Positions 1 to 64,000 of a DNA stretch of 64,000 nt are shown piece by piece; within the stretch, counting starts at the first letter, position 1; every line of letters begins with the position of its first letter. A program made the translations under genes and the position numbers. Origin of the DNA: Bacteroidales bacterium (lineage in GTDB: Bacteria > Bacteroidota > Bacteroidia > Bacteroidales > VadinHA17); assembly GCA_022865305.1 (NCBI GenBank), contig JALHSP010000116.1:62001-126000 (forward strand), written 5' to 3'. The notes under the pieces are model-generated. The model was not told the origin of the DNA, did no database searches, and saw only the letters and a program-made list of their open reading frames with translations.

Positions 1-60
1 CGTAAATTAGTGCTGATAAAAGGAAGTCTTATAAATTTCTCTCAAACACCATCAGAAATA

Positions 61-99
61 GTTTGCGATTTACTACATTTTTTGTAGTTTTGTGCAAAC
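61..99 (+). promoter_or_regulatory. Promoter inside a symmetric double palindrome upstream of the AbiE-type pair
   Basis: Two nested inverted repeats share one centre at base 80. The outer arms are GTTTGC (61-66) and GCAAAC (94-99); the inner arms are ACTACA (72-77) and TGTAGT (83-88). All spacers are 5 nt. Within the dyad, TTTG (62-65) and TAGTTTTG (85-92) match the Bacteroidota -33 and -7 boxes with 19 nt between them. AbiEi antitoxins are known to repress their own operon by binding inverted repeats, so this is probably the operator of the downstream gene. Confidence 0.6.
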
Positions 100-117
100 T
101 AATTTTCGAAACTAAAA

Positions 118-906
118 ATGAACCATCCAAGCATATCTGACTATATCTTTCAAATACAATCACAAGGTCGGTACTCACTGACTTTAGGAGAACTCAAACG
201 AAACATTGGCTCCTCCGATAAAGCACTTTTACAAAACCTGCACAGACTAAAATCTAAGAACCAGATAGCTCAAATCCGCAAGGAGTTTTACATTATTATA
301 CCTCCACAGTATTCTCATCAGGGTACTTTACCTTGCATACTGTTTCTGGATGACATGATGAAGTTTTTAAACCGAGAATATTACCTGGGACTATACTCAG
401 CTGCGGCACTTCATGGCGCAGGGCATCAACAACCAATGGAATCGCAGGTAATGATCCAAAAACCCACACTGCGAGACATTAATAATAAAAAACAGATCAT
501 AACTTTTTTTACTAAGAATCATTGGGAATCCGAATGGATAGATCAGAAAAAGACTGAATCCGGATATGTTAATGTCTCTTCTCCCGAATTAACGGCAGTT
601 GACCTCATTCATCATCACATAAAGATTGGTGGCCTGAATAGGATCATCCCAATTCTTGAGGATTTAACCGAAAGTATAAAAGTTACAAAATTGTCAAGTA
701 TTGGCAACAAAAGCGCTCTGCCAACCATTCAGCGACTAGGTTATATATTGGAGCAGTTGGGTGAAGAAAAATTATCAGAAGCATTAGCAAAAACGATAAA
801 TAAGAAAAAAACCAACACAGCTCCTTTGTCACTTTCTCATAAAAACAAAGAAGGAAGATTGAATGAAAAGTGGAACTTGAAAATGAATGCTAAATTAGAT
901 ATCTAA
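118..906 (+). CDS. AbiEi-type antitoxin / autorepressor (type IV toxin-antitoxin)
   Basis: This 262-residue protein has an N-terminal winged-helix region (about residues 15-62) followed by the C-terminal domain typical of AbiEi proteins, including a GLYSAAALHG segment near residue 91. In the AbiE family this protein represses the operon and counteracts the nucleotidyltransferase toxin without needing to bind it. The next gene starts at the last base of its stop codon (TAATG), which is the usual tight coupling for this pair. A symmetric palindrome carrying a promoter lies 19 bases upstream of the start. The tail after residue 220 is lysine-rich and probably flexible. The family call rests on sequence character and on the neighbouring toxin. 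Confidence 0.85.
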   Translation: MNHPSISDYIFQIQSQGRYSLTLGELKRNIGSSDKALLQNLHRLKSKNQIAQIRKEFYIIIPPQYSHQGTLPCILFLDDMMKFLNREYYLGLYSAAALHGAGHQQPMESQVMIQKPTLRDINNKKQIITFFTKNHWESEWIDQKKTESGYVNVSSPELTAVDLIHHHIKIGGLNRIIPILEDLTESIKVTKLSSIGNKSALPTIQRLGYILEQLGEEKLSEALAKTINKKKTNTAPLSLSHKNKEGRLNEKWNLKMNAKLDI

Positions 907-1697
907 TGATACCAAGGAGATACATAACAGAATGGAAAGGACATGCACCATGGCCCAATGACGGGCAGGTGGAACAAGACCTTGTAACCGAAAGAGCCAT
1001 GGTTCAACTGTTTTCTGATCCATTTTTGAAAGAACAGCTTGCATTCAGAGGGGGAACGGCGCTGCACAAAATTTTTCTAAAGCCACAAGTCCGGTATTCT
1101 GAAGATATCGATCTGGTACAAATCAAGGAAGGCCCGATTAAACCCATTTTTCAGTCTATCAGAAAACAACTTGATTTCCTGGGTACAAAAAGGAACATCA
1201 AGCAAAATGAAAACATGAATACGGTTACTTATCGGTTCATATCCGAAATACCACCGGTAATTAACCTGCGCTTAAAAATTGAAATCAACTGTCGGGAGCA
1301 TTTCACAGTCTTGGGATACCGTGAAATTAAACACAGTATTGAAAACGGTTGGTTTTCGGGAAGCTGTGTGATGAACTCTTTTGCCCTGGAAGAATTACTT
1401 GGTACTAAGTTGAGAGCATTATACCAAAGAGTAAAAGGACGGGACCTTTTTGACCTCTATTATGCCTTAACCAATTTAGAAGTAGATACTGATAAGGTGG
1501 TAGAGGCCTATAAACGGTACATTGCATTTTCAGTTGAGCAACTGCCCTCCAAAAAGGAATTCATCCAAAATGTAGAGCAAAAAATGGGTGATCCTGATTT
1601 CGTTGGGGATATCTACGCACTATTGCGACCTGGTGTTGAGTATAACCAACAGTTTGCCTACAAATTAATTAGAACTGAAATTATTGAAAAAATATAA
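906..1697 (+). CDS. AbiEii/AbiGii-type nucleotidyltransferase toxin
   Basis: The 263-residue protein has the polymerase-beta-like nucleotidyltransferase signature of AbiEii toxins: FRGGTAL at about residues 47-53, SEDIDL at 65-70 with the paired metal-binding aspartates D67 and D69, and the later KGRDLFDLYY motif near residues 177-186. Family members act in the cytoplasm as toxins; characterised relatives such as MenT enzymes add nucleotides to tRNA acceptor ends. All expected motifs are present, so the toxin looks intact. It overlaps the antitoxin stop by one base and is the last gene of the pair. Phage abortive infection is the likely role but is inferred from the family. Confidence 0.88.
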   Translation: MIPRRYITEWKGHAPWPNDGQVEQDLVTERAMVQLFSDPFLKEQLAFRGGTALHKIFLKPQVRYSEDIDLVQIKEGPIKPIFQSIRKQLDFLGTKRNIKQNENMNTVTYRFISEIPPVINLRLKIEINCREHFTVLGYREIKHSIENGWFSGSCVMNSFALEELLGTKLRALYQRVKGRDLFDLYYALTNLEVDTDKVVEAYKRYIAFSVEQLPSKKEFIQNVEQKMGDPDFVGDIYALLRPGVEYNQQFAYKLIRTEIIEKI

Positions 1698-1831
1698 AAC
1701 ATCATGGACGGGAAAGACTGACGCTTTTAAAGTTTTGCAGCAATCCACCACGGCAACGCTGAAACCCGCTCCCATGGGGCATCATACATGAAAAGATACA
1801 GTAATCTGAAACTATTATAGGAGGTAAAATT

Positions 1832-2542
1832 ATGATAAAACAAAATAAACAAAACAACGAAAGACCAGATAATATGAAAAAGGTATTAAAGCGATTTATA
1901 CAGGTTGTATTACAGGTAGCTCTATTTGCTGTTTTGATATTTGTTTCCGCAGGACAAATTGTATGGTATTGGGCATGGATTTATCTTTGCACATATGTCT
2001 TAATCATAATCATTAACGCTTTTATTTTACCGGCAGATTTGATTGAGGAGCGCGGTAAGACCAAAGAAAATGTGAAAAAGTGGGATAGAGTAATTATGAC
2101 GCTTAATATTTTTCCGGCTTTAGGTATGTTGGTAGTTGCCGGTTTAGATTACCGTTTAAGTTGGTCACCTGCAATAGCTAACTGGATTCATGTAAGTGCA
2201 TTAATACTTATGATATTAGGGCACGCTTTTTTTTCATGGTCAATGATATCAAATCGTTTTTTCTCAACTGCTGTACGTCTTCAATATGACCGAAGCCATC
2301 AGGTTGCAACAAGCGGACCTTATAAGTATGTCCGACATCCGGGGTATGTTGGGTTTATCGTTATAAATCTGGCAACTCCCTTGATACTTGGTTCACTTTG
2401 GGCTTTGATTCCCGGGGCAATTATTACTATTCTTTTCATAATTCGTACAGCATTGGAAGATAGTACACTCCGGAATGAATTAGAAGGATATAAAGAATAT
2501 GCACAGAAAGTCCCTTACCTTTTGATACCAGGAGTCTTGTAA
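1832..2542 (+). CDS. Isoprenylcysteine carboxyl methyltransferase-like (ICMT/PEMT) membrane protein
   Basis: The 236-residue protein has four or five hydrophobic helices (about residues 20-42, 47-67, 88-106, 117-138, 175-200). Between the last two lies the family signature: a GPYKYVRHPGYVGF segment near residues 160-175, with a downstream acidic patch ending in EGYKEYAQKVPYLLIPG. Such proteins are S-adenosylmethionine-dependent methyltransferases of the inner membrane; bacterial substrates are mostly unknown. The start at 1832 is favoured by AGGAGG at 1819-1824, seven bases upstream. So strong a Shine-Dalgarno is unusual in Bacteroidota and hints at acquisition from elsewhere. An in-frame ATG at 1874 is the alternative start. 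It stands alone between the AbiE pair and the restriction gene. Confidence 0.8.
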   Translation: MIKQNKQNNERPDNMKKVLKRFIQVVLQVALFAVLIFVSAGQIVWYWAWIYLCTYVLIIIINAFILPADLIEERGKTKENVKKWDRVIMTLNIFPALGMLVVAGLDYRLSWSPAIANWIHVSALILMILGHAFFSWSMISNRFFSTAVRLQYDRSHQVATSGPYKYVRHPGYVGFIVINLATPLILGSLWALIPGAIITILFIIRTALEDSTLRNELEGYKEYAQKVPYLLIPGVL

Positions 2543-2959
2543 GTTGAACTTAAGCACGAACGCTCCACAACGGCATCCTTTTAATAAGTTTCCCTATTTA
2601 ACACTTTTCATTATACATATAACAAACTTTATTTTTCAGCCGACTTGAACAGCTTCGAAATGCCGTACGAACGGCAAGCTGCGGAACATCATGAGAAATA
2701 GTGCGCAAAAACATTATCATGATCAAACCCCCAGACGGCGCGAAGCGCAAGACAGGAGGCGAAGCCGACATTAAGACAAGCGACCGAAGGGAGCCAGACA
2801 GGCCGAAGGCCAAGACGTCAAGACAAGCGAACGAAGTGAGCAAGACTGCCCGTAGGGCGTCAGACAGCGCAAAGCGCATGACATCTGCTATTTTAACCAA
2901 CCTACACTACCGTTTGTCAGCGATTTTGTAACTTTAACTCTTTAACCAGCGACTGATAA
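2543..2959. other. Intergenic stretch holding a mini-hairpin array, no convincing gene
   Basis: These 417 bases contain no credible protein gene. Short open frames exist on both strands, but their arginine- and serine-rich translations follow from the repeat array at 2738-2877. A further small hairpin, GCCGT-acga-ACGGC, lies at about 2662-2675. The composition is visibly more GC-rich than the flanking genes. Confidence 0.6.
2738..2877. repeat. Tandem array of seven mini-hairpins with different stems and a shared loop
   Basis: Seven short inverted repeats occur in 140 bases. Each has a 3-nt loop (GAA in five, GTA and AAA in the others) and a different stem. Examples are GCGC-gaa-GCGC (2738-2748), GGC-gaa-GCC (2758-2766), GGCC-gaa-GGCC (2801-2811), GCCC-gta-GGGC (2848-2858) and GCGC-aaa-GCGC (2867-2877). 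Two have longer arms with tandem G-A mismatches: GCGACC-gaa-GGGAGC (2780-2794) and GCGAAC-gaa-GTGAGC (2827-2841). Spacers are variants of AAGACA or CAGACA. The stems change while pairing is kept, which suggests selection for structure. Confidence 0.75.
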
Positions 2960-5900
2960 ATGGAAGTCAATCTGTTAAATCTTAAAAATTCCATTAATAA
3001 AGCTTTTCTGAAGGTCAGGCCAAACCGCACCCGAATAGAACTTTTCAAAAAAAATATTTCCAGCCTTTTTGACCAGATCAAAGAACCAGAATCTGAAGAA
3101 TTTCATAAAAATATTATATCGGAATTTTTAAAAAATACTTACTATTCGCCTGATCATTACATAAATACCAAAGACAGAGCCGACCTTGTCATCCATACCG
3201 GGAAAGACACAAATACTCCGGTCGGTGTATTATTCGAAACAAAAAAGCCCGACAACAGATCGGAAATGCCAACAACAGATAACCTTAATTCAAAAGCATT
3301 TCACGAGCTTATTTTGTATTACCTGAGAGAGAGGATTACCTTCAAAAACATTGAGATAAAATACCTTGTGGCAACCAATATTCTTGATTGGTTCATATTC
3401 AATGCCAGTGATTTTGAAAAACTCTTCGCCTCCGACAAAAATCTAATAAAACAATTCACAGACTTTGAGGAAGGCAGGCTTTCCGGGACAAATACAGATT
3501 TCTTTTACAAGAATATTGCTGAACCATTTGTTGAAAAGATTGAATCTCAGATATCCGTAACATACTTTGATATAAGAGATTTCGAGACAATTATCAAAAA
3601 TACCGACAGGCAGGACGATAACAAGCTGATTGCCCTGTATAAAATATTTTCTCCGGAGCATCTGTTGAAACTACCATTTGCAAATGACAGCAACAACCTC
3701 GATAAAACCTTTTACAATGAGCTGCTTCATATTATCGGACTTGAAGAGACAAAAGAGGGAAGCAAAAAGATAATAGGAAGGAAAAAGTCCGAAAAGAGAA
3801 ATCAGGCTTCACTCATTGAAAATGCGATAACAATTCTGAAATCTGAAGATTGTCTCAACCAGCTTCCCAAACGGTCCGATTTCGGTAAAGACTCTGAAGA
3901 ACAACTCTTTAATGTTGCTCTTGAACTGGTAATTACATGGATTAACCGTATCCTGTTTCTCAAATTGCTTGAAGGACAGCTTATCAGGTATAACAACGGC
4001 GACAGGGCATTCCGGTTTCTCAATACCGGAAGGGTACATGATTATGATGAATTGAACAAGCTGTTCTTCCAGGTTCTTGCCGTAAAAGAAGGCGACCGTA
4101 ATGAAAAAATAAACGAAAAATTCGGAAACATTCCCTTCTTAAACAGCTCCCTTTTTGAGACCAATGACCTTGAACACAAGACTATCAGGATAAGCAATCT
4201 TGATGAACATTTCAAGCTACCGGTCTTAAGCAATACCGTGCTGAAAGACAAAACCGGTAAGAAACTGACCGGGGAGATTGACACGCTTCAGTACCTGTTT
4301 GAATTCCTCGATTCTTATGATTTTTCCGGCGAGGGGTCGGAAGATATCCAGGAAGAAAACAAGACACTCATAAATGCCTCGGTATTAGGACTGATATTTG
4401 AAAAAATAAACGGTTATAAAGACGGTTCATTCTTTACACCCGGTTTCATTACAATGTATATGTGCCATGAGACTATCAGGAGAGCTGTTGTACAGAAGTT
4501 TAATGAGACCAAACGATGGAAGTGTGAAACGATAAGCGATATCTATAACAAAATAGAAGATATTAAAGAAGCCAATGAGATAATAAACAGCTTAAGGATT
4601 TGTGATCCTGCAGTCGGATCGGGACATTTCCTGGTATCTGCCCTCAATGAGATAATTGCAATTAAGTCGGAGCTAAAGGTTCTGGCCGACAGGGAATGGA
4701 AAAAACTTAAAGAGTACACAATTGAAGTCATAAATGATGAGCTTATAATAACAGATGAGCAATCCAACCTTTTTGAGTACAATCCGAAAAGCAGAGAGAG
4801 TCAGAGAGTTCAGGAGACATTATTTCTGGAAAAGCAGCTCATCATTGAGAACTGTCTCTTCGGAGTTGATATAAACCCGAACTCCGTTAAGATCTGTCGG
4901 CTCAGGCTCTGGATCGAGCTCCTTAAGAACGCATATTACAAACCTGAAAAGCCTGACGCCGGACGCCTGACGCCGGGCACCGTTCTTGAAACCCTCCCTA
5001 ACATCGACATAAATATAAAATGTGGCAATTCGTTGATTAGCAGATATTCATTAGATGCGGACATAAAGACAGCCTTAAGATCAAGTAAATGGAATGTGGA
5101 TAACTACCGCGAAGCTGTTATGACCTACCGGAATGCTCAGTCGAAAGATGAAAAACTAAGCATGGAATTGCTTATAAGCAAGATCAAACATGATTTTGAA
5201 ACAGAGGTATCAAAAAGCGATAAGCGGTTCTTAAAACTCAATAAGCTCAACGGGGACTTATTAAATCTCACCAACCAGCCGAGTCTTTTCGAGATGACCA
5301 AAACACAAAAGGATGAGTGGAACAAAAAGGTAAAAAAGCTTACTGAGGAGACTAAAAAGTTCGAAACAGAGCTGGCAGAAATTAAGTGCAATAAAATTTA
5401 CGAAAATGCTTTTGAATGGCGTTTTGAATTTCCGGAGGTGTTGAATAATGACGGGGATTTTGTGGGGTTTGATGTGGTGATTGGGAATCCTCCGTATATA
5501 TATAGAAGTGCGGAAATAGAACCATTTAAAGAGTATTTTAATACAAATTATTATAATAATTCAGGAAATTTTGACCTTTATAAATATTTTATTGAAAGGT
5601 CATTAAAGATAAGCTCACCTAATGGTTTTAGCAGTTTGATAACGAATTCATCTTTTCTTATTCAAAGTTCATTTATTAAAACAAGGAAATTTATACTTGA
5701 AAACTCTTCAATTATCATTTTATCATCATTAGGCCCAAATATATTTGAAGAAGCAACAGTTGACACAGCTTTATTTGTATTAAGTAAAAGAATAAACCTT
5801 GATAATAAAATTATAATCCTTTCCGCACCTCATACTAAACAAATTGAATCTGTCCCAAAATACATGATAAGCCAGAATCGATTTATTGAAAACAACGATT

Positions 5901-6601
5901 TAGTATTTGATCATCTTTTGAATGATGATGGATATAAGATAGTTAACAAGCTATTTGCTCAATTCCCAAAAATGGAGAGTGGTTTTGAATTTGGGGTGGG
6001 TATTAACACAGGCTATATCAAATCAGAATTAGTAAGTGTTAATAAAATTGATGACCGTTATCATCCAATGGTTCCAGGGACAGGTATTGCGAGATATGGT
6101 TTAGTAAAATCTGAATTGTACATAATGTATGATAAACAGTTTGTACTTTCCAAGGGAGAACTCGGAAGAACATTACCAGATGAGAAATTCTTTACAGAGC
6201 AAAAAATTCTTGTTGTTAGGACAAGAAATATTTCACTTAAACAAAGAATAATTGCAGCTATTGATACTGAAAAAAAATATAATCTTAATAGACTTTCCAA
6301 TATTATTGCAAAAAAAGGATATAATATCTTGGGACTTTTAGGAATATTAAACTCAGAACTTTTCAATTGGTTATTCTCTACAAGATACATTGATTACGAA
6401 ATCAAACCAATATACTTAAGAAATTCTCCATTAGCTGATACAAATAATCCTAAATTAATCGAGAAGGTAAGTAGAATATTAATGATTAAAAAATCCGATC
6501 CCGCCGCCGACACCAGCGCTTTGGAAGCAGAGATTGACCGGCTGGTGCATGAGTTGTATGGGTTGACTGAGGAGGAGATAAGGATTGTGGAGGGGGATTG
6601 A
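2960..6601 (+). CDS. Type IIG restriction-modification enzyme (fused nuclease and adenine methyltransferase)
   Basis: The 1213-residue protein combines cutting and methylation in one chain. Near the N-terminus D75 and the E93-T-K95 triad form a PD-(D/E)XK nuclease site. The methyltransferase core has the S-adenosylmethionine motif DPAVGSGHF (from residue 549) and the catalytic NPPY (843-846) of N6-adenine methylases. The C-terminal part looks like a TaqI/Eco57I-type target-recognition domain and ends in a short helical tail (ALEAEIDRLVHELYGLTEEE). No separate methylase or specificity gene is nearby, consistent with a stand-alone enzyme. The recognition domain (about 5500-6480) is more AT-rich than the rest. 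A short direct repeat adds about 12 residues near residue 665. Specificity cannot be read from the sequence. Confidence 0.85.
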   Translation: MEVNLLNLKNSINKAFLKVRPNRTRIELFKKNISSLFDQIKEPESEEFHKNIISEFLKNTYYSPDHYINTKDRADLVIHTGKDTNTPVGVLFETKKPDNRSEMPTTDNLNSKAFHELILYYLRERITFKNIEIKYLVATNILDWFIFNASDFEKLFASDKNLIKQFTDFEEGRLSGTNTDFFYKNIAEPFVEKIESQISVTYFDIRDFETIIKNTDRQDDNKLIALYKIFSPEHLLKLPFANDSNNLDKTFYNELLHIIGLEETKEGSKKIIGRKKSEKRNQASLIENAITILKSEDCLNQLPKRSDFGKDSEEQLFNVALELVITWINRILFLKLLEGQLIRYNNGDRAFRFLNTGRVHDYDELNKLFFQVLAVKEGDRNEKINEKFGNIPFLNSSLFETNDLEHKTIRISNLDEHFKLPVLSNTVLKDKTGKKLTGEIDTLQYLFEFLDSYDFSGEGSEDIQEENKTLINASVLGLIFEKINGYKDGSFFTPGFITMYMCHETIRRAVVQKFNETKRWKCETISDIYNKIEDIKEANEIINSLRICDPAVGSGHFLVSALNEIIAIKSELKVLADREWKKLKEYTIEVINDELIITDEQSNLFEYNPKSRESQRVQETLFLEKQLIIENCLFGVDINPNSVKICRLRLWIELLKNAYYKPEKPDAGRLTPGTVLETLPNIDINIKCGNSLISRYSLDADIKTALRSSKWNVDNYREAVMTYRNAQSKDEKLSMELLISKIKHDFETEVSKSDKRFLKLNKLNGDLLNLTNQPSLFEMTKTQKDEWNKKVKKLTEETKKFETELAEIKCNKIYENAFEWRFEFPEVLNNDGDFVGFDVVIGNPPYIYRSAEIEPFKEYFNTNYYNNSGNFDLYKYFIERSLKISSPNGFSSLITNSSFLIQSSFIKTRKFILENSSIIILSSLGPNIFEEATVDTALFVLSKRINLDNKIIILSAPHTKQIESVPKYMISQNRFIENNDLVFDHLLNDDGYKIVNKLFAQFPKMESGFEFGVGINTGYIKSELVSVNKIDDRYHPMVPGTGIARYGLVKSELYIMYDKQFVLSKGELGRTLPDEKFFTEQKILVVRTRNISLKQRIIAAIDTEKKYNLNRLSNIIAKKGYNILGLLGILNSELFNWLFSTRYIDYEIKPIYLRNSPLADTNNPKLIEKVSRILMIKKSDPAADTSALEAEIDRLVHELYGLTEEEIRIVEGD
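4951..4976 (+). repeat. Direct repeat of 12 bases inserted in frame in the restriction-modification gene
   Basis: GCCTGACGCCGG occurs at 4951-4962 and again at 4965-4976, two bases apart. Its GC content is far above the surrounding gene. It encodes roughly KPDAGRLTPG between the stretches NAYYKPE and ETLPNIDI, which from my memory of the family are usually close together. It looks like a small repeat insertion that kept the frame. Confidence 0.55.
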
Positions 6602-6839
6602 ATGTTCTATTTATGATGTATTATAGGCGATGTGGTTTAAGGAGAGAGTGAGTTAAACCACAAGTCAGGATTAAAGCATAATGTGGTAATACACTTATTT
6701 TTCAATGCAGATACAAGATTTTTTTGACTGAACACTACTATTTTTATAACCTAATTTAATTGTGTGCCTTTTGACAAGTTTTAACTTGCCTTTACATTAA
6801 AATATTAAATTTGAGTTTTATTCCCACATTTGATATTTA

Positions 6840-7718
6840 ATGAGAATAACGTTCCCAAAAAAAGTGAAAAGCAATTTTGAAGGATATAATAATTTTATCG
6901 AATTGTTCTGTCAACTGCAAGATAGCTCTGATAATGATTTTATAATTAGTCTTGAAAATACCGAGGTATTCGAAGCCAACCTTTCTGCAATCTTAGGTGC
7001 GATTATAGATTCTGCTTTAGAACAACAGAAAAAAGTTGAATTAGTTGAGATACGCAGAGCTATAAAAGATGTATTTGAACTGAATAATTTTATCATTAAG
7101 TCAATACCCAATTTAAATACTGACCATAAAGGAACAGTAATTTCATTTATGAAGTTTACCCGATACAAAGACATAGAGTTTATGGAATATGTGAAAAATG
7201 AAATGCTGTCCAAGCCTGATTTCCCAAAACATAGTAAAATGCTCGGGAAAAAAATAAATGAAAGTATTTTTGAGCTTTTCGAGAATGCTAGTACACACGG
7301 TCATTGCAAAAATATCTATACTTGTGGTCAAATAATTCAGGATGACGAAATTACACGACTGGATTTTACTATTGTTGATATGGGGAAAACGATAAAAAAC
7401 AATGTGAATGAATATTTAAATCAGAATTTTTCCGGTTCAGAAGCTATTGAATGGGCATTAGAATCTGGTCATACAACAAAAACTGGTAATGTCTCAGGAG
7501 GTCTGGGACTTGATATTATTTTTGAATTCATAAAATTGAACAAAGGTAAAATTCAGATTGTTTCTTCTGAGGGATTCTGGGAATATTACAATAACAAGAT
7601 AGAGAAGAAATTATTTAATAATCCTTTCAACGGCACAATAGCAAATATTGAATTTAATCTCAATGACAAAAACTCTTATCTGTTAAAAGAAGAAATACCT
7701 TTGGAAGATATTTTTTAA
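6840..7718 (+). CDS. GHKL-fold ATPase with N-terminal STAS-like region
   Basis: The C-terminal half of this 292-residue protein is a Bergerat-fold (GHKL) ATP-binding domain. The N box is ESIFELFENASTHG (141-154, with E145 and N149), the G1 box is VDMGKT (179-184), and the G2 box is GGLGLDIIFEF (220-230). Residues 1-110 look like a STAS-type alpha/beta region, with FIISLENTEVFEANLSA at 34-50. It has no histidine-phosphotransfer domain, no membrane segment and no MutL- or gyrase-type extension, so it resembles SpoIIAB/RsbW-like switch kinases rather than a sensor kinase. It heads a tight three-gene unit with a STAS-like protein 9 bases downstream and then a PIN nuclease. The biochemical role is unknown. 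Confidence 0.75.
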   Translation: MRITFPKKVKSNFEGYNNFIELFCQLQDSSDNDFIISLENTEVFEANLSAILGAIIDSALEQQKKVELVEIRRAIKDVFELNNFIIKSIPNLNTDHKGTVISFMKFTRYKDIEFMEYVKNEMLSKPDFPKHSKMLGKKINESIFELFENASTHGHCKNIYTCGQIIQDDEITRLDFTIVDMGKTIKNNVNEYLNQNFSGSEAIEWALESGHTTKTGNVSGGLGLDIIFEFIKLNKGKIQIVSSEGFWEYYNNKIEKKLFNNPFNGTIANIEFNLNDKNSYLLKEEIPLEDIF

Positions 7719-7727
7719 TATATTTAC

Positions 7728-8087
7728 ATGATGGATTTAAAAATTAAACAATTGAAAATTAGAGATATAATTAATCGGGAAACGGCTGTTTCATCTGATG
7801 ATGGTGAAATTGTATACAATCTTATCGTTAATTGCATTAAAAACAATTGTATAGCAGAACTTGATTTTTCTGAGATTACGATCCTGACTACTGCATTTTT
7901 AAATTCCGCTATTGGGCAATTATATAACACTTATTCAAGTGATCAGCTCAATAATGCCCTAAAACTCAAAAATGTTGCTGATGAAGATAGGATTTTGTTT
8001 AAAAAGGTAATTGAACGAGCAAAGGAATATTTTGCCAATAAGAAAGGATTTGAAGATTCTGCGAACAAAGCTATCTATGGCAGTTAA
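7728..8087 (+). CDS. STAS-like (DUF4325-type) small protein
   Basis: The 119-residue protein resembles the STAS-like DUF4325 family. It has a short N-terminal strand, a helix (GEIVYNLIVNCIKNN), then the strand and loop AELDFSEITILTTAFLNSAIGQLY (about 44-67) that corresponds to the phosphoacceptor loop of anti-sigma-factor antagonists. In such partner switches a GHKL kinase phosphorylates a Ser or Thr in this loop; here T55, T56 and S60 are candidates. The gene lies 9 bases after the ATPase and overlaps the PIN gene by 11 bases, implying translational coupling. Its second codon is also ATG, so the start could be 7731. The domain call is from pattern and context. Confidence 0.7.
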   Translation: MMDLKIKQLKIRDIINRETAVSSDDGEIVYNLIVNCIKNNCIAELDFSEITILTTAFLNSAIGQLYNTYSSDQLNNALKLKNVADEDRILFKKVIERAKEYFANKKGFEDSANKAIYGS

Positions 8088-8622
8088 AGTTATTGATATA
8101 ACAAATTATTCCCCAAAGTCATTAGATGTTTTCTTTTTTGATAATAGTGTCTGGATGTACTTATTCTGTCCATTGGGAAGTTATAATAAAAATAAACAAA
8201 AGTATTATTCCGCATTTCTGCAAAGCATTAAAACCTCAAGGAGTACCATTTTTATCAGTAGCTTGGTATTGTCTGAATTTGCAAATAGATATTTGAGAAT
8301 GGACTTTGAAAGATGGAAAGATGAGACCAATAATTTCACTGCTGATTTTAAAAATGACTTTGTTGGCACACAAAGGTATAATGATACGATAATAGAAATC
8401 AAACGTAACATCAATCAAATAATGCAGTTCTGCGAGAAGTCATCAGATAATTTCAATGCTATTGAATTAAATTCCGTATTCCAACATCTTTCTGAAATTG
8501 ATTTTAATGATAGCTACTATATAGAATTAGCCAAGTTGGGTAACTGGAAGATTGTGACTGATGATAACGATTTTATCAAGTGCACTGGACATAATTTGGA
8601 AATAATAACCTTAAGTAACTAG
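8077..8622 (+). CDS. PIN-domain nuclease, third gene of the GHKL-STAS cassette
   Basis: From the ATG at 8077 the protein has 181 residues. This start is preferred over one 66 bases upstream because the leader would only duplicate coding space of the STAS-like gene, and because PIN strand 1 then lies near the N-terminus. Acidic residues in PIN order are D22 (FFFDNSVW), E67 (SSLVLSEF), D145 (DFNDSYY) and D162-D165 (TDDNDF), matching the metal-binding quartet of VapC-type RNases. The middle (about 75-135) is a longer helical insert than in small VapC toxins. No VapB-like antitoxin adjoins it; its partners are the ATPase and STAS-like proteins. It is probably an RNase effector whose release is controlled by the switch pair, which is inference. 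Confidence 0.75.
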   Translation: MAVKVIDITNYSPKSLDVFFFDNSVWMYLFCPLGSYNKNKQKYYSAFLQSIKTSRSTIFISSLVLSEFANRYLRMDFERWKDETNNFTADFKNDFVGTQRYNDTIIEIKRNINQIMQFCEKSSDNFNAIELNSVFQHLSEIDFNDSYYIELAKLGNWKIVTDDNDFIKCTGHNLEIITLSN

Positions 8623-8774
8623 TATTCCATTTCTTCGAGGAGGTTTCAAATATTGAACGCACTTCATCCTTCTTTTGTACGCACTTTTCATGCCATCGAA
8701 TGCTTGTTTTCCTATATTGAACATTGAGCTTTAAATTCAATCCCTTCGGGATTAATAACTCTATAATCAGCCCG

Positions 8775-8838
8775 TTGGAAATAGAGATTGACCGCTTGTT
8801 TATGAGCTGAAAGGATTGACAAAAGAGAAAATACAAAC
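8775..8838 (+). pseudogene. Frameshifted C-terminal remnant of a second type IIG restriction-modification gene
   Basis: From 8775 the + strand reads SPLEIEIDRL and, after loss of about one base near 8800, YELKGLTKEKI. This matches the end of the enzyme at 2960-6601 (SALEAEIDRLVHELYGLTEEEI, encoded at about 6515-6587). The nucleotide copies differ at many positions, so this is the tail of a diverged paralogue, not a recent duplication. Everything upstream of the tail is gone, replaced by the GHKL-STAS-PIN cassette. Confidence 0.6.
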
Positions 8839-9216
8839 TTCTTTAACATCTCCTTCTTAATTAAGTCTGGGTAAATAAGCCTGCCGTGTACCACAACATA
8901 TATCGGAATGCTTAAGCATTAAAAGATTTAAGAAATGACTTGATTTCTAAATGAATATTTCTTTGTAAATTACGTTGTCGTGTCTGGTAAGTTGAATTGA
9001 AAGGTTCCGGGGATGTCTTATTCTGATTTACAAGAGTGTTTGATTCAGTAGAAGAGATGCACATTATAAAGATACCTGCCAGGGATTTCTTTATGCGAAA
9101 CAATTAGTATTGCATAATTTTAAAGCATCTGGCGAAGACTCAGTAATGGAAAGAATGATTGAGGTCATTAGTCGTCTTGAAAATAGAATATAATATAAAG
9201 ACATATAGAAAAGAGA

Positions 9217-9360
9217 AAGCACGCCACCTGACAGCGTGTAGCTTCAATTGCCGATATAGTGCGGGTTTCAGCGTTTCTGCATTTAATAAACTTATGTGTA
9301 ACTTGACAGGTAAGTGCCTTGAAATCAGAAACTGAAAGCTACACGCGAATCGTTGTGCTT
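9217..9360. repeat. Imperfect 144-base dyad upstream of the second PIN pair
   Basis: The outer arms are AAGCAC (9217-9222) and GTGCTT (9355-9360). The inner arms are GCGTGTAGCTT (9234-9244) and AAGCTACACGC (9336-9346). The internal region holds GCGGGTTTCAGCGTT (9261-9275), whose exact reverse complement lies at 1755-1769 in another intergenic stretch of the island. The two-step arms with unequal spacers recall integron attC sites, but the ends do not match the GTTRRRY core, so attC identity is not claimed. Confidence 0.4.
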
Positions 9361-9435
9361 AATTATTGAACCTATCCTTTATGTTAGTGTTTTCCATGTT
9401 TAGAATTTAAAAGAAAATTTTGATATATTTACTGA

Positions 9436-10212
9436 ATGGAAGAAAAAGGCTACATTGAAGTTAAGGTCGAAAGTAAAGTTGGTATTAAACCTCTTAAACC
9501 TGAAGATGTAGATATAGCTGAAATTAAGGATATTATCAGCGATGTGGAGAATTTTCTTTACCCGGGGAGAACAGAAAAAACAGAAAGACCCCATATTTCT
9601 TATAAAATTGAAGAAGGTTCTGTTAAGCATTATTTCCATTTACCCATTTCTGCTGTTTTGTTATTCAATGGTTTGTCTGGAGAGATAGCTACAAGAGGTA
9701 CTATTGATTTTTTGGATTTCAAAAGAGCTGAAATCATTGAGAAATTTCAGCGGAAAGCCCTGGAAAAGAATTATGAGATAACCTTTACTAATTCTTTGTC
9801 AGAAGCTAAAACCCTGATAATTAATAAGGATACAAAATATTTTAGTATTGCAGCTAACTTTATTGAAACTGAGCTGATCCTTTACGGAAAAATTGATGCC
9901 GAAGGAGGTGTTGATCCGAATTTTCATATTGAGACAAAAGAATATGGTAGATTAACTGTTAGCGCAACTGTTGATCAACTGTTTGAGGGTGAAAAAAGAC
10001 TCTATAAACCTTATGGCATTCGTGTTTCTGGCAAACAAAGTCTTTCTGATGGAAAACCTTACGATTTAAAACTCCTTAATTATATTGAGTATAATCCGAT
10101 TTTTAACAGGACAGAATTGGATCTTTTGATAGAACGAGCTACACCTAACCTGTCTAAAATTGCAGATGTCGATGCATGGCTAAATCAATTAAGAGGAGTG
10201 GCCAATGAATAG
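9436..10212 (+). CDS. Unrecognised beta-rich protein paired with a PIN-domain gene (possible antitoxin)
   Basis: I do not recognise this 258-residue family. It has no signal peptide or membrane segment. The predicted character is mostly beta strand with a few amphipathic helices; residues 70-90 (ISAVLLFNGLSGEIATRG) and 155-185 look like core strands, and 91-110 (FLDFKRAEIIEKFQRKALEK) is a charged helix. No DNA-binding motif is visible. The downstream PIN gene starts inside its last codons with an 8-base overlap, the arrangement expected of an antitoxin-toxin pair. If it is an antitoxin it is much longer than VapB proteins and lacks their AbrB, ribbon-helix-helix or Phd folds. The function is unknown. 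Confidence 0.55.
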   Translation: MEEKGYIEVKVESKVGIKPLKPEDVDIAEIKDIISDVENFLYPGRTEKTERPHISYKIEEGSVKHYFHLPISAVLLFNGLSGEIATRGTIDFLDFKRAEIIEKFQRKALEKNYEITFTNSLSEAKTLIINKDTKYFSIAANFIETELILYGKIDAEGGVDPNFHIETKEYGRLTVSATVDQLFEGEKRLYKPYGIRVSGKQSLSDGKPYDLKLLNYIEYNPIFNRTELDLLIERATPNLSKIADVDAWLNQLRGVANE

Positions 10213-10675
10213 TGTTTTACTCGACACATCATTTTGCATCCGCCTCCTAAAAAAAGATGAGCCTTTACATCAAAATGTTATTGATTATTTTCAATACTTT
10301 CTCGAACAAAAAACTGAATTATATATTTCAACCATTGCCATTGCAGAGTACAGTGTAAAAGATGATCCTAATAACTTACCGCTGAAAATGATGAAAATTA
10401 TTCCTTTTGATTTCTTTGATGGTAAAACAGCGGGAGAATTTCATTCTATTCTACTTGAGCAAAAAAATAAAGTTCAGGATATCGATCGCAATGTTGTAAA
10501 AGACGATTGTAAATTAATCGCTCAAATATTCAATCGTAAAATTGAGGGATACATTACTAAAGACCATAAATCATTTGGTCAGATTATTAAACCAATTGCT
10601 GAAACAAAGGGATTTTCCATTGAATTATTAGATTTATCTATTTCATTACAAGAATTTAAAAGAGAATTATTCTAG
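10205..10675 (+). CDS. PIN-domain ribonuclease, VapC-like
   Basis: The 156-residue protein is close to VapC size and keeps the metal-binding acidic residues: D7 (LLDTSF), E48 (STIAIAEYS), D100-D101 (VVKDDCKL) and D120 (YITKDHKSF). VapC toxins cleave tRNA or rRNA in the cytoplasm. The start ATG lies within the end of the upstream gene, so both are probably translated together. The upstream partner is not a recognisable VapB. A hairpin terminator follows at 10729-10764, so the two genes form a complete unit. Confidence 0.8.
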   Translation: MNSVLLDTSFCIRLLKKDEPLHQNVIDYFQYFLEQKTELYISTIAIAEYSVKDDPNNLPLKMMKIIPFDFFDGKTAGEFHSILLEQKNKVQDIDRNVVKDDCKLIAQIFNRKIEGYITKDHKSFGQIIKPIAETKGFSIELLDLSISLQEFKRELF

Positions 10676-10728
10676 CCCGCAAAAACAATATAAGCACATT
10701 TACAATACACAAGCAATGAGAAAATAAA

Positions 10729-10764
10729 AAACCTGCCGGTAATCTGAACAGCAGGTTTGATTTA
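10729..10764. terminator. Intrinsic terminator between convergent toxin-antitoxin units
   Basis: AAACCTGC (10729-10736) pairs with GCAGGTTT (10751-10758) around a 14-base loop. A-rich and T-rich flanks on the two sides let it end transcription from both the PIN unit and the convergent Panacea unit. Confidence 0.65.
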
Positions 10765-10890
10765 TAATCACAATCAGCTTATGCAGGGCTCTTTCCTGAA
10801 CAGATGATTGAGTGAGTTGGATACATGGCATTTAATCAGATATGATAGACCTGTAAAAATGCAGTCTGGCATTATCCTTGTAAAAAGTGC

Positions 10891-11235
10891 CTATTTAAAA
10901 TTGTCAATTATTCTTTGTCTGTCTTCGTTTTCTTTATCGTTCTTATGATATAACTCAATAAAGACTATTTTTTCTTCTTCCTGTAAGTGAGCGTAAATCA
11001 ATCGCAAACCTGAGTTGACCCCACGGCCTTTTAACGCTTTGCAGGCAATCTTTTTAACTTTGATAACACATGTTTTTAATCCTAAATTATCGATACGATA
11101 GCTGAACGGGGGTCTTTCTTCGGGCATTATTTCCAGTACCTTTTTCACCACCTTCAGATCATCGTTCAATGTTCTGTATTTTTTTAAAAGGCTTTTCAAA
11201 TCCTTTTTAAATCCGGTAAGTTCATCAAAGGTCAT
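10891..11235 (-). CDS. RelE-superfamily toxin of a Panacea-type toxin-antitoxin pair
   Basis: The 114-residue basic protein has a helical N-terminus (FKKDLKSLLKKYRTLNDDLKVVKKVL) followed by RelE-like beta strands: VIKVKKIACKALKGRG, then GLRLIYAHLQEEEKIVFIELYHKNDKE (about 78-104). RelE-family toxins usually cleave mRNA on the ribosome. Its ATG overlaps the TGA of the antitoxin gene by four bases (ATGA), so the antitoxin is made first. PanA antitoxins are known to pair with many unrelated toxins, including this type. The exact target is not predictable. Confidence 0.75.
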   Translation of the reverse strand: MTFDELTGFKKDLKSLLKKYRTLNDDLKVVKKVLEIMPEERPPFSYRIDNLGLKTCVIKVKKIACKALKGRGVNSGLRLIYAHLQEEEKIVFIELYHKNDKENEDRQRIIDNFK

Positions 11236-12035
11236 CGTTCTTCAATTTCGTTTCCGTAATTCCTTACAGAGAAAGGAGCATCCCTGTAAAAGGCCAGTTC
11301 ATAATCTATTTCTTCTCCCACTTTTGAAGCTAACCAGGGCAAATCCTTATGGGAATAATTACTGATGGCAGCCGCCGACCAATCGCTAAGTTGTTCAATA
11401 ACCCTGTCAATGATTTCTTTTTCGCTTGCTTTCAATTCAGTTAAATTTGCTTTTTCCAAAGGCAGGTAACGGGTTTGCGGAAAGCCATTGTACTCAGTTT
11501 TTACTCTTTGCAACTGACCTTTCTCAATCATCTGATTGATTATTGCATCCATCTTCTGCGGAACCGGTCCGTAAGGCAACTTCCTGTATCTTGCTCCGGT
11601 CAGATGCTCCTCATACAACTCGTAATAGTTGAAATCAGAAAAATAAAGCAGTTTGTACAGGACTGTTTCTCCTACATTCGGCTTGCCTGCACATCGTTCC
11701 AGTATATATAGAAGTACATTTTTAAACTTGCCGATCTTTAGAGTCGGAACAGAAATACGTTCTTCTGTCGGTTTAAACTTTCCCCCTTTATCGGTTACAA
11801 CATAGTGATCGACACCAAAATCTTTTGACATAAATTCATCAAGAGAAAAACCCAGGACTATGGCCAGGTTTTGCAATTCCATAATATCTATGCTTCTGTT
11901 ACCAAGCTCGATTTGAGCCAATGAAGGTCTGGAGATCCCAATATTTTTAGCTAAATCTTCCTGCGATAATCCCTTCATTTTACGAAGTTCAGCTATTCTT
12001 TGACCAATCTGTTTTTGAGAAAGCTTTATGCTCAT
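11232..12035 (-). CDS. panA: Panacea (PanA, DUF4065/SocA-like) antitoxin with N-terminal XRE helix-turn-helix
   Basis: The 267-residue protein starts with an XRE-type helix-turn-helix (about residues 8-62; IGQRIAELRKMKGLSQEDLAKNIGISRPSL and onward). It continues into a Panacea domain (about 100-200) with the typical LYKLLYFSDFNYYELYEEHLTGARY segment and the PYGPVPQKMDAII motif. Panacea is a shared neutralising domain found with many toxin folds. It is the first gene of the pair and probably represses its own promoter through the palindrome at 12081-12095. The toxin follows with a 4-base overlap. Both domains look intact. Confidence 0.88.
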   Translation of the reverse strand: MSIKLSQKQIGQRIAELRKMKGLSQEDLAKNIGISRPSLAQIELGNRSIDIMELQNLAIVLGFSLDEFMSKDFGVDHYVVTDKGGKFKPTEERISVPTLKIGKFKNVLLYILERCAGKPNVGETVLYKLLYFSDFNYYELYEEHLTGARYRKLPYGPVPQKMDAIINQMIEKGQLQRVKTEYNGFPQTRYLPLEKANLTELKASEKEIIDRVIEQLSDWSAAAISNYSHKDLPWLASKVGEEIDYELAFYRDAPFSVRNYGNEIEER

Positions 12036-12064
12036 AATAATTATCTCTTTAATTATTTGCGATA

Positions 12065-12098
12065 CAAAGATAATAAAAATGTTTTAATTTAAAACAAA
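12065..12098 (-). promoter_or_regulatory. Promoter and palindromic operator of the Panacea antitoxin-toxin pair
   Basis: On the minus strand TTTG (12098-12095) and TATCTTTG (12072-12065) form a Bacteroidota-type promoter with 22 bases between the boxes. Between them lies the perfect palindrome GTTTTAATTTAAAAC (12081-12095). It is well placed for the helix-turn-helix of the first gene to block transcription. The -7 box ends about 30 bases before the start codon. Confidence 0.55.
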
Positions 12099-12291
12099 TA
12101 TATGTTAGCATATAAAACAACAGTAACTAAACAAATATATCCTCTCTGGAATGAAAGCACGTTAATAATCTTGTTGATTCAGGATTTGATGAACTCATCC
12201 GTCAAGTGGAATCAGTTTGATAATTAGCACAATTACGATCGGTTATTACCAAATTATTGCATAAATTAGTCAATAATTTAATTATAAAACC

Positions 12292-12848
12292 ATGCCTCCG
12301 GGATATGTAAAAACTATTCGTGATGAGATCTTTTATGAATATGCCAAACTTATATCAAGATCTTCATATGGTAAACTTGAATACGGTTTCATAACCAACA
12401 GATTCTTCAAACTTAAGAATGACGAGATTAAGATCTCCGATACTATCAGGGAATGGGAAAAAGAACAGACTCTTCACGGGAATGCGTCTTTTGCGGCTCA
12501 TCTGAAAACCTTTCCACCGATCATCTGATCCCGAAGAACAGGAGCGGTGACAACTCTGCCGACAATCTTGTTATTGCCTGTTCATCGTGTAATTCTTCGA
12601 GGGGTGACAAAGGCATTTTCGAATGGCTGGGCCTTGAAAAAAAGGATGACCTCCATCGCCTTGTCGCCGGAAAATATCTTAAACAGCTGCTTCAGGTCCA
12701 CCAGGATGAAGGTACACTCGATATAACAAAGGAAAACCTTGCAACCTTGTGCAAAAAATGCCCTCTTCCGGAAGTATGCAAAGAATGGGACAAAATAAAC
12801 AAGCTTACCTGCTTCTGTCTTGAAAGTGTATTGTCTTATAAATCATAA
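12292..12848 (+). pseudogene. HNH endonuclease-like gene split by a frameshift
   Basis: The first frame (12292-12528) gives an N-terminal part ending in DTIREWEKEQ. The second frame, shifted by -1, carries the rest from about 12465 to 12848. It holds a Cys4-type HNH core: CVFCG, TDHLIPKN, and IACSSCNSSRGD, followed by a second CPLPEVC cysteine pair near the end. The two halves read as one protein of about 185 residues if one base is gained or lost around GGGAAAAAG (12459-12467). No good slippery heptamer with a downstream structure is evident, so a mutation or a read error in the A run is more likely than programmed frameshifting. Confidence 0.65.
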
Positions 12849-12916
12849 TGTAAGATAAGACATTTTACCTTATAGTGCAATAATTAGTAAAATAAATGAA
12901 TAATTACAACTTTATT

Positions 12917-12947
12917 GTTGCTAATTAGAAAATTTAATCTATTTTTG
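12917..12947 (+). promoter_or_regulatory. Bacteroidota-type promoter for the second Panacea unit
   Basis: TTG at 12918-12920 and TATTTTTG at 12940-12947 are separated by 19 bases and match the -33/-7 consensus. The first ATG downstream is at 12962, which opens a 17-codon frame rather than the antitoxin, so the transcript begins at the former first gene of the operon. Confidence 0.5.
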
Positions 12948-12961
12948 AAATTGTTAAACTT

Positions 12962-13015
12962 ATGGCAACTAAACAGGAGGTTGAAAACTTCTTAAGAGAG
13001 TTTAAAGCAAATTAA
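12962..13015 (+). pseudogene. 17-codon remnant of a toxin gene ahead of a Panacea antitoxin
   Basis: The frame reads MATKQEVENFLREFKAN and stops. The amphipathic start resembles the N-terminus of MqsR-like toxins that precede MqsA/Panacea-type antitoxins in Bacteroidota, as I recall the family. The body of such a toxin (about 100 residues) is missing, and the antitoxin ATG follows 11 bases after the stop. It could instead be a translated leader peptide for coupling. The intact promoter upstream and the position favour a deleted toxin. Confidence 0.45.
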
Positions 13016-13026
13016 AGTTCATTAGT

Positions 13027-14028
13027 ATGAAAAGCCCCTACACTGGTAAAGAGATGATTTTGTGTAAAGAAGACAGACCTTTCTCATTTCGCAAGGAGGA
13101 ATACATTGTAGTATATCATTTTTTCAAATGTCCTGACAGTAATGAATCATTCACCACAACCGAACTTGATGATCTGAATCTTAACCAGTTATATAACCAG
13201 TACAGGTCAAAATACAAACTTCCGTTTCCGGATGAAATAAAACGATTAAGGGAGAAATATGGTTTATCCGCGTCAAAGATGTCAGAAGTTCTTGGTTTTG
13301 GTCCTAATAGTTACAGAAACTATGAAAATGGAGAGGTACCAAATATGTCAAATTCCCGACTCATGCAATTGGTTAAAGACGCAAGAGAGTTCAAAAAATT
13401 ACTGTTGTTGAGTAATGCTTTTGAGGGTAAATCTCTGGAAAGAAATACAAATAGATTGGAATTAATTATTAAAGAACAGAAAGAGCTCAGGTTTGATAGC
13501 CAATTAAAAGAATATCTAATTGGCCCTCCCATTGCTGATACATTTACGGGTTTCAGATTGCCCGACCTTAATAAATTTACCGGAATGATTATTTTCTTCA
13601 CTGAAAGACTTAAACCCTGGAAAACCAAATTGAATAAGCTTCTTTTCTATGCAGATTTTATAATGTATGAGAAATCGGGATTTTCCATGAGTGGTATACG
13701 ATACAGAGGCATACCGATGGGGCCTGTACCGGAAAACTATGACAGTATTTTTGAATACCTTACCAAAAAAGATGAATTTGATATAAAGTCGACTCCGTTT
13801 CATAATGGTGGCATTGGAGAGCAGTTTAAACCAAACCCAAAACATAAATTTAATCCAGATCTGTTTTCAGATGCTGAATTAAGTGTTCTTGAAGAAGTTG
13901 CTAAAAGATTCCGGGATACCTCAACAGATGAAATCATTGAAATAAGCCATAAGGAAAAAGGTTGGATCGATAACAACTTTGAAAAGAAAATCATTGATTA
14001 TAAGTACAGTTTCGATATGATTCTGTAA
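13027..14028 (+). CDS. panA: Panacea antitoxin with MqsA-like N-terminus and XRE helix-turn-helix
   Basis: The 333-residue protein has three parts. Residues 1-45 resemble a degraded zinc-binding MqsA head, with only C12 and a lone CPDS at 38-41 left. Residues 72-120 form an XRE helix-turn-helix (IKRLREKYGLSASKMSEVLGFG and YRNYENGEVPN). Residues about 175-290 are a Panacea domain with LNKLLFYADFIMYEKSG and YRGIPMGPVPENYDSIF. It should bind DNA and neutralise a toxin, yet no complete toxin gene adjoins it. It differs in its head domain from the Panacea protein at 11232-12035, so the two are not recent duplicates. It may now act as an orphan anti-toxin or regulator. Confidence 0.82.
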   Translation: MKSPYTGKEMILCKEDRPFSFRKEEYIVVYHFFKCPDSNESFTTTELDDLNLNQLYNQYRSKYKLPFPDEIKRLREKYGLSASKMSEVLGFGPNSYRNYENGEVPNMSNSRLMQLVKDAREFKKLLLLSNAFEGKSLERNTNRLELIIKEQKELRFDSQLKEYLIGPPIADTFTGFRLPDLNKFTGMIIFFTERLKPWKTKLNKLLFYADFIMYEKSGFSMSGIRYRGIPMGPVPENYDSIFEYLTKKDEFDIKSTPFHNGGIGEQFKPNPKHKFNPDLFSDAELSVLEEVAKRFRDTSTDEIIEISHKEKGWIDNNFEKKIIDYKYSFDMIL

Positions 14029-14429
14029 ATAATTTAAATACACTATCCCATTTCTATTTAAGCTTCATTTCCCTCCAGGATTACAATAGGAATGCCGCTC
14101 TTATGATAGTGGATTTATAAACAGGCTATAATATACTTTAATCATATTTTGGAAAAACAAAAAACCTGCCGGCAGAGAAGTTTCTGTAATTTCTCAGGAT
14201 GCCATCTTCCTTTTTTCCTAGGGGTAAATGAACTAATTACCAGATAGCAAAATTCAAGTAGCGGTAGTTAATCTAATTGCTTCAAAGCAGGCAATTGAAA
14301 ACCCGGAATTGGGATCGTTAGCGTGAGAAGTACAGGGAAAGTTAAAAAATGTTTTTAAACTATTGTAACATGGTTATAACCAGGGTTAGATAATTTATTG
14401 CATATTTGCAAAACAATTTCCCTGGATAA
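14029..14429. other. Intergenic stretch of about 400 bases with a possible gene tail
   Basis: No intact gene is seen. A 29-codon open segment at 14237-14326 (VAVVNLIASKQAIENPEL, then a stop) reads like the end of a protein but starts right after a stop codon and has no recognisable family. A CTGCCGGCAG palindrome lies near 14166-14175. This stretch marks the border between the toxin-antitoxin island and the metal-efflux locus. Confidence 0.4.
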
Positions 14430-14444
14430 TTGTTTAAAGTCAGG

Positions 14445-14870
14445 ATGAAGACTATAATATCCATACCATTAATAATACTGATTCTTTTCTCAGGCATCAG
14501 TGTTAAATTTGCAACACATTTTTGCGGTGGGAAGATTGCCGGTTCAAAAATTTCAATTTCCGGCAAGCTGGCTTCCTGCGGCATGGAAGATGACCATAAA
14601 GGAAACAGCCTGCCGATTTTCGGAACTCAACTTTCTCAACATTGCTGCGATGATGTTGTAACTTATTTAGGAATTGACACTGATTTTACTCCGTCATTTT
14701 ACACTGTTCCTGAATATTATCGGGTTAATGTGAAGATTCTTAATGTTCCGGCAGGTTTTCCTCTTGACTCCTCTGTTGCTTTATCGACGTTCTGCACAGA
14801 TGCAAGTCCCCCTTGTGCTTTAAAGTTCACTTCGGTGGACCTTTCCGACATTTGTGTTTTCCGCATCTGA
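14445..14870 (+). CDS. Secreted HYC_CC_PP-type small protein of the copper locus
   Basis: From the ATG at 14445 the protein has 141 residues; an upstream TTG at 14430 is a weaker start. It has a signal peptide (about 1-22, ISIPLIILILFSGISVKFA). The mature part carries THFCGGK, a later HCCDD and a near-terminal SPPCAL, the three conserved cysteine and proline elements of the HYC_CC_PP family found in Bacteroidota. The cysteines and histidines suggest periplasmic metal binding. It lies just upstream of a metal-binding lipoprotein and a Cus-type efflux system, so a role in copper handling is likely, although the family has no firmly assigned reaction. Confidence 0.7.
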   Translation: MKTIISIPLIILILFSGISVKFATHFCGGKIAGSKISISGKLASCGMEDDHKGNSLPIFGTQLSQHCCDDVVTYLGIDTDFTPSFYTVPEYYRVNVKILNVPAGFPLDSSVALSTFCTDASPPCALKFTSVDLSDICVFRI

Positions 14871-14976
14871 TACATTCAGTTCTATCTTGTTTTACAAATG
14901 AGATATTATCCTCATTTGTAATAATCCTTTTATTTCAATTAAACTTTTAGTATTTACAATTTTAATATTCATAACA

Positions 14977-15183
14977 ATGAAAAAGAGTCTTTTAATTATT
15001 GGTTTTGTTCTGCTTGCAGTTTTAATGTTCAACTCATGCGGAAGCAGCTCATCTAAAGAAAAACAATCAACGACAAAGGAAGTGACAAAGGTTCAATACA
15101 CATGTCCGATGCATGCTGAGGTTGTTAGTGATAAGCCAGGGGATTGTCCAAAATGTGGTATGGCCTTGGTTGAAAAAAAATAA
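14977..15183 (+). CDS. Small lipoprotein with heavy-metal-binding domain
   Basis: The 68-residue protein starts with a lipoprotein signal peptide (LLAVLMFNSCGSSS, with lipidation at C21). It ends in a heavy-metal-binding domain: YTCPMHAEVVSDKPGDCPKCGM, where CPMH and CPKCGM are the metal ligands. The same motif pair occurs at the N-terminus of the CusB-like adaptor at 20607, so this looks like a free-standing copy of that metal-delivery module. It sits about 100 bases upstream of the CusA gene and would be anchored in an envelope membrane facing the periplasm. Confidence 0.85.
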   Translation: MKKSLLIIGFVLLAVLMFNSCGSSSSKEKQSTTKEVTKVQYTCPMHAEVVSDKPGDCPKCGMALVEKK

Positions 15184-15289
15184 TTGCTTCAGTATTGATA
15201 TAACAGGTCACCGGAATCTCCTGGCATAAATATCTTAATTTGCCGGTGGCCTGTATTAAATTTTAAACTATTAAAAGCAAAACAATCAG

Positions 15290-18200
15290 ATGTTTAACCG
15301 TTTAGTAAAATATTTTCTCGAAAACCGTCTGGTAACATTCATTTTCCTTTTTGCCTTTATTACAGCAGGGATAGTATATTCTCCATTTAACTGGAAGACA
15401 GGGTTATTTCCACGAGATCCCATTCCTGTCGATGCAATTCCTGATATTGGTGACAACCAGCAGATTGTGGCAACGGAATGGATGGGGCGTTCACCAAAAG
15501 ATATTCAGGACCAGGTAACTTACCCGTTAACAACGGCATTGCTTGGTATTCCAGGTGTTCAGACAATCAGAAGCACATCAATGTTCGGAATGTCATTTAT
15601 TTACATAATTTTTAAAGATAATGTTGAGTTCTACTGGAGCCGCTCAAGAATACTGGAAAAGCTTAATTCTCTCCCTCCGGGAATCTTACCTTCAGGTGTT
15701 CAGCCTTCTTTAGGACCTGATGCAACTGCACTTGGACAAATCTTCTGGTACACTCTTGAGGGACGTGACCCCAAAACAGGAAAACCAAACGGTGGATGGG
15801 ATCCTTCAGAACTCAAAACCATACAGGATTTTTATGTTAAATACAGTCTTTCAACTGCCGAAGGTGTTTCCGAGGTAGCATCAGTTGGCGGCTTCATAAA
15901 AGAGTACCAGGTTGACCTTGATCCCAATGCTCTTAAGGCTTATAATGTGTCCGTTATGGATGTTATGAATGCTGTCAAAAAGAGTAACCTCGACATCGGT
16001 GCAGAAACCATTGAGCTTAATAATGTTGAGTACATCATTCGTGGTCTTGGTTATATAAAGAGTCTTAGTGATCTTGAATTATCTGTTGTTGCTGTCCGTA
16101 GCAACGTTCCTGTTCGAATCAAAGATGTGGCACATGTCACTTTTGGTCCTGCCACAAGACGTGGTGGGCTTGATAAAGGCGGATCAGAAGCTGTCGGAGC
16201 TGTTGTGGTTGCAAGATATGGCTCTAATCCGATGGAAGTAATTAATAATGTAAAAGACAAGATTAAGGAAATTGAAGCAGGGTTACCGCAAAAAACGCTA
16301 CCTGATGGTACTGTTTCTAAGGTAACTGTGATCCCATTTTATGACAGAACGGGACTGATCAAAGAAACAATAGGGACACTCGAATCTGCCCTTTCGCACG
16401 AAATCCTCATAGCTATTATCGTGATTATTGTCCTGGTGATGAACCTCAGGGCTTCTCTGATTGTCGCCGGGTTATTGCCATTAGGTGTTTTAATGACATT
16501 TATTCTAATGAGGTTTTTCGGTATCGATGCCAATATTGTGGCATTATCCGGTATTGCGATAGCAATTGGTGTTATGGTGGATATTGGCATCGTGGATGTC
16601 GAGAATATTCTCCGGCATCTCGAAATGTCTGAAAATCATGGAATACGCGGTAAAAAATTAATGCAGGTAATTTACCAGGCAACAACGGAGGTGAGAGCTG
16701 CTGTTGTGACTTCCATAGCAACAACCATTGTAAGTTTTCTTCCTGTGTTTGCACTGCAGGCTCAGGAGGGGAAAATGTTTCACCCGCTGGCCTGGACAAA
16801 AACCTTTGCCCTCCTTTCGGCATTTATTCTGGGAATAGTTGTACTGCCAACGCTTGTACATATTTTCTTTAACATCAGTTTCGACACTAAAAAAATCAGG
16901 AAGATATGGAACAGCGCACTTATATTAGCCGGTATATTCTTTGCAATTTTCTGGCACACATGGCCCGTACTCGCATTAACTGCTTTGGGGATAAATAACC
17001 TGCTTGATTACAAATGGTCTGTAAAACGTAAAGAATTTCCAAACTATATTAATATAGGCATCACTGTTCTGGTCGCAACATGGTATCTGTCTGTTGAATG
17101 GCTGCCACTCGGAGCACATAACAGCGAGTTTGTTAACTTCCTTTTTGTTGTCGGAATTGTAGCTGTCATTCTTCTGGCTTTAATGTCGCTGGTTCATTTT
17201 TATGAGAATATACTCCGGTGGGCTTTATTAAACAAATGGAAGTTTCTGATGATCCCTGCTTTTACCCTGATTTTTGGTCTGCTTGTGTGGCAGGGCGTTG
17301 ATAAAATATTCGGAATTATAGCGACCGGAGCTGAAAAAGCAGGATGGAAAAGTTTCCGACAGTCTTCAGCCTGGCAGAGTGCAGTTAAAACATTCCCCGG
17401 TACAGGTAAGGAGTTTATGCCATCACTTAATGAGGGTTCATTCCTTCTAATGCCAACAAGTATGCCGCATTCAAGTATTGAAAAAAACCTTGAATATATT
17501 GAAACACTCGATAAACGCCTTTCAACAATACCTGAAGTTGAAGTCGCAGTCGGTAAATGGGGACGGTTAAATTCCGCTCTTGATCCTGCACCGATCCAGA
17601 TGTTTGAAAATACAATCAACTACCGTTCAGAGTATATTCTCGATGAAAACGGCCATCGGATGCAGTTTAAAGTGGATAAAAAAGGCAATTATATCCTGAA
17701 GGACAATTCAACATACAATCCTTATTTTGAGACTTTCAGAGTTATTCCTGCGGATAGTCTTACTCAGGATAATAAAGGAGAATATTTTCGTCAGTGGCGG
17801 CCACAGATCAAAAAGCCTCTGGATATATGGAATGAGATTGTTAAGGTAACTGATATTCCGGGATTGACCTCAGCACCCAAATTGCAGCCAATTGAAACCC
17901 GTCTTGTCATGCTTTCAACAGGTATGCGCGCTCCGATGGGACTGAAAGTGTATGGCCCTGACCTTAATACAATAGAGCAGACCGGGATGATGTTTGAGAA
18001 AGCTTTAAAGGATGTACCTTCAATTAAGGCCTCAGCAGTTTTCTACGATCGTGCTGTTGGTGCACCCTATCTTGAGATAAAACTTAACCGTGAAGCAATG
18101 GCCCGTTTCGGGATGACCGTGAGCGATGTACAGGAAATATTGCAGGTTGCTGTCGGCGGAATGACACTTTCAACATCTGTGGAAGGTCGGGAACGCTTCC

Positions 18201-19162
18201 CGTTGAGAGTAAGGTATGCCCGTGAACTTCGCGATAATCCGGAGGATTTAAAACGGATTCTTGTCCCTGCTATGAATGGGGTACAGATTCCACTGGGTGA
18301 AATTGCTGATATTGATTACACCCGTGGCGCCCAGATGATCAGAACCGAAAACACTTTTCTTGTCGGATTTGTTATTTTTGATAGACTGGAAGGAAAAGCC
18401 GAAGTTGATGTGGTAGAAGAAGCCACAAAGATTTTAAAGGGGAAAATTGACTCGGGAGAAATAATCCTTCCTCCCGGAGTTACTTACAAATTTGCAGGTA
18501 ATTACGAAAATCAGTTAAGAGCTACAAAGAGGCTTTCTATTGTTGTTCCTATCAGCTTAATAATGATTTTGCTTTTATTGTATTTCCAATTCAGGACTAT
18601 TACAGCATCATTTATTCACTTTTCAGGTGTTTTCGTTGCTTTCTCCGGAGGATTTATTATGCTTTGGTTGTATGGTCAGGATTGGTTCATGAATTTCTCG
18701 GTTGCCGGATTAAACCTTCGCGACATGTTCCAGATGCATCAGATTAACCTGAGCGTAGCGGTCTGGGTTGGATTTATTGCCCTTTTCGGCATCGCTACGA
18801 ACGATGGGGTAATTATGGGTACGTATATTCACCAGGTGTTTGAAGAAAAGAAACCTGCCACTGTCCATGATGTACGGGAAGCAGTTGTTCTTGCTGGTAA
18901 AAAACGCGTACGGCCTGCTATGATGACTACTGCTGTTGCAGTAATTGCATTACTTCCTGTACTCTCATCAACAGGTAAAGGAGCTGATATAATGGTTCCG
19001 ATGGCAATCCCGACATTCGGAGGAATGATAATACAGGTAATGACAATTTTCGTCGTTCCCCTTTTTCAGGCTATGTGGAGAGAAGGAGCCGTAAGTCATA
19101 AAAAGAATGTAGCTGTTCAAACTATTAATAATCAATTGGAAGATGAAAACAACAGCATATAG
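15290..19162 (+). CDS. cusA: CusA-type heavy-metal efflux RND pump (copper/silver)
   Basis: The 1290-residue inner-membrane pump has the RND layout of two sets of transmembrane helices around two large periplasmic loops. Near residues 420-440 it carries GIAIAIGVMVDIGIVDVEN, the proton-relay segment in the form typical of Cu/Ag exporters (HME4 class). The protein is about 250 residues longer than E. coli CusA; much of the excess is an extra hydrophobic segment at about 530-690, which I recall as usual for Bacteroidota homologues. It would take metal from the periplasm and pass it to the outer-membrane channel through the adaptor. The TolC-like gene starts inside its last codons (20-base overlap), so the three pump genes form one operon. 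Confidence 0.9.
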   Translation: MFNRLVKYFLENRLVTFIFLFAFITAGIVYSPFNWKTGLFPRDPIPVDAIPDIGDNQQIVATEWMGRSPKDIQDQVTYPLTTALLGIPGVQTIRSTSMFGMSFIYIIFKDNVEFYWSRSRILEKLNSLPPGILPSGVQPSLGPDATALGQIFWYTLEGRDPKTGKPNGGWDPSELKTIQDFYVKYSLSTAEGVSEVASVGGFIKEYQVDLDPNALKAYNVSVMDVMNAVKKSNLDIGAETIELNNVEYIIRGLGYIKSLSDLELSVVAVRSNVPVRIKDVAHVTFGPATRRGGLDKGGSEAVGAVVVARYGSNPMEVINNVKDKIKEIEAGLPQKTLPDGTVSKVTVIPFYDRTGLIKETIGTLESALSHEILIAIIVIIVLVMNLRASLIVAGLLPLGVLMTFILMRFFGIDANIVALSGIAIAIGVMVDIGIVDVENILRHLEMSENHGIRGKKLMQVIYQATTEVRAAVVTSIATTIVSFLPVFALQAQEGKMFHPLAWTKTFALLSAFILGIVVLPTLVHIFFNISFDTKKIRKIWNSALILAGIFFAIFWHTWPVLALTALGINNLLDYKWSVKRKEFPNYINIGITVLVATWYLSVEWLPLGAHNSEFVNFLFVVGIVAVILLALMSLVHFYENILRWALLNKWKFLMIPAFTLIFGLLVWQGVDKIFGIIATGAEKAGWKSFRQSSAWQSAVKTFPGTGKEFMPSLNEGSFLLMPTSMPHSSIEKNLEYIETLDKRLSTIPEVEVAVGKWGRLNSALDPAPIQMFENTINYRSEYILDENGHRMQFKVDKKGNYILKDNSTYNPYFETFRVIPADSLTQDNKGEYFRQWRPQIKKPLDIWNEIVKVTDIPGLTSAPKLQPIETRLVMLSTGMRAPMGLKVYGPDLNTIEQTGMMFEKALKDVPSIKASAVFYDRAVGAPYLEIKLNREAMARFGMTVSDVQEILQVAVGGMTLSTSVEGRERFPLRVRYARELRDNPEDLKRILVPAMNGVQIPLGEIADIDYTRGAQMIRTENTFLVGFVIFDRLEGKAEVDVVEEATKILKGKIDSGEIILPPGVTYKFAGNYENQLRATKRLSIVVPISLIMILLLLYFQFRTITASFIHFSGVFVAFSGGFIMLWLYGQDWFMNFSVAGLNLRDMFQMHQINLSVAVWVGFIALFGIATNDGVIMGTYIHQVFEEKKPATVHDVREAVVLAGKKRVRPAMMTTAVAVIALLPVLSSTGKGADIMVPMAIPTFGGMIIQVMTIFVVPLFQAMWREGAVSHKKNVAVQTINNQLEDENNSI

Positions 19163-20594
19163 AAAATTACTGATTACATTTTTTGCTCTGGGTAGCTGGC
19201 TTGTCAGTCACAGCCAGCAGTACCCTGATTCTCTAATAAAATATCTCGAAATTGCTGCAAAGAACAATCCGGCGGTTCTGCAAAAATTCAGCGAGTACCA
19301 GGCTGCCCTGCAAAAGATCCCACAGGTAGGAAGTCTTTCCGATCCTGAGTTAAGTCTTGGGGTATTTCTGAAACCGATGGAATTGGTTAACGGCAATCAG
19401 GTGGCTGACATCAGGTTAATGCAGATGTTTCCCTGGTTTGGCGTTCTTAAGAATGCCAAAGATGAAATGAGCCTGATGGGTAATGCAAAATATGAGCTTT
19501 TCCGTGATGCAAAATTGCAGGTTTTTTATGATGTCCAGAGGACCTGGTACGATTTATATAAGATTCAGAAGGATATAAGTATTTCAGAAAAAAATATAGA
19601 AATTCTGAAAATAATCGAACGTCTTGCCCTGGTAAGATTTAAGTCAGCACCTTCAGGAAGCGCAGGAACAACATCTTCCACCACAAGCATGTCCTCCGGT
19701 TCCAGTCAAACCAGCAGTGCAGGTTCTTCAGGAATGCAGACCATGGGATCCGGTCAGGGAAATTCCGGTTCATCAGCATCAAATCAGCCTGCAGCATCAA
19801 TGCAAAACGCTACAATGGGTTCATCTTCGGGTAGCTCGGGACTTGCCGACTTATACAGGATCCAGATAGAAACCGGTGAACTTGAAAACAATATTGCTTT
19901 ACTGAAAAATCAGGAACAAAGCATTATTGCCCTGTTTAACAGTTACCTCAACAGGCCGCCTTTAGCTCCCGTTTTCACAAGTGAAGCTTTAGCCGCTGAT
20001 TCACTGGGTCTATCCCTGATAGCAGTTTCAGACAGTATCCTTGCAAAGAATCCCATGCTGAGCATGCTGGAATTTGAAAAGCAGTCTATTGATGCCCATA
20101 AAAAAATGGTTACCGCAATGGGCTATCCTATGGTCGGTTTAGGCATGAATTATTCACTTATCAGCAAGAATGCAATGTCAACATCTTCCATGAATGGTAA
20201 GGATATGGTCATGCCAATGGTTACTGTTACACTGCCGATTTACAGGAAAAAATACAATGCAATGGTTAAAGAAGCTGATCTTTTGAAGAATGCCACATCA
20301 CAAAATTACCAGGTTGTAGCCAACTCATTGCAGACAGATTATTACCAGGCAGTTCAGTTGTACCAGGATGCACTGCGCCGGGTAAAACTATATGAAAATC
20401 AGCATAAACTGGCTTCAAAATCACTTGATCTTATACTAAAAAGCTTCTCAACATCTTCATCAGGACTTACCGATGTTCTGCGCGTCCGTCAGCAAACCCT
20501 CGACTATGAACTTAAACAGGTTGAAGCCTTGGCTGATTTAAACACAGCTGTTGCATGGTTAAATCGATTAATGGCATTTTCACAAATAAAATAA
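19143..20594 (+). CDS. TolC/CusC-type outer-membrane efflux channel with a Met/Ser-rich insert
   Basis: The 483-residue protein has a signal peptide (cleavage near VSHSQQ) and the repeated helical outer-membrane-factor fold. Unusually, residues about 168-235 are a low-complexity stretch of Ser, Gly, Thr, Gln and at least five Met (for example SMSSGSSQTSSAGSSGMQTM). It is placed where the first coiled-coil hairpin turns back, the tip that docks on the periplasmic adaptor. The TolC-like protein of the second efflux operon (61651-62832) has no such insert. A metal-binding or docking role for the insert is inference. Confidence 0.88.
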   Translation: MKTTAYRKLLITFFALGSWLVSHSQQYPDSLIKYLEIAAKNNPAVLQKFSEYQAALQKIPQVGSLSDPELSLGVFLKPMELVNGNQVADIRLMQMFPWFGVLKNAKDEMSLMGNAKYELFRDAKLQVFYDVQRTWYDLYKIQKDISISEKNIEILKIIERLALVRFKSAPSGSAGTTSSTTSMSSGSSQTSSAGSSGMQTMGSGQGNSGSSASNQPAASMQNATMGSSSGSSGLADLYRIQIETGELENNIALLKNQEQSIIALFNSYLNRPPLAPVFTSEALAADSLGLSLIAVSDSILAKNPMLSMLEFEKQSIDAHKKMVTAMGYPMVGLGMNYSLISKNAMSTSSMNGKDMVMPMVTVTLPIYRKKYNAMVKEADLLKNATSQNYQVVANSLQTDYYQAVQLYQDALRRVKLYENQHKLASKSLDLILKSFSTSSSGLTDVLRVRQQTLDYELKQVEALADLNTAVAWLNRLMAFSQIK

Positions 20595-20606
20595 ATTAGA
20601 AACTCA

Positions 20607-21926
20607 ATGAAAAAAGTTAGGAAATTTAAAATATTTTCGAATAAATATATGAATTATAGTCTTTTACTGATACTGGGTATCTTTATAGGCTGGTTGTTTT
20701 TTCATTCCTCACGAAAAGAAGAGAAGAAGCTTGATCAACAGGCAGAAACAGTTAAGAGTGCTATCTGGACATGCGCAATGCATCCGCAGATAAGAATGCC
20801 GGAACCCGGCAAGTGCCCGATTTGCGGAATGGATTTGATCCCGCTTGTTCAAAGCAGTTCCGCCTCAATCGATCCTGGTGCTATACATCTTACCCCTGAG
20901 GCAGTTCAGTTAGCTAATGTTCTCACTACCGTGATTTCAAGACAGAAGCCTGTAAAGGAAGTCAGACTTTACGGAAAAGTACAAGCTGATGAAAGATTGT
21001 TACAGAGTCAGGTTTCCTATGTACCGGGCCGGATAGAACGATTGACCGTTAACTTTACGGGTGAATCCGTAGTAAAAGGACAGGTGCTGGCTCAGATTTA
21101 TTCTCCCGAGCTGGTTACCGCGCAGCAGGAGTTACTGGAATCGGCCAAAACCAAACAGGCACAACCTGCAATATACGAAGCGGCTAAAGAAAAACTTCAC
21201 CAATGGAAACTCACTGATAATCAGATCACAACTATTGAAGAATCTGGATCTGCACAGAATACAGTTGATATTGTATCAAATACTAATGGTATTGTAATAG
21301 CAAGGCGTGTAAACACCGGCGATTATGTCTCACAGGGTACGGTTTTATTCGATGTTGCCGACCTCTCGAAAGTTTGGGTCATGTTCGATGCCTATGAAAG
21401 CGATTTGCAATTCTTGCGTAAAGGAGAAAAAATCTCATTCACACTTCAGGCTTTACCAGGTGAAAATTATTTATCAAATATTGTTTTCATTGACCCTGTA
21501 ATTGATCCCGTAACCCGTGTGGCTAAAGTAAGGGTTGAGATAAGCAATGAAGCGGGCAGGATTAAACCAGAAATGTTTGCAACCGGAATTGTCTCTTCCA
21601 CACTTGATAGATTCCAGAATAATATAATTATTCCCCGATCTGCAGTTTTGTGGACAGGTAAGCGTTCCATTGTCTATGTTAAACAGCCAGGTATTGATGA
21701 ACCAGTTTTTAAAATACGTGAAATTGGACTAGGTCCGATGCTTGGAGAAAGTTATGTGGTTACTGATGGTCTTTATGAAGGCGAAGAGATTGTAACAAGT
21801 GGGACTTTCAGTGTTGATGCTGCAGCACAGCTTGAAGGGAAACCAAGTATGATGAATACATCAGGAGGGATGGTATCCAAAGAACCGGATCATGGGAATA
21901 TGCAGGGTATGCAGAAAATACAATAA
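20607..21926 (+). CDS. cusB: CusB-type periplasmic adaptor with N-terminal metal-binding domain
   Basis: The 439-residue protein has one N-terminal membrane anchor (about 13-30). It is followed by a heavy-metal-binding domain (TCAMHPQIRMPEPGKCPICG, about 55-74) and the usual adaptor parts: a barrel-sandwich hybrid (RLTVNFTGESVVKGQVLAQIYSPEL), a short helical hairpin, a beta barrel and a membrane-proximal domain. The C-terminal tail is Met- and His-containing (MMNTSGGMVSKEPDHGNMQGM), fitting copper or silver binding. It would link the CusA-type pump to the TolC-type channel and hand over metal. It follows the channel gene by 12 bases. Confidence 0.88.
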   Translation: MKKVRKFKIFSNKYMNYSLLLILGIFIGWLFFHSSRKEEKKLDQQAETVKSAIWTCAMHPQIRMPEPGKCPICGMDLIPLVQSSSASIDPGAIHLTPEAVQLANVLTTVISRQKPVKEVRLYGKVQADERLLQSQVSYVPGRIERLTVNFTGESVVKGQVLAQIYSPELVTAQQELLESAKTKQAQPAIYEAAKEKLHQWKLTDNQITTIEESGSAQNTVDIVSNTNGIVIARRVNTGDYVSQGTVLFDVADLSKVWVMFDAYESDLQFLRKGEKISFTLQALPGENYLSNIVFIDPVIDPVTRVAKVRVEISNEAGRIKPEMFATGIVSSTLDRFQNNIIIPRSAVLWTGKRSIVYVKQPGIDEPVFKIREIGLGPMLGESYVVTDGLYEGEEIVTSGTFSVDAAAQLEGKPSMMNTSGGMVSKEPDHGNMQGMQKIQ

Positions 21927-21939
21927 GAGTACAGTCACA

Positions 21940-22053
21940 ACCCTCGTTGCGATTCAAAAAGCAATTGCAGCAGCAGGCCATGATAATGTCAAATACAAAG
22001 CCGATGGGGAGGTATATAAAAAACTTCCTGAGTGTCGCCTTTACAGAAAATAA
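21940..22053 (+). pseudogene. C-terminal remnant of a heavy-metal-associated (HMA) protein
   Basis: From 21940 the frame reads TLVAIQKAIAAAGHDNVKYK, then DGEVYKKLPECRLYRK and a stop at 22051-22053. This matches the end of small secreted HMA-domain proteins of Bacteroidota, which I recall ending in LPECCLYR. The N-terminal part with the CxxC metal site and the signal peptide is absent, no start codon is available, and one terminal Cys is replaced by Arg. It directly follows the adaptor gene, where a copper chaperone would be expected. Confidence 0.6.
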
Positions 22054-22175
22054 ATATATCAACTTCAACAAAAAACATAATAATCTGATTCTCCAAAATC
22101 ATCAGATATTATAATTTTGCATAATGATATAAACAAATATCTTTGAAGTAAAAATTTTCCTCAAAACTTGATCCT

Positions 22176-22307
22176 GTGATCTCAAGGTTTATCAGATACC
22201 GGTTCGTCGTTATCATCCTTCTCCTTCTTCTGGTGGGGAGCAGTTGTGCAACTCACTACAAGCACAGGAAAATTAAGTCGGTTCCCTGCCCCTGTGAAAC
22301 AAGATAA
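22176..22307 (+). CDS. Tiny lipoprotein overlapping the 3' end of dinB
   Basis: A 43-codon frame starts at GTG 22176 and reads as a lipoprotein: a basic start (ISRFIRYRF), a hydrophobic run (VVIILLLLLVG) and a lipobox SSC with the Cys at residue 24. A short basic mature part follows that ends KSVPCPCETR. Similar very short proteins with a VPCPCE-type end occur in Bacteroidota as far as I recall. The last 52 bases overlap the end of dinB on the other strand. No ATG is available upstream before an in-frame stop at 22149. The structure of the frame is convincing, but its expression is not shown. Confidence 0.5.
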   Translation: MISRFIRYRFVVIILLLLLVGSSCATHYKHRKIKSVPCPCETR

Positions 22308-23362
22308 AACAGGTGAAGTTGCATGTCTTCACAATCATCCGATTCAAGATTTGAAACACTTACTCCCAATAATCTTACCCTGAATCCTTCAAGTTTAATT
22401 GATTTTCTTATTTCTGACACTTCTCTGTGAAGGGCATCAAAATCGCGGATATAATTCTGAAGAGTTTTACTCCGGGTTAATTGCCTGAAATCGGAAAACT
22501 TAACTTTAACTGTAACAGTCCTCCCTGTAGTTTCAGCATGTTCCAGGCGCTCCATTAATTCTTTCTCAACTTTGTATAATTCTGCTATAATTTCAAAGTC
22601 AGTTGTGAGATCTTTTTCATATGTCATTTCGGTACCGATGGATTTGCGTTCATATTCTGTTTCTACCGGACGATCATCAATTCCTCTCGCTATATCATAA
22701 TAAAATTTCCCTGCTTTACCAAAATTCCTTATCAGAGCCGGAAGTTCCCACTGTTTCAAGTCGCAGCCTTTATGGATCCCAAGCTTATGCATTTTTTCGG
22801 CAGTAACCTTTCCTATACCATAAAACTTTTCAACAGGGAGCTCTTCAATAAACTTCTCAGCCTTTTCAGGAGGAATAACGAACAATCCATCTGGTTTCTT
22901 TACTTCAGAAGCAATTTTTGCAAGGAACTTATTGACTGAAATCCCTGCTGATGCTGTAAGACCTGTCCTCTTTTTTATCTCCTTTTTAATCTCTTTTGCA
23001 ATAATCGTAGCCGAACCTATGTTCTTTTTATCGGTTGTCACATCAAGAAATGCTTCATCGATCGACAGCGGCTCAACAACATCGGCATATTCCTTAAAGA
23101 TCTCAAAAACTATCTCTGACACTTCATTATATCTCTCAAACCTGTGCCTTACAAATATCAGGTCAGGGCAAAGTCTTTTTGCAGTAACCGAGGGCATAGC
23201 CGATCTTACACCGAATTTCCTGGCTTCATAGCTGGCAGTAGCAACCACATGTCTTTTACCGCTTCCTCCCACTGCCAGGGGTTTGCCTTTAAGTTCAGGG
23301 TTATCGAGCTGCTCGACAGATGCGAAAAATGCATCCATGTCAATATGTATAATTTTTTTCAA
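22256..23362 (-). CDS. dinB: DNA polymerase IV (Y-family)
   Basis: The 368-residue protein has the Y-family catalytic motifs IDMDAFFASVEQ (residues 6-17) and SIDEAFLDVT (about 100-109), which carry the metal-binding acids. It also has the thumb helix-hairpin-helix region (FYGIGKVTAEKMHKLGIH) and a little-finger domain in the last third. It performs error-prone bypass of damaged DNA. The C-terminus runs about 20 residues past the usual LLGVSVSNL end (QLHLFYLVSQGQGTDL), and those codons lie over the tiny lipoprotein on the other strand, so the natural stop may have been lost. The helicase gene starts divergently 28 bases away. Confidence 0.95.
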   Translation of the reverse strand: MKKIIHIDMDAFFASVEQLDNPELKGKPLAVGGSGKRHVVATASYEARKFGVRSAMPSVTAKRLCPDLIFVRHRFERYNEVSEIVFEIFKEYADVVEPLSIDEAFLDVTTDKKNIGSATIIAKEIKKEIKKRTGLTASAGISVNKFLAKIASEVKKPDGLFVIPPEKAEKFIEELPVEKFYGIGKVTAEKMHKLGIHKGCDLKQWELPALIRNFGKAGKFYYDIARGIDDRPVETEYERKSIGTEMTYEKDLTTDFEIIAELYKVEKELMERLEHAETTGRTVTVKVKFSDFRQLTRSKTLQNYIRDFDALHREVSEIRKSIKLEGFRVRLLGVSVSNLESDDCEDMQLHLFYLVSQGQGTDLIFLCL

Positions 23363-23390
23363 TACAAAACAAAACTAAAAAGAAAATATT

Positions 23391-26378
23391 TTGAAATTTA
23401 ATGTACTTTCGCCATTATTGCAAATTCAATCAAAAAATCAGTTTTTGGATTCTAATACTCCAGGAATTAAAAGGCACTTTGCACTTATACTTACCCACCA
23501 TAGATTATGGGGATCAGTACTGCTACCTTATATTATTCAAAATGAGACAAACAGGAGTTATTATACATTATCAGAATGTCTCTCTCCTTTTCCCAACGTT
23601 GATACATTAGGTACCCTTACATCAGAAGAGAGAGAGGTTGTAAAGATTATTAATGACTACACCGACAGAAATCTGTTCAAGCTGTTTTCAAGAGATAGGA
23701 CTGTAAAGGAATTTCTTGAAAAGGTAACTCCTGATAAACTGGAAAAGTTTATAAGACCTTATATAGAAAAAAGAATTTATAAATGCCTCACAATCTCAAG
23801 AGACGAAAATATTCCCGTTTTTTTTCAAAGGTCAAAGGCGGATACACTTCATTCGGAGGATCGGCTCTACCTGAGTGGAGATAATGCTGTACCTGTATTC
23901 AGATTCATAAGAAATGAGGAACAAAGCACTTATAATCTGAGCCTTGAAAGCGGAGGGAAACTCATTGATATGATTAGAAGTTCCATCGATATTCTTTGTA
24001 TGTCGCCATGTCTGATCAGAGAGGACCACAGGGTATTGTTTGTTTCAGATGTTGATGGCTCCAAGTTGAAACCCTTCCTGTCTAAAGAAAACATTCTGAT
24101 TCCTAAAAAAACTGAATTGAAATATTTTGGTGGTTTTGTGCTGAATGCTGTTAATAATTTTAAAGTTGAAGGCACCGGTTTTGAAATAATTGAATTCACT
24201 CCTGAGAAAGAAGCTATTCTTGAGCTTGAAACAGGACTGAAAGGGAACACTGTGCTGATACTGAGATATAATTACCATGGAAATAAAATTTACGCTAACG
24301 AGCTCTCAAACTCCTTCACATTGTTTGAGAAAAAAGGGGATAATTTCATTTTCAGGAAATACCAACGCGATTTTGATTGGGAAAAGCAATGCCGCAACAC
24401 ATTAGGTGAACTTGGCTTTTTTTCGGATGATGATATTAGTTTTTCCCCGGTTTCTACAAACAACAACGGGAAGGATGGATTGTATACGATGATGGAAGCG
24501 GTCAACAGCAGTTACTCCGAAATTATTGATTCAGGTTTTATTCTAACATCCAGGCTTAATCTGAATTATAATTTAAGGCCTGTCAATATTGAGATGAGCA
24601 GTAAGTTAATAAATGACTGGTTTGACCTGCGGGCAATAGTTAAAATCGGGGATTGGGAAATTCCTTTTATCCGTTTTAAAAGAAATATCCTGGAAGGTAT
24701 CAGAGAATATGAGTTACCTGATGGATCGATAGCTATATTACCGGAAACGTGGTTTTCGAGGTACAAAAACATTTTTGAGTTTGGAAAAATCTCCGAAGAT
24801 TCCCTGAGAATTCATAAACAACATTTTTCATTAATTACCGACACGTCCAGCGATAAGGGACGTTTGGGCTTCGAAAGACTTGAAAAATTACTAAACCGCG
24901 ATCAAATACCTGTTCTTCAGCCTCCCTCTGGTCTGAACTGCCAGATGAGGCAATACCAGTCTGATGGTCTTAACTGGCTGAATTTTCTCCAGACAGCCGG
25001 GTTAGGTGGGTGTCTTGCTGATGATATGGGTCTTGGGAAGACGATTCAGACCCTTGCTATGCTTCAGCATAACAGGGAAAACATGGTCCCCACGAAGAGA
25101 ATTGAAGCACAACCTGATTTAACCTTGTTAAACAACCCGGAACCAAAGCTCACTTCACTCATAATAGTACCTGCATCGCTTATTTATAACTGGGAAAATG
25201 AGATTAAAAGATTTGTTCCTGAAATGAAGGTTTATAGCTACAAAGGTAACCAGAGAAATAAGTCAATCTCCTGGTTCCAAAATTTTGATATAGTCCTGTC
25301 GAGTTATCATACTATAAGACAAGATATTGAAATAATAAGTTTATTTTTGTTTCATTATATCATTCTTGATGAGAGTCAGGTAATTAAGAATCCGGCTTCA
25401 ATGTTATACAAAACAGTGACCAGGCTTAAATCGGATTATAAGCTTGTACTTACAGGAACACCGGTCGAAAACTCTCTGACCGATCTCTGGACACAATTGA
25501 ATTTTGTTAATCCCGGACTACTTGGAGACCTCTCTTTTTTTCGCAGAGAATTTGCAAAACCAATTGAAAAAATGGGAGATGATGAACAAGAGGTAAAACT
25601 CAGGAAGATCATCCAGCCATTTATTCTGAGACGTACCAAAGAGATGGTTGCCTGTGATCTGCCTCCGGTAACAGAGCAGACAATTTTCTGCGATATGACA
25701 GATGAGCAGTTTAAACTCTACGATGAAGAAAAATCATCGGTCAGAAACAGTATTCTTAAAAACATTGCATCAAACGGTTTGGAAAAATCGGCTATAGTAG
25801 TCTTGCAGGGGCTGATGAGACTCAGGCAGATATCGAATCATCCTGTAATGGCCTATGACGATTATGCTTACGGTTCAGGCAAATTCGAAACTGTTCTTCA
25901 GGATATGGAAAGTGTTATATCTGAAGGACATAAAATATTGGTATTCTCTTCATTTGTAAAGCATCTTGATCTGTATGCAGAAGAATTAAGGAAGAAAAGA
26001 AAACGGTTTACTATGTTGACCGGAGCAAGCATTAACAGGGAAAAAATTGTTAACAATTTCCAGAATGATTCGGAAAATAAGATATTCCTCATTTCACTTA
26101 AAGCCGGAGGCGTTGGACTTAACCTCACTGCAGCAGACTATGTTTTTATTCTAGATCCCTGGTGGAATCCAGCCTCCGAAATGCAGGCAATGAACCGCGC
26201 CCACAGGATAGGCCAGGATAAAAGTGTATTCGTGTACAGGTATATTACAAGCAATAGCATTGAAGAAAAAATAGTCAGGCTGCAAGAGAAGAAATCAAGA
26301 TTGACCGATACCTTCATATCGAGCAATAATCCACTGAAAGACTTAGACATACAACAGATTCTCAATATAATCGGATAA
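23391..26378 (+). CDS. SNF2-family DEAD/DEAH-box helicase
   Basis: The 995-residue protein has a long N-terminal region of unknown fold and a C-terminal SNF2 ATPase. Motif I is LADDMGLGKT (about 543-552), motif II is DESQVIKN instead of the more usual DEAQ, motif III lies in LTGTPVENSLTDLW, and motif VI is NRAHRIGQDK near the end. Such proteins translocate on double-stranded DNA and remodel protein-DNA complexes; bacterial members relate to HepA/RapA. The start appears to be TTG at 23391 because no ATG or GTG precedes the conserved HFALILTHHRLWGSVLLPY segment. There is very little space for a promoter next to the divergent dinB gene. Confidence 0.88.
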   Translation: MKFNVLSPLLQIQSKNQFLDSNTPGIKRHFALILTHHRLWGSVLLPYIIQNETNRSYYTLSECLSPFPNVDTLGTLTSEEREVVKIINDYTDRNLFKLFSRDRTVKEFLEKVTPDKLEKFIRPYIEKRIYKCLTISRDENIPVFFQRSKADTLHSEDRLYLSGDNAVPVFRFIRNEEQSTYNLSLESGGKLIDMIRSSIDILCMSPCLIREDHRVLFVSDVDGSKLKPFLSKENILIPKKTELKYFGGFVLNAVNNFKVEGTGFEIIEFTPEKEAILELETGLKGNTVLILRYNYHGNKIYANELSNSFTLFEKKGDNFIFRKYQRDFDWEKQCRNTLGELGFFSDDDISFSPVSTNNNGKDGLYTMMEAVNSSYSEIIDSGFILTSRLNLNYNLRPVNIEMSSKLINDWFDLRAIVKIGDWEIPFIRFKRNILEGIREYELPDGSIAILPETWFSRYKNIFEFGKISEDSLRIHKQHFSLITDTSSDKGRLGFERLEKLLNRDQIPVLQPPSGLNCQMRQYQSDGLNWLNFLQTAGLGGCLADDMGLGKTIQTLAMLQHNRENMVPTKRIEAQPDLTLLNNPEPKLTSLIIVPASLIYNWENEIKRFVPEMKVYSYKGNQRNKSISWFQNFDIVLSSYHTIRQDIEIISLFLFHYIILDESQVIKNPASMLYKTVTRLKSDYKLVLTGTPVENSLTDLWTQLNFVNPGLLGDLSFFRREFAKPIEKMGDDEQEVKLRKIIQPFILRRTKEMVACDLPPVTEQTIFCDMTDEQFKLYDEEKSSVRNSILKNIASNGLEKSAIVVLQGLMRLRQISNHPVMAYDDYAYGSGKFETVLQDMESVISEGHKILVFSSFVKHLDLYAEELRKKRKRFTMLTGASINREKIVNNFQNDSENKIFLISLKAGGVGLNLTAADYVFILDPWWNPASEMQAMNRAHRIGQDKSVFVYRYITSNSIEEKIVRLQEKKSRLTDTFISSNNPLKDLDIQQILNIIG

Positions 26379-26388
26379 TTTATAAACT

Positions 26389-26964
26389 ATGAAAGTACTT
26401 GGCATAAACTGCAGCCCCAGGAAAAGAGGCAATACTGAACTGCTTATTAAAGAAGTCTTTAAGGCTCTTGAAGCAAATGGTATAAAAACAGAATTGTTTC
26501 AGCTAGGCGGCAAAAATGTTAACGGATGCATTGCCTGTACGAAATGCAGGGAAGCAAAGGATGGCAAATGCCATCAGAAGAATGCGGCAATAAACCATTG
26601 CATCAGTAAAATGCTAAAAGCTGATGCAATCATTATAGGTTCTCCAGTCTACTTTTCAGATCTGTCAGCACAGGCAAAGGCGCTGATCGATGTAGCAGGG
26701 TATGCTTTGCGTGGTGCCGGCAATCCGTTGAAGCGCAAACCTGGTGCAGCTGTTGTTGCAGTACGGCGTGCCGGAGCTATTCATGCATTCGATAGCATAA
26801 ATCATTTCTTCCTTATAAACGAAATGATAATTCCAGGTTCATCATACTGGAATATTGCCATCGGCAGGGAAAAAGGCGAAGTGGCAAAGGATGAGGAAGG
26901 GATGAAAACAATGAGGGTGCTTGGGGAAAATATGGCATGGTTGCTTAAACGGCTGAAAGGCTGA
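26389..26964 (+). CDS. Flavodoxin-fold NAD(P)H-dependent FMN reductase
   Basis: The 191-residue protein begins with the flavin-phosphate loop GINCSPRKRGNTELL (5-19), followed by a cysteine cluster GCIACTKCREAKDGKC (about 45-60) and GSPVYFSDLSAQAKALIDVAG, the second flavin-binding loop. Members of the iron-sulfur flavoprotein/NADPH-dependent FMN reductase group move electrons in anaerobes. The CxxC-type cluster may carry an iron-sulfur centre or a reactive disulfide. It starts 10 bases after the helicase and shares the terminator at 27003-27038. Its partner is unknown. Confidence 0.82.
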   Translation: MKVLGINCSPRKRGNTELLIKEVFKALEANGIKTELFQLGGKNVNGCIACTKCREAKDGKCHQKNAAINHCISKMLKADAIIIGSPVYFSDLSAQAKALIDVAGYALRGAGNPLKRKPGAAVVAVRRAGAIHAFDSINHFFLINEMIIPGSSYWNIAIGREKGEVAKDEEGMKTMRVLGENMAWLLKRLKG

Positions 26965-27002
26965 TTTAATCAAGCACAACTGCAAGACCGCACAACCAAA
27001 AA

Positions 27003-27038
27003 AGCCGCCCTGAGCGAAGTCGAAGGGCGGCTTTTTTT
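27003..27038. terminator. Bidirectional terminator between the FMN reductase and hydA
   Basis: AGCCGCCC (27003-27010) pairs with GGGCGGCT (27025-27032). A run of A lies on the left and a run of seven T at 27032-27038 on the right, so it can stop transcripts from both convergent genes. The loop TGAGCGAAGTCGAA is part of a sequence often seen in dispersed bacterial repeats. Confidence 0.85.
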
Positions 27039-28823
27039 CTAGTAGTTTTCGCGGGCTACATAATGTGTGTGGAGTAATTCATGCGACAGATGGCTATTCG
27101 GTTTGCCAAGGAATTCCTTGTAGACAGCAATAACATCAGGATTCTCGTGAGATTTACGAAGTACCATATGTTCATCCTCTGAGTAAATTGCTTTCATCCT
27201 GTTCTTCCTAATTTCCATACTGGTCGGTATAGGCTGACCACCACCCCCGATACATCCACCCGGACAAGCCATTATTTCCACGAAATGGTATGGTGCTTTG
27301 CCTGCTTTAACAAGTTTCATGATTTTATTGGCATTTGTCAGTCCGTGGGCTATCGCAACCTTCAGTTCAACACCTTCAAGGAATTTCCAGTCATCAGTAC
27401 ATCCTTCTATTTTAATGGTAGCTTCTTTCACGCCGTCCATACCACGAGCAGGAGTGATATTAAGATTCTTAAAAGGAACTTCGCGACCTGTAACAATTTC
27501 ATAAGCAGTCCTTAATGCAGCTTCCATAACTCCTCCTGTAGCACCGAAGATAACACCTGCACCCGTAGAATCGCCCATAACCGAATCATAATGTGATGGC
27601 TCGAGATTCCTGAAATCTAAACCAGCCTGCTTTACCATAACAGCAAGTTCACGGGTTGTAAGTACAAAGTCAATGTCCTTATATCCGCTTGCTCTCATTT
27701 CCGGTCTGTCAGCTTCATATTTTTTAGCCGTGCACGGCATTATTGAAACAGATACAATTTTTGAGGGATCAAGACGCCGTTTCTGAGCATAATAAGTCTT
27801 TGCCAGAGCACCAAACATTTGTTGAGGCGATTTACATGTTGAAAGGTTATGCAGGTATTGAGGATATTTATGCTCAATAAATTTTATCCATCCAGGTGAA
27901 CAGGAAGTGAACATAGGAATAGCTATATCCTTGTTTCCGTCAACAAGTACTTTCTTCAGTCGTGTCAACAATTCAGTACCTTCTTCCATTATTGTAAGGT
28001 CCGCAGTGAAATCTGTGTCAAGGATTGAATCAAATCCCAACTGTCTCAGTGCAGTCACCATTTTGCCGGTAACTCTTTCGCCAGGATCATAACCCAGGTC
28101 TTCCCCAAGAGCAACTCTCACAGCAGGTGCTGTCTGCACAACAACGTGTTTTTCAGGATCATAGATTGCATCCCATACCTGATCAATATATGTTTTCTCA
28201 ACAAGAGCGCCGGTAGGACAACGGTTTACGCACTGCCCGCAATTTGTGCAAACAACATGGCTCATCGGCCTGTTGTGGAATGAAGAGATTTTCTGATGTA
28301 AGCCTTTATTGGACACTGCAATTGCAGAAATATACTGTAATTCAGAACATGTCCTTACGCAACGCTGGCAGCGGATACACTTGCTGTCGTCCTTAATGAA
28401 GGAAGGGGATGACCTGTCGATGGTATAATTATGGTCTTCAACAAGGTCGAGGAAGAGCGTATCACCAAATGCAAATTCATTAGCCAGTGCCTGGAGTTCA
28501 CACTTCTGGTTTTTGTAACATTTGGTACAATCTGATCTGTGTTCCGAAAGGAGCAGTTCGACAATATGCTTTCGGGCATTTCGTACTTTTAATGTATTAG
28601 TGTGGATATCCATACCCTCAGAAACAGGCATTGCGCATGCGGCAATCAGAGTTCGCGCTCCTTTTTGTTCAACAACACAAACTCTGCAGTTCCCTGCAAC
28701 GCACAAATCAGCATGATTACACAGAGTCGGGATATTAATGTTCTGTTTCCTTGCTGCTTCCAGAACTGTAGTTCCTTTTGGTACAGAAACTTTCTGGTCA
28801 TTTATGTTCAGATTTATCATCAT
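27039..28823 (-). CDS. hydA: [FeFe]-hydrogenase catalytic subunit HydA (NADH-dependent trimeric type)
   Basis: The 594-residue protein has an N-terminal [2Fe-2S] domain (C35, C46, C49, C63), a His/Cys cluster region (RSDCTKCYKNQKC) and two [4Fe-4S] motifs (CIRCQRCVRTC and CTNCGQCVNRC). The H-cluster domain follows: TSCSPGW, MPCTAKKYEADRPE and EIMACPGGCIGGGGQP, which supply the four cysteine ligands. It reduces protons to H2 or oxidises H2 in the cytoplasm using electrons from HydB and HydC. It is the last gene of hydCBA. No hydEFG maturation genes are in the window, so they must lie elsewhere for this enzyme to be assembled. Confidence 0.95.
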   Translation of the reverse strand: MMINLNINDQKVSVPKGTTVLEAARKQNINIPTLCNHADLCVAGNCRVCVVEQKGARTLIAACAMPVSEGMDIHTNTLKVRNARKHIVELLLSEHRSDCTKCYKNQKCELQALANEFAFGDTLFLDLVEDHNYTIDRSSPSFIKDDSKCIRCQRCVRTCSELQYISAIAVSNKGLHQKISSFHNRPMSHVVCTNCGQCVNRCPTGALVEKTYIDQVWDAIYDPEKHVVVQTAPAVRVALGEDLGYDPGERVTGKMVTALRQLGFDSILDTDFTADLTIMEEGTELLTRLKKVLVDGNKDIAIPMFTSCSPGWIKFIEHKYPQYLHNLSTCKSPQQMFGALAKTYYAQKRRLDPSKIVSVSIMPCTAKKYEADRPEMRASGYKDIDFVLTTRELAVMVKQAGLDFRNLEPSHYDSVMGDSTGAGVIFGATGGVMEAALRTAYEIVTGREVPFKNLNITPARGMDGVKEATIKIEGCTDDWKFLEGVELKVAIAHGLTNANKIMKLVKAGKAPYHFVEIMACPGGCIGGGGQPIPTSMEIRKNRMKAIYSEDEHMVLRKSHENPDVIAVYKEFLGKPNSHLSHELLHTHYVARENY

Positions 28824-28842
28824 TTCGGTCTAAATTTAATTG

Positions 28843-30003
28843 TTAGTAAATGATCTCTTCCCGGAAATTCTCAACTATTGTCCTGAAGGCATTACCTACT
28901 GACTGCCCGAGACCACATTTTGATGCGATTTTCATCGTATCGGCCAGCTTAACAAGCTCATTCAGATAATTCGATTTAACTTCTCCTTTTTTTACTTTTT
29001 CAACACCTTTAAGCAGCTGCTGGCAGCCTACTCTGCATGGTGTACATTGCCCGCAGGATTCTTCGGCAAAAAAATCAAGGTAATTATGAAGGACGTTGTA
29101 CATTGACCGTGAGCTGTTGAATAGCTTCATAGATCCGCCTGTGGGTACACCTTCGAAACCGATAATGGTATTCTGGAATTTTTTCCTGGGCACACAAAAT
29201 CCTGAAGCGCCCCCGACCTGTACTGCTTTTGTATCACCATCACCAAATTCATTTACAAACTCCTGCACCGACATACCCAGTTCAAGCTCAAAGATACCCG
29301 GTGTGGGAGTATCACCGGATACGGAGAATACTTTAGATCCTCTTGAATCCTTTGTTCCAAGCTGGCTATACGAACCCGGGCCATGCAATATTATCATCAT
29401 TGTCGATACAAGGGTTTCAACATTGTTGATTGAGGTTGGTTTGCCAAATACTCCGGATGTTGTAGGATAAGGAGGTTTATTACGAGGTTCTCCGCGGTCT
29501 CCCTGTATCGATTCAAATAGCGCACTTTCTTCACCGCAAATATAAGCGCCACTACCAAGGCAGTATCTGATTTTAAAATCAAATCCAATTTCTTCTATAA
29601 TATTGTGAAAGGATTCCAGCTCTTTCATCAACTGGGGAAGAAGGAATCTGTATTCGCCACGCAAATAGACAATTCCATTTTTTGCACCAACCGCCTTACC
29701 TGCAATTGCCATTCCACCATATACTTTATAAGCTACCTTGTCGAGGATCTCACGGTCTTTAAATGTTCCTGGTTCACCCTCATCAGCATTACAAACAATA
29801 TATTTTTCTGGTTCCTTCTCTGCAGCAGTATACTTCCATTTTAATCCTGTGGGAAAACCAGCTCCTCCACGCCCCTTTAGTCCTGAATCCAGAATATCCT
29901 GAATAATTTCGTTACTGCTCATATTAAAGGCTTTGGTCAGAACCTCTTTCTGATTGATTTTTTCAAATATGAGACCTACCTTGTTTAGTCCTTTATTTTC
30001 CAT
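28843..30003 (-). CDS. hydB: NADH/FMN subunit HydB (NuoF-like) of the [FeFe]-hydrogenase
   Basis: The 386-residue protein has the NuoF core: GRGGAGFPTGLKW (about 40-52, FMN/NADH site), CNADEGEPGTFKDR, CGEESALFESIQG, and the [4Fe-4S] motif CGQCTPCRVGC near residue 320. Electron-bifurcating HydB proteins such as that of Thermotoga are around 600 residues, with an N-terminal thioredoxin-like [2Fe-2S] domain and a C-terminal double [4Fe-4S] domain. Both are absent here. The enzyme should still exchange electrons with NAD(H), but whether it can bifurcate to ferredoxin is open. It lies between hydC and hydA with gaps of 16 and 19 bases. Confidence 0.92.
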   Translation of the reverse strand: MENKGLNKVGLIFEKINQKEVLTKAFNMSSNEIIQDILDSGLKGRGGAGFPTGLKWKYTAAEKEPEKYIVCNADEGEPGTFKDREILDKVAYKVYGGMAIAGKAVGAKNGIVYLRGEYRFLLPQLMKELESFHNIIEEIGFDFKIRYCLGSGAYICGEESALFESIQGDRGEPRNKPPYPTTSGVFGKPTSINNVETLVSTMMIILHGPGSYSQLGTKDSRGSKVFSVSGDTPTPGIFELELGMSVQEFVNEFGDGDTKAVQVGGASGFCVPRKKFQNTIIGFEGVPTGGSMKLFNSSRSMYNVLHNYLDFFAEESCGQCTPCRVGCQQLLKGVEKVKKGEVKSNYLNELVKLADTMKIASKCGLGQSVGNAFRTIVENFREEIIY

Positions 30004-30019
30004 CGTTCACAGTATATTT

Positions 30020-30484
30020 TTATTTGTGTAAATAACCTTTAATTATATCAACAACTTTCTCGGGAGTTAGCTCCGTATAGGGAATTTCATTAATCAGTAT
30101 AGCAGGAGCTTTGTGGCACCATCCGATACAGTTGGTTTCGATCAGACTGAAGTTTCTATCAGAGGTAGTTTCACCTACTTTAATTTTAAGCATATCTTCC
30201 AGAGTCTGAATTATTTCACTTTTACCTTTCATTGAACAGGTTATCGTTTTGCATACCCTGATGACATATTTGCCTCTTACCTGTGTGTCCAGGAAGGTAT
30301 AGAACGAAGCTGTTCCAAAAACCTCTGCAGCAGATATATCCAACTCCTTTGCAACTTCAACCATTGCTTCATCAGTAAGGTAATTATGCTTTTCAACAAT
30401 ACCCTGCAGAATAGGCATAATGCTCTCTCTTGAGCGACCGTGCTTGTCGGATAATTTTTTGACAAGATTTCCTACTTGGTACAT
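30020..30484 (-). CDS. hydC: Thioredoxin-like [2Fe-2S] subunit HydC (NuoE-like)
   Basis: The 154-residue protein is a NuoE-type subunit with a helical N-terminus and a thioredoxin-like [2Fe-2S] domain. Ligands are CKTITC (about 84-89) and CIGWC (about 120-124), giving the C-x4-C and C-x3-C pattern. It relays electrons between the HydB flavin and HydA. It is the first gene of the hydCBA operon. The approximately 300 bases upstream show neither a clear TAnnTTTG promoter nor a Rex palindrome. Confidence 0.92.
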   Translation of the reverse strand: MYQVGNLVKKLSDKHGRSRESIMPILQGIVEKHNYLTDEAMVEVAKELDISAAEVFGTASFYTFLDTQVRGKYVIRVCKTITCSMKGKSEIIQTLEDMLKIKVGETTSDRNFSLIETNCIGWCHKAPAILINEIPYTELTPEKVVDIIKGYLHK

Positions 30485-30788
30485 TTCTATATGATTTTTA
30501 AGTAATTAAATAATGTAATCTTTATAATAAAAGCCATTTTTAAAGCGCTGTAAAATAACAACATTAGCCATTAAAAAAAACTTACAAATGTCATACTTGC
30601 TAATTTAGAATCAAACTAAACAATGATTGTCAGTCGCGGAGTTTGCCCCGCAAAACAGGGCACCGTCTTTTACCTCCTACCCCCCTCTTAAGGGGGGCAA
30701 AACTGGCTGAAGGCCTTGAGACGACGAGGTGTTAAGGCGTCAGAACCTTAAGACATTAAGTGCTGATGAAGATATTCAGACAGTTAAT
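30485..30788. other. Upstream region of hydCBA with inverted repeats related to the mini-hairpin array
   Basis: No gene is seen in these 304 bases. The part nearest the lipoprotein gene is repetitive. It holds a CCCCCC-tcttaa-GGGGGG hairpin (30680-30697), overlapping small hairpins around TGCCCCGC (about 30642-30660) and a stretch of GAC/TTAAG repeats at 30709-30765. That stretch shares GACATTAAG and GGCGTCAGA with the array at 2738-2885. The hydC-proximal half is AT-rich and presumably holds its promoter. Confidence 0.5.
30680..30697. repeat. C6/G6 inverted repeat
   Basis: Six C (30680-30685) and six G (30692-30697) flank TCTTAA, giving a very stable small hairpin. It lacks a clear T run on either side, so terminator function is doubtful; it may be part of a dispersed repeat. 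Confidence 0.5.
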
Positions 30789-32075
30789 CTATTTTCCTCC
30801 CGTAGTAATTATGGAGCTGAGTAGTTTGATACTCTGCACATTAGAATAGTCGTACTGATACAATCCGTTATCACCGATAAGTACAAGTACATTACCGATA
30901 GGGATTACATCGTATGCATTGATATCGGCATAACTATATATAAGGTGGCTGGTGATAGTGTACGGATCGGAGGCATCATAAATCTTGAGCCCGGCACTGC
31001 CGTCGCAAATAAAAAGAAGGTCTCCGTCTTTACCAAGTCCATGAGGATTTACCATGGCATACGTCTTTACGAGCTTGGGCGCGTTGAGATTCTTGACATT
31101 GACAATACTGAGTATGTTTGTTGAACCACCGCAATTAGTTCCTGTTCTCAGTGTTATGTAAGCAAGGGGGTCATCAACAACTACGGGATCACAGCTTCTT
31201 GCATGAGAAAAGAATGTCTTTGATTGTGGTGAAAGAGGGATAGAAATATCATAAACAACCATTCCCGAGGTTGTGCCAAGGAACATTGTTTTGTCGGTAA
31301 GAAACATAGTTTCCACTCCCCAGCCGGGATAAATATCGTTGTGTTTTACCGGGCTTGTTTTAGTGGATATATCAAATACTTTGAGTGTATTCTGGTCAAG
31401 AACATAAAGCACATTATCCTTTATCCCGAACCTTGCCATTGAACCGCCAACTCCTACTCCGCTCCCGCTAACTCCTGTTGAAGCTCCGCTGGCATTCATT
31501 ACCTCAGCGAAAAGTCCTTTATCCCAGAAAATAGGATAAGGATTAATCTGCTGGTCCACTCTTTCCCTTATTTTTTTCACCTCCCAGTCTGTTACAACTC
31601 CTTCTTCCTGATCAACATAGGCCATCGGATAATCATTGTCTGTCGGGGGAACAGTATAAGGCAGTATATCTTTTACTCTTCCGGCTTCATGAATATTATT
31701 TATATCCTGGACATCCAGCACAACAAGGTCCACAAAGGAGTCAGCATACATAATATAACCGGAAATCGAGATATCCACGACTCCAGGGAGTTTGATAAAT
31801 GTTTTCTTTATCGGTGATGAAGGATCACTGTTATCAAACACATGTATTCCCTTCAATTCCTCAACAATGAAAATATAACTGTCCTTAAAATAGATTTTCC
31901 CAGGATTTTCCAGGGTAACATTCTGTTCAAGTGTTACTGCTGCCCTTAGATCAGTGTATGACATATATACCGGCGCATTTCCTGTGTATACTCTGTAGGT
32001 AGCATCTTCGCAGGAAATAACTAAAAAAGTAAACAAAGCGAGTATCGGAATAATTGGAATGATTTTTGCTTTCAT
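30789..32075 (-). CDS. LVIVD-repeat beta-propeller-like lipoprotein
   Basis: The 428-residue protein has a lipoprotein signal peptide (LALFTFLVISCEDA, with lipidation at C22). The rest consists of repeated blades of the LVIVD type: phrases such as GIHVFDNSDPSSPI, LVVLDVQDINNIHEAG, LKVFDISTKTSPV, MVVYDISIPLSPQ and LKIYDASDPYTIT recur every 40-70 residues. This should fold as a surface or periplasmic beta-propeller. Residues 195-215 are Gly/Ser-rich (ASGASTGVSGSGVGVGGSMA), probably a loop. The function of such lipoproteins is unknown. It sits between the hydABC and hyp operons without an obvious link to either. Confidence 0.82.
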   Translation of the reverse strand: MKAKIIPIIPILALFTFLVISCEDATYRVYTGNAPVYMSYTDLRAAVTLEQNVTLENPGKIYFKDSYIFIVEELKGIHVFDNSDPSSPIKKTFIKLPGVVDISISGYIMYADSFVDLVVLDVQDINNIHEAGRVKDILPYTVPPTDNDYPMAYVDQEEGVVTDWEVKKIRERVDQQINPYPIFWDKGLFAEVMNASGASTGVSGSGVGVGGSMARFGIKDNVLYVLDQNTLKVFDISTKTSPVKHNDIYPGWGVETMFLTDKTMFLGTTSGMVVYDISIPLSPQSKTFFSHARSCDPVVVDDPLAYITLRTGTNCGGSTNILSIVNVKNLNAPKLVKTYAMVNPHGLGKDGDLLFICDGSAGLKIYDASDPYTITSHLIYSYADINAYDVIPIGNVLVLIGDNGLYQYDYSNVQSIKLLSSIITTGGK

Positions 32076-32150
32076 AAGATTTAGGTTTAGTTCAAATATA
32101 TATTAAATCAAAAATCATGCTAAACTCACTAACCTAGAAAAAAACTTACC

Positions 32151-32885
32151 ATGAAAAAACATCTATTAATTATCATCCTGTTGACAATCATATTTTTACC
32201 TCTGTCAGCGCAAAAAAAGAAAGATGCATTATATCTTAAAAACGGAAGTATAATTTACGGTAAACTGATTGAAATAACCGAAAATCAGTACAAAATTCAA
32301 GCTTCAGACGGCAGTTTATTTATTTATCCCTATTCAGATGTTGATAAATTGGTGAAAGAATCACCATTATTTGCCGGCAGGAAAGAGGATGGATTAGGAA
32401 TTGCTATTGAAGCCGGTTTCCTGGCCGGAGCACAGAATACCCAATATGCGGTACCTTTCAGTTTCAATTTTATGGGCAGCTATACTATAAATACAAAAGG
32501 TATAATCAGTCTTGGGTCAGGAGTGGAATTTCTCGGAGCAGCCTATACTCCTTTGTTCTTTGAACTCAAATATCTGCTGAAGGATAAGAAAACATCACCG
32601 TTCCTGTTTGCCCGTGGAGGCGGGCTTTTACATTTGGGTGCTGAAGAGGGAGACCCCTATAATAACAACGAATATGACAAAAAGAATTACAAAGGAGGAC
32701 TTTCCTGTGCGTTCGGTACCGGAATTTCCTGGGCAAAAGAAGATTTTGAAACCTACCTGAGTTTTGCCTACCGGTATGCGTTGACCAGCTATGTTCAGAA
32801 AACTTACAATAATGGTACTTATTATGATTATACCTATGAGGATACTTACCGCAGGCTTGAAATAAAATTCGGTTTCAGGTTCTGA
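32151..32885 (+). CDS. Secreted outer-membrane beta-barrel-like protein of unknown function
   Basis: The 244-residue protein has a signal peptide (LLIIILLTIIFLPLSAQ, cleaved near residue 21). A short N-terminal domain (DALYLKNGSIIYGKLIEI, about 24-60) is of a kind seen in Bacteroidota surface proteins. A series of alternating strands then ends in RLEIKFGFRF, with the C-terminal aromatic residue typical of outer-membrane barrels. I do not recognise a specific family. It is transcribed divergently from the LVIVD lipoprotein across a short AT-rich gap and is convergent with hypB. Confidence 0.6.
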   Translation: MKKHLLIIILLTIIFLPLSAQKKKDALYLKNGSIIYGKLIEITENQYKIQASDGSLFIYPYSDVDKLVKESPLFAGRKEDGLGIAIEAGFLAGAQNTQYAVPFSFNFMGSYTINTKGIISLGSGVEFLGAAYTPLFFELKYLLKDKKTSPFLFARGGGLLHLGAEEGDPYNNNEYDKKNYKGGLSCAFGTGISWAKEDFETYLSFAYRYALTSYVQKTYNNGTYYDYTYEDTYRRLEIKFGFRF

Positions 32886-32958
32886 ATTCTGTGATATCCC
32901 GATAAATGAGACAAAGGGAGCTTCAGTTCATAGTAAGCTACCCCAGGGAGCGGCTTTT

Positions 32959-33612
32959 TCACTGAAAATTATTTATTTTTTCTGTTATCCAGTCAAACCA
33001 CTCTTTCAGTCCATCCCCTCTTGTGCATGAGACTTCGAAAAGAGGTATATTTGCATTGATTTTTTTCAAATCTGACCTGAAATTGTTATAGTTAAAATTA
33101 GTATAAGGGACCAGATCGATTTTATTGAGCAGTACAGCTTTTGCTTCCCGGAAAAGCATCGGATATTTGTCCGGCTTGTCATCACCCTCGGTTGTGCTTA
33201 CCAAGGCTAGCTTGAAGGTTTCACCAAGGTCAAATTGCGATGGGCAAATCAGGTTACCTACATTCTCCACAAAAAGTACATCAAGTTTGTCGAGATCAAA
33301 ATAACCCAGGACTTTCGAAATGCTGTGAGAGTCGAGATGACATCCTCCTTCCGTATTAATGACAACTATCGGGATGTTGTATTTCTTCAGCCGCTGAGCA
33401 TCTCTGTCAGTAGTTATATCTCCTTCAACTATTCCTAATCTGAATTTTTCTCCAAGCTCTTCACAGGTACGTTCCAGGAGAGTAGTCTTCCCGGCACCGG
33501 GGGAACTTATTACGTTCACCATTAATACTTTCTTCAATTCAAGCAGTTTTCTAACCTCGTCAGCCTTATTCTGGTTCCTGTCAAGGATATTCTTCATGAT
33601 CTTTATTTCCAT
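32959..33612 (-). CDS. hypB: Hydrogenase nickel-insertion GTPase HypB
   Basis: From the ATG at 33612 the protein has 217 residues. This start is chosen because it lies two bases after the hypA stop and matches the family N-terminus; longer forms would run into hypA. It has the P-loop SSPGAGKTTLLERT (about 33-46), GDITTDRDAQRL, EGGCHLDSHSI with the Cys-His metal site at the dimer interface, and the NKIDL guanine-binding motif. It inserts nickel into the [NiFe]-hydrogenase large subunit together with HypA. It has no His-rich nickel-storage N-terminus. It is the last gene of rex-hypFCDEAB. Confidence 0.95.
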   Translation of the reverse strand: MEIKIMKNILDRNQNKADEVRKLLELKKVLMVNVISSPGAGKTTLLERTCEELGEKFRLGIVEGDITTDRDAQRLKKYNIPIVVINTEGGCHLDSHSISKVLGYFDLDKLDVLFVENVGNLICPSQFDLGETFKLALVSTTEGDDKPDKYPMLFREAKAVLLNKIDLVPYTNFNYNNFRSDLKKINANIPLFEVSCTRGDGLKEWFDWITEKINNFQ

Positions 33613-33614
33613 TT

Positions 33615-33956
33615 CTACTCTCCTTCTATACTTTTGATAAATAATTCTTTTCCACTTATAATATCGAGATCGGTTGAGAAGCAGACATTGCACTTAAACC
33701 GGTTTTCTTTCACAAGGAAATCATTGCCACACTTAATACATTTCATTTTTACGGGAACGATTTCAATAAATACATCAGCATCATTTGCAATAGTATCGCG
33801 GACAGTTTCCCTGAATGCATATTCAAAGATTTCAGGTACTATCTGAACCAGTTGTCCGAAAATTATATTCACCCTGGTTACCTTAGACAAGCTCTCCCTT
33901 TTTGCTGTTTCAAGTACAATTGCTGAGAGATCCTCTGCTATCTTTATTTCATGCAT
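33615..33956 (-). CDS. hypA: Hydrogenase nickel chaperone HypA
   Basis: The 113-residue protein starts MHEIKIAE, where the N-terminal Met and His2 bind nickel. It contains the zinc site CIKCGND and CNVCFS (about residues 74-95). It hands nickel to the hydrogenase precursor with HypB. It ends in TAG two bases before hypB and begins 10 bases after hypE. All key residues are present. Confidence 0.95.
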   Translation of the reverse strand: MHEIKIAEDLSAIVLETAKRESLSKVTRVNIIFGQLVQIVPEIFEYAFRETVRDTIANDADVFIEIVPVKMKCIKCGNDFLVKENRFKCNVCFSTDLDIISGKELFIKSIEGE

Positions 33957-33966
33957 ATTTCATGTC

Positions 33967-34974
33967 TTAACAGATCCTAGGTAACTGCACACCTGATGGC
34001 ATATCGAGTATGCGTTTCCCTCCGACAGATGTATGTAAAACAACCAGATTCTTTTTATCATGGATAATTTCCCCGATTATTTCCGCTTGTTTTCCCAGCT
34101 GATCTGACCTGAGAATATCAAGTATTTTTGAGGCCTCCCCGGCACCAGCAACAATAAGCATTTTCCCCTCATTTGCCAGATATAATGGATCAAATCCCAG
34201 CATCTCACACAATCCCCTTACAGGATCATCGACCGGAATGGAAGCTTCGTCTATGGCAATACCTGACCTGATCATACCGGAAAGCTCATTTAACACGGTG
34301 GCCAGCCCTCCTCTGGTCAGGTCACGCATAAAACGTATCTCATTACAATTTCTTAAAAGACTATCTGTCAAATGGTTTAAGGATGCACAGTCTGAAATTA
34401 CCGGAGTTGTGAAGCTTAGCTTTTTACGTGCCCCAAGGACTGCAATCGCATGATTTCCCAAAGATCCGTTGATAATAAGTTTATCGCCTGGTTTTATGTG
34501 ATTACCCTTACTTAAGTGTTCCAGTCCATGATTAAGTATTCCTGTTCCGGAAGTTGTTATAAACAGCTTGTCACATTTTCCCTTCTCAATAACTTTAGTA
34601 TCACCTGTAACGATCTTTACACCAGCTTTCATTGCTTCCTCTGCCATTGACTCCGCAATTATGATCAGGTCATTCAACGGAAAGCCCTCTTCAATAATAA
34701 ATGAGGCAGCAATATACATCGGACAGGCACCTGATACTGCAAGGTCATTTATCGTCCCACATATTGCAAGCTTGCCAATATTTCCCCCGGGGAAAAACAG
34801 AGGATCCACAACATAGGAATCAGTAGTAAATGCCAGTGTATTGCCGGAAACTTTAAGAATCGCCGAATCTGTCAAAGGTTCATTCATCCCGAACCTTTTA
34901 ACAAATACTTTGCTTATAAGCTCATGTGTCAGCTTACCTCCACTTCCCTGGTTCAACGAAATAAAATCATTCAT
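33967..34974 (-). CDS. hypE: Hydrogenase cyanide-ligand synthesis protein HypE
   Basis: The 335-residue protein has the PurM-like ATP-binding fold (GSGGKLTHELI at 11-21, FTTDSYVVDPLFFPGGNIGKLA near 50-71, RDLTRGGLATVLNE near 216-229). It ends in the essential PRIC, whose terminal cysteine carries the carbamoyl group that is dehydrated to thiocyanate. It works with HypF and then delivers CN to the HypC-HypD complex. Its start overlaps the hypD stop by four bases (ATGA), and hypA follows 10 bases downstream. Confidence 0.95.
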   Translation of the reverse strand: MNDFISLNQGSGGKLTHELISKVFVKRFGMNEPLTDSAILKVSGNTLAFTTDSYVVDPLFFPGGNIGKLAICGTINDLAVSGACPMYIAASFIIEEGFPLNDLIIIAESMAEEAMKAGVKIVTGDTKVIEKGKCDKLFITTSGTGILNHGLEHLSKGNHIKPGDKLIINGSLGNHAIAVLGARKKLSFTTPVISDCASLNHLTDSLLRNCNEIRFMRDLTRGGLATVLNELSGMIRSGIAIDEASIPVDDPVRGLCEMLGFDPLYLANEGKMLIVAGAGEASKILDILRSDQLGKQAEIIGEIIHDKKNLVVLHTSVGGKRILDMPSGVQLPRIC

Positions 34975-36056
34975 TTATCAAGTCTGTATTTATACCAGGT
35001 ATTACATGAACCTTCATTTGAAACCATACAGGCACCTATGGGATTTTCAGGAAAACAGATATTCGCAAAAAGAGGACATTCTGCCGGCGTTTTCAGTCCT
35101 CTGAGAATTTCTCCGCAGATGCACAATTCATTATCTTCCCGATGGATGCTGCGGACAGGTATTATCTTCTCTGCATTATACCTGCTAAAATCATTTCTCA
35201 GATCAAGCCCGCTTAAAGGAATTACGCCAAATCCTCTCCAATATGCATCGCATGGTTCAAAAACTTCGGAAAGGTACTTCTGAGCAACAGAGTTTCCATC
35301 CGCTTTAACAGCCCGGTTATATTGGATCTGCACAGATGGAGTTTTTTTATTTACCTGTCTGATCAGCATCAGTACAGATTGCAAAATATCAGTTGGCTCA
35401 AAGCCCGTTATCACGCAACCTATTTTATATTTTTCAGGAATAAAGTTAAAGATTGAAGAGCCGGTTATGGTAGCAACATGTCCCGGACAGATAAAACCAT
35501 TGAGAGTTACCCCTTCTCCTAAAATGGCTTCCATGGCCGGGGGCATTATTTTATGTGCACATAAAAGAAAAAAATTATCAATTTTATCTTTTTCCGCCTG
35601 TTTTATTGTAATTGCAGTCCCAGGTGCAGTTGTTTCAAAACCTATTCCCAGAAAAATGATTTTGTTTTCAGGATTGTTCTTTGCAATTGTAAGTGCTTCC
35701 AGACCGGAAAGTACTATTCTTATGTCCGCACCTTCAGCTTTCTATTTTTCGAGCGATGAAGCTGATCCGGGAACTCTTATAAGGTCTCCGAAAGTGGTTA
35801 TGATAACCTCTTTCATTTCAGAATAAGCAATTGCCTTATCTATAAAATCTGTACCTGTGACGCATACCGGACAACCTGGTCCTGATATCAGCCTTATATC
35901 CGGGGGTAGCAAAGAAGGGATACCAAACCTGTGTATTGCAGCTGTATGACCACCGCACACCTCCATAAAAGTATAATTTCGTATGACTGATTTTCCAATC
36001 TGTTCAGTCAGTTTTAATATCAAATCTTTATTCCGGTACTCATCAATATACTTCAT
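34971..36056 (-). pseudogene. hypD: hypD with a single in-frame amber codon (hydrogenase Fe(CN)2CO assembly)
   Basis: The reading frame from 36056 to 34971 is continuous and 362 codons long, the normal HypD length, except for one TAG at 35742-35744 (codon 105). Before it are the FMEVCGGHT and GPGCPVCVT motifs with the catalytic cysteines. After it come KAEGADIRIVLSG, FLGIGFETTAPGTA, FICPGHV and the C-terminal cysteines that bind the [4Fe-4S] cluster. Nothing else is damaged and no frameshift exists, so this is a recent nonsense change or a base-calling error; GAG, CAG or AAG to TAG would be a single substitution. TAG also ends hypA and hydA, so it is an ordinary stop here. HypD is essential for [NiFe] cofactor assembly in characterised systems. 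Confidence 0.85.
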
Positions 36057-36062
36057 ACAATA

Positions 36063-36287
36063 TCATTCATTCCGGATATTATTCATCTCCTCAATTATTT
36101 TCAGAGTTTCAGCAGCTTCTTTTTCACTTATTTTCTGTATGGCAAATCCGGCATGCAGCAGGATATAGTCTCCGACGCTGGCATTTTCAATCATATGCAG
36201 GCCGGCTTTAAATAAAGTTCCTCCGGCAGAAACTTCTGCCATGTTGCCATCAATAGACTCAATCCTTGCCGGGATACTAAGACACAT
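36063..36287 (-). CDS. hypC: Hydrogenase maturation chaperone HypC
   Basis: The 74-residue protein starts MCLSIPARI, with the essential Cys2 exposed after Met removal, and has the GDYILLHAGFAIQKI segment of the family. It forms the scaffold with HypD on which Fe(CN)2CO is built and then delivers it to the large subunit. The gene starts on the last base of the hypF stop (TAATG) and ends seven bases before hypD. Confidence 0.95.
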   Translation of the reverse strand: MCLSIPARIESIDGNMAEVSAGGTLFKAGLHMIENASVGDYILLHAGFAIQKISEKEAAETLKIIEEMNNIRNE

Positions 36288-38521
36288 TATCTTCTTAATT
36301 TTGATGCAATTACTAATTGACCGAGAGATATCCCTCCGTCATTGGCCGGCACAAGGTGATTTGTGAAAACCTTAAACCTGTTCCGGTTCAAAAGATACAA
36401 AGATTTTTCCAGAAGGTGTTTATTCTGAAAGACTCCTCCTGAAAGAACCACTTTGTTCAGGGATGTTTCTTCCCGTATCTTCCTGGATACTTTAAGAATT
36501 ACCCGGGCGACAGTGTTGTGAAATTTTGCTGATATGACAGAAACCTTCTGCCGGGGCAGGTCTTCCAGAATTGCATTTATTGTATCAGCGAATTCAATAG
36601 TTCCGGTTATCCTGAATGGATAAAAATCATTTGTATCTTCATCAATTGCAGACTCAAGCCGCATAGGTGCTTCAGAATCAAAACTTGCTTTAGAGCAAAA
36701 TCCAAGGATTGCAGAAACAGCATCAAAAAGACGACCAGCCCCCGAGGATAAAGGTGAATTCACCTTACTGATCAGCATTTCTTCGACCAGAAGTAACTTT
36801 TTATCATCGATCGGTTTAAAGAGAGGCAAAGATTTATAATCAAATTTGCCATCTGAGTATTTATGCAGATAAGAGAATGCCATTCTCCACGGTTCATCGA
36901 TTGCTTTTTCACCACCGGGCATAGGGATATAATCAAAATGGGTAAACCGTCTGAAGTTTTTCAGATCGGCAATCATAAACTCACCACCCCATATATTACC
37001 ATCTGAACCGAAACCGGTCCCGTCAAGGCTTATTCCTATAACCTCCTCATCGAGTCCATGTTCAGCTATACATGATGCAATATGGGCATGGTGATGCTGA
37101 ATCCTGACCACTGGTACATTTAATTCATTATGAAGGACTTCAGCATAATCAGTAGAAAGATAGTCAGGATGAAGATCACAGGCAACATATTCAGGTTTAA
37201 ATTTAAAAAGACCTGAAAACCTGTCAATTGTCTCAATAAAAAAATTATAAGTTGGTACATTTTTAAGATCGCCGATATACTGGCTCATTACAGCCTGGTT
37301 TCCTTTCCCGATGCAAAAACTGTTTTTCTGTTCGGCTCCAAGTGCCAGGATACCTTCAACATTGAATTTCAGATCAACCGGTCGTGGAACAAATCCCCGT
37401 GAACGACGAATCAGGCTCGGCTTATGGTCAATAATTTTTATTACCGAATCATCTGTCCTGTTAATTATTTGCCTGTTATAGCTCAGGAAAGAGTCGGCAA
37501 CAGGCTTTAATAGCCTTTCGGCTACAAAATCATCGATAATAATCGGTTCATCAGAGATATTACCACTGGTAAGGACTACAGCCTCTGTTTTGAGTATCCT
37601 GAAAAGCATATAATGAACCGGCATATAGGGAAGCATTGCACCAATTGTATTGAGTCCGTTGCTTACCGGTGTAGATAATTTCTTACTTTGTTTCAGGATA
37701 AGTATCGGCTTTCGCCATGAATTCAGCTCTTTTTCCTCTGTTTCATCAGTACAGCAGTAATTTTTTAAAGCATTCATATCCCTGAACATCACTGCAAATG
37801 GCTTTGAATCGCGTTGTTTTCTTTTTCTCAATTCATTAACAGCATTGTCATTCAGTGCATCGCACATCAGGTGATAACCACCAAGGCCTTTGATCGCAAC
37901 TGTTTTTCCCGAAGCTATCTGTACAGATATCTCTTCCAGTATCTGCTTAATATTACCAATGCTTTTTACGGAATCCTTGTAACTGTAAACAGGCCCGCAT
38001 GAATTACAGGCAATGGGTTGTGCATGAAAGCGGCGGTTTAAAATATCATTATATTCTGAATTACAATTCCTGCACATCCTGAAATTCTTCATTGCGGTTG
38101 TCGGACGATCGTAGGGTAATCCTTCAATGATTGTAAATCGCGGGCCACAGTTGGTACAGTTAATAAAGGGATAATCTATTCTTTCAGGATCTTTCCCGAG
38201 GTCATTGAGGCATTCCTCACAGACAGCTATATCCGGACTTATTTCAGTAATCTGGTTGTTGATGGTTTTACTGCCAGTAATTTTGAAACTGTCATAACCG
38301 GTGAAATATGTCAGGTTTATTTCTATTGATTTTATCTGTGATGCCGGAGGGGCATTCTGAAGAATATCATTGCTGAACCGGTCAATTGTCTTTAGATCAC
38401 CCTGAACTATAACAGACACGCCGTCAGTTCTGTTATCCACTTCACCAACAAGTCCGTATTTCGCGGCCATTCTGCAGATAAATGGGCGGAATCCTACACC
38501 CTGAACCAATCCCCTGATCAG
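36287..38521 (-). CDS. hypF: Carbamoyltransferase HypF, with a non-ATG start overlapping rex
   Basis: The protein has about 740-745 residues in the HypF order. An acylphosphatase domain (GLVQGVGFRPFICRMA) comes first, then two zinc fingers (CEECLNDLG with CTNCGP, and CRNCNSEY with CNSCGP), a YrdC-like domain, and a Kae1-like domain with HHHAHIA near residue 467. It makes carbamoyl-AMP from carbamoyl phosphate and transfers the carbamoyl group to HypE. The conserved first strand YEILIRG is encoded upstream of the first NTG start (TTG at 38509) and overlaps the end of rex. No ATG or GTG is in frame before a stop. CTG at 38521 is used here as the boundary; ATT or ATA further upstream are also possible. 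Confidence 0.88.
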   Translation of the reverse strand: MIRGLVQGVGFRPFICRMAAKYGLVGEVDNRTDGVSVIVQGDLKTIDRFSNDILQNAPPASQIKSIEINLTYFTGYDSFKITGSKTINNQITEISPDIAVCEECLNDLGKDPERIDYPFINCTNCGPRFTIIEGLPYDRPTTAMKNFRMCRNCNSEYNDILNRRFHAQPIACNSCGPVYSYKDSVKSIGNIKQILEEISVQIASGKTVAIKGLGGYHLMCDALNDNAVNELRKRKQRDSKPFAVMFRDMNALKNYCCTDETEEKELNSWRKPILILKQSKKLSTPVSNGLNTIGAMLPYMPVHYMLFRILKTEAVVLTSGNISDEPIIIDDFVAERLLKPVADSFLSYNRQIINRTDDSVIKIIDHKPSLIRRSRGFVPRPVDLKFNVEGILALGAEQKNSFCIGKGNQAVMSQYIGDLKNVPTYNFFIETIDRFSGLFKFKPEYVACDLHPDYLSTDYAEVLHNELNVPVVRIQHHHAHIASCIAEHGLDEEVIGISLDGTGFGSDGNIWGGEFMIADLKNFRRFTHFDYIPMPGGEKAIDEPWRMAFSYLHKYSDGKFDYKSLPLFKPIDDKKLLLVEEMLISKVNSPLSSGAGRLFDAVSAILGFCSKASFDSEAPMRLESAIDEDTNDFYPFRITGTIEFADTINAILEDLPRQKVSVISAKFHNTVARVILKVSRKIREETSLNKVVLSGGVFQNKHLLEKSLYLLNRNRFKVFTNHLVPANDGGISLGQLVIASKLRR

Positions 38522-39201
38522 TATTTCATATCCCTGTATAATAGTTCTATGTTTTTAAGTCCGTCAGCTTTTATAAGATTATGCACATAATAGATCACAC
38601 TTTCCAGTTCATCACACAGGTTGACATTGTTTATTATCACGTCAGATGGTACTTTAAGAAGTACCGGAGCAAAGTTCACTATCCCCTTTATCCCATAACG
38701 TATCAGCTCATCTGCAACCTGCTGTGCAGAAATTTCCGGCACCGCAAGAATTGCCACTTTTACCCTGAACCTGTCGATGATCTCTTTTAACCGGCTCATG
38801 GAATATACCGGTAAATCAGATCTTATTTTCTGCTTGAAAGGATCAATATCAAAAGTGGCAACAATATTCATATTACGCTGAACAAATTTGCTGTACTTCG
38901 ATAACGCAAGTCCGAGGTTCCCCATGCCTATAAGAACAATATTGTGGTCTTTGTTACGATGGAATATTGTCTCCATTTTTTCAAGCAAACAGTTAATATC
39001 ATATCCACCACGTTTATTACCCTTGATGTTGAACTCAGAAAAATCCTTTCTTACCTGGTCGGAGGTGACTCCTGTTTCATTAGCAAGTGTATAAGAAAAT
39101 ACCTTTTCAACTCCCATCATCTTCAGTCTTACAAGGCATGCCCGATATAGAAAAATCCTTTTCAGACTGTTTTTTACAATATATTTTGTGATTTGTTTCA
39201 C
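38518..39201 (-). CDS. rex: Redox-sensing transcriptional repressor Rex
   Basis: The 227-residue protein has an N-terminal winged helix (YRACLVRLKMMGVEKVFSYTLANETGVTSDQVRKDFS, about 19-54) and a Rossmann NAD(H)-binding domain with IGMGNLGLAL (about 90-99). Rex binds DNA when NAD+ is high and lets go when NADH rises, switching on fermentative genes. It heads the rex-hypFCDEAB operon and is divergent from the 19-gene [NiFe] operon, whose start region carries a matching Rex site at 39367-39386. This places the [NiFe] operon under likely NADH control. Confidence 0.93.
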   Translation of the reverse strand: MKQITKYIVKNSLKRIFLYRACLVRLKMMGVEKVFSYTLANETGVTSDQVRKDFSEFNIKGNKRGGYDINCLLEKMETIFHRNKDHNIVLIGMGNLGLALSKYSKFVQRNMNIVATFDIDPFKQKIRSDLPVYSMSRLKEIIDRFRVKVAILAVPEISAQQVADELIRYGIKGIVNFAPVLLKVPSDVIINNVNLCDELESVIYYVHNLIKADGLKNIELLYRDMKY

Positions 39202-39366
39202 ATCAAATCTTATTTAATTATTTCAATCTGCAAGTTAAATATTTTTTCAGATATAAAATAAATTTTTTAAATAATTGATATAATGCATTTTATAATATAT
39301 TTTTCAATCAGTACTTAAAAAATATTGATTTTTTATTGATTTTTATTTTCATTGAATATAATTTTA

Positions 39367-39386
39367 TATGTGAATCTTCTCACATA
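39367..39386. promoter_or_regulatory. Rex operator at the start of the [NiFe]/Mrp operon
   Basis: TATGTGA (39367-39373) and TCACATA (39380-39386) are perfect inverted arms around ATCTTC. Rex sites in many bacteria follow TTGTGA-N6-TCACAA, so the core TGTGA-N6-TCACA matches exactly. It ends one base before the ATG at 39388, suggesting that binding blocks RNA polymerase at or near the transcription start. The rex gene itself is 166 bases away. Confidence 0.78.
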
Positions 39387-39387
39387 A

Positions 39388-40377
39388 ATGTATTATCTGA
39401 GCATTACTAAGGAAGAATGGGATATAGCAGTGGAACAATTGTTATTATCCTATACCATTTTCGCTCCTGTAGAAAATGAGTTTGGTCAGGATTATGAATT
39501 GATGAGACCGGCAGATATATCAAGAATATCATATAATAAACCAAAGCCAGCAACTCCCTTAAAAAATTTCTTCCTCCCGGTTAAGGAAAACGTTACAACC
39601 CAACCTCAATCTGACAAACCAAGAATTATTTTAGGTATTCCAAATTGTGATATCCAGGGACTTGGTATACTGGATGAGATCTATCTTGATAAAGATTTCA
39701 ATGATTTATACTACAGTAATCGTCGCGACAACACAATCCTGATTGCTTCCGACTGTTTTGGTATCCTCGAGCATTGCCACTGTTTATCTTATAATATTAA
39801 ACCATATTCATTTGAAAGAGCTGACATGGCAGTTATACACAGGGATGGTATGATTATATTAAGAGTCATATCGGCAAAGGGTGAAGAATTAACAAAGAAG
39901 ATCCCTCATGTACAGCCTCTCACTGACGGAACCATCATCTCGGCGATTGATACTGAACACAATAAGACGGAAGACCTGCTCAGATCATCAAACAAAGGAC
40001 TTCCGGATTATTCAAGTACTGGATCGCTGGTTAAGAAGGCAAATAATGAGATTTGGGAAAAATATTCATCTCATTGTGTATCATGCGGAGCATGTACAAC
40101 TATCTGTCCAACCTGTACATGTTTTCTTCTGATTGACAAACCAGGTTTTGAGAAAGTGAAACAGATGGATGCCTGTCAGTATCCTGGCTTTGAAAGGGTA
40201 GCCGGAGGGGAAGATGCACTTTTCGAACTTCATAACCGGTTCAGGAACAGATATATGTGTAAATATGTCTGGAAACCCGGGAAATTCAAATCTCTGGCTT
40301 GTACCGGTTGTGGTAGATGCATTGAAGCATGTATTGGTAAAATCAATAAGAATGAACTTTTTATGGAACTCGTTTAA
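39388..40377 (+). CDS. Iron-sulfur subunit resembling sulfhydrogenase beta / anaerobic sulfite reductase A
   Basis: The 329-residue protein matches the beta subunit that, with a flavin gamma subunit, forms the NAD(P)H-linked electron module of group 3b hydrogenases. The C-terminal third has two [4Fe-4S] motifs: HCVSCGACTTICPTCTC (about 230-246) and LACTGCGRCIEAC (about 307-319). Here it is the first gene of an operon whose catalytic core is a group 4 membrane hydrogenase, not a group 3b enzyme; no group 3b alpha or delta subunit is present. It likely passes electrons between the gamma subunit and the ferredoxin-like protein encoded two genes on. The Rex site adjoins its start. Confidence 0.82.
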   Translation: MYYLSITKEEWDIAVEQLLLSYTIFAPVENEFGQDYELMRPADISRISYNKPKPATPLKNFFLPVKENVTTQPQSDKPRIILGIPNCDIQGLGILDEIYLDKDFNDLYYSNRRDNTILIASDCFGILEHCHCLSYNIKPYSFERADMAVIHRDGMIILRVISAKGEELTKKIPHVQPLTDGTIISAIDTEHNKTEDLLRSSNKGLPDYSSTGSLVKKANNEIWEKYSSHCVSCGACTTICPTCTCFLLIDKPGFEKVKQMDACQYPGFERVAGGEDALFELHNRFRNRYMCKYVWKPGKFKSLACTGCGRCIEACIGKINKNELFMELV

Positions 40378-40386
40378 GAGTCTGTT

Positions 40387-41211
40387 ATGGTAAATGACAA
40401 GAACATATATAAACCTCTCAGGGCAAAACTTAAGGATGTTATTGACGAGTCACCGCTGATAAAAACACTTGTTCTTATTCCTGAAAAACAATTCTCATTT
40501 AAAACAGGTCAGTTTATCGAATTATCTGTCGATGGGATTGGCGAGGCTCCGTTTACTCCTTCTTCTTCTCCTCTTGTAACAGAAAAACTTGAAGTAACAA
40601 TTATGAAAACGGGGTACGTGACCGAATACATGCATAACCTTAAACCAGGGGTATTCATGGGGATCAGAGGACCATACGGAAGAGGCTATCCTGTTGAAAA
40701 ATTCTTCGGAAAGGAGGTATTGATTCTTGGCGGAGGCTGTGGCCTTGCCCCTATCAGGTCTCTGCTTTATGCGCTGGAGGCTATCAAGGATAAACTGATA
40801 AAGGTGATTCTCTGCTATGGATCCAAAACGCCTACCGATTGTATATATAAACCTCTCTTTAACCGTTTGAATATTACAGAGAAATTTGAAGCCTACCGTA
40901 CAGTCGACAAAGCTGAGGAGGGATGGGATGGTTCTGTGGGTGTGGTCACAACTCTGCTGAACAAAATAAAGGTTGACATAAAAAATTCTATTGCTGTTGT
41001 ATGTGGTCCTCCTATTATGATGAAATTCGGGACTATCAGGCTTCTTGAAATGGGATATCAAGAAGATCAGATCTACCTGTCCATGGAAAAGAATATGTCG
41101 TGCGGTCTCGGTAAATGCGGACATTGCATGATGGGAGAATTTTTTGTCTGCAAGGATGGACCTGTGTTTACTTATAACGAGTTAAAAAATACTCCGGATA
41201 TTTGGAAATAG
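40387..41211 (+). CDS. FAD/NAD(P)H-binding [2Fe-2S] subunit resembling sulfhydrogenase gamma
   Basis: The 274-residue protein has a ferredoxin-NADP reductase fold: a flavin-binding beta barrel in the first 100 residues, the nucleotide-binding GGGCGLAPIRSLLYAL (about 115-130), and a CGPPIMMKFG segment. A C-terminal [2Fe-2S] site CGLGKCGHCMMG with a last Cys in VCKDG follows (about 238-258). The family oxidises or reduces NAD(P)H and passes electrons to the beta subunit. It starts 9 bases after that gene. Together they form a diaphorase placed at the head of a group 4 [NiFe] operon. Whether it prefers NADH or NADPH cannot be told. Confidence 0.88.
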   Translation: MVNDKNIYKPLRAKLKDVIDESPLIKTLVLIPEKQFSFKTGQFIELSVDGIGEAPFTPSSSPLVTEKLEVTIMKTGYVTEYMHNLKPGVFMGIRGPYGRGYPVEKFFGKEVLILGGGCGLAPIRSLLYALEAIKDKLIKVILCYGSKTPTDCIYKPLFNRLNITEKFEAYRTVDKAEEGWDGSVGVVTTLLNKIKVDIKNSIAVVCGPPIMMKFGTIRLLEMGYQEDQIYLSMEKNMSCGLGKCGHCMMGEFFVCKDGPVFTYNELKNTPDIWK

Positions 41212-41251
41212 ACAAAATTTTCTGATTAAACAATTTAATCTGAATTAATTA

Positions 41252-41722
41252 ATGAAGACAGAGGGCAAGAAACTGACATCGACAGACTTTAAAAAAATAA
41301 GGTTTTTCGATCATTACACCGACAAGCAACTGGATACCATTGCGCGGATGAGCTCGGTAAAAGAATTCAGGGTGAAGGAGATTTTATTTGAACAATATGA
41401 TGAACTCTCTGATGTTTATGTTCTTCTTGAAGGATCTTTATCTCTTGGAATCAGCCTGGCAAAGGAAAAGAGAATCCATCTTGGTACTATTGAGGAGGGT
41501 CAGATGTTTTCGTGGTCTGCCGTTTTCAGTCCGTATATCTCAACTGCATGGGTGATGGCGACTACACCAGCAAAAGTCATTTCCATTGATGCAAAAACAC
41601 TTAATAAAGAAATTGAAAAAGATTGTGATTTCGGATTTAAAACGATGTCAAAAATTGCACAGACTATTTCACACCGGTTAAGTGATACAAGATTCCAGCT
41701 TATGAACCAGTTAATGTTATAA
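41252..41722 (+). CDS. Stand-alone cyclic-nucleotide-binding-like protein without DNA-binding domain
   Basis: The 156-residue protein is a single cNMP-binding-type beta-roll (about 17-125) with short flanking helices and ends at SDTRFQLMNQLML. The Crp/Fnr helix-turn-helix is missing, so it is not a classical transcription factor. The phosphate-binding cassette usually has GELA and PRxAT; here the segment reads GQMFSWSAVFSPYISTAW, without the Arg that holds the cyclic phosphate. The ligand, if any, may therefore differ from cAMP. Its place between the diaphorase and hydrogenase genes suggests an allosteric or structural subunit of the complex. That role is inferred only from position. Confidence 0.72.
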   Translation: MKTEGKKLTSTDFKKIRFFDHYTDKQLDTIARMSSVKEFRVKEILFEQYDELSDVYVLLEGSLSLGISLAKEKRIHLGTIEEGQMFSWSAVFSPYISTAWVMATTPAKVISIDAKTLNKEIEKDCDFGFKTMSKIAQTISHRLSDTRFQLMNQLML

Positions 41723-41767
41723 ATAAACAGGAACCAGACACTAATTTACCTGATTAACGAAGCTGAT

Positions 41768-42265
41768 ATGGCTCAGAAGATTCTGATAGATATGATAAAA
41801 TTAAGGGCTGCAATGGTTGAAAATTCTTCCATGGTACTGCCCGAAGCCTTATTCTATCCATCAGGCAATTCAAACGGACTGAAGAGTGTCCGTGAGCTTG
41901 CCATATTCAGGTTTACCTGCAGGAAATGTGAAGATGCACCCTGTATAGGTGTTTGTCCGGCCGATGCACTTGAAAAAGATGAAGATGGAATAATTACACG
42001 GTATACCAATCTTTGTGTATCATGCAAGTCATGTGTAACAATATGCCCTTTTGGAACAATGATGACCGATTTCTTTAAACATCACAGGAACAGGGATTTG
42101 TTTTTTGATCTTGAAGATGTAAATGAGGTCGAAAAATTTATTAAAGCCTGTCCTCCAGGTACTGTTACTTTTACTGATGATGATGAATCTCCTGAAAAAA
42201 ATATTTATAAACTTAATGATAAAGTGCTCATTAAAGAATATTTGTATATCACTGAAAAACAGTAA
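41768..42265 (+). CDS. Ferredoxin-like double [4Fe-4S] protein
   Basis: The 165-residue protein carries CRKCEDAPCIGVC (about 56-68) and LCVSCKSCVTICP (about 83-95), two [4Fe-4S] motifs of the HycB/HydN type, and a further lone Cys in ACPPGT. It probably carries electrons between the diaphorase and the hydrogenase module. It starts 45 bases after the cNMP-like gene and ends 11 bases before the membrane subunit gene. It has no signal peptide and would act on the cytoplasmic side. Confidence 0.82.
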   Translation: MAQKILIDMIKLRAAMVENSSMVLPEALFYPSGNSNGLKSVRELAIFRFTCRKCEDAPCIGVCPADALEKDEDGIITRYTNLCVSCKSCVTICPFGTMMTDFFKHHRNRDLFFDLEDVNEVEKFIKACPPGTVTFTDDDESPEKNIYKLNDKVLIKEYLYITEKQ

Positions 42266-42276
42266 ATAACACTAAT

Positions 42277-43209
42277 ATGGCGGTTAATTTGTTTTATTTC
42301 CTTGTCTTCCCCGGTCTGCTGTTTGCTGCAACAGTAGGAGCTTTCTTATCCTGGTTCGACAGGAAAATTACTGCCAGGGTACAATTCCGGAAAGGGCCGC
42401 CTTTACTGCAGCCATTTTACGATTTCTTCAAATTATTACTGGTTAAAGAGACAATATTACCAAAGCACGGATCACCTGTGATCTTTCTGCTGGCTCCTGT
42501 ACTCTCAGTTTTCGGGGCAACAACTGCCGGGATTTTTATACTCCTGCCATTATTTAATATTACTACCGGATTCAGGGGAGACCTCCTGGTTATCTTCTAC
42601 CTTCTTACAATTCCTTCATTTTCTTATATAATCGGATCTCTGGCCTCGGCCAATCCACTGGCTGCCGTGGGAGGATCCAGGGAAATGAAGCTGATCCTGA
42701 GTTACGAACTGACCTTCCTTCTTTTCATTGCCGGAGTTATTATGAAATGCGGACAGGAGTTTAACCTCTATACTATTATACAGACACAGCAGGAGGGTTC
42801 ACCTTTTATCGGAAGCATTTCCGGAGTGCTCCTGTTCATTGTCGGGATATTCTGTATACAGGCAAAACTGGCACTCGTACCGTTTGATATGCCGGAAGCT
42901 GAAGCTGAAATAACAGAAGGAATTTTCATTGAATATTCAGGAGCAGCATATGCACTTATTAAACTGGCAAAATATATCATGTTATTTATCCTGCCGGCTT
43001 TTCTTATTGCATTGTTGATGAACGGTTTCAAACTCGAAGGAATAAATATCCTTTGGGCTGTACTTAAAGTTATTATGGTTGTTCTTATTCTTACACTTAT
43101 TAGAAATACAAATCCCAGGATCAAGATCAAGCAAGCGGTTAATTTCTTCCTTATCTGGATGAACCTCCTTGCTGTTATTGCACTGGTGCTGATTGCTTTT
43201 GGTTATTAA
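42277..43209 (+). CDS. NuoH/HycD-type membrane subunit of a group 4 [NiFe]-hydrogenase
   Basis: The 310-residue protein has about eight transmembrane helices. It keeps the NuoH-family landmarks FDRKITARVQFRKGPPLLQPFYDFFKLLLVK (about 28-58) and PFDMPEAEAEITEGIFIEYSG (about 204-224), where conserved acidic residues lie along the connection between the redox module and the ion-translocating part. In Mbh-type hydrogenases this subunit anchors the soluble arm. It begins the hydrogenase core of the operon. Confidence 0.92.
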   Translation: MAVNLFYFLVFPGLLFAATVGAFLSWFDRKITARVQFRKGPPLLQPFYDFFKLLLVKETILPKHGSPVIFLLAPVLSVFGATTAGIFILLPLFNITTGFRGDLLVIFYLLTIPSFSYIIGSLASANPLAAVGGSREMKLILSYELTFLLFIAGVIMKCGQEFNLYTIIQTQQEGSPFIGSISGVLLFIVGIFCIQAKLALVPFDMPEAEAEITEGIFIEYSGAAYALIKLAKYIMLFILPAFLIALLMNGFKLEGINILWAVLKVIMVVLILTLIRNTNPRIKIKQAVNFFLIWMNLLAVIALVLIAFGY

Positions 43210-43221
43210 ATATTAGTAGTT

Positions 43222-43635
43222 GTGGGTTTTAAAGATTATTGCTTCAAAAAGTCTCTCTGGGTTTTCCACTTCGGTGGAGCATCCTGCAATAATTGCGATA
43301 TAGAGATACTGGACTGTCTGACACCAAGACACGATCTGGAACGGTTCGGTATTCTTCTGGTCGGCAGTATAAGGCACGCTGATGTCCTCCTGGTCAACGG
43401 ATCAATTAACACCCGCGATAAGGATAGACTCCTGGAGATTTATAATCAGGCTCCCAAACCCATCCTTGTCGTTGCAATAGGTGCCTGCGGCTGTACAGGA
43501 GGTATTTTCGCTGAGAGTATCACTTTTGCAGGACCAGTGGACAAGATTATACCGGTAAATGCTTATATCCCGGGATGTCCGCCAAAACCTGAAGCTATAA
43601 TTGCAGGAATTGTGAAACTGGTGAATAAGTCATAG
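43222..43635 (+). CDS. [NiFe]-hydrogenase small subunit, group 4 (NuoB/HycG-like)
   Basis: The 137-residue protein starts at GTG 43222, the only usable start before the conserved region. It has ASCNNCDIE (about 18-26), IGACGCTGG (about 90-98) and YIPGCPPKPEAI (about 114-125), which supply the four ligands of the proximal [4Fe-4S] cluster. The short length without a signal peptide is typical of cytoplasm-facing group 4 enzymes. Its stop codon overlaps a run of heptamer repeats at 43633-43705. Confidence 0.92.
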   Translation: MGFKDYCFKKSLWVFHFGGASCNNCDIEILDCLTPRHDLERFGILLVGSIRHADVLLVNGSINTRDKDRLLEIYNQAPKPILVVAIGACGCTGGIFAESITFAGPVDKIIPVNAYIPGCPPKPEAIIAGIVKLVNKS

Positions 43636-43705
43636 GTGCAAGGTGCAGGGTGCAAGATATAAGACAAAAGAACGAGGAACGAGAAACGAAAAACGCGAAA
43701 CGAGG
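43633..43705. repeat. Heptamer tandem repeats between the small-subunit and NuoC-like genes
   Basis: The 7-base units TAGGTGC, AAGGTGC and AGGGTGC (43633-43653) are followed by degenerate heptads. Five clear units of another heptamer then follow: AACGAGG, AACGAGA, AACGAAA, AACGCGA, AACGAGG (43671-43705). A matching array, AAGGTAC repeated three times, lies at 56843-56863. Insertion here separates two genes that are otherwise tightly packed in the operon. Confidence 0.65.
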
Positions 43706-43717
43706 AACATAGATACG

Positions 43718-44146
43718 ATGGTGATTATAGAAAAACTTAAAGAAAACTTCAGTTCTGACATTCTTGAGATAGTTACAAAGAATGAGAAACGAATTATTGT
43801 TACAATAAAGCCTGATTCAATAATTAATATTGCTGAATATTTATACAAAACAGCAGGACTAAGGTTTATAATTGCTTCAGCCCTGCATACTAAAAAAGGA
43901 TTTGAGATACATTATCATTTCAGTATGGATTCAACAGGACTGGTACTCAATATTCATGTTATACTTGACAAAGAGAATCCGCAGATTGAATCGCTTTCGA
44001 ATATGTTCAATGCATCAAACTGGATTGAAAGAGAGATGCATGAGCTATTCGGTATCAATTTTCTCAATCACCCCAACCAGGAGAAGCTGATATCTGATGG
44101 CAACTGGGCAGAAGGCGTTTACCCTTACAGGAAAGAGTTTAAGTAA
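43718..44146 (+). CDS. NuoC/HycE-N-type subunit of the group 4 [NiFe]-hydrogenase
   Basis: From the ATG at 43718 the protein has 142 residues. An in-frame ATG at 43643 would translate the heptamer repeats and is rejected. It has the NuoC fold and the signature WIEREMHELFGINFLNHPNQ (about 101-120), ending in VYPYRKEF. It packs between the small and large subunits. It starts 82 bases after the small subunit because of the repeat insertion and lies 16 bases before the large-subunit gene. Confidence 0.88.
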   Translation: MVIIEKLKENFSSDILEIVTKNEKRIIVTIKPDSIINIAEYLYKTAGLRFIIASALHTKKGFEIHYHFSMDSTGLVLNIHVILDKENPQIESLSNMFNASNWIEREMHELFGINFLNHPNQEKLISDGNWAEGVYPYRKEFK

Positions 44147-44162
44147 TGACCGGAGTTAAAAG

Positions 44163-45365
44163 ATGAGCAAAAAGACAATCATACCAATAGGCCCCTATCA
44201 TCCTTTGCAGGAGGAACCGGAATTATTTAAGCTGTATTGTGATGGCGAAATTGTTAAGGACATAAAATGGGAAACCGGCTATAATCACAGGAGCATAGAA
44301 AAGCTCAGTGAATCTAAAACATATGACCAGGTTTTCTTCCTGGTGGAACGTATATGCGGCATATGTTCAACTTCACATCCTTTTGCTTTTGCCAATGCTG
44401 TTGAAGAAATTGGCAATATTGAAATTACTGACAGGGCTAAATATATCAGATCGATCATTGGTGAACTGGAACGTATTCACAGTCACCTGTTATGGGTCGG
44501 ACTTGCAGGTCATTTCCTCGGATATAATACTGTTTTCATGTGGGCATGGAAATACCGCGAACCGGTTCTTGATCTGTTCGAAATGATCACCGGTAACAGG
44601 AACAGTTATGCAATGTTTAAAGTAGGAGGTGTTCGCAGGGATATTGAAAATGTTAAAATATCCATTATCCGTAAAACTCTCAGCGATATCAGGAAAAAAA
44701 CCGATCTGCTTGCAGGAGCCGTAATGGATGATCCGGTAATTCATGCCAGGACGAAAGGTGTCGGTATCCTTACCAGACAGGATGTTATTGATTATGCTGC
44801 CGTTGGTCCTACCGCAAGAGCTTCAGGAGTAGCTATCGACGTAAGAAAAGACGATCCCTATGCAGCTTATCCGTTGGTTAACTGGAAAGTAATTACAGCA
44901 CAGGCAGGTGATGTATTCGCCAAAGCAGAGGTCAGATTGCTGGAGATGTATGAATCCATTTCAATTATTGAACAGTGTCTTAATGGACTGGAAAAAGTAA
45001 AGGAGGGAGAAATCACAGTAAAGGTTAAAGAAATCCCTGAAGGAATTGGGACCGGACGTGCAGAGGCACCGAGAGGAGAAGTTTTCCATTTTGTTGTATC
45101 AGATGGTTCTAACTCGCCTGCCAGACATAAAATACGGGCTCCGAGTTATGTAAATATTGCCACATTTAAAAAATCATGCATAGGGCAGACAATTGCAGAT
45201 GCCACTATCTCGCTTGCTGCTGTCGATCCATGTTACTGCTGCACTGAACGTATGGCAGTTGCTTATGATATTAACTCAGGGAAAAGGATTATGAACGCAA
45301 ATGAGTTGATAGATTGTTCGATAATGAGAACGGCCGAAATGAAGAAAAACCTAATCAATAATTAA
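44163..45365 (+). CDS. [NiFe]-hydrogenase large subunit, group 4 (NuoD-like with intact Ni site)
   Basis: The 400-residue protein keeps both nickel motifs: RICGIC (about 62-67) and DPCYCCTER (about 357-365). This shows a working hydrogenase site rather than a complex I subunit, which has lost these cysteines. About 35 residues follow the C-terminal motif, a peptide likely removed after metal insertion by the protease encoded at 51810. Group 4 enzymes evolve or use H2 and couple this to ion transport. The gene overlaps the next by one base (TAATG). Confidence 0.93.
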   Translation: MSKKTIIPIGPYHPLQEEPELFKLYCDGEIVKDIKWETGYNHRSIEKLSESKTYDQVFFLVERICGICSTSHPFAFANAVEEIGNIEITDRAKYIRSIIGELERIHSHLLWVGLAGHFLGYNTVFMWAWKYREPVLDLFEMITGNRNSYAMFKVGGVRRDIENVKISIIRKTLSDIRKKTDLLAGAVMDDPVIHARTKGVGILTRQDVIDYAAVGPTARASGVAIDVRKDDPYAAYPLVNWKVITAQAGDVFAKAEVRLLEMYESISIIEQCLNGLEKVKEGEITVKVKEIPEGIGTGRAEAPRGEVFHFVVSDGSNSPARHKIRAPSYVNIATFKKSCIGQTIADATISLAAVDPCYCCTERMAVAYDINSGKRIMNANELIDCSIMRTAEMKKNLINN

Positions 45366-47263
45366 TGAATGAGTTTGTCTCCATAGTACCCCAGCCTTCA
45401 GTTTGCGGTCATCTGCAATTTATGATTTTATTACCCGTTATCGTTGGACTTCTGCTGTTTTTAATTCCTGATAAATACAACAGATTTAAAGGGATCTTTG
45501 CTCTGATAATAAGTGTAATTGCAGGTTATTTCACTCTTTCATTATTCACTTCAGCAATTCAGATGACTGTTCTGAACGAGATTCTTGGAAAATCCTGTCA
45601 GGCAATATTCGGTCTGGACCTCATGAAGGATTCAACCAGCTTTTTTACATTCACTATCGACAATGTAAGTAAGCTTATAATTCTTTTCATAAGCCTTTTT
45701 GCCTTCCTGATCCTGCTTTATTCAATTGCTTATATCAAAACAGGCAGAGTTAAAAACTATTATACATGGTTCCTTATTACAATTGGTTGCTCTTATGGAG
45801 CAGTTCTGTCTGATAACCTGCTGTTATTCCTGACTTTCTGGGGTATTCTTGGAATTACGCTTTACAAACTGATTCCGGGACATAATGAGGAGAGTTCAGC
45901 TACTGCCAAGAAAACCCTTATCCTTATCGGAGCTTCAGATACCATAATGATTATCGGGATCGCCCTTTTATGGAGGCTAACCGGGTCATTCAGCATGAAC
46001 TCTATATCATTGCCAACAAACAATCCTTTATCGGTTGCAGCATTCCTGGCATTGTTAGTAGGCAGTTTCACAAAAGCAGGTGCTTTCCCCTTCCACACAT
46101 GGGTTCCGGATTATGCAAAGGATGCTCCTGCCTCTTCATCTGCACTGCTGCCTGCATCGCTCGATAAACTGCTTGGCATATATTTCCTGGCAAGGATTAC
46201 GACTGATATTTTCATCCTTACAGACGGAATAAGATTACTCCTTCTTACCATAGGTGTAATCACCATCATCATTGCTGTTATGATGGCTCTCGTTCAGCAC
46301 AATTACAAACGTCTTCTCGGATTTCACGCAGTTTCACAGGTAGGATATATGATCGTCGGATTCGGACTTGGTTCACTTATCGGTATTGCCGCTGGTTTGT
46401 TCCATATGATTAATCATGCTCTTTATAAAAGCGGCCTGTTCCTTTCCGCCGGATGTATTGAGTACCGTACAGGAGAGGAAAACATCGATGAGCTGGGAGG
46501 TCTGTCAAAAGCAATGCCTGTTACATTTTTTGCGGCTCTTATTTTTGCGATGTCAATTTCCGGAGTACCTCCGTTGAATGGTTTCGCTTCAAAATGGATG
46601 ATTTACCAGGGAATTATTGATTTTGGAAGCGGTACTGGGTTAGCAAACAAACTCTGGGTAATATGGCTTGGATTAGCTGTTTTTGGATCAGCTCTGACTC
46701 TTGCCAGTTTTATTAAATTTATCGGAGGAGTTTTTCTGAGCCGCAGCAAACCAGCGCTTGAGAAAGTGCGTGAGGTACCAGCATTAATGTGGATTCCTTT
46801 AGTTGTACTTGCATTGTTCTGCATTGTTTTTGGTGTATTTGCAACAAATTTCATTGTACCCAAACTATTTATGCCGATAACAGGTGAATTTGTATTTACC
46901 GGATACTGGAATTCCACGTTTGTCTCCCTCCTTATTCTGATTTCAATTATTCTGGGAATTATTGTTTATTTCGCAACCAGCCTGAAAAAATTCAGGACAG
47001 AGGATAGTTTCATCGGAGGTGAGAAGATACAGGACAGTACAAGCTATCCGACTCCTGAATTCTATAAAACCTTCGGAGAGTTTAAGTTCTTAGCCTGGAT
47101 GTACAGGAAAGCAGAAGAAAAGTTATTCGACATTTATGATTTATCAAAGCAGTTTGTGCTATGGTTAAGTCATAAACTTAGTGAAGCTCATACCGGTGTA
47201 TTGCCGGGTTATGTTATCTGGGTCTGTGCAGGACTAATCATTATGTTGCTCATTATGATATAA
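45365..47263 (+). CDS. NuoL/MrpA-type ion-translocating membrane subunit
   Basis: The 632-residue protein has about 14-16 transmembrane helices with the antiporter-family core, including SFTKAGAFPFHTWVPDYAKDAPASSSALLPASLDK (about 236-270) and the helix-break lysine region LFHMINHALYKSGLFLSAG (about 341-359). It is the length of the MrpA N-terminal part; the rest of MrpA appears to be encoded separately by the next gene, as in Mbh complexes. It probably moves Na+ or H+ across the inner membrane. A lone large antiporter subunit joined to hydrogenase genes is typical of Mrp-linked group 4 systems. Confidence 0.88.
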   Translation: MNEFVSIVPQPSVCGHLQFMILLPVIVGLLLFLIPDKYNRFKGIFALIISVIAGYFTLSLFTSAIQMTVLNEILGKSCQAIFGLDLMKDSTSFFTFTIDNVSKLIILFISLFAFLILLYSIAYIKTGRVKNYYTWFLITIGCSYGAVLSDNLLLFLTFWGILGITLYKLIPGHNEESSATAKKTLILIGASDTIMIIGIALLWRLTGSFSMNSISLPTNNPLSVAAFLALLVGSFTKAGAFPFHTWVPDYAKDAPASSSALLPASLDKLLGIYFLARITTDIFILTDGIRLLLLTIGVITIIIAVMMALVQHNYKRLLGFHAVSQVGYMIVGFGLGSLIGIAAGLFHMINHALYKSGLFLSAGCIEYRTGEENIDELGGLSKAMPVTFFAALIFAMSISGVPPLNGFASKWMIYQGIIDFGSGTGLANKLWVIWLGLAVFGSALTLASFIKFIGGVFLSRSKPALEKVREVPALMWIPLVVLALFCIVFGVFATNFIVPKLFMPITGEFVFTGYWNSTFVSLLILISIILGIIVYFATSLKKFRTEDSFIGGEKIQDSTSYPTPEFYKTFGEFKFLAWMYRKAEEKLFDIYDLSKQFVLWLSHKLSEAHTGVLPGYVIWVCAGLIIMLLIMI

Positions 47264-47283
47264 ATAACTGAAATTTGAACTAA

Positions 47284-47811
47284 ATGGAACTGTCCATATC
47301 TATAATAACGGGTTTAATGATTTTAGGAGCATTGTACGCTATCCATGCTAAGGATCTGCTTTCATCAGTAATAGCTTGTGGCATTGTAGGATACAGTTTA
47401 GTAATATGTTTTCTCTTACTGAAAGCTCCCGACCTGGCGATTGTCCAGATTGTAGTTGATACAATAACTTTAATTATAATGGTTGCAGTTGTCCTCGACA
47501 GTTCTCGGGAGGAATCATATTCAAAGCTTGACACACATGGGTATATTTCTGCAGTAACCGGTATTTTAATGATTGTGATACTTCTCTATTTCTTTGCTAT
47601 TTCAATTCAGTCGCTTGATGTTCTTGGGAAAAGCACATTACGAATGGCAAATTATTATATTGAAGGTGCTGCGCAAAAAACAGGAAGTGCAAACCTTGTT
47701 ACTGGTGTCGTTTTTGACTTCAGGGGTTATGATACTATGGGTGAAGCAGTTGTACTTGTAACTGCTGTATTGGGTGTGCTGACAATTTTAAGATTAAAAG
47801 GAAAAAAATAA
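47284..47811 (+). CDS. MrpA C-terminal / DUF4040 and MbhE-like membrane subunit
   Basis: The 175-residue protein has five hydrophobic helices. The first half (LLSSVIACGIVGYSLVICFLLLKAPDLAIVQIVVDT) matches the DUF4040 region of MrpA. The second half (TGVVFDFRGYDTMGEAVVLVTAVLGVL) matches the MbhE/MrpB-N segment. It thus supplies the part missing from the preceding gene. It begins 20 bases after it and is followed 6 bases later by the MrpB-like gene. Confidence 0.82.
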   Translation: MELSISIITGLMILGALYAIHAKDLLSSVIACGIVGYSLVICFLLLKAPDLAIVQIVVDTITLIIMVAVVLDSSREESYSKLDTHGYISAVTGILMIVILLYFFAISIQSLDVLGKSTLRMANYYIEGAAQKTGSANLVTGVVFDFRGYDTMGEAVVLVTAVLGVLTILRLKGKK

Positions 47812-47817
47812 GTTTCC

Positions 47818-48255
47818 ATGAAAGGTATGACATTAATAGTAAAAAAGACTACTCAGCTTATCGCGGGTATGATATTCATGTATGGAATTTATGTCATAGT
47901 GCATGGTCATCTTACGCCCGGAGGAGGATTCGCCGGAGGAGTTATTATTGCGGGTTCGCTTATCCTTGTTACACTTGCCTATGGCGGTGAATTTCTGAAA
48001 CTTGTAAAAGAAGAGGCAGGGACTACCATTATTGAAAGTATGGCTACTATCATGATAATCATGATTGCCACCGCAGGTTTCTTATTCGGGACAAAGATCT
48101 TTTTTAACAATTTCCTTCCCAAGGGTGTTGTTGGACAACTCGTAAGTGCAGGTGTTTTACCTCTGTACAACATTTTTGTTGGGACCGAAGTGGCCGCATC
48201 AATATTTATAATATTTCTTTCACTAATAATCTTTAAGGAGGAGTCACCGCAATGA
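47818..48255 (+). CDS. mnhB: MrpB/MnhB-type Na+/H+ antiporter subunit
   Basis: The 145-residue protein has four transmembrane helices and the MnhB signature YVIVHGHLTPGGGFAGGVIIAGSLIL (about 22-47). It is a structural subunit of the Mrp antiporter. Its end overlaps the start of the MnhC-like gene by four bases. Confidence 0.9.
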   Translation: MKGMTLIVKKTTQLIAGMIFMYGIYVIVHGHLTPGGGFAGGVIIAGSLILVTLAYGGEFLKLVKEEAGTTIIESMATIMIIMIATAGFLFGTKIFFNNFLPKGVVGQLVSAGVLPLYNIFVGTEVAASIFIIFLSLIIFKEESPQ

Positions 48256-48590
48256 TCGCATATATAATGTGTTTCATATTATTTCTCGTGGGATTGTATG
48301 GGGTAATAACAAGGAGGAACCTGGTTAAGATAGCAGTTTCAATGTCTATAATGGAAATAAGTACATTCCTCTTCTTTGCTCTGGTGGGATATATCGACGG
48401 AGGAGTTGCACCAATAGTTGATCCCGCTGATCCTGTCAAAACTTATGTCGATCCATTACCTCAAGCCCTGGTGCTTACAGCTATTGTAATCGGACTGGCA
48501 ACAACCTCAATGCTGATGGCTATTATTATAAGGCTTTACAGAAAATACGGGACGTTTGATATCAGAGAGATAAAAAACTTAAAAGGATAA
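48252..48590 (+). CDS. mnhC: MrpC/MnhC (NuoK-like) antiporter subunit
   Basis: The 112-residue protein has three transmembrane helices and follows the MnhC pattern: LVGLYGVITRRNLVKIAVSMSIMEIS (about 12-37) and DPLPQALVLTAIVIGLATTSMLMAIIIRLYRKYG (about 67-100). It is related to NuoK of complex I. It sits between MnhB and MnhD in the usual Mrp order. Confidence 0.92.
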   Translation: MIAYIMCFILFLVGLYGVITRRNLVKIAVSMSIMEISTFLFFALVGYIDGGVAPIVDPADPVKTYVDPLPQALVLTAIVIGLATTSMLMAIIIRLYRKYGTFDIREIKNLKG

Positions 48591-48592
48591 AT

Positions 48593-50131
48593 ATGAATCC
48601 GCTGATACCATTATTTGTTGTTATTCCTCTGGCTGGAGCTTTCCTGATCATGATTATTGGAAGGTTTGTCAAAGAGTTTAACAAGTACTTTGCATCTCTG
48701 ATACTTTTTTCCCTTGCCCTAATAAGTTTCTATTTCCTTTTTATAACCCGAGAAAACTTATTTGTATATAAAGTCGGAGGTTGGGAACCAATAAATAATA
48801 TTCCTATTGGAATTTATATGGTTATGGATGGCTTCACTGCAATTGTAGTTTGTATTATAAACCTTATAGGTTTCTTATCAGCCTTTTATTCAATCTCTTA
48901 CATAAAAAGATATACTTCAGAAAACTATTTCTACGCTTTATTTTGTCTTATGATTGCCGGAATGAACGGTGTTGTAATCAGTGGTGACATTTTCAATATC
49001 TTCGTTTTCCTTGAAATTTCGGTTATATCATCCTATGCTCTTGTAGCTTTCGGAGTTGAAAAAAATGAGCTGGAGGCTTCATTCAAGTACCAGGTTTTAG
49101 GGGGACTGGCCTCATTTTTAATCCTGTTTGGAATAGGATTCCTTTACTGGAAAACCAAAACACTGAATATTGCTGATATTAAAGGAGCTTTCAGTAATGG
49201 TTATGATAAAACATATTATCTGTTTGTTCAGATACTTCTATTAAGCGGCTTTGGTCTTAAAGCAGCCATTATTCCATTCCATGCATGGTTACCTGATGCA
49301 CACTCGTCTGCTCCTTCACCAATTTCTGCAATGCTTTCAGGTGTACTTATTAAAGCAGTCGGAATTTATGTAATTATCCGACTATTTTTCAATATGTTCT
49401 TTATCAGTGAGGGGATGTCTGTCCTTATTACCACTCTTGGGACCCTTTCAATGGTAATTGGCGTTTTCCTTGCAATCGGACAATGGGATATTAAAAGACT
49501 GCTTGCCTATCACAGCATTAGTCAGATGGGCTATGTGGTTATGTCAGTCGGCATCGGAATGATGCTTATTTCAAAAGGAGTCAGAAACGAAGTTGCTGCA
49601 TTAGCCATTGCCGGTGGAATTTTCCATCTTATCAACCATGCTGCTTTTAAAGGTCTTTTATTTCTTAATGCTGGAGCAATAGAATATTCGACCGGAACCC
49701 GCGACCTCAGGGAAATGGGCGGGTTGGCAAAAGCAATGCCTGTCACTTCGGCAACATCTTTTACAGCATCTATGTCCATTTCTGGTATACCGCCCTTTAA
49801 CGGATTCTTCAGCAAGCTGATAATTATTATTGCTGCCGTAATGGCTCACTTTTATCTGTTAGCTGCCCTTGCTGCAATTGTCAGTATAATAACCCTTGCA
49901 TCCTTCCTGAAATTTCAGCGGTATGCTTTTTATAATGAGGACCCGAATAAGAAAAAGAACAGCATTAAAGAGGTTCCATTTCCCATGCTGTTTAGTATGA
50001 TTATATTAAGTATTATTTGCCTTCTGCTGAGTATGTTGGCTTTCCCCGGTATCCGGGAAGCCATACTGATGCCGGCAATTGACATTCTTATGGATCCTTC
50101 AAAGTATTCTTCACAAATAATTGGAATGTAA
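48593..50131 (+). CDS. mnhD: MrpD/MnhD-type proton-translocating antiporter subunit
   Basis: The 512-residue protein has about 14 transmembrane helices with the antiporter motifs LSGFGLKAAIIPFHAWLPDAHSSAPSPISAMLSGVL (about 215-250) and GIFHLINHAAFKGLLFLNAGAI (about 342-363). Conserved lysines and a glutamate in these helices form the ion path. It is the second large antiporter-like subunit of the operon besides the NuoL/MrpA protein, so the complex has two channels of this type. Confidence 0.92.
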   Translation: MNPLIPLFVVIPLAGAFLIMIIGRFVKEFNKYFASLILFSLALISFYFLFITRENLFVYKVGGWEPINNIPIGIYMVMDGFTAIVVCIINLIGFLSAFYSISYIKRYTSENYFYALFCLMIAGMNGVVISGDIFNIFVFLEISVISSYALVAFGVEKNELEASFKYQVLGGLASFLILFGIGFLYWKTKTLNIADIKGAFSNGYDKTYYLFVQILLLSGFGLKAAIIPFHAWLPDAHSSAPSPISAMLSGVLIKAVGIYVIIRLFFNMFFISEGMSVLITTLGTLSMVIGVFLAIGQWDIKRLLAYHSISQMGYVVMSVGIGMMLISKGVRNEVAALAIAGGIFHLINHAAFKGLLFLNAGAIEYSTGTRDLREMGGLAKAMPVTSATSFTASMSISGIPPFNGFFSKLIIIIAAVMAHFYLLAALAAIVSIITLASFLKFQRYAFYNEDPNKKKNSIKEVPFPMLFSMIILSIICLLLSMLAFPGIREAILMPAIDILMDPSKYSSQIIGM

Positions 50132-50132
50132 A

Positions 50133-50618
50133 ATGAGATATGTAGCAGTATTCATATTATCCCTGATATTCTGGTTACTTTTAACCTTCAGATTCACTGT
50201 TCCGAACCTGATTGTCGGGTCTGTTGCAGCAGTAATTTGTTCAGCTATTTTTGCCAGGTATTATTTTCATAACGTTTATAAGTTTCTACAACCACACCGT
50301 TATTTCTGGTTTATCATTTACCTTTTCATTTTCGTCTGGGAATGCATTAAAGCTAATTTTGACGTTGCTTACAGGGTACTTCACCCAGCAATGCCAATTA
50401 GGCCCGGAATAGTGAAGGTTAAAACCACTTTAAAATCTGATTTTGCAAAAATGCTGCTTGCAAATTCAATTACGATGACACCCGGGACGATCTCAGTCGA
50501 TATTATTGATGACAATCTTTTTATACATTGGATCTATATCAGGTCAGAAGATCCTGAAGTTTATACAGGAATGATTACGGGAGCATTTGAAAAGTATATT
50601 AAAAGGATAATAGAATGA
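50133..50618 (+). CDS. mnhE: MrpE/MnhE antiporter subunit
   Basis: From the ATG at 50133 the protein has 161 residues. A TTG four codons upstream overlaps mnhD and is less likely. Two N-terminal hydrophobic segments, including FRFTVPNLIVGSVAAVICSAIFARYYF, precede a soluble domain with LLANSITMTPGTISVDIIDDNLFIHWI (about 110-137), the MnhE signature. Its stop overlaps the next start (ATGA). Confidence 0.9.
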   Translation: MRYVAVFILSLIFWLLLTFRFTVPNLIVGSVAAVICSAIFARYYFHNVYKFLQPHRYFWFIIYLFIFVWECIKANFDVAYRVLHPAMPIRPGIVKVKTTLKSDFAKMLLANSITMTPGTISVDIIDDNLFIHWIYIRSEDPEVYTGMITGAFEKYIKRIIE

Positions 50619-50881
50619 GTGATTACCTGAACATATTGCTGTACGTCCAGATTGGATTAAGCGTAATCTGCCTCTACAGGATAATCAGAGGACCAACAAT
50701 TCCTGACAGAATGGTTGGAGTTGATATTTTTGGGATTCTTGTTGTCGGTGTTTGCGCTATTATTTCAATACAAACTGAAAGATCCTTTATTCTTGATATT
50801 GGGATAGCTTGGATAATACTAAGTTTCATAGGAACTCTGACTTTGGCTAAATATTTAACCGGTAAAAAACTCAATGAATAA
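50615..50881 (+). CDS. mnhF: MrpF/MnhF antiporter subunit
   Basis: The 88-residue protein has three transmembrane helices and the family segment YRIIRGPTIPDRMVGVDIFGILVVG (about 21-45). It overlaps its neighbours by 4 bases upstream and 8 bases downstream, as is common in Mrp operons. Confidence 0.9.
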   Translation: MSDYLNILLYVQIGLSVICLYRIIRGPTIPDRMVGVDIFGILVVGVCAIISIQTERSFILDIGIAWIILSFIGTLTLAKYLTGKKLNE

Positions 50882-51200
50882 TATGATAAGTCTGATATTC
50901 ATAACGATCGGAATTACTTTTAACCTGTTAGGGTGTATTGGAATAATCAGGCTTCCTGATACTTATAACAGGCTTCAGGCAGCAACAAAATGTGTGACCC
51001 TTGGTTGCTGCAGCATCCTTCTTGGCGTTTGTTTTCATTTTGGATTCAGTGATGCAGGTATTAAAGCCCTTGTTGCAATACCTATACTATTTTTTGCTTC
51101 CACAGTGGGAGCACATGCCCTGATCAGAGGAACTTACCATTTTGGGATTAAGCTTGGAGAAAGAAGTATTAAAGATGATTATAAAGAAGCTGTAAAATGA
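50874..51200 (+). CDS. mnhG: MrpG/MnhG antiporter subunit
   Basis: The 108-residue protein has three transmembrane helices and the MnhG pattern LLGCIGIIRLPDTYNRLQAATKCVTLG (about 18-44), followed by SDAGIKALVAIPILFFASTVGAHALIRGTY. It completes the Mrp set (A, B, C, D, E, F, G) in this operon. Confidence 0.9.
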   Translation: MNNMISLIFITIGITFNLLGCIGIIRLPDTYNRLQAATKCVTLGCCSILLGVCFHFGFSDAGIKALVAIPILFFASTVGAHALIRGTYHFGIKLGERSIKDDYKEAVK

Positions 51201-51817
51201 AGTATCCAAAGATCAGAGAATTGAAGGAGGCCATCATTTCACTCGTTTCCCCGGCTTACACTTCAAAATTTCCAGCTGAGCCTCATATTCCTTTTGAGAA
51301 TTTCAGGGGTAAGCCAGTTGTTGATGATGAAAATTGCGTTGGATGCGAAACTTGCGCTAATGTCTGTCCCCCAATGGCGATAACCAATACTGATGATAAA
51401 GAAAAAGGAATAAGGATAATAAAAAGAGATTATGGGAAATGTATCTTTTGCGGACAATGCCAGGAACACTGCATAACACAGAAAGGTGTGAAATTATCAG
51501 ATAAGATCTTCGATATGGCAGTATTTGAAAGAGAAAAGTGTGTTGAATATCAGGAAAAAGAGCTGCTGATATGTGAAAGCTGCAATGCTGTTATTACCAC
51601 AAAAGAACATCTTCATTATATGCACAGGAAGCTTGGTCCGAAAGCATTTTCCTCAATACTTAATCTCAACCTCCTCAATCAGAAATTAAAGCTGGCAGAA
51701 GGACAGGATGTTGATGTTGAGATAAAGGATGACCTGAAAAGAAAAGATATGTTCAATATCATTTGTCCGAACTGCCTGAGACAAATCCAAGTAAAATACT
51801 TATATAAAGGTGTTTAA
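51197..51817 (+). CDS. HycF/MbhN-like [4Fe-4S] subunit with an added zinc-ribbon-like tail
   Basis: The 206-residue protein has two [4Fe-4S] motifs, CVGCETCANVCPP (about 48-60) and CIFCGQCQEHC (about 85-95). These are the NuoI-type clusters that bring electrons to the hydrogenase small subunit. A longer C-terminal region adds CESC (about 126-129) and CPNC (about 194-197), probably a zinc site. That tail resembles extended group 4 subunits rather than plain NuoI. It overlaps mnhG by four bases and the protease gene by eight. Confidence 0.85.
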   Translation: MKYPKIRELKEAIISLVSPAYTSKFPAEPHIPFENFRGKPVVDDENCVGCETCANVCPPMAITNTDDKEKGIRIIKRDYGKCIFCGQCQEHCITQKGVKLSDKIFDMAVFEREKCVEYQEKELLICESCNAVITTKEHLHYMHRKLGPKAFSSILNLNLLNQKLKLAEGQDVDVEIKDDLKRKDMFNIICPNCLRQIQVKYLYKGV

Positions 51818-52277
51818 GGACCTGGATAACCTTCTGTCTAAAAAGGAAAAGAAAATACTCTTTGTCGGAATAGGAAATCTCCTTAAAATGGATGATGGTG
51901 TAGGTGTTTATATAACCAGAAAAATAAAGAACAGAATCAATCTTTCATCCCTTATTGTAGAAGCCAGTATTGAAAACTATATTGGTAAGATAAACACCCT
52001 GAATCCTGATATACTTGTACTCATCGATTGTATGGATCTGGGATCAGCTGCAGGAACCTTTAAATTACTGCCATTAAGCCAGATACAGGATACGACTTTT
52101 AATACTCACAATATATCACTTAAACGGTTATCCGAGTTTTTTGCAATGCCGGTTTTTATACTGGGAATCCAACCAGAAAAAATTGGTTTTGGTGAAAATA
52201 TTTCCTACCTTGTAAAGAATATTGCCGACAAAATTATTAAAAACATAAACAAACAGGAGGTAAATCATGGCTGTTGA
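51810..52277 (+). CDS. HycI-type hydrogenase maturation protease
   Basis: The 155-residue protein starts at GTG 51810 within the previous gene. It has FVGIGNLLKMDDGVGVY (about 14-30) with the first metal-binding acid, LIDCMDLGSAAGTF (about 71-84) with the second, and the histidine in FNTHNISL (about 93-100). Such proteases read the nickel state of the large subunit and then remove its C-terminal peptide. The large subunit at 44163 has about 35 residues beyond its last Ni motif, so it is the natural substrate. Confidence 0.88.
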   Translation: MFKDLDNLLSKKEKKILFVGIGNLLKMDDGVGVYITRKIKNRINLSSLIVEASIENYIGKINTLNPDILVLIDCMDLGSAAGTFKLLPLSQIQDTTFNTHNISLKRLSEFFAMPVFILGIQPEKIGFGENISYLVKNIADKIIKNINKQEVNHGC

Positions 52278-52680
52278 ATATTTATGCAAAATTTGCCGGG
52301 GACATTTAAATGTAAAAACTTCAATTGTCCTTGCTGCTTCAAAAGTTAACAGTTCCAAAAGAGGATTGATCTTTCTAAATCCCGAGATCGGGAACTACCT
52401 GACCACAACACATCCTACTTTCAAGATTGAAGAAGGTGCAGAATACACCTATACCTGCCCTATTTGTCATTCACAGTTAAATAGTGCCAAGTACAATCAC
52501 CTGGTAAGAATAATAATGATTGATGAGGAAGGAAAGGAGTTTAACATTTATTTTTCGGGTATAGCCGGTGAAAAATGTACTTATAAGATAAGGGGCACCA
52601 GGATTGAGAAACAAGGACCTGATGCTGACCTGTACGACAAGTACTTTGATGTACCGGAAGAAGACCGGAAATACCTTTAA
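52267..52680 (+). CDS. Zinc-ribbon-like protein of unknown function at the end of the [NiFe] operon
   Basis: I do not recognise this 137-residue protein. It has two CxxC knuckles, CKIC (7-10) and CPIC (about 60-63), set up as a split zinc ribbon. The beta-rich C-terminal part contains FNIYFSGIAGEKCTYKIRG and an acidic end (DLYDKYFDVPEEDRKYL). No membrane segment or signal peptide is present. It overlaps the protease gene by 11 bases, so it is cotranscribed with the hydrogenase and could be an assembly factor or a small accessory subunit. That role is inference. Confidence 0.6.
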   Translation: MAVEYLCKICRGHLNVKTSIVLAASKVNSSKRGLIFLNPEIGNYLTTTHPTFKIEEGAEYTYTCPICHSQLNSAKYNHLVRIIMIDEEGKEFNIYFSGIAGEKCTYKIRGTRIEKQGPDADLYDKYFDVPEEDRKYL

Positions 52681-52782
52681 TTCTGCCCTGCGATATTGGG
52701 TAGGAATGTTTCATACAACGGTCTTGCCCTATGTATGAACAATATTCACAGGCATCACATTTTTTCTGTCGGCAAATAATCC

Positions 52783-52790
52783 TATTTTTG
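52783..52790 (+). promoter_or_regulatory. Candidate -7 box upstream of transketolase
   Basis: TATTTTTG matches the Bacteroidota TAnnTTTG box and lies 37 bases before the start codon at 52828. The -33 element is weak, so this is a tentative call. It would separate transketolase transcription from the [NiFe] operon. Confidence 0.35.
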
Positions 52791-52827
52791 TTTCCGTCTA
52801 AATTATTACGGTTAACTTATTAATTTC

Positions 52828-54870
52828 ATGAATCAAGAAGTAAACAAAAGAGCAGCTGATAATATCCGCATTCTGGCAATGGCAATGGTGGAAAAAGCTA
52901 AGTCGGGTCATCCGGGGGGAGCAATGGGTGGTGCTGATTTTATTCATATCCTTTTTTCTGAATTTTTAAATTTTGATCCTGACGATCCGAAATGGATTAA
53001 TCGTGACCGGTTTTTTCTTGATCCCGGACATATGTCACCAATGCTGTATTCAGTTCTGACTTTAACAGGCCATTTCAAGGTTGATGAACTGAAAGGATTC
53101 AGACAATGGGCAAGTCCAACACCTGGTCATCCTGAACTCGATGTAATGAGAGGTATTGAAAATACGTCAGGTCCATTGGGACAAGGACACACAATGGCTG
53201 TTGGAGCTGCTATAGCTGAGAGATTCCTTGCTGCCAGATTCGGTGAATTGTTTGCACATAAAACTTTTGCATTTATTTCCGATGGAGGTGTCCAGGAAGA
53301 GATATCCCAGGGAGCTGGCCGCCTGGCCGGTTTTCTGGGCCTCAACAACCTTATAATGTTTTATGATTCCAATGATATCCAGCTATCAACCGAAACAAAA
53401 GCAGTAACATCTGAAGATACTGCAATGAAATATCGCTCATGGGGATGGGAGGTTATCGCAATTGAAGGGAATGACCACAGTCAGATAAGAAAAGCTCTCG
53501 GTAATGCTGTAAAGTCAAAAGTCAAACCCGTAATCATTATTGGCAAGACAATAATGGGGAAAGGTCTTGTAGATAATGCCGGGAACAGTTTCGAAAGAAA
53601 AACTTCTACACACGGTATGCCTGTAAGTGAGGCAGGTGGTTCTTTTGAAAAGTCACTGGTCAATCTTGGAGGAAATATCTCCGATCCTTTCTGCATCTTT
53701 GAAGATGTCAGACATCATTACAAAAAAGTCCTTGATAAAAAACGAAAGATTGCAGAAGAGTGGAAAAAAGAGAAAGGTAAATGGGCTTCTGAAAACACTG
53801 AACTCGATAAAAAACTCCGGTTATTCTATTCCGGTAACCTTCCTGAAATAGATTTCAGATCGATACAGCAAAAAGAAGGTACGGCAACAAGAGCTGCATC
53901 TGCTGCAGTCCTCAACGTGCTTGCGGGTAAGATTGAGAATATGGTGGTCGCCTCAGCCGATCTGTCAAACTCCGATAAAACAGACGCTTTCCTTAAGAAG
54001 ACAAAGGCATTTACAAATGGTGATTTTTCAGGTGCATTCCTTCAGGCAGGAGTATCAGAGCTTACAATGGCTGCAATCATGAATGGGATGGCACTTCATG
54101 GAGGTGTTATACCTGCTTGCGGAACATTCTTTGTCTTCTCCGATTATATGAAACCAGCCGTCAGGCTTGCATGTCTTATGAGTTTACCGGTGAAATATAT
54201 CTGGACTCATGATGCTTTCCGTGTCGGAGAAGACGGTCCTACACACCAACCCGTCGAACAGGAAGCACAGATACGGTTGATGGAGCATCTCAGGAACCAT
54301 CATGGAGATAACAGTATGCTTGTGCTTCGACCTGCCGATTCCATCGAAACAAGCATTGCATGGAAAATTGCACTGGAAAATAAGAAGACGCCAACAGCAC
54401 TTATCCTTTCACGACAGAATATAAAAGATCTGCCTTCCGACAAAAATGACAGATATGACGATGCACTCCAGTTGAAAAACGGAGCATATATTGTTCAGGA
54501 TTGTAAAGGTAAGCCGGATATTATTCTGGTCGCAAGCGGTTCAGAGGTTGCCACTCTTGTCGAAGGGGCTTCCCTGCTAAGGAAAGATAATCTGAATGTA
54601 AGAATCGTCTCGGCCCCTTCCGAAGGATTATTCAGACAACAACCTGATTCTTACCAGAAATCAGTAATACCTGAGAACATTCCGGTGTTTGGATTAACTG
54701 CTGGATTATCAGTCACTTTACAGGGTCTTGTTGGACCAAGAGGCAGAATCTGGGGAGTAAACAGTTTTGGCTATTCTGCACCCTACAAGGTTCTTGATGA
54801 AAAATTCGGTTTTACTGCAGAGAACGTTTACCGTCAGGTAAATGAGTACCTGGCTCAGTTTAAGATGTAA
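52828..54870 (+). CDS. tkt: Transketolase
   Basis: The 680-residue single-chain protein has the thiamine diphosphate motifs of transketolase: SGHPGGAMGG (about 27-36), SDGGVQEEISQGAG (about 152-165, in place of the more common GDGC start) and the substrate-binding THDAFRVGEDGPTHQPVEQ (about 466-484). It moves two-carbon units between sugar phosphates in the non-oxidative pentose phosphate pathway in the cytoplasm. It appears to be a single-gene unit with its own promoter and a terminator at 54890-54915. Confidence 0.95.
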   Translation: MNQEVNKRAADNIRILAMAMVEKAKSGHPGGAMGGADFIHILFSEFLNFDPDDPKWINRDRFFLDPGHMSPMLYSVLTLTGHFKVDELKGFRQWASPTPGHPELDVMRGIENTSGPLGQGHTMAVGAAIAERFLAARFGELFAHKTFAFISDGGVQEEISQGAGRLAGFLGLNNLIMFYDSNDIQLSTETKAVTSEDTAMKYRSWGWEVIAIEGNDHSQIRKALGNAVKSKVKPVIIIGKTIMGKGLVDNAGNSFERKTSTHGMPVSEAGGSFEKSLVNLGGNISDPFCIFEDVRHHYKKVLDKKRKIAEEWKKEKGKWASENTELDKKLRLFYSGNLPEIDFRSIQQKEGTATRAASAAVLNVLAGKIENMVVASADLSNSDKTDAFLKKTKAFTNGDFSGAFLQAGVSELTMAAIMNGMALHGGVIPACGTFFVFSDYMKPAVRLACLMSLPVKYIWTHDAFRVGEDGPTHQPVEQEAQIRLMEHLRNHHGDNSMLVLRPADSIETSIAWKIALENKKTPTALILSRQNIKDLPSDKNDRYDDALQLKNGAYIVQDCKGKPDIILVASGSEVATLVEGASLLRKDNLNVRIVSAPSEGLFRQQPDSYQKSVIPENIPVFGLTAGLSVTLQGLVGPRGRIWGVNSFGYSAPYKVLDEKFGFTAENVYRQVNEYLAQFKM

Positions 54871-54889
54871 ACATTATGATCATTCGTTG

Positions 54890-54915
54890 AAGGCCGCCTT
54901 ATCAGCGGCCTTTAT
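54890..54915 (+). terminator. Terminator after transketolase
   Basis: AAGGCCGC (54890-54897) pairs with GCGGCCTT (54905-54912) around CTTATCA, followed by TATTGG. The stem is strong; the T tract is short. Confidence 0.7.
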
Positions 54916-54970
54916 TGGTTTAATTTTAGTAAATTAGATAAATTTTTGAATTTATGTCCACTTAATTAAA

Positions 54971-56047
54971 ATGTCTGAAATGAAAAAACTTATTTGCATC
55001 CTTTTTAATCTTGCATGCTTTTTTATCACGCCATTACTCGGACAAATTGATACACTTGATATTACTTACGAAGTAGCAGATACTTTAAATAAGAATATCA
55101 GGCTATTTGAGAGCAACGAGCTGCTGGAATTTTCCCTTCGATTTGATATTACAGCTTACAGACGGGCAAGATCAGATAAGGAATATCTGCCCGCCATCCT
55201 CACTTATCATATCAGTGAAACAGATTCAATAAATAAAGAATTAAAATTAAAAGCGCGCGGCATCATGCGTCTGGTCTACTGTGACTTTCCTCCTATCAGA
55301 TTAAATTTTAAAAAGACTGAATCCCCTGATGATGAATTCAGCAATATTAATAAATTGAAGGTAGTTACACATTGTAAACTTGGTAATGAGGAAAATATAT
55401 TAAAAGAATATCTGATATATAAGCTTTATAATATACTTACGGATAACAGTTACAGGGTAAGGCTGGCAAGAATCAATTATATAAATACCAGCAAACAGAG
55501 TAAACCAATCAGGCAACTTGCTTTCTTAATTGAACCATTGGACGTTTTATGCAAACGGACAAATTCCGTTGAGGTGGCATCCATGAATATAACTCAGAAA
55601 AATATCAAACCGGAGATAATGGATAGAATGGCAATTTTCAATTACATGATTGGGAATACCGACTGGTCAGTTCCGATTCATCATAATATCATTATTCTGT
55701 CGCAAGGTAATTCAGCGAGACCAGATCTGGGTGTAATAGTACCTTATGATTTTGATTATTCCGGGCTGGTTAATACAGATTATGCTATACCTTTTGAAGG
55801 ATTGGGTCTCAAATCAGTTCTGGAACGCCGTTATCTTGGGGAATGCAGAAGCAAAGAGGTTTTCACTGATGCACTTAAAGAATTTTCAGACAAGAAAGAA
55901 GAGTTTTACAAAGCCATAAATGAATTTCCATATTTAAAGGAAAAAACTAAAAAAGAGATGATTAATTATTTGAATGGATTCTTTTACGGTTTTGATAAAC
56001 GTAATACAATTGTAAGTAAATTGCTGAGTGATTGCATAAGTTTTTAG
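54971..56047 (+). CDS. Secreted protein of unknown function, distantly CotH-kinase-like
   Basis: The 358-residue protein has a signal peptide (LICILFNLACFFITPLLGQ); a second ATG at 54980 may be the true start. The central region has RLNFKK, ILKEYLIYKLYNILTDNSYRVRLARI (about 150-175), FNYMIGNTDWSVPIHHNIIIL (about 224-244) and PYDFDYSGLV (about 257-266). This order loosely resembles CotH-type atypical kinases, with the N-T-D-W and D-F-D residues standing where a catalytic and a metal-binding acid would be. I cannot confirm that. It is a single gene with no informative neighbours. Confidence 0.5.
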   Translation: MSEMKKLICILFNLACFFITPLLGQIDTLDITYEVADTLNKNIRLFESNELLEFSLRFDITAYRRARSDKEYLPAILTYHISETDSINKELKLKARGIMRLVYCDFPPIRLNFKKTESPDDEFSNINKLKVVTHCKLGNEENILKEYLIYKLYNILTDNSYRVRLARINYINTSKQSKPIRQLAFLIEPLDVLCKRTNSVEVASMNITQKNIKPEIMDRMAIFNYMIGNTDWSVPIHHNIIILSQGNSARPDLGVIVPYDFDYSGLVNTDYAIPFEGLGLKSVLERRYLGECRSKEVFTDALKEFSDKKEEFYKAINEFPYLKEKTKKEMINYLNGFFYGFDKRNTIVSKLLSDCISF

Positions 56048-56239
56048 GACATCAACATCTTAAATTCAAAATATCGAAAAAGTCAGAATCCGTAAGATCG
56101 ATATCGGTAAAGGTAATGCTGAAGTGGAGGTATATTTCAGGAATAAAAATATAAGCTGAAAAAAATCTGTCTAAAGACATCTTCAAAGGACAATTTGTTT
56201 TAATTATTTTTCACTATTTTTACCCCTTATTTTCTTATA

Positions 56240-56839
56240 ATGCAATACGATATCCAACCCGGAGTCAAAGGCCTGATTTTTGATCTTGACGGAACACTTG
56301 CCGATACTATGCCTTATCACTTTGAAGGATGGAAAAAAGCATGCGAGAAATATGGCGCTCATATTGACAACAAATTTCTTCGAAAACACACCGGTAGTCC
56401 GGGATGGATAATCGCAGAAGAAATAATCAGGAATTGCAGCCTTGATGGAAGTGTCACCATTGACCTGATTATGAATGAGAAAATGGCTGAGTTTGTTAAA
56501 CTTCAGCATCTCGTTAAACCAATAAAGCCAGTTACTGATATTGTAAAAAAATATTATGGGAAACTGCCGATGGCAGTGGGAACCGGGGGGCACAGAGAGG
56601 CGGTAGAACGTACCCTTGAGATAACTGACCTCCGTAAATATTTTGAAATCATTGTCACTGCAAACGATGTTAATTCTTTCAAACCTGATCCCGAAACATT
56701 CCTTAAATGTGCAGAACTGATACAGGTTGATCCTCAATTTATTGAGGTGTTTGAGGATGCTGATCTTGGTATCGAGGCAGCACAAAAAGCCGGTATGATT
56801 GTTACTGATGTTAGGACATGGTATGATTCGAACTGGTGA
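56240..56839 (+). CDS. HAD-superfamily phosphatase / beta-phosphoglucomutase-like hydrolase
   Basis: The 199-residue protein has the HAD motifs: FDLDGTLADTM (14-24) with the nucleophile and general acid, VGTGGHREAVE (about 114-124), SFKPDPETF (about 150-158) with the Lys, and FEDADLGIEAAQKAGM (about 171-186) with the magnesium-binding acids. A helical cap follows motif I, as in beta-phosphoglucomutase and YqaB-type sugar phosphatases. It likely acts on a small phosphorylated sugar or related metabolite. Heptamer repeats follow its stop codon. Confidence 0.88.
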   Translation: MQYDIQPGVKGLIFDLDGTLADTMPYHFEGWKKACEKYGAHIDNKFLRKHTGSPGWIIAEEIIRNCSLDGSVTIDLIMNEKMAEFVKLQHLVKPIKPVTDIVKKYYGKLPMAVGTGGHREAVERTLEITDLRKYFEIIVTANDVNSFKPDPETFLKCAELIQVDPQFIEVFEDADLGIEAAQKAGMIVTDVRTWYDSNW

Positions 56840-56842
56840 ATC

Positions 56843-56863
56843 AAGGTACAAGGTACAAGGTAC
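56843..56863 (+). repeat. Heptamer tandem repeat (AAGGTAC x3)
   Basis: AAGGTAC occurs three times in a row (56843-56849, 56850-56856, 56857-56863), followed by AAGGAGT. The same 7-base period and nearly the same unit (AAGGTGC) appears at 43633-43653, so this is a dispersed heptamer repeat type. Confidence 0.75.
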
Positions 56864-56940
56864 AAGGAGTAATGTACAGGATGAAAGCAAAAGAATTCAG
56901 GGTTTATGAATTTTATTATATTTGAGGAAAACTACAACTT

Positions 56941-57321
56941 TTGAGAAAAGCAGTTAAGATAAAAGCTTATACAGTGCTACTGTCATGGATGCTGATCTTC
57001 ACTCATAACATCATCCCCCATAATCATGCCAACGAAAACCTGACAGGCTGCCACGAGCTTGTTCATAACAGCCATACTACAGGTAATGATTTCACAGGTC
57101 CTTTGAAGTTTAAAAGCCAGCCTGAGGAAGTTACAGTATGTCATATAACAACTTTCCTCTTTCACCAGTTCAACCAGGATACTATTATCTGCCGGACCGA
57201 CTCAGACTCTAATATTCCCCCGATCTCTCTTTCAGGATATGCCTCCGGAAAAACTTTCCGGATAGCCATTTCAGACTATTTTAATAGGATACCTTTCCTG
57301 AGAGCTCCGCCGGCAGCATAA
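56941..57321 (+). CDS. Small His-rich secreted protein upstream of the second RND operon
   Basis: The 126-residue protein starts at TTG 56941 and has an N-terminal hydrophobic segment (AYTVLLSWMLIFTHNIIP). It is followed by a His-rich stretch, HNHANENLTGCHELVHNSHT (about 27-46), and ends with a hydrophobic GYASGKTFRIAISDYFNRIPF. Similar small His-containing proteins often precede metal efflux operons in Bacteroidota, so metal sensing or binding in the periplasm is plausible. The exact family is unclear, and the TTG start is chosen because the next ATG lies inside the signal segment. Confidence 0.55.
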   Translation: MRKAVKIKAYTVLLSWMLIFTHNIIPHNHANENLTGCHELVHNSHTTGNDFTGPLKFKSQPEEVTVCHITTFLFHQFNQDTIICRTDSDSNIPPISLSGYASGKTFRIAISDYFNRIPFLRAPPAA

Positions 57322-57393
57322 AAAAACCTCATTCACATCATCCTCATTAAGGTAATCTATTGATTATCTATTATTTATTTATTATTACCCGTT

Positions 57394-58545
57394 ATGAAAA
57401 GATTATATTTTCTATTTATCCCGGTATTTATAGCACTTTGCTGCAGATGTTCTAGTGATCCCGGAAATAAACAAGATCCTGATATCAAAATCGTGCAAAA
57501 AACTTCTGCCTTATCAGACACAATTGCAATTAACCCAGAGGAAGCATCTGATATAACTGACTATACTCTGCTCACCATTAAAAAGCAACCATTTGCCTTT
57601 GCCTTAAGAACTGGCGGACAAATAATGGTTGACAGCAGAGATATAATAATTATTTCAGCCAAATCTTCAGGTATTTTGAAATTCAGGGATGATTTTCTTT
57701 TTCCAGGCGTCAGAACTACCAGGGGACAGGAACTCTTCAATCTTGCTGGAGAACAACTTGCCGATGATAATACAGAGCTTATATTTAGTCAGATAAAAGC
57801 TGATCTTGAAAAAGCCACTGCCAATTATGAACGGGCAAAAAAGCTTATATCAGATAAAATCATTACTGAGGAACATTTTCTGTCTCTGAAGAATGATTAT
57901 GAAAAGTTGCTGAATGAGTATAATAACCTGAATGCAACATTCGGTAAAGACGGGAATATTATTTCAGCTCCTGCAAATGGATATATAAGGGAAATCTATG
58001 TAACTGAAGGACAGAAAGTCACCTCAGGGCAGCCACTTGCATCAATTGTAATTGAACATTATCTGGTACTGAAAGCAGATATCTCACCTGAATACCTGGA
58101 TATACTTTTCATTGTCGAAAGTGCAAATTTCACGGTAGGTTATAGCACAAGAGTTTTTAAAACCAGCGAAATGAATGGCCGGAAAATATCATATGGGAAA
58201 AGTACTGGTGAAAATTCCTATTATGTTCCTGTTTATTTCAGGATGAATCACGATCCGGAACTAATTGAAGGAACCTTTGCGGAAGTATATCTTATCGGAA
58301 AAGAAATTCAGGATGCAATCGTTGTTCCGAACAGCGCAATAATGGAAGAGTATGGGAAATTATATGTTTTTGTTGCGGATGATGATGGTGATTTCATCAA
58401 GAGATACATTAAAACAGGATACAATGATGGTGAATTTACCCAGGTAAGTTCCGGTCTGAGTGAAAACGAAAAGATTGTATCAACAGGAGCTTACCAGATA
58501 AAGCTTTCACAGAGTGCAACCTCTGCTCCTTCTCACAATCATTAA
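57394..58545 (+). CDS. RND periplasmic adaptor (membrane fusion protein), second efflux operon
   Basis: The 383-residue protein has a lipoprotein-like signal (FIPVFIALCCRCSS) and the adaptor order: barrel-sandwich strands, a coiled-coil hairpin (DLEKATANYERAKKLISDKIITEEHFLSLKNDYEKLL, about 149-185), ISAPANGYIREIYVTEGQKVTSGQPL, a beta barrel and a C-terminal domain. The tail ends in SHNH. It has no separate heavy-metal-binding domain, unlike the adaptor at 20607. It starts the adaptor-pump-channel operon and lies 11 bases before the pump gene. Confidence 0.88.
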   Translation: MKRLYFLFIPVFIALCCRCSSDPGNKQDPDIKIVQKTSALSDTIAINPEEASDITDYTLLTIKKQPFAFALRTGGQIMVDSRDIIIISAKSSGILKFRDDFLFPGVRTTRGQELFNLAGEQLADDNTELIFSQIKADLEKATANYERAKKLISDKIITEEHFLSLKNDYEKLLNEYNNLNATFGKDGNIISAPANGYIREIYVTEGQKVTSGQPLASIVIEHYLVLKADISPEYLDILFIVESANFTVGYSTRVFKTSEMNGRKISYGKSTGENSYYVPVYFRMNHDPELIEGTFAEVYLIGKEIQDAIVVPNSAIMEEYGKLYVFVADDDGDFIKRYIKTGYNDGEFTQVSSGLSENEKIVSTGAYQIKLSQSATSAPSHNH

Positions 58546-58556
58546 TTTACCTGATC

Positions 58557-61500
58557 ATGCTGAACAAGATCATAGATTTTTCATTAAAGAACAGGCTGAG
58601 TATCATAATTGCAGCCGTTCTTCTCATCCTGATCGGTACTTATACAGCATACAGGATGGACATTGATATCTTCCCGGAGCTTACTGCCCCAACAGTTGTG
58701 ATAATGACTGAAGCAAGCGGAATGGCTCCGGAAGAGGTTGAAAAACTGGTTACATTTCCTATTGAAGCAACGATGAACGGAGCAACAGGAATACGGCGTG
58801 TCAGGTCAAATTCTTCAATGGGATTTTCGATTGTGTTTGTTGAATTTGATTGGGGTACAGATATTTATAAAGCCCGACAGACTGTTGCCGAACGTCTTAT
58901 CCAGGTGAATGAGCTTTTACCCTCCGGAATTGATAAACCCGTTATTGCTCCTCAAACATCACTGCTTGGGGAAATGATGATCATTGCGATGGAATCTGAC
59001 AGTGTTAGCCTTATGGATCTCCGGACTATTGCTGACTGGACAGTTGCTCCACGGCTGTTGTCGGTCGGGGGTGTTGCACAGGTCAATGTTATAGGTGGTG
59101 ACTCAAAGGAATATCAGGTTCTTGCAGATCCTTACAGGATGAATTTCTACGGGATCAGTATGAGTGATCTGATAGAGACCTGTAATGATATAAATGTCAA
59201 CACCCCGGGAGGATTTATTAATCAATATGGTAACAAGTATATTATTAGAGGTATTGCCAGAACCGACAGGACGACAGAACTATCCAACTCTATAATAAAA
59301 GTTACAAACGGGCAAAGAGTCAAAATCAGTGATGTAGCCAAAGTTACTGTTGGGAAAGCACCTGCAATTGGAACAGGTTCATACAGAGGAAACAGTGCAG
59401 TGCTTGTAACAATAACCAGGCAACCTGATGCCAACAGTGTGAACCTTTCTGACAACATTACCAGCGCAATCAGAGAGATTCAGGAAAATATCGGACCATC
59501 AATAAAATTTCATACTGATATCTATAACCAGGCCTCATTCATCAAAACCTCTGTCAGAAATGTACTGAAAGCACTTATTGAGGGTGGAATATTTGTAGTA
59601 ATTGTCCTTTTCTTTTTCCTGTTCAATTTCAGAACAACATTAATTTCATTGCTGGCAATTCCGCTTTCGCTGCTGGTGACAATACTGACACTTAAAACTC
59701 TGGGATATACAATAAATACCATGAGCCTCGGAGGAATGGCAATTGCCATCGGCTCACTTGTGGATGATGCTATCATTTATGTGGAGAACATTTACAAACA
59801 GCTCCGGAAAAATGTTGTTTTGCCTGCGGTGAAGAAAGAACCTGTAATGGCTGTTATTTACAAGGCAGCGTCTGAAATGAAATCATCAATCTGGAATGCT
59901 ACGGTAATAATAATTATAACTTTTTTGCCTCTGTTCCTGCTGGGTGGTATGGAAGGAAGAATGCTGAAACCCCTGGGAATCTCTTTTATCATTTCTCTTT
60001 TTGCGTCACTGATTGTAGCAATCACTCTTACACCCGTGTTAAGCAGCTATCTGCTGACTGATGAGCGACGCCTGATGAAAGCTGTCAATGGATCATGGGC
60101 TGAGCGCAACCTGAATAGCCTCTACCGCAAATCGCTTCAGTTCACACTTAAGAAAAACAGGTTAATAATAGGGATCACGGCACTTCTTTTTATCATTTCT
60201 GTTCTTCTTTTAACCACTACAGGCAGCTCATTTCTTCCGCCATTTAACGAAGGAGCACTTACAGTTAATATCAGCTCGATGCCTGGTATTTCGCTTGAAG
60301 AGTCAGCAAAAACAGGTACTAAAGCTCAGAAAATACTCCTTCAGATACCGGAGATAAAATCAGTTTCATGCAAAACAGGCCGTGCTGAACTGGCAGAACA
60401 CTCGTTTGGAGAAAATGTATCAGAACTTGACGTTCCTTTTGAACTTGAGGAGAGAAGCAGGGAAGATTTCTTCGCCGATGTCCGGAACAGACTGAAATCA
60501 CTTAAAGGAGTAAATGTTGAAGTCGGACAACCGATAACTCACAGGATTGACAATATGCTATCCGGAACAAAAGCCAACATAGCTTTAAAACTGTTTGGCG
60601 ATGACATAAATGATCTCTACAGGATCGCAAATGAGATCAGGTCTGAAATTTCTGATATAGACGGTATCGGAGATCTGAATGTTGAACAGCTTGTCGAGAC
60701 TCCACAGCTTAAAATAAAAGCCCGTCGCGAAATGCTTTCAAGGTATGGTATTGACATTAATAGTTTTAATTCTTTCATTAAATATGCAATCGGAGGCCAG
60801 ACTGTTTCAGATGTATATGAAGATGAAAAACGCTTTCCGCTTGTTTTGAGATATAATAATGCGACGCGTGGGACCATTGAAGAGATCGGCGGTGCTATGA
60901 TTGATACTTATGATGGTAAAAAAGTGCCTCTCTCCTTTGTTTCAGATATAGAATCATCATCTGGACCCGGATCAATTAACCACGAAAATGTCAGGCGAAA
61001 GATTGTTGTCGCTATAAATGTGGCAGGGAAGGATGTCGGAACCGTCTTAAAGGATATAAAGAAAAGGATCGGGAAAAGAGTTACTTTGCCAGAAAACTAT
61101 CATATAGAATATGGCGGGCAGTTTGAGAGTGCTGAAAGCGCAACAAGACTCCTCTTTATTGCTTCGGTTGGTGCCATACTATTGATTTTTATGATTCTCT
61201 ACCAGGAATTTAAAGACAGCACCCTTTCATTCATCATACTGCTTAACCTCCCTCTTGCACTGATCGGCGGAATATTTGCCATAAAAGTATCATCCAATAT
61301 AATAAGTATCCCATCAATTATAGGATTTATTACTCTTTTCGGAATAGCAACAAGAAATGGCATTCTCCTTGTTTCAAGGTACTTACATCTTGGAGGGGAG
61401 GGTATGGATCTGCACGGGAGTGTAATTTCAGGATCTGTTGACAGATTAAATCCTATCCTTATGACAGCACTCACTGCTGCCCTTGCACTTATTCCTCTTG

Positions 61501-61658
61501 CCCTCGGTGGCGATCATCCAGGCAATGAAATCCAGAGTCCGATGGCGATTGTAATTCTTGGAGGATTGTTAAGCTCAACTCTGCTGAACATATTTGTGAT
61601 CCCTTCAGTCTATACTGTCATTCAAAAAAGAAAATTAAAAAGAAAACAAAATGCTTAA
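58557..61658 (+). CDS. CzcA/CusA-family heavy-metal RND efflux pump
   Basis: The 1033-residue inner-membrane pump has two groups of transmembrane helices and two periplasmic domains. The proton-relay helix reads GGMAIAIGSLVDDAIIYVEN (about 393-412), with two adjacent aspartates, unlike the VDIGIVDVEN form of the pump at 15290. The metal it moves is therefore probably different and cannot be assigned from sequence. The normal length and all expected domains are present. The channel gene overlaps its end by eight bases. Confidence 0.9.
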   Translation: MLNKIIDFSLKNRLSIIIAAVLLILIGTYTAYRMDIDIFPELTAPTVVIMTEASGMAPEEVEKLVTFPIEATMNGATGIRRVRSNSSMGFSIVFVEFDWGTDIYKARQTVAERLIQVNELLPSGIDKPVIAPQTSLLGEMMIIAMESDSVSLMDLRTIADWTVAPRLLSVGGVAQVNVIGGDSKEYQVLADPYRMNFYGISMSDLIETCNDINVNTPGGFINQYGNKYIIRGIARTDRTTELSNSIIKVTNGQRVKISDVAKVTVGKAPAIGTGSYRGNSAVLVTITRQPDANSVNLSDNITSAIREIQENIGPSIKFHTDIYNQASFIKTSVRNVLKALIEGGIFVVIVLFFFLFNFRTTLISLLAIPLSLLVTILTLKTLGYTINTMSLGGMAIAIGSLVDDAIIYVENIYKQLRKNVVLPAVKKEPVMAVIYKAASEMKSSIWNATVIIIITFLPLFLLGGMEGRMLKPLGISFIISLFASLIVAITLTPVLSSYLLTDERRLMKAVNGSWAERNLNSLYRKSLQFTLKKNRLIIGITALLFIISVLLLTTTGSSFLPPFNEGALTVNISSMPGISLEESAKTGTKAQKILLQIPEIKSVSCKTGRAELAEHSFGENVSELDVPFELEERSREDFFADVRNRLKSLKGVNVEVGQPITHRIDNMLSGTKANIALKLFGDDINDLYRIANEIRSEISDIDGIGDLNVEQLVETPQLKIKARREMLSRYGIDINSFNSFIKYAIGGQTVSDVYEDEKRFPLVLRYNNATRGTIEEIGGAMIDTYDGKKVPLSFVSDIESSSGPGSINHENVRRKIVVAINVAGKDVGTVLKDIKKRIGKRVTLPENYHIEYGGQFESAESATRLLFIASVGAILLIFMILYQEFKDSTLSFIILLNLPLALIGGIFAIKVSSNIISIPSIIGFITLFGIATRNGILLVSRYLHLGGEGMDLHGSVISGSVDRLNPILMTALTAALALIPLALGGDHPGNEIQSPMAIVILGGLLSSTLLNIFVIPSVYTVIQKRKLKRKQNA

Positions 61659-62832
61659 AAGGTTCATAATAATTTTATTCCTGACCTTCATGACCAGTTT
61701 TGTCAGCAGTCAGGGATTACAGGAGTTCCTGAATAAGGTTTCTGATAACAATCCGGAAATACTGGCGTACCGGAAGCTGCTTGAAGCAAAGAAGATCGAA
61801 GCAAGGACAGGTCTGACACCATCCAATCCAGAAGTAACTGCCGGCTATATGCCGGGCAACAGTGATGCTATCGGAATAAAAAAGACCTGGTCAGTGACAC
61901 AGTCATTTGCATTCCCATCAAAATATCTTCTTCAGAAAAAGATAAGTAAGAATACAATAGCTCTGGTTGAGCAGGAGGTTAATTACGGAATGCTTCTTAT
62001 ACTTCTTGAAGCAAAAACATCAATGTTTGATCTGATATATAATAACAAGGTACTTAATGTCCTTGAAAAAAGGAAGGAAGGTTATGACAGGCTCCGTACT
62101 GCGTGGGGAACAATGCTCGAAAATGGTGAAACAACAATTCTGGAATACAATAAGATCATTCTGGAGCTTTCGGCACTCAACCTTGAAATAACAAGGAGAG
62201 AAACTGAAATCGGAATTTTAAAGGAAAAGCTGCTATATATGAGTGGAGGTAAAATACCTGTTCCTGAGATAGACTACTACCCGGACACATCTGAACCAGA
62301 ACTGGATAAGCTGATCTCAGAAAAATCCGGAGTGCATCCGGCTTTTCTGATTCCTGAAACTGAATATCTGATAAGCCTGGAAGAAGTAAAACTCAGCAGA
62401 ACCGGTTCACTTCCTGAATTTCAGATTGGTTATGCTTCAGAAATTATTCCGGGCGAAACATATTCCGGCCCGGTTGGCGGTATAACAATTCCTTTATGGG
62501 CAAATTCAAACAAGGTAAAAACAGCTCAGGCTTCGGTAATCCACCTGGCTGCTGTCAGGGATGCCGAGATATTCAAACTTAAATCGCGGATAAGGAATGA
62601 ATATGCAAATATGAAAGCTTTGAAAAAGAGCATGTCAGAAGTAGAAAATATTTTAGAATCAAATGGAGAAATTAAATATCTCGATATTGCCCTGTCGAAT
62701 GGGGAGATATCTCTTACCAGCTACTTTTCGTATCTTGAGGTTGCATTCCGAACTGAAGACCTGCTTCTTGAGCTCAAAAACGAATACCACAACTCGCTTG
62801 CTTCTTTGCTTGATTACGAACTAATAAAATAG
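61651..62832 (+). CDS. TolC-family outer-membrane efflux protein, second efflux operon
   Basis: The 393-residue protein has a signal peptide (FIIILFLTFMTSFVSSQG) and two outer-membrane-factor repeats rich in long helices. It is shorter than the channel of the copper locus and has no low-complexity insert at the coiled-coil tip. It would form the exit duct for the adjacent adaptor and pump. It is the last gene of the operon and is followed at once by a terminator. Confidence 0.88.
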   Translation: MLKRFIIILFLTFMTSFVSSQGLQEFLNKVSDNNPEILAYRKLLEAKKIEARTGLTPSNPEVTAGYMPGNSDAIGIKKTWSVTQSFAFPSKYLLQKKISKNTIALVEQEVNYGMLLILLEAKTSMFDLIYNNKVLNVLEKRKEGYDRLRTAWGTMLENGETTILEYNKIILELSALNLEITRRETEIGILKEKLLYMSGGKIPVPEIDYYPDTSEPELDKLISEKSGVHPAFLIPETEYLISLEEVKLSRTGSLPEFQIGYASEIIPGETYSGPVGGITIPLWANSNKVKTAQASVIHLAAVRDAEIFKLKSRIRNEYANMKALKKSMSEVENILESNGEIKYLDIALSNGEISLTSYFSYLEVAFRTEDLLLELKNEYHNSLASLLDYELIK

Positions 62833-62867
62833 GTTGTTATATCAGGAAATATAACAACCTATATTTT
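62829..62867. terminator. Bidirectional terminator between the efflux operon and the sugar-isomerase-like gene
   Basis: ATAGGTTGTTATAT (62829-62842) pairs perfectly over 14 bases with ATATAACAACCTAT (62849-62862) around CAGGAA, followed by ATTTTAAG. A-rich sequence on the other side lets it serve both convergent genes. Confidence 0.85.
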
Positions 62868-62884
62868 AAGAGAGATATTTAAGA

Positions 62885-63781
62885 TTATACCAGAATTTTT
62901 GTTGTCATATTAGTAAAACTTGTTTTGATATCCTCAAAAATTATTCCGTCTCTGCTGTCATCCTGTTCAACTACCATATATTTCATACCTGCAATATCCT
63001 TGGCTGCGAGTATTTCCTTGAAATTTATCACACCTGCGCCTACCGGAGCAATATCGTTTTTAATAACCTCGAAGAATGGAGCTTCTTTCGTGTACATGTC
63101 TTTCATGTGGAAAAGCGGGAACCTGCCCAGGTATTTCTTGATTATGTCGACAGGATTATATCCTGCTTTGGAGGTCCAAAACATATCAAGCTCCATCACC
63201 ACAAGATCTTTATCCAATTCAGCAAGCATAACATCAAAATAAGGGATCTTTCCTTCAACCGTGGCAAACTCAAAATTGTGGTTGTGATATCCAAACTGCA
63301 TTCCGTACTCTTTCATGATTGCACCAATCCGGTTCCAGTTGGCTGCCATTTTCTGATAGCTGGCAATTGATGTCCGCATCTCTTCAACAATCCATGGTTG
63401 GAGGCAATACTTTACTCCCAGTTTTACATGGTCTTCGGCCATTTTTTTTGCATTATCGAGTGTAACACCAACTCCTTCAACCTGTGTGTGGCTGCTTATG
63501 ATCTCCATTCCAAGATCATTGCACATTTTTCTGAATTCAGCAGGCTCATAGCCATAGAATTTTCCATTTGCATAGTCTGCCAGCTCAAGGTATTTATAAC
63601 CTATGACTGAAACCTTTTTCAAAGACCCTGGCACATCTGCTGCCATAGCATCACGTATTGTATATAACTGAAGGCCTATACCGACAGTCTTTTTACATGA
63701 ATACTGAGAAAAAACCATTGCTCCCACTGCAGCTGTCGCAGACACTTTTAAAAACTCTCTTCTTGAACGTTTTGTTTTCAT
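62885..63781 (-). CDS. Tat-exported sugar phosphate isomerase/epimerase-like lipoprotein
   Basis: The 298-residue protein has a twin-arginine signal (KRSRREFLKVSATAAVGAMVF) ending in a possible lipobox with Cys near residue 28. The mature part is a xylose-isomerase-like TIM barrel: IGLQLYTIRDA (about 35-45), ISSHTQVEG, GYHNHNFEF (about 167-175), MELDMFWTSKAG and FPLFHMKDM, with the His, Glu and Asp residues that bind a divalent metal. Secreted members of this group are common in Bacteroidota and probably act on sugars in the periplasm. The substrate is unknown. Confidence 0.88.
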   Translation of the reverse strand: MKTKRSRREFLKVSATAAVGAMVFSQYSCKKTVGIGLQLYTIRDAMAADVPGSLKKVSVIGYKYLELADYANGKFYGYEPAEFRKMCNDLGMEIISSHTQVEGVGVTLDNAKKMAEDHVKLGVKYCLQPWIVEEMRTSIASYQKMAANWNRIGAIMKEYGMQFGYHNHNFEFATVEGKIPYFDVMLAELDKDLVVMELDMFWTSKAGYNPVDIIKKYLGRFPLFHMKDMYTKEAPFFEVIKNDIAPVGAGVINFKEILAAKDIAGMKYMVVEQDDSRDGIIFEDIKTSFTNMTTKILV

Positions 63782-64000
63782 AGTTCGGATTATTATTGAT
63801 TGATTTTAAGTTTATTATGCTAAAACCTTATATTAAAACTGATAATAAAAATAATACTTTACTATTAAAAAAATAGTCTGAGCACTATTTTTTTTAAATC
63901 TATTTTAATAACAGAATACCGTTCTGAGCTTTAAAAAGACTTGATTCTCTTCTAATAAAGTGACTTTGGTACCTTGGTTATATTTATTTTTAATAATTTT

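Follow-up and report, generated by a model that had tools for sequence, protein, structure and literature searches.

A candidate NADH-hydrogenlyase: a diaphorase gene pair conserved beside an Mrp-linked group 4 [NiFe]-hydrogenase

Introduction

Which electron carrier serves a membrane-bound [NiFe]-hydrogenase whose operon opens with genes for an NAD(P)H diaphorase? The question is raised by a 64,000-nucleotide stretch of a Bacteroidales contig (the window), in which such genes precede those for a group 4 hydrogenase and an Mrp antiporter at 39388..52680. The relevant passages of PMC5037454, PMC8542988 and PMC11257099 apply the HydDB 4g label to hydrogenases of Cloacimonadota, Omnitrophota (Mrp-linked) and Endomicrobium, and describe them as putatively ferredoxin-coupled and of undetermined role; for the window the label is taken from these papers on related phyla. 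The initial annotation proposed that NAD(P)H, and not only ferredoxin, exchanges electrons with an ion-pumping hydrogenase. Gene linkage supports this proposal, which we refine to NADH, while the electron transfer itself is what we infer. We consider it likely that the products of the operon form a single membrane complex, a reversible "NADH-hydrogenlyase" fitted with an Mrp pump.

Results

Gene order and operon boundaries

The 19 co-directional, closely spaced genes of the initial annotation were all recovered as ORFs on the forward strand, with 18 internal spacings of -11 to +45 bp, and Pfam domains and motifs confirmed its group 4 core with intact RICGIC and DPCYCC, its cNMP-like and ferredoxin-like proteins, and its MrpA-G homologues. 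The string opens with beta (39388..40377), a 4Fe-4S electron-transfer subunit (Fer4_22) related to the beta subunit of P. furiosus sulfhydrogenase I (9nez_B, E 4.9e-33), and gamma (40387..41211), an FAD/NAD(P)H diaphorase with FAD/NAD-binding and DHODB-type 2Fe-2S domains, whose closest solved relative is sulfhydrogenase I gamma (9nez_C, E 6.2e-48). A cNMP-binding-domain protein (41252..41722; PF00027) and a HydN/HycB-like Fer4 dicluster ferredoxin, the proposed adaptor (41768..42265), follow. The core comprises a NuoH/MbhM/HycD-like membrane anchor (42277..43209; NADHdh, PF00146), a NuoB/MbhJ/HycG-like small subunit (43222..43635; Oxidored_q6, PF01058), a NuoC/MbhK-like subunit with a probably over-extended start (43643..44146; Complex1_30kDa, PF00329), and the large subunit (44163..45365; Complex1_49kDa, PF00346, PF00374; 6cfw_L, E 4.9e-83). 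MrpA is split in two, a 632-aa antiporter-like subunit (MbhH or MrpA N-part, 45365..47263; Proton_antipo_M, PF00361) and a DE protein (MbhD+MbhE or MrpA C-part, 47284..47811; PF13244, PF20501), and the Mrp-type module is completed by MrpB (47818..48255; MnhB, PF04039), MrpC (48252..48590; Oxidored_q2, PF00420), MrpD (48593..50131; Proton_antipo_M, PF00361), MrpE (50121..50618; MNHE, PF01899), MrpF (50615..50881; PF04066), and MrpG (50874..51200; MnhG, PF03334). The last three genes encode a HycF/NuoI-like Fer4 ferredoxin with a C-terminal Cys quartet (51197..51817; PRK12387 E 1.9e-29, below its cut-off), a HycI-type maturation protease (51810..52277; HycI, PF01750; TIGR00072 above cut-off), and a conserved 137-aa protein with two CxxC motifs and no assigned function (52267..52680). 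In the latter, C7, C10, C64, and C67 are invariant in 19 rows; it has no Pfam or NCBIfam match, and a fold search gave no match at E <= 0.001.

A transketolase gene follows 147 bp after the operon. Upstream, on the reverse strand, lie a divergent rex (38518..39201) and the maturation genes hypE-like (AIRS domains), hypD, hypC, and hypF (33967..38509), of which hypD is broken by one in-frame stop. We considered beta-gamma as a separate operon, which the initial annotation had tied to a promoter and terminator of its own, and rejected it: the scans listed neither a terminator-like site nor a plus-strand promoter-like site in the interval from gamma to the ferredoxin gene, and the gaps on each side of the cNMP gene are 40-45 bp. 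Overall, terminator-like sites showed no excess (12 versus 10.5 in shuffles) and promoter-like sites were somewhat more frequent (59 versus 45.6, sd 6.3).

Identity of the beta-gamma pair

The sulfhydrogenase beta/gamma and AsrA/AsrB families are the nearest named relatives of the pair. The initial annotation called it typical of group 3b sulfhydrogenases, which is right at the family level only, because both proteins score well under the curated sulfhydrogenase and AsrA/AsrB equivalog cut-offs (e.g., 143 of 690 bits). The AsrA/AsrB models reach 117.5 of 323 and 201.9 of 288.6 bits, and an AsrABC anaerobic sulfite reductase was rejected on these scores. The reported absence of group 3b alpha holds for the genome, a 99.46% complete draft in which PF00374 finds only the group 4 large subunit (also the only PF00346 protein found); that of delta holds among the 19 genes, as judged by Pfam and NCBIfam models. 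A group 3b hydrogenase with a missing alpha was rejected because alpha was not found in the genome.

The cofactor residues are highly conserved among the best 80 of 571 loci, short or interrupted copies being left out of these counts. Fifteen of the 16 Cys of beta are kept in 62/62 aligned rows, and all 15 are common to sulfhydrogenase I beta. In gamma, the four 2Fe-2S Cys and the GG and GPP residues occur in 68/68 copies, and D174 in 67/68, at a place where NADPH-linked sulfhydrogenase I has T. Relatives of the pair also occur with other enzymes, as beside an HdrA-like protein in locus L068.

Core, adaptor, and ion module

Group 4 membership follows from a NuoD-type large subunit (PF00346 and PF00374) with both CxxC nickel motifs. 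Among the best 80 of 571 loci, Cys 22, 25, 89, and 119 of the small subunit are present in 77/77 aligned rows; all eight Mrp-type parts occur in 47/49 loci that have 7.2 kb or more of downstream DNA; and Cys 126, 129, 190, and 193 of the HycF-like subunit are kept in 49, 49, 48, and 47 of 49 aligned rows. According to the portion of PMC9474812 concerned, a HycF-type extension with such a quartet contacts HycB in E. coli formate hydrogenlyase (FHL). The window adaptor matches HycB (7z0s_B) in sequence and has eight conserved Cys (two clusters) versus four clusters in HycB, further Cys being present in only 13-19 of 29 relatives. Its structure model has a pLDDT of 85, and its fold matches, HycB included, are weak and partial (TM about 0.3). 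The cNMP gene is an optional member, found in 9/35 Bacteroidota and 0/28 other loci (best 80 of 571), and was rejected as a core part on these counts.

Conservation of the linkage

We compared gene order in a named set, the best 80 of 571 confirmed loci. Leaving out 17 loci with less than 4.3 kb upstream, beta-gamma lies directly upstream of the core in 61/63, which span eight named phyla plus unassigned lineages. The two exceptions are L135, in which beta-gamma is on the same strand with three genes inserted before the core, and L103, where a 100-N assembly gap occupies that place (the 100-N gaps of this locus affect the ferredoxin and the DE region). Gamma and the ferredoxin gene lie more than 150 bp apart in 14/63 loci (best 80 of 571), partly owing to the cNMP gene. 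Loci L033-L069 (37, of which 16 overlap named loci) were kept separate from the 63.

Because the named set is biased to close relatives, a second sample of 145 Omnitrophota genomes was added. It yielded 30 clade loci, five with too little upstream DNA and one (L199) unreadable, and beta-gamma was present in 24/24 readable ones, 23 of which do not overlap the named set. Other group 4 types in these genomes have no beta-gamma (0/16 in a 44-47% identical type and 0/3 in a 40% type). L103 and L199 were rejected as losses because of the N runs at L103 and upstream of L199. The co-occurrence check suggested by the initial annotation thus came out in its favour, and its counter-case, homologous operons that usually lack the pair, is not what these samples contain. 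Parts with their cofactor motifs stand in a single gene string, and the string is conserved across phyla.

In a large-subunit tree, the relatives form a 76-row clade (99% SH-aLRT) with MbhL outside; this is a quick tree with only one Mbh row and very long outgroup branches, so only the clade is relied on. Tree distances correlate at 0.91 for beta with the large subunit L and at 0.88 for the core pair L-J (58 loci), which is minor evidence because shared species history confounds both.

Rex and its predicted operators

A Rex gene adjoins many of the operons. The window rex encodes an NADH/NAD+-sensing repressor (PF06971 and PF02629; NCBIfam Rex 217.7 bits, cut-off 138), and two operator-like palindromes with exact cores flank the intergenic region: TGTGATTTGTTTCACA at the rex start (39187..39202) and TGTGAATCTTCTCACA (39369..39384), which ends 3 bp before the beta ATG and recurs in relatives. 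The part of PMC6391272 dealing with Rex gives a TTGTGANNNNNNTCACAA-like operator consensus, and the window fits a Rex regulon by its gene and a predicted operator of this kind near the start.

Among the 68 beta-bearing loci of the best 80 of 571, 62 were counted; in the remaining six (L079, L086, L098, L115, L116, and L127), which were left out, the contig starts no more than 130 bp from beta. An exact Rex core lies at most 120 bp upstream of beta in 33/62 (19/34 Bacteroidota and 14/28 other loci) and is absent near beta in 29/62, compared with a mean of 0.0 in shuffles and 1/925 control ORF upstreams. In Omnitrophota it occurs in 5/30 clade loci versus 0/18 of the 44-47% type. The Rex gene beside many operons and the exact operators upstream of beta are the two findings new here, and at the sequence level they point to NADH. 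They are not proof of NADH as substrate, because Rex in C. bescii also controls a ferredoxin-dependent NiFe hydrogenase, as stated in that part of PMC6391272. In two genomes with a Rex site no Rex gene was seen, and in L168, of the 44-47% type, a Rex-like match also lies downstream.

Proposed function

In the proposed NADH-hydrogenlyase, the gamma FAD would exchange two electrons with NAD(H), and these would pass by the gamma 2Fe-2S cluster, the beta 4Fe-4S clusters, the HycB-like adaptor, the HycF-like subunit, and the NuoB-like small subunit to the [NiFe] site, where protons and H2 interconvert. Beta-gamma would dock physically to the core. We propose that turnover is coupled to H+ or Na+ movement, since a complete Mrp-type module anchors the core. 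High NADH/NAD+ would lead Rex to switch the operon on.

The computed energy of H2 formation from NADH is +18.1 kJ/mol at 1 bar H2 (NADH/NAD+ of 1) and reaches -10.4 kJ/mol in the most favourable of the computed cases, at 1 Pa. The latter would probably not pay for the export of an ion, and NADH alone would be too weak to drive ion export during H2 formation, except perhaps at very low H2. As NADH is a weak reductant, the usual job would be to get rid of surplus NADH as H2, with low H2 as the pull or ion backflow as the push; at high H2 the complex could run in reverse, forming NADH with ion export.

Discussion

Alternative explanations

A confurcating hydrogenase, which would make H2 from NADH and reduced ferredoxin together and export ions with the surplus energy, is in our view unlikely. 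Ferredoxin at -500 mV would give a computed -16.6 kJ/mol at 1 bar H2, the genome encodes RnfC and RnfB and, nearby, a trimeric [FeFe] hydrogenase that includes a NuoF-like subunit, and the HycF-like subunit belongs to the family of the NuoI-like subunit of Mbh, which is the ferredoxin-entry side there. Against this, gamma is the only apparent flavin-binding protein among the 19 genes, its relatives in sulfhydrogenase I are to our knowledge not known to bifurcate, and the adaptor may cover the ferredoxin-entry site. We also doubt that the nucleotide is NADPH, in a complex that balances NADPH. Sulfhydrogenase I, which is NADPH-linked, supplies the closest solved relative of gamma, but the near-invariant D174 replaces its T, PyrK of NAD-linked DHODB has a D nearby, and Rex operators stand at 33/62 operons (best 80 of 571). 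NADH is more likely because of the Rex sites and D174, that is, on one residue plus Rex.

An ordinary ferredoxin-fed, Mrp-linked hydrogenase, merely co-transcribed with beta-gamma as a separate soluble ferredoxin:NAD(P)H oxidoreductase, would agree with the putative ferredoxin coupling in the HydDB and genome papers cited above and with Rex control in C. bescii (passages in PMC6391272). It is nonetheless quite improbable given a linkage that is near-invariant over several phyla (best 80 of 571) versus 0/16 in the 44-47% type, a HycF-type Cys quartet and HycB-like adaptor in the same operon, and a beta that tracks the core about as closely as the core subunits track one another. The family ties of the pair to sulfhydrogenase and Asr might suggest an enzyme that reduces sulfur/polysulfide or sulfite with electrons from H2 or NADH; scores far under those families' cut-offs, the lack of a siroheme subunit among the 19 genes, and the lack of a group 3b alpha in the genome make this very improbable.

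Relation to known systems

Mbh of Pyrococcus is fed by free ferredoxin, and we know of no beta-gamma pair in it. Like the window operon, it (group 4d; PDB 6cfw) combines a group 4 [NiFe] core with an Mrp-type membrane module, whereas the window has a dedicated beta-gamma-adaptor input upstream, and MbhL is placed outside the 76-row clade in a quick tree with a single Mbh row. Group 3b sulfhydrogenase I (PDB 9nez) shares homologous beta and gamma with common Cys ligands; the window operon differs in having no alpha or delta, a membrane ion module, and D for T at the nucleotide site. The pairing of beta-gamma with group 4 and Mrp genes is not wholly unreported. The "enigmatic" group 4 cluster of Saganbacteria RX5A, with Omnitrophica among its nearest relatives, combines a group 4 core, Mrp, and cooF-, asrA-, and asrB-like genes; it has an extra molybdopterin oxidoreductase. 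This single case is interpreted as Mbh-like, and the section describing it neither assigns NADH nor makes a link to Rex (PMC6349859).

Respiratory complex I, of the same superfamily, likewise takes in NADH electrons where an Fe-S wire ends in an ion-moving complex, with NuoEFG in place of the other NADH module and a quinone site in place of the nickel site. It is possible, and we suggest it tentatively, that the operon represents a second, independent "complex I" solution: a widespread ion-translocating NADH:proton oxidoreductase made of a sulfhydrogenase-type NADH module, an FHL-type adaptor, and an Mrp-linked [NiFe] core, in which an ion gradient pushes NADH electrons onto protons (or H2 yields NADH and a gradient), under direct Rex control by NADH/NAD+. 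For the studied clade, gene order predicts an NADH partner, as opposed to the putative ferredoxin coupling of the 4g label. If true, anaerobes of several phyla would have a route between NADH and H2 without ferredoxin, H2 formation being paid from the ion gradient, and models of fermentation and H2 exchange would change for Bacteroidales, Cloacimonadota, Omnitrophota, and other uncultured anaerobes. The complex I superfamily would also gain an independent case in which an NADH module has been joined, by an FHL-type adaptor, to a complex of hydrogenase and Mrp.

By its genes, the layout resembles FHL with another input enzyme as much as it does Mbh. E. coli FHL-1 (group 4a; PDB 7z0s) shares the HycB-like adaptor, the HycF-like subunit with its Cys quartet, and a HycG/HycE/HycD-type core. 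Its input is FdhF, which is not among the 19 genes, versus the NAD(P)H diaphorase pair, and it has an antiporter-like HycC versus the full Mrp module. An FDH-like gene lies upstream in L123, L124, and L130.

An operon joining a diaphorase pair to a group 4 hydrogenase

ORF and domain analysis bore out all 19 co-directional genes that the initial annotation had placed at 39388-52680; they lie on the forward strand. The operon opens with beta and gamma (a sulfhydrogenase-like 4Fe-4S subunit and an FAD-NAD(P)H diaphorase), a cNMP-domain protein, a HydN/HycB-like ferredoxin (hereafter the adaptor, 41768-42265), and a NuoH-B-C-D-like core, and continues with two large antiporter-like subunits, MbhDE, MrpB, C, E, F, and G, a second ferredoxin-type subunit (51197-51817), a HycI protease, and a 137-aa protein (52267-52680). 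Gene spacing is -11 to +45 bp, a transketolase gene follows 147 bp after the last gene, and the nickel motifs of the large subunit proved intact on sequence inspection, as had been claimed. The NuoC-like ORF (43643-44146) probably has a later true start, its first ~25 residues resembling spurious translation.

The source draft genome (4.98 Mb, 99.46% complete) encodes RnfC and RnfB, and a search with either PF00346 or PF00374 finds no protein in it besides the large subunit. It also has [FeFe] hydrogenases, one of them inside the window at 27039-30484 on the reverse strand, ~9 kb from the NiFe operon. This enzyme is trimeric (HydA, NuoF-like, NuoE-like), and its HydA scores above the cut-off that NCBIfam sets for the NADH-dependent group A6.

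The pair accompanies one clade of group 4 hydrogenases

A search for the large subunit in 98 genomes, the source genome included, recovered a full-length copy (79-100% identity) in 35 and pieces in four more. Beta and gamma were present at all 28 loci with at least 4.3 kb upstream among the 33 loci of this clade (group 4 large subunits of the window's type) that were fetched at length. Named genomes were scanned with alignment A1, and the best 80 of 571 confirmed loci (63-91% identical) were examined; uncultured Bacteroidales are the closest named relatives by large subunit in this set. Among these 80, beta and gamma lie within the expected stretch at 61 of the 63 loci with at least 4.3 kb upstream, all 63 have a ferredoxin match, and gamma was seen at all six further loci with 2.7-4.3 kb upstream. 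The exceptions are L135, where the pair keeps its strand and three inserted genes separate it from the ferredoxin, and L103, which has a 100-N gap at the beta-gamma position and another in the DE region. By phylum, the pair was found in Bacteroidota (34/35), Omnitrophota (14/14), Cloacimonadota (3/3), Elusimicrobiota (2/2), Bacillota (2/2), Actinomycetota (1/1), Desantisbacteria (1/1), Fibrobacterota (1/1), Nitrospirota (0/1, which is L135), and unassigned genomes (3/3), the labels coming from record titles and the bins possibly containing foreign contigs. The eight Mrp-type parts are complete at 47 of the 49 loci in the best 80 with at least 7.2 kb downstream, the exceptions being L103 and L142. 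At L142 (2751-11113), two group 4 hydrogenase clusters stand in tandem, one ~46% identical and the other of the beta-gamma type, with no Mrp genes seen downstream of the latter. Relatives of the 137-aa protein, which has no Pfam, NCBIfam, or fold match and carries four invariant cysteines as two CxxC pairs, occur at 21 of the best 80 loci, many of which end before its position.

A less biased sample comprised 145 genomes from the phylum of G098, the Omnitrophica WOR_2 bacterium genome that holds locus L141. Its large-subunit matches fall into bands of 57-67% (the clade, 31 places), 44-47% (18), and 40% or less, from which we fetched 30 clade loci (all except L141), the 18 of the 44-47% band, and three at 40%. 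Of the 25 clade loci with 4.3 kb or more of upstream DNA, 24 have the pair, and the sequence of the remaining one, L199, is N over this stretch, so that all 24 readable loci have it, 23 of them without overlap with the named set; with the same upstream length, it was found neither at the 16 loci in the 44-47% band nor at the three at 40%. The co-occurrence of pair and group 4 core, which the initial annotation had proposed to look for, is conserved across the clade in both sets. The large-subunit phylogeny that it had proposed, computed as a quick maximum-likelihood tree, unites 76 clade rows with 99% SH-aLRT and separates them from MbhL, HycE, and three ~46% rows; the order of these outgroups was not used because their branches are very long. 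Over 58 loci, tree distances of the large subunit correlate with those of beta at 0.91 and of gamma at 0.825, and the core pair of large and small subunits at 0.88.

Cofactor residues and a putative electron path

All 68 aligned gamma rows keep the four 2Fe-2S cysteines and the GG and GPP motifs, and 67 keep D174, where the gamma of NADPH-linked sulfhydrogenase I has T; NAD-linked PyrK has Asp near this position. In cytochrome b5 reductase, NADH is favoured by an acidic residue at this place; the single b5 reductase aligned (2eix) has Asn. In beta, 15 cysteines are invariant across 62 rows and another is kept in 50; sulfhydrogenase I beta has all 16. Eight adaptor cysteines are conserved in at least 72 of 73 rows; at a further eight columns of the alignment, 13-19 of 29 chosen relatives have Cys, which suggests two more clusters in those relatives, and the window has just one of these cysteines.

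The second ferredoxin-type subunit matches the formate hydrogenlyase (FHL) iron-sulfur subunit family (E 1.9e-29, below the family cut-off), and its C-terminal quartet (Cys 126, 129, 190, and 193) is present in 49, 49, 48, and 47 of 49 rows. In the E. coli FHL structure, HycF touches HycB through a C-terminal extension that bears such a quartet, and electrons from the input enzyme pass via HycB and HycF (PMC9474812). Because the quartet is kept and the HycF extension contacts HycB, we read the soluble arm as FHL-like by analogy, with beta-gamma occupying the place of FdhF. At L068 (5289-10409), beta- and gamma-like genes come after an HdrA-like flavoprotein/polyferredoxin gene in a string that diverges from a Nuo-type cluster; by its gene content this arrangement is another use of the module.

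Candidate Rex operators and the divergent genes

The genes divergent from the operon are rex, hypF, hypC, hypD, hypE-like, hypA, and hypB-like. Rex is a repressor sensing NADH/NAD+, and hypD is required for NiFe maturation; the hypD here (34971-36056, reverse strand) is interrupted by one in-frame stop, either a sequencing error or decay. Two exact Rex-type palindromes (39187-39202 and 39369-39384) lie one at each end of the 186-bp intergenic region; the operator consensus in print is TTGTGAANNNNTTCACAA (PMC6391272).

Of the 34 Bacteroidota loci, the window among them, 19 have an exact TGTGAN6TCACA core at most 120 bp upstream of beta, as do 14 of the 28 from other phyla; six of 68 loci were left out for too short upstream DNA. 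Dinucleotide shuffles of the same stretches gave a mean of 0.0, and among 925 stretches upstream of other ORFs at these loci one had the core; since loci inside a phylum are related, the 33 cases do not count as independent. In the Omnitrophota set, the core occurs anywhere in the fetched stretch at five of 30 clade loci, always 31-58 bp before beta, versus none of 18 of the 44-47% type. A divergent rex gene adjoins the operon at 23 of the 32 Bacteroidota loci that extend 5.3 kb or more upstream, and rex is upstream and co-directional at L123, L124, L130, and L136; a Rex homologue (35-41% identity) is likewise co-directional upstream at six fetched Omnitrophota clade loci, and L168, of the 44-47% type, has one Rex-like match downstream. 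The Rex N-terminal domain was found in five of eight genomes searched and not in the other three, yet L141 and L146, from these three, carry the exact operator before beta.

Electron donor and energetics

Cloacimonadota and Omnitrophota have Mrp-linked 4g hydrogenases according to PMC8542988, whose Cloacimonadota text presumes ferredoxin to be the donor for Mbh of the 4g type; PMC11257099, which reports a 4g hydrogenase in Endomicrobium, terms 4g presumably ferredoxin-dependent, and the HydDB description gives the 4g role as undetermined (PMC5037454). A single Saganbacteria cluster that combines group 4, Mrp, cooF, asrA, asrB, and molybdopterin oxidoreductase genes is described in PMC6349859, which terms it enigmatic and likens it to Mbh, with Omnitrophica among the nearest relatives. 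The open-access literature searched yielded neither an NADH assignment to the clade nor Rex control of it. The Rex link should not be over-read, because Rex in C. bescii also controls a ferredoxin-dependent NiFe hydrogenase (PMC6391272).

We propose an NADH-hydrogenlyase, which would couple NADH/H2 interconversion to Mrp-type ion movement. At pH 7 and an NADH/NAD+ of 1, H2 formation from NADH was computed to cost 18.1 kJ/mol at 1 bar H2, to break even near 100 Pa, and to yield 10.4 kJ/mol at 1 Pa; from two ferredoxins at -500 mV, the computed yield is 16.6-45.2 kJ/mol from 1 bar to 1 Pa H2. Because the NADH yield is small or negative, making H2 from NADH probably does not export ions and may draw on the membrane gradient; in the reverse direction, reduction of NAD+ by H2 could drive ion export when H2 is high. 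Release of Rex repression by high NADH would fit a role of the operon as an NADH sink. Some relatives may accept formate too, since L123, L124, and L130 have a formate-dehydrogenase-like gene upstream of beta in the same direction, before rex and the operon; that of L124 has a NuoG-like N-terminus and is accompanied by MobA-like and FdhD genes.
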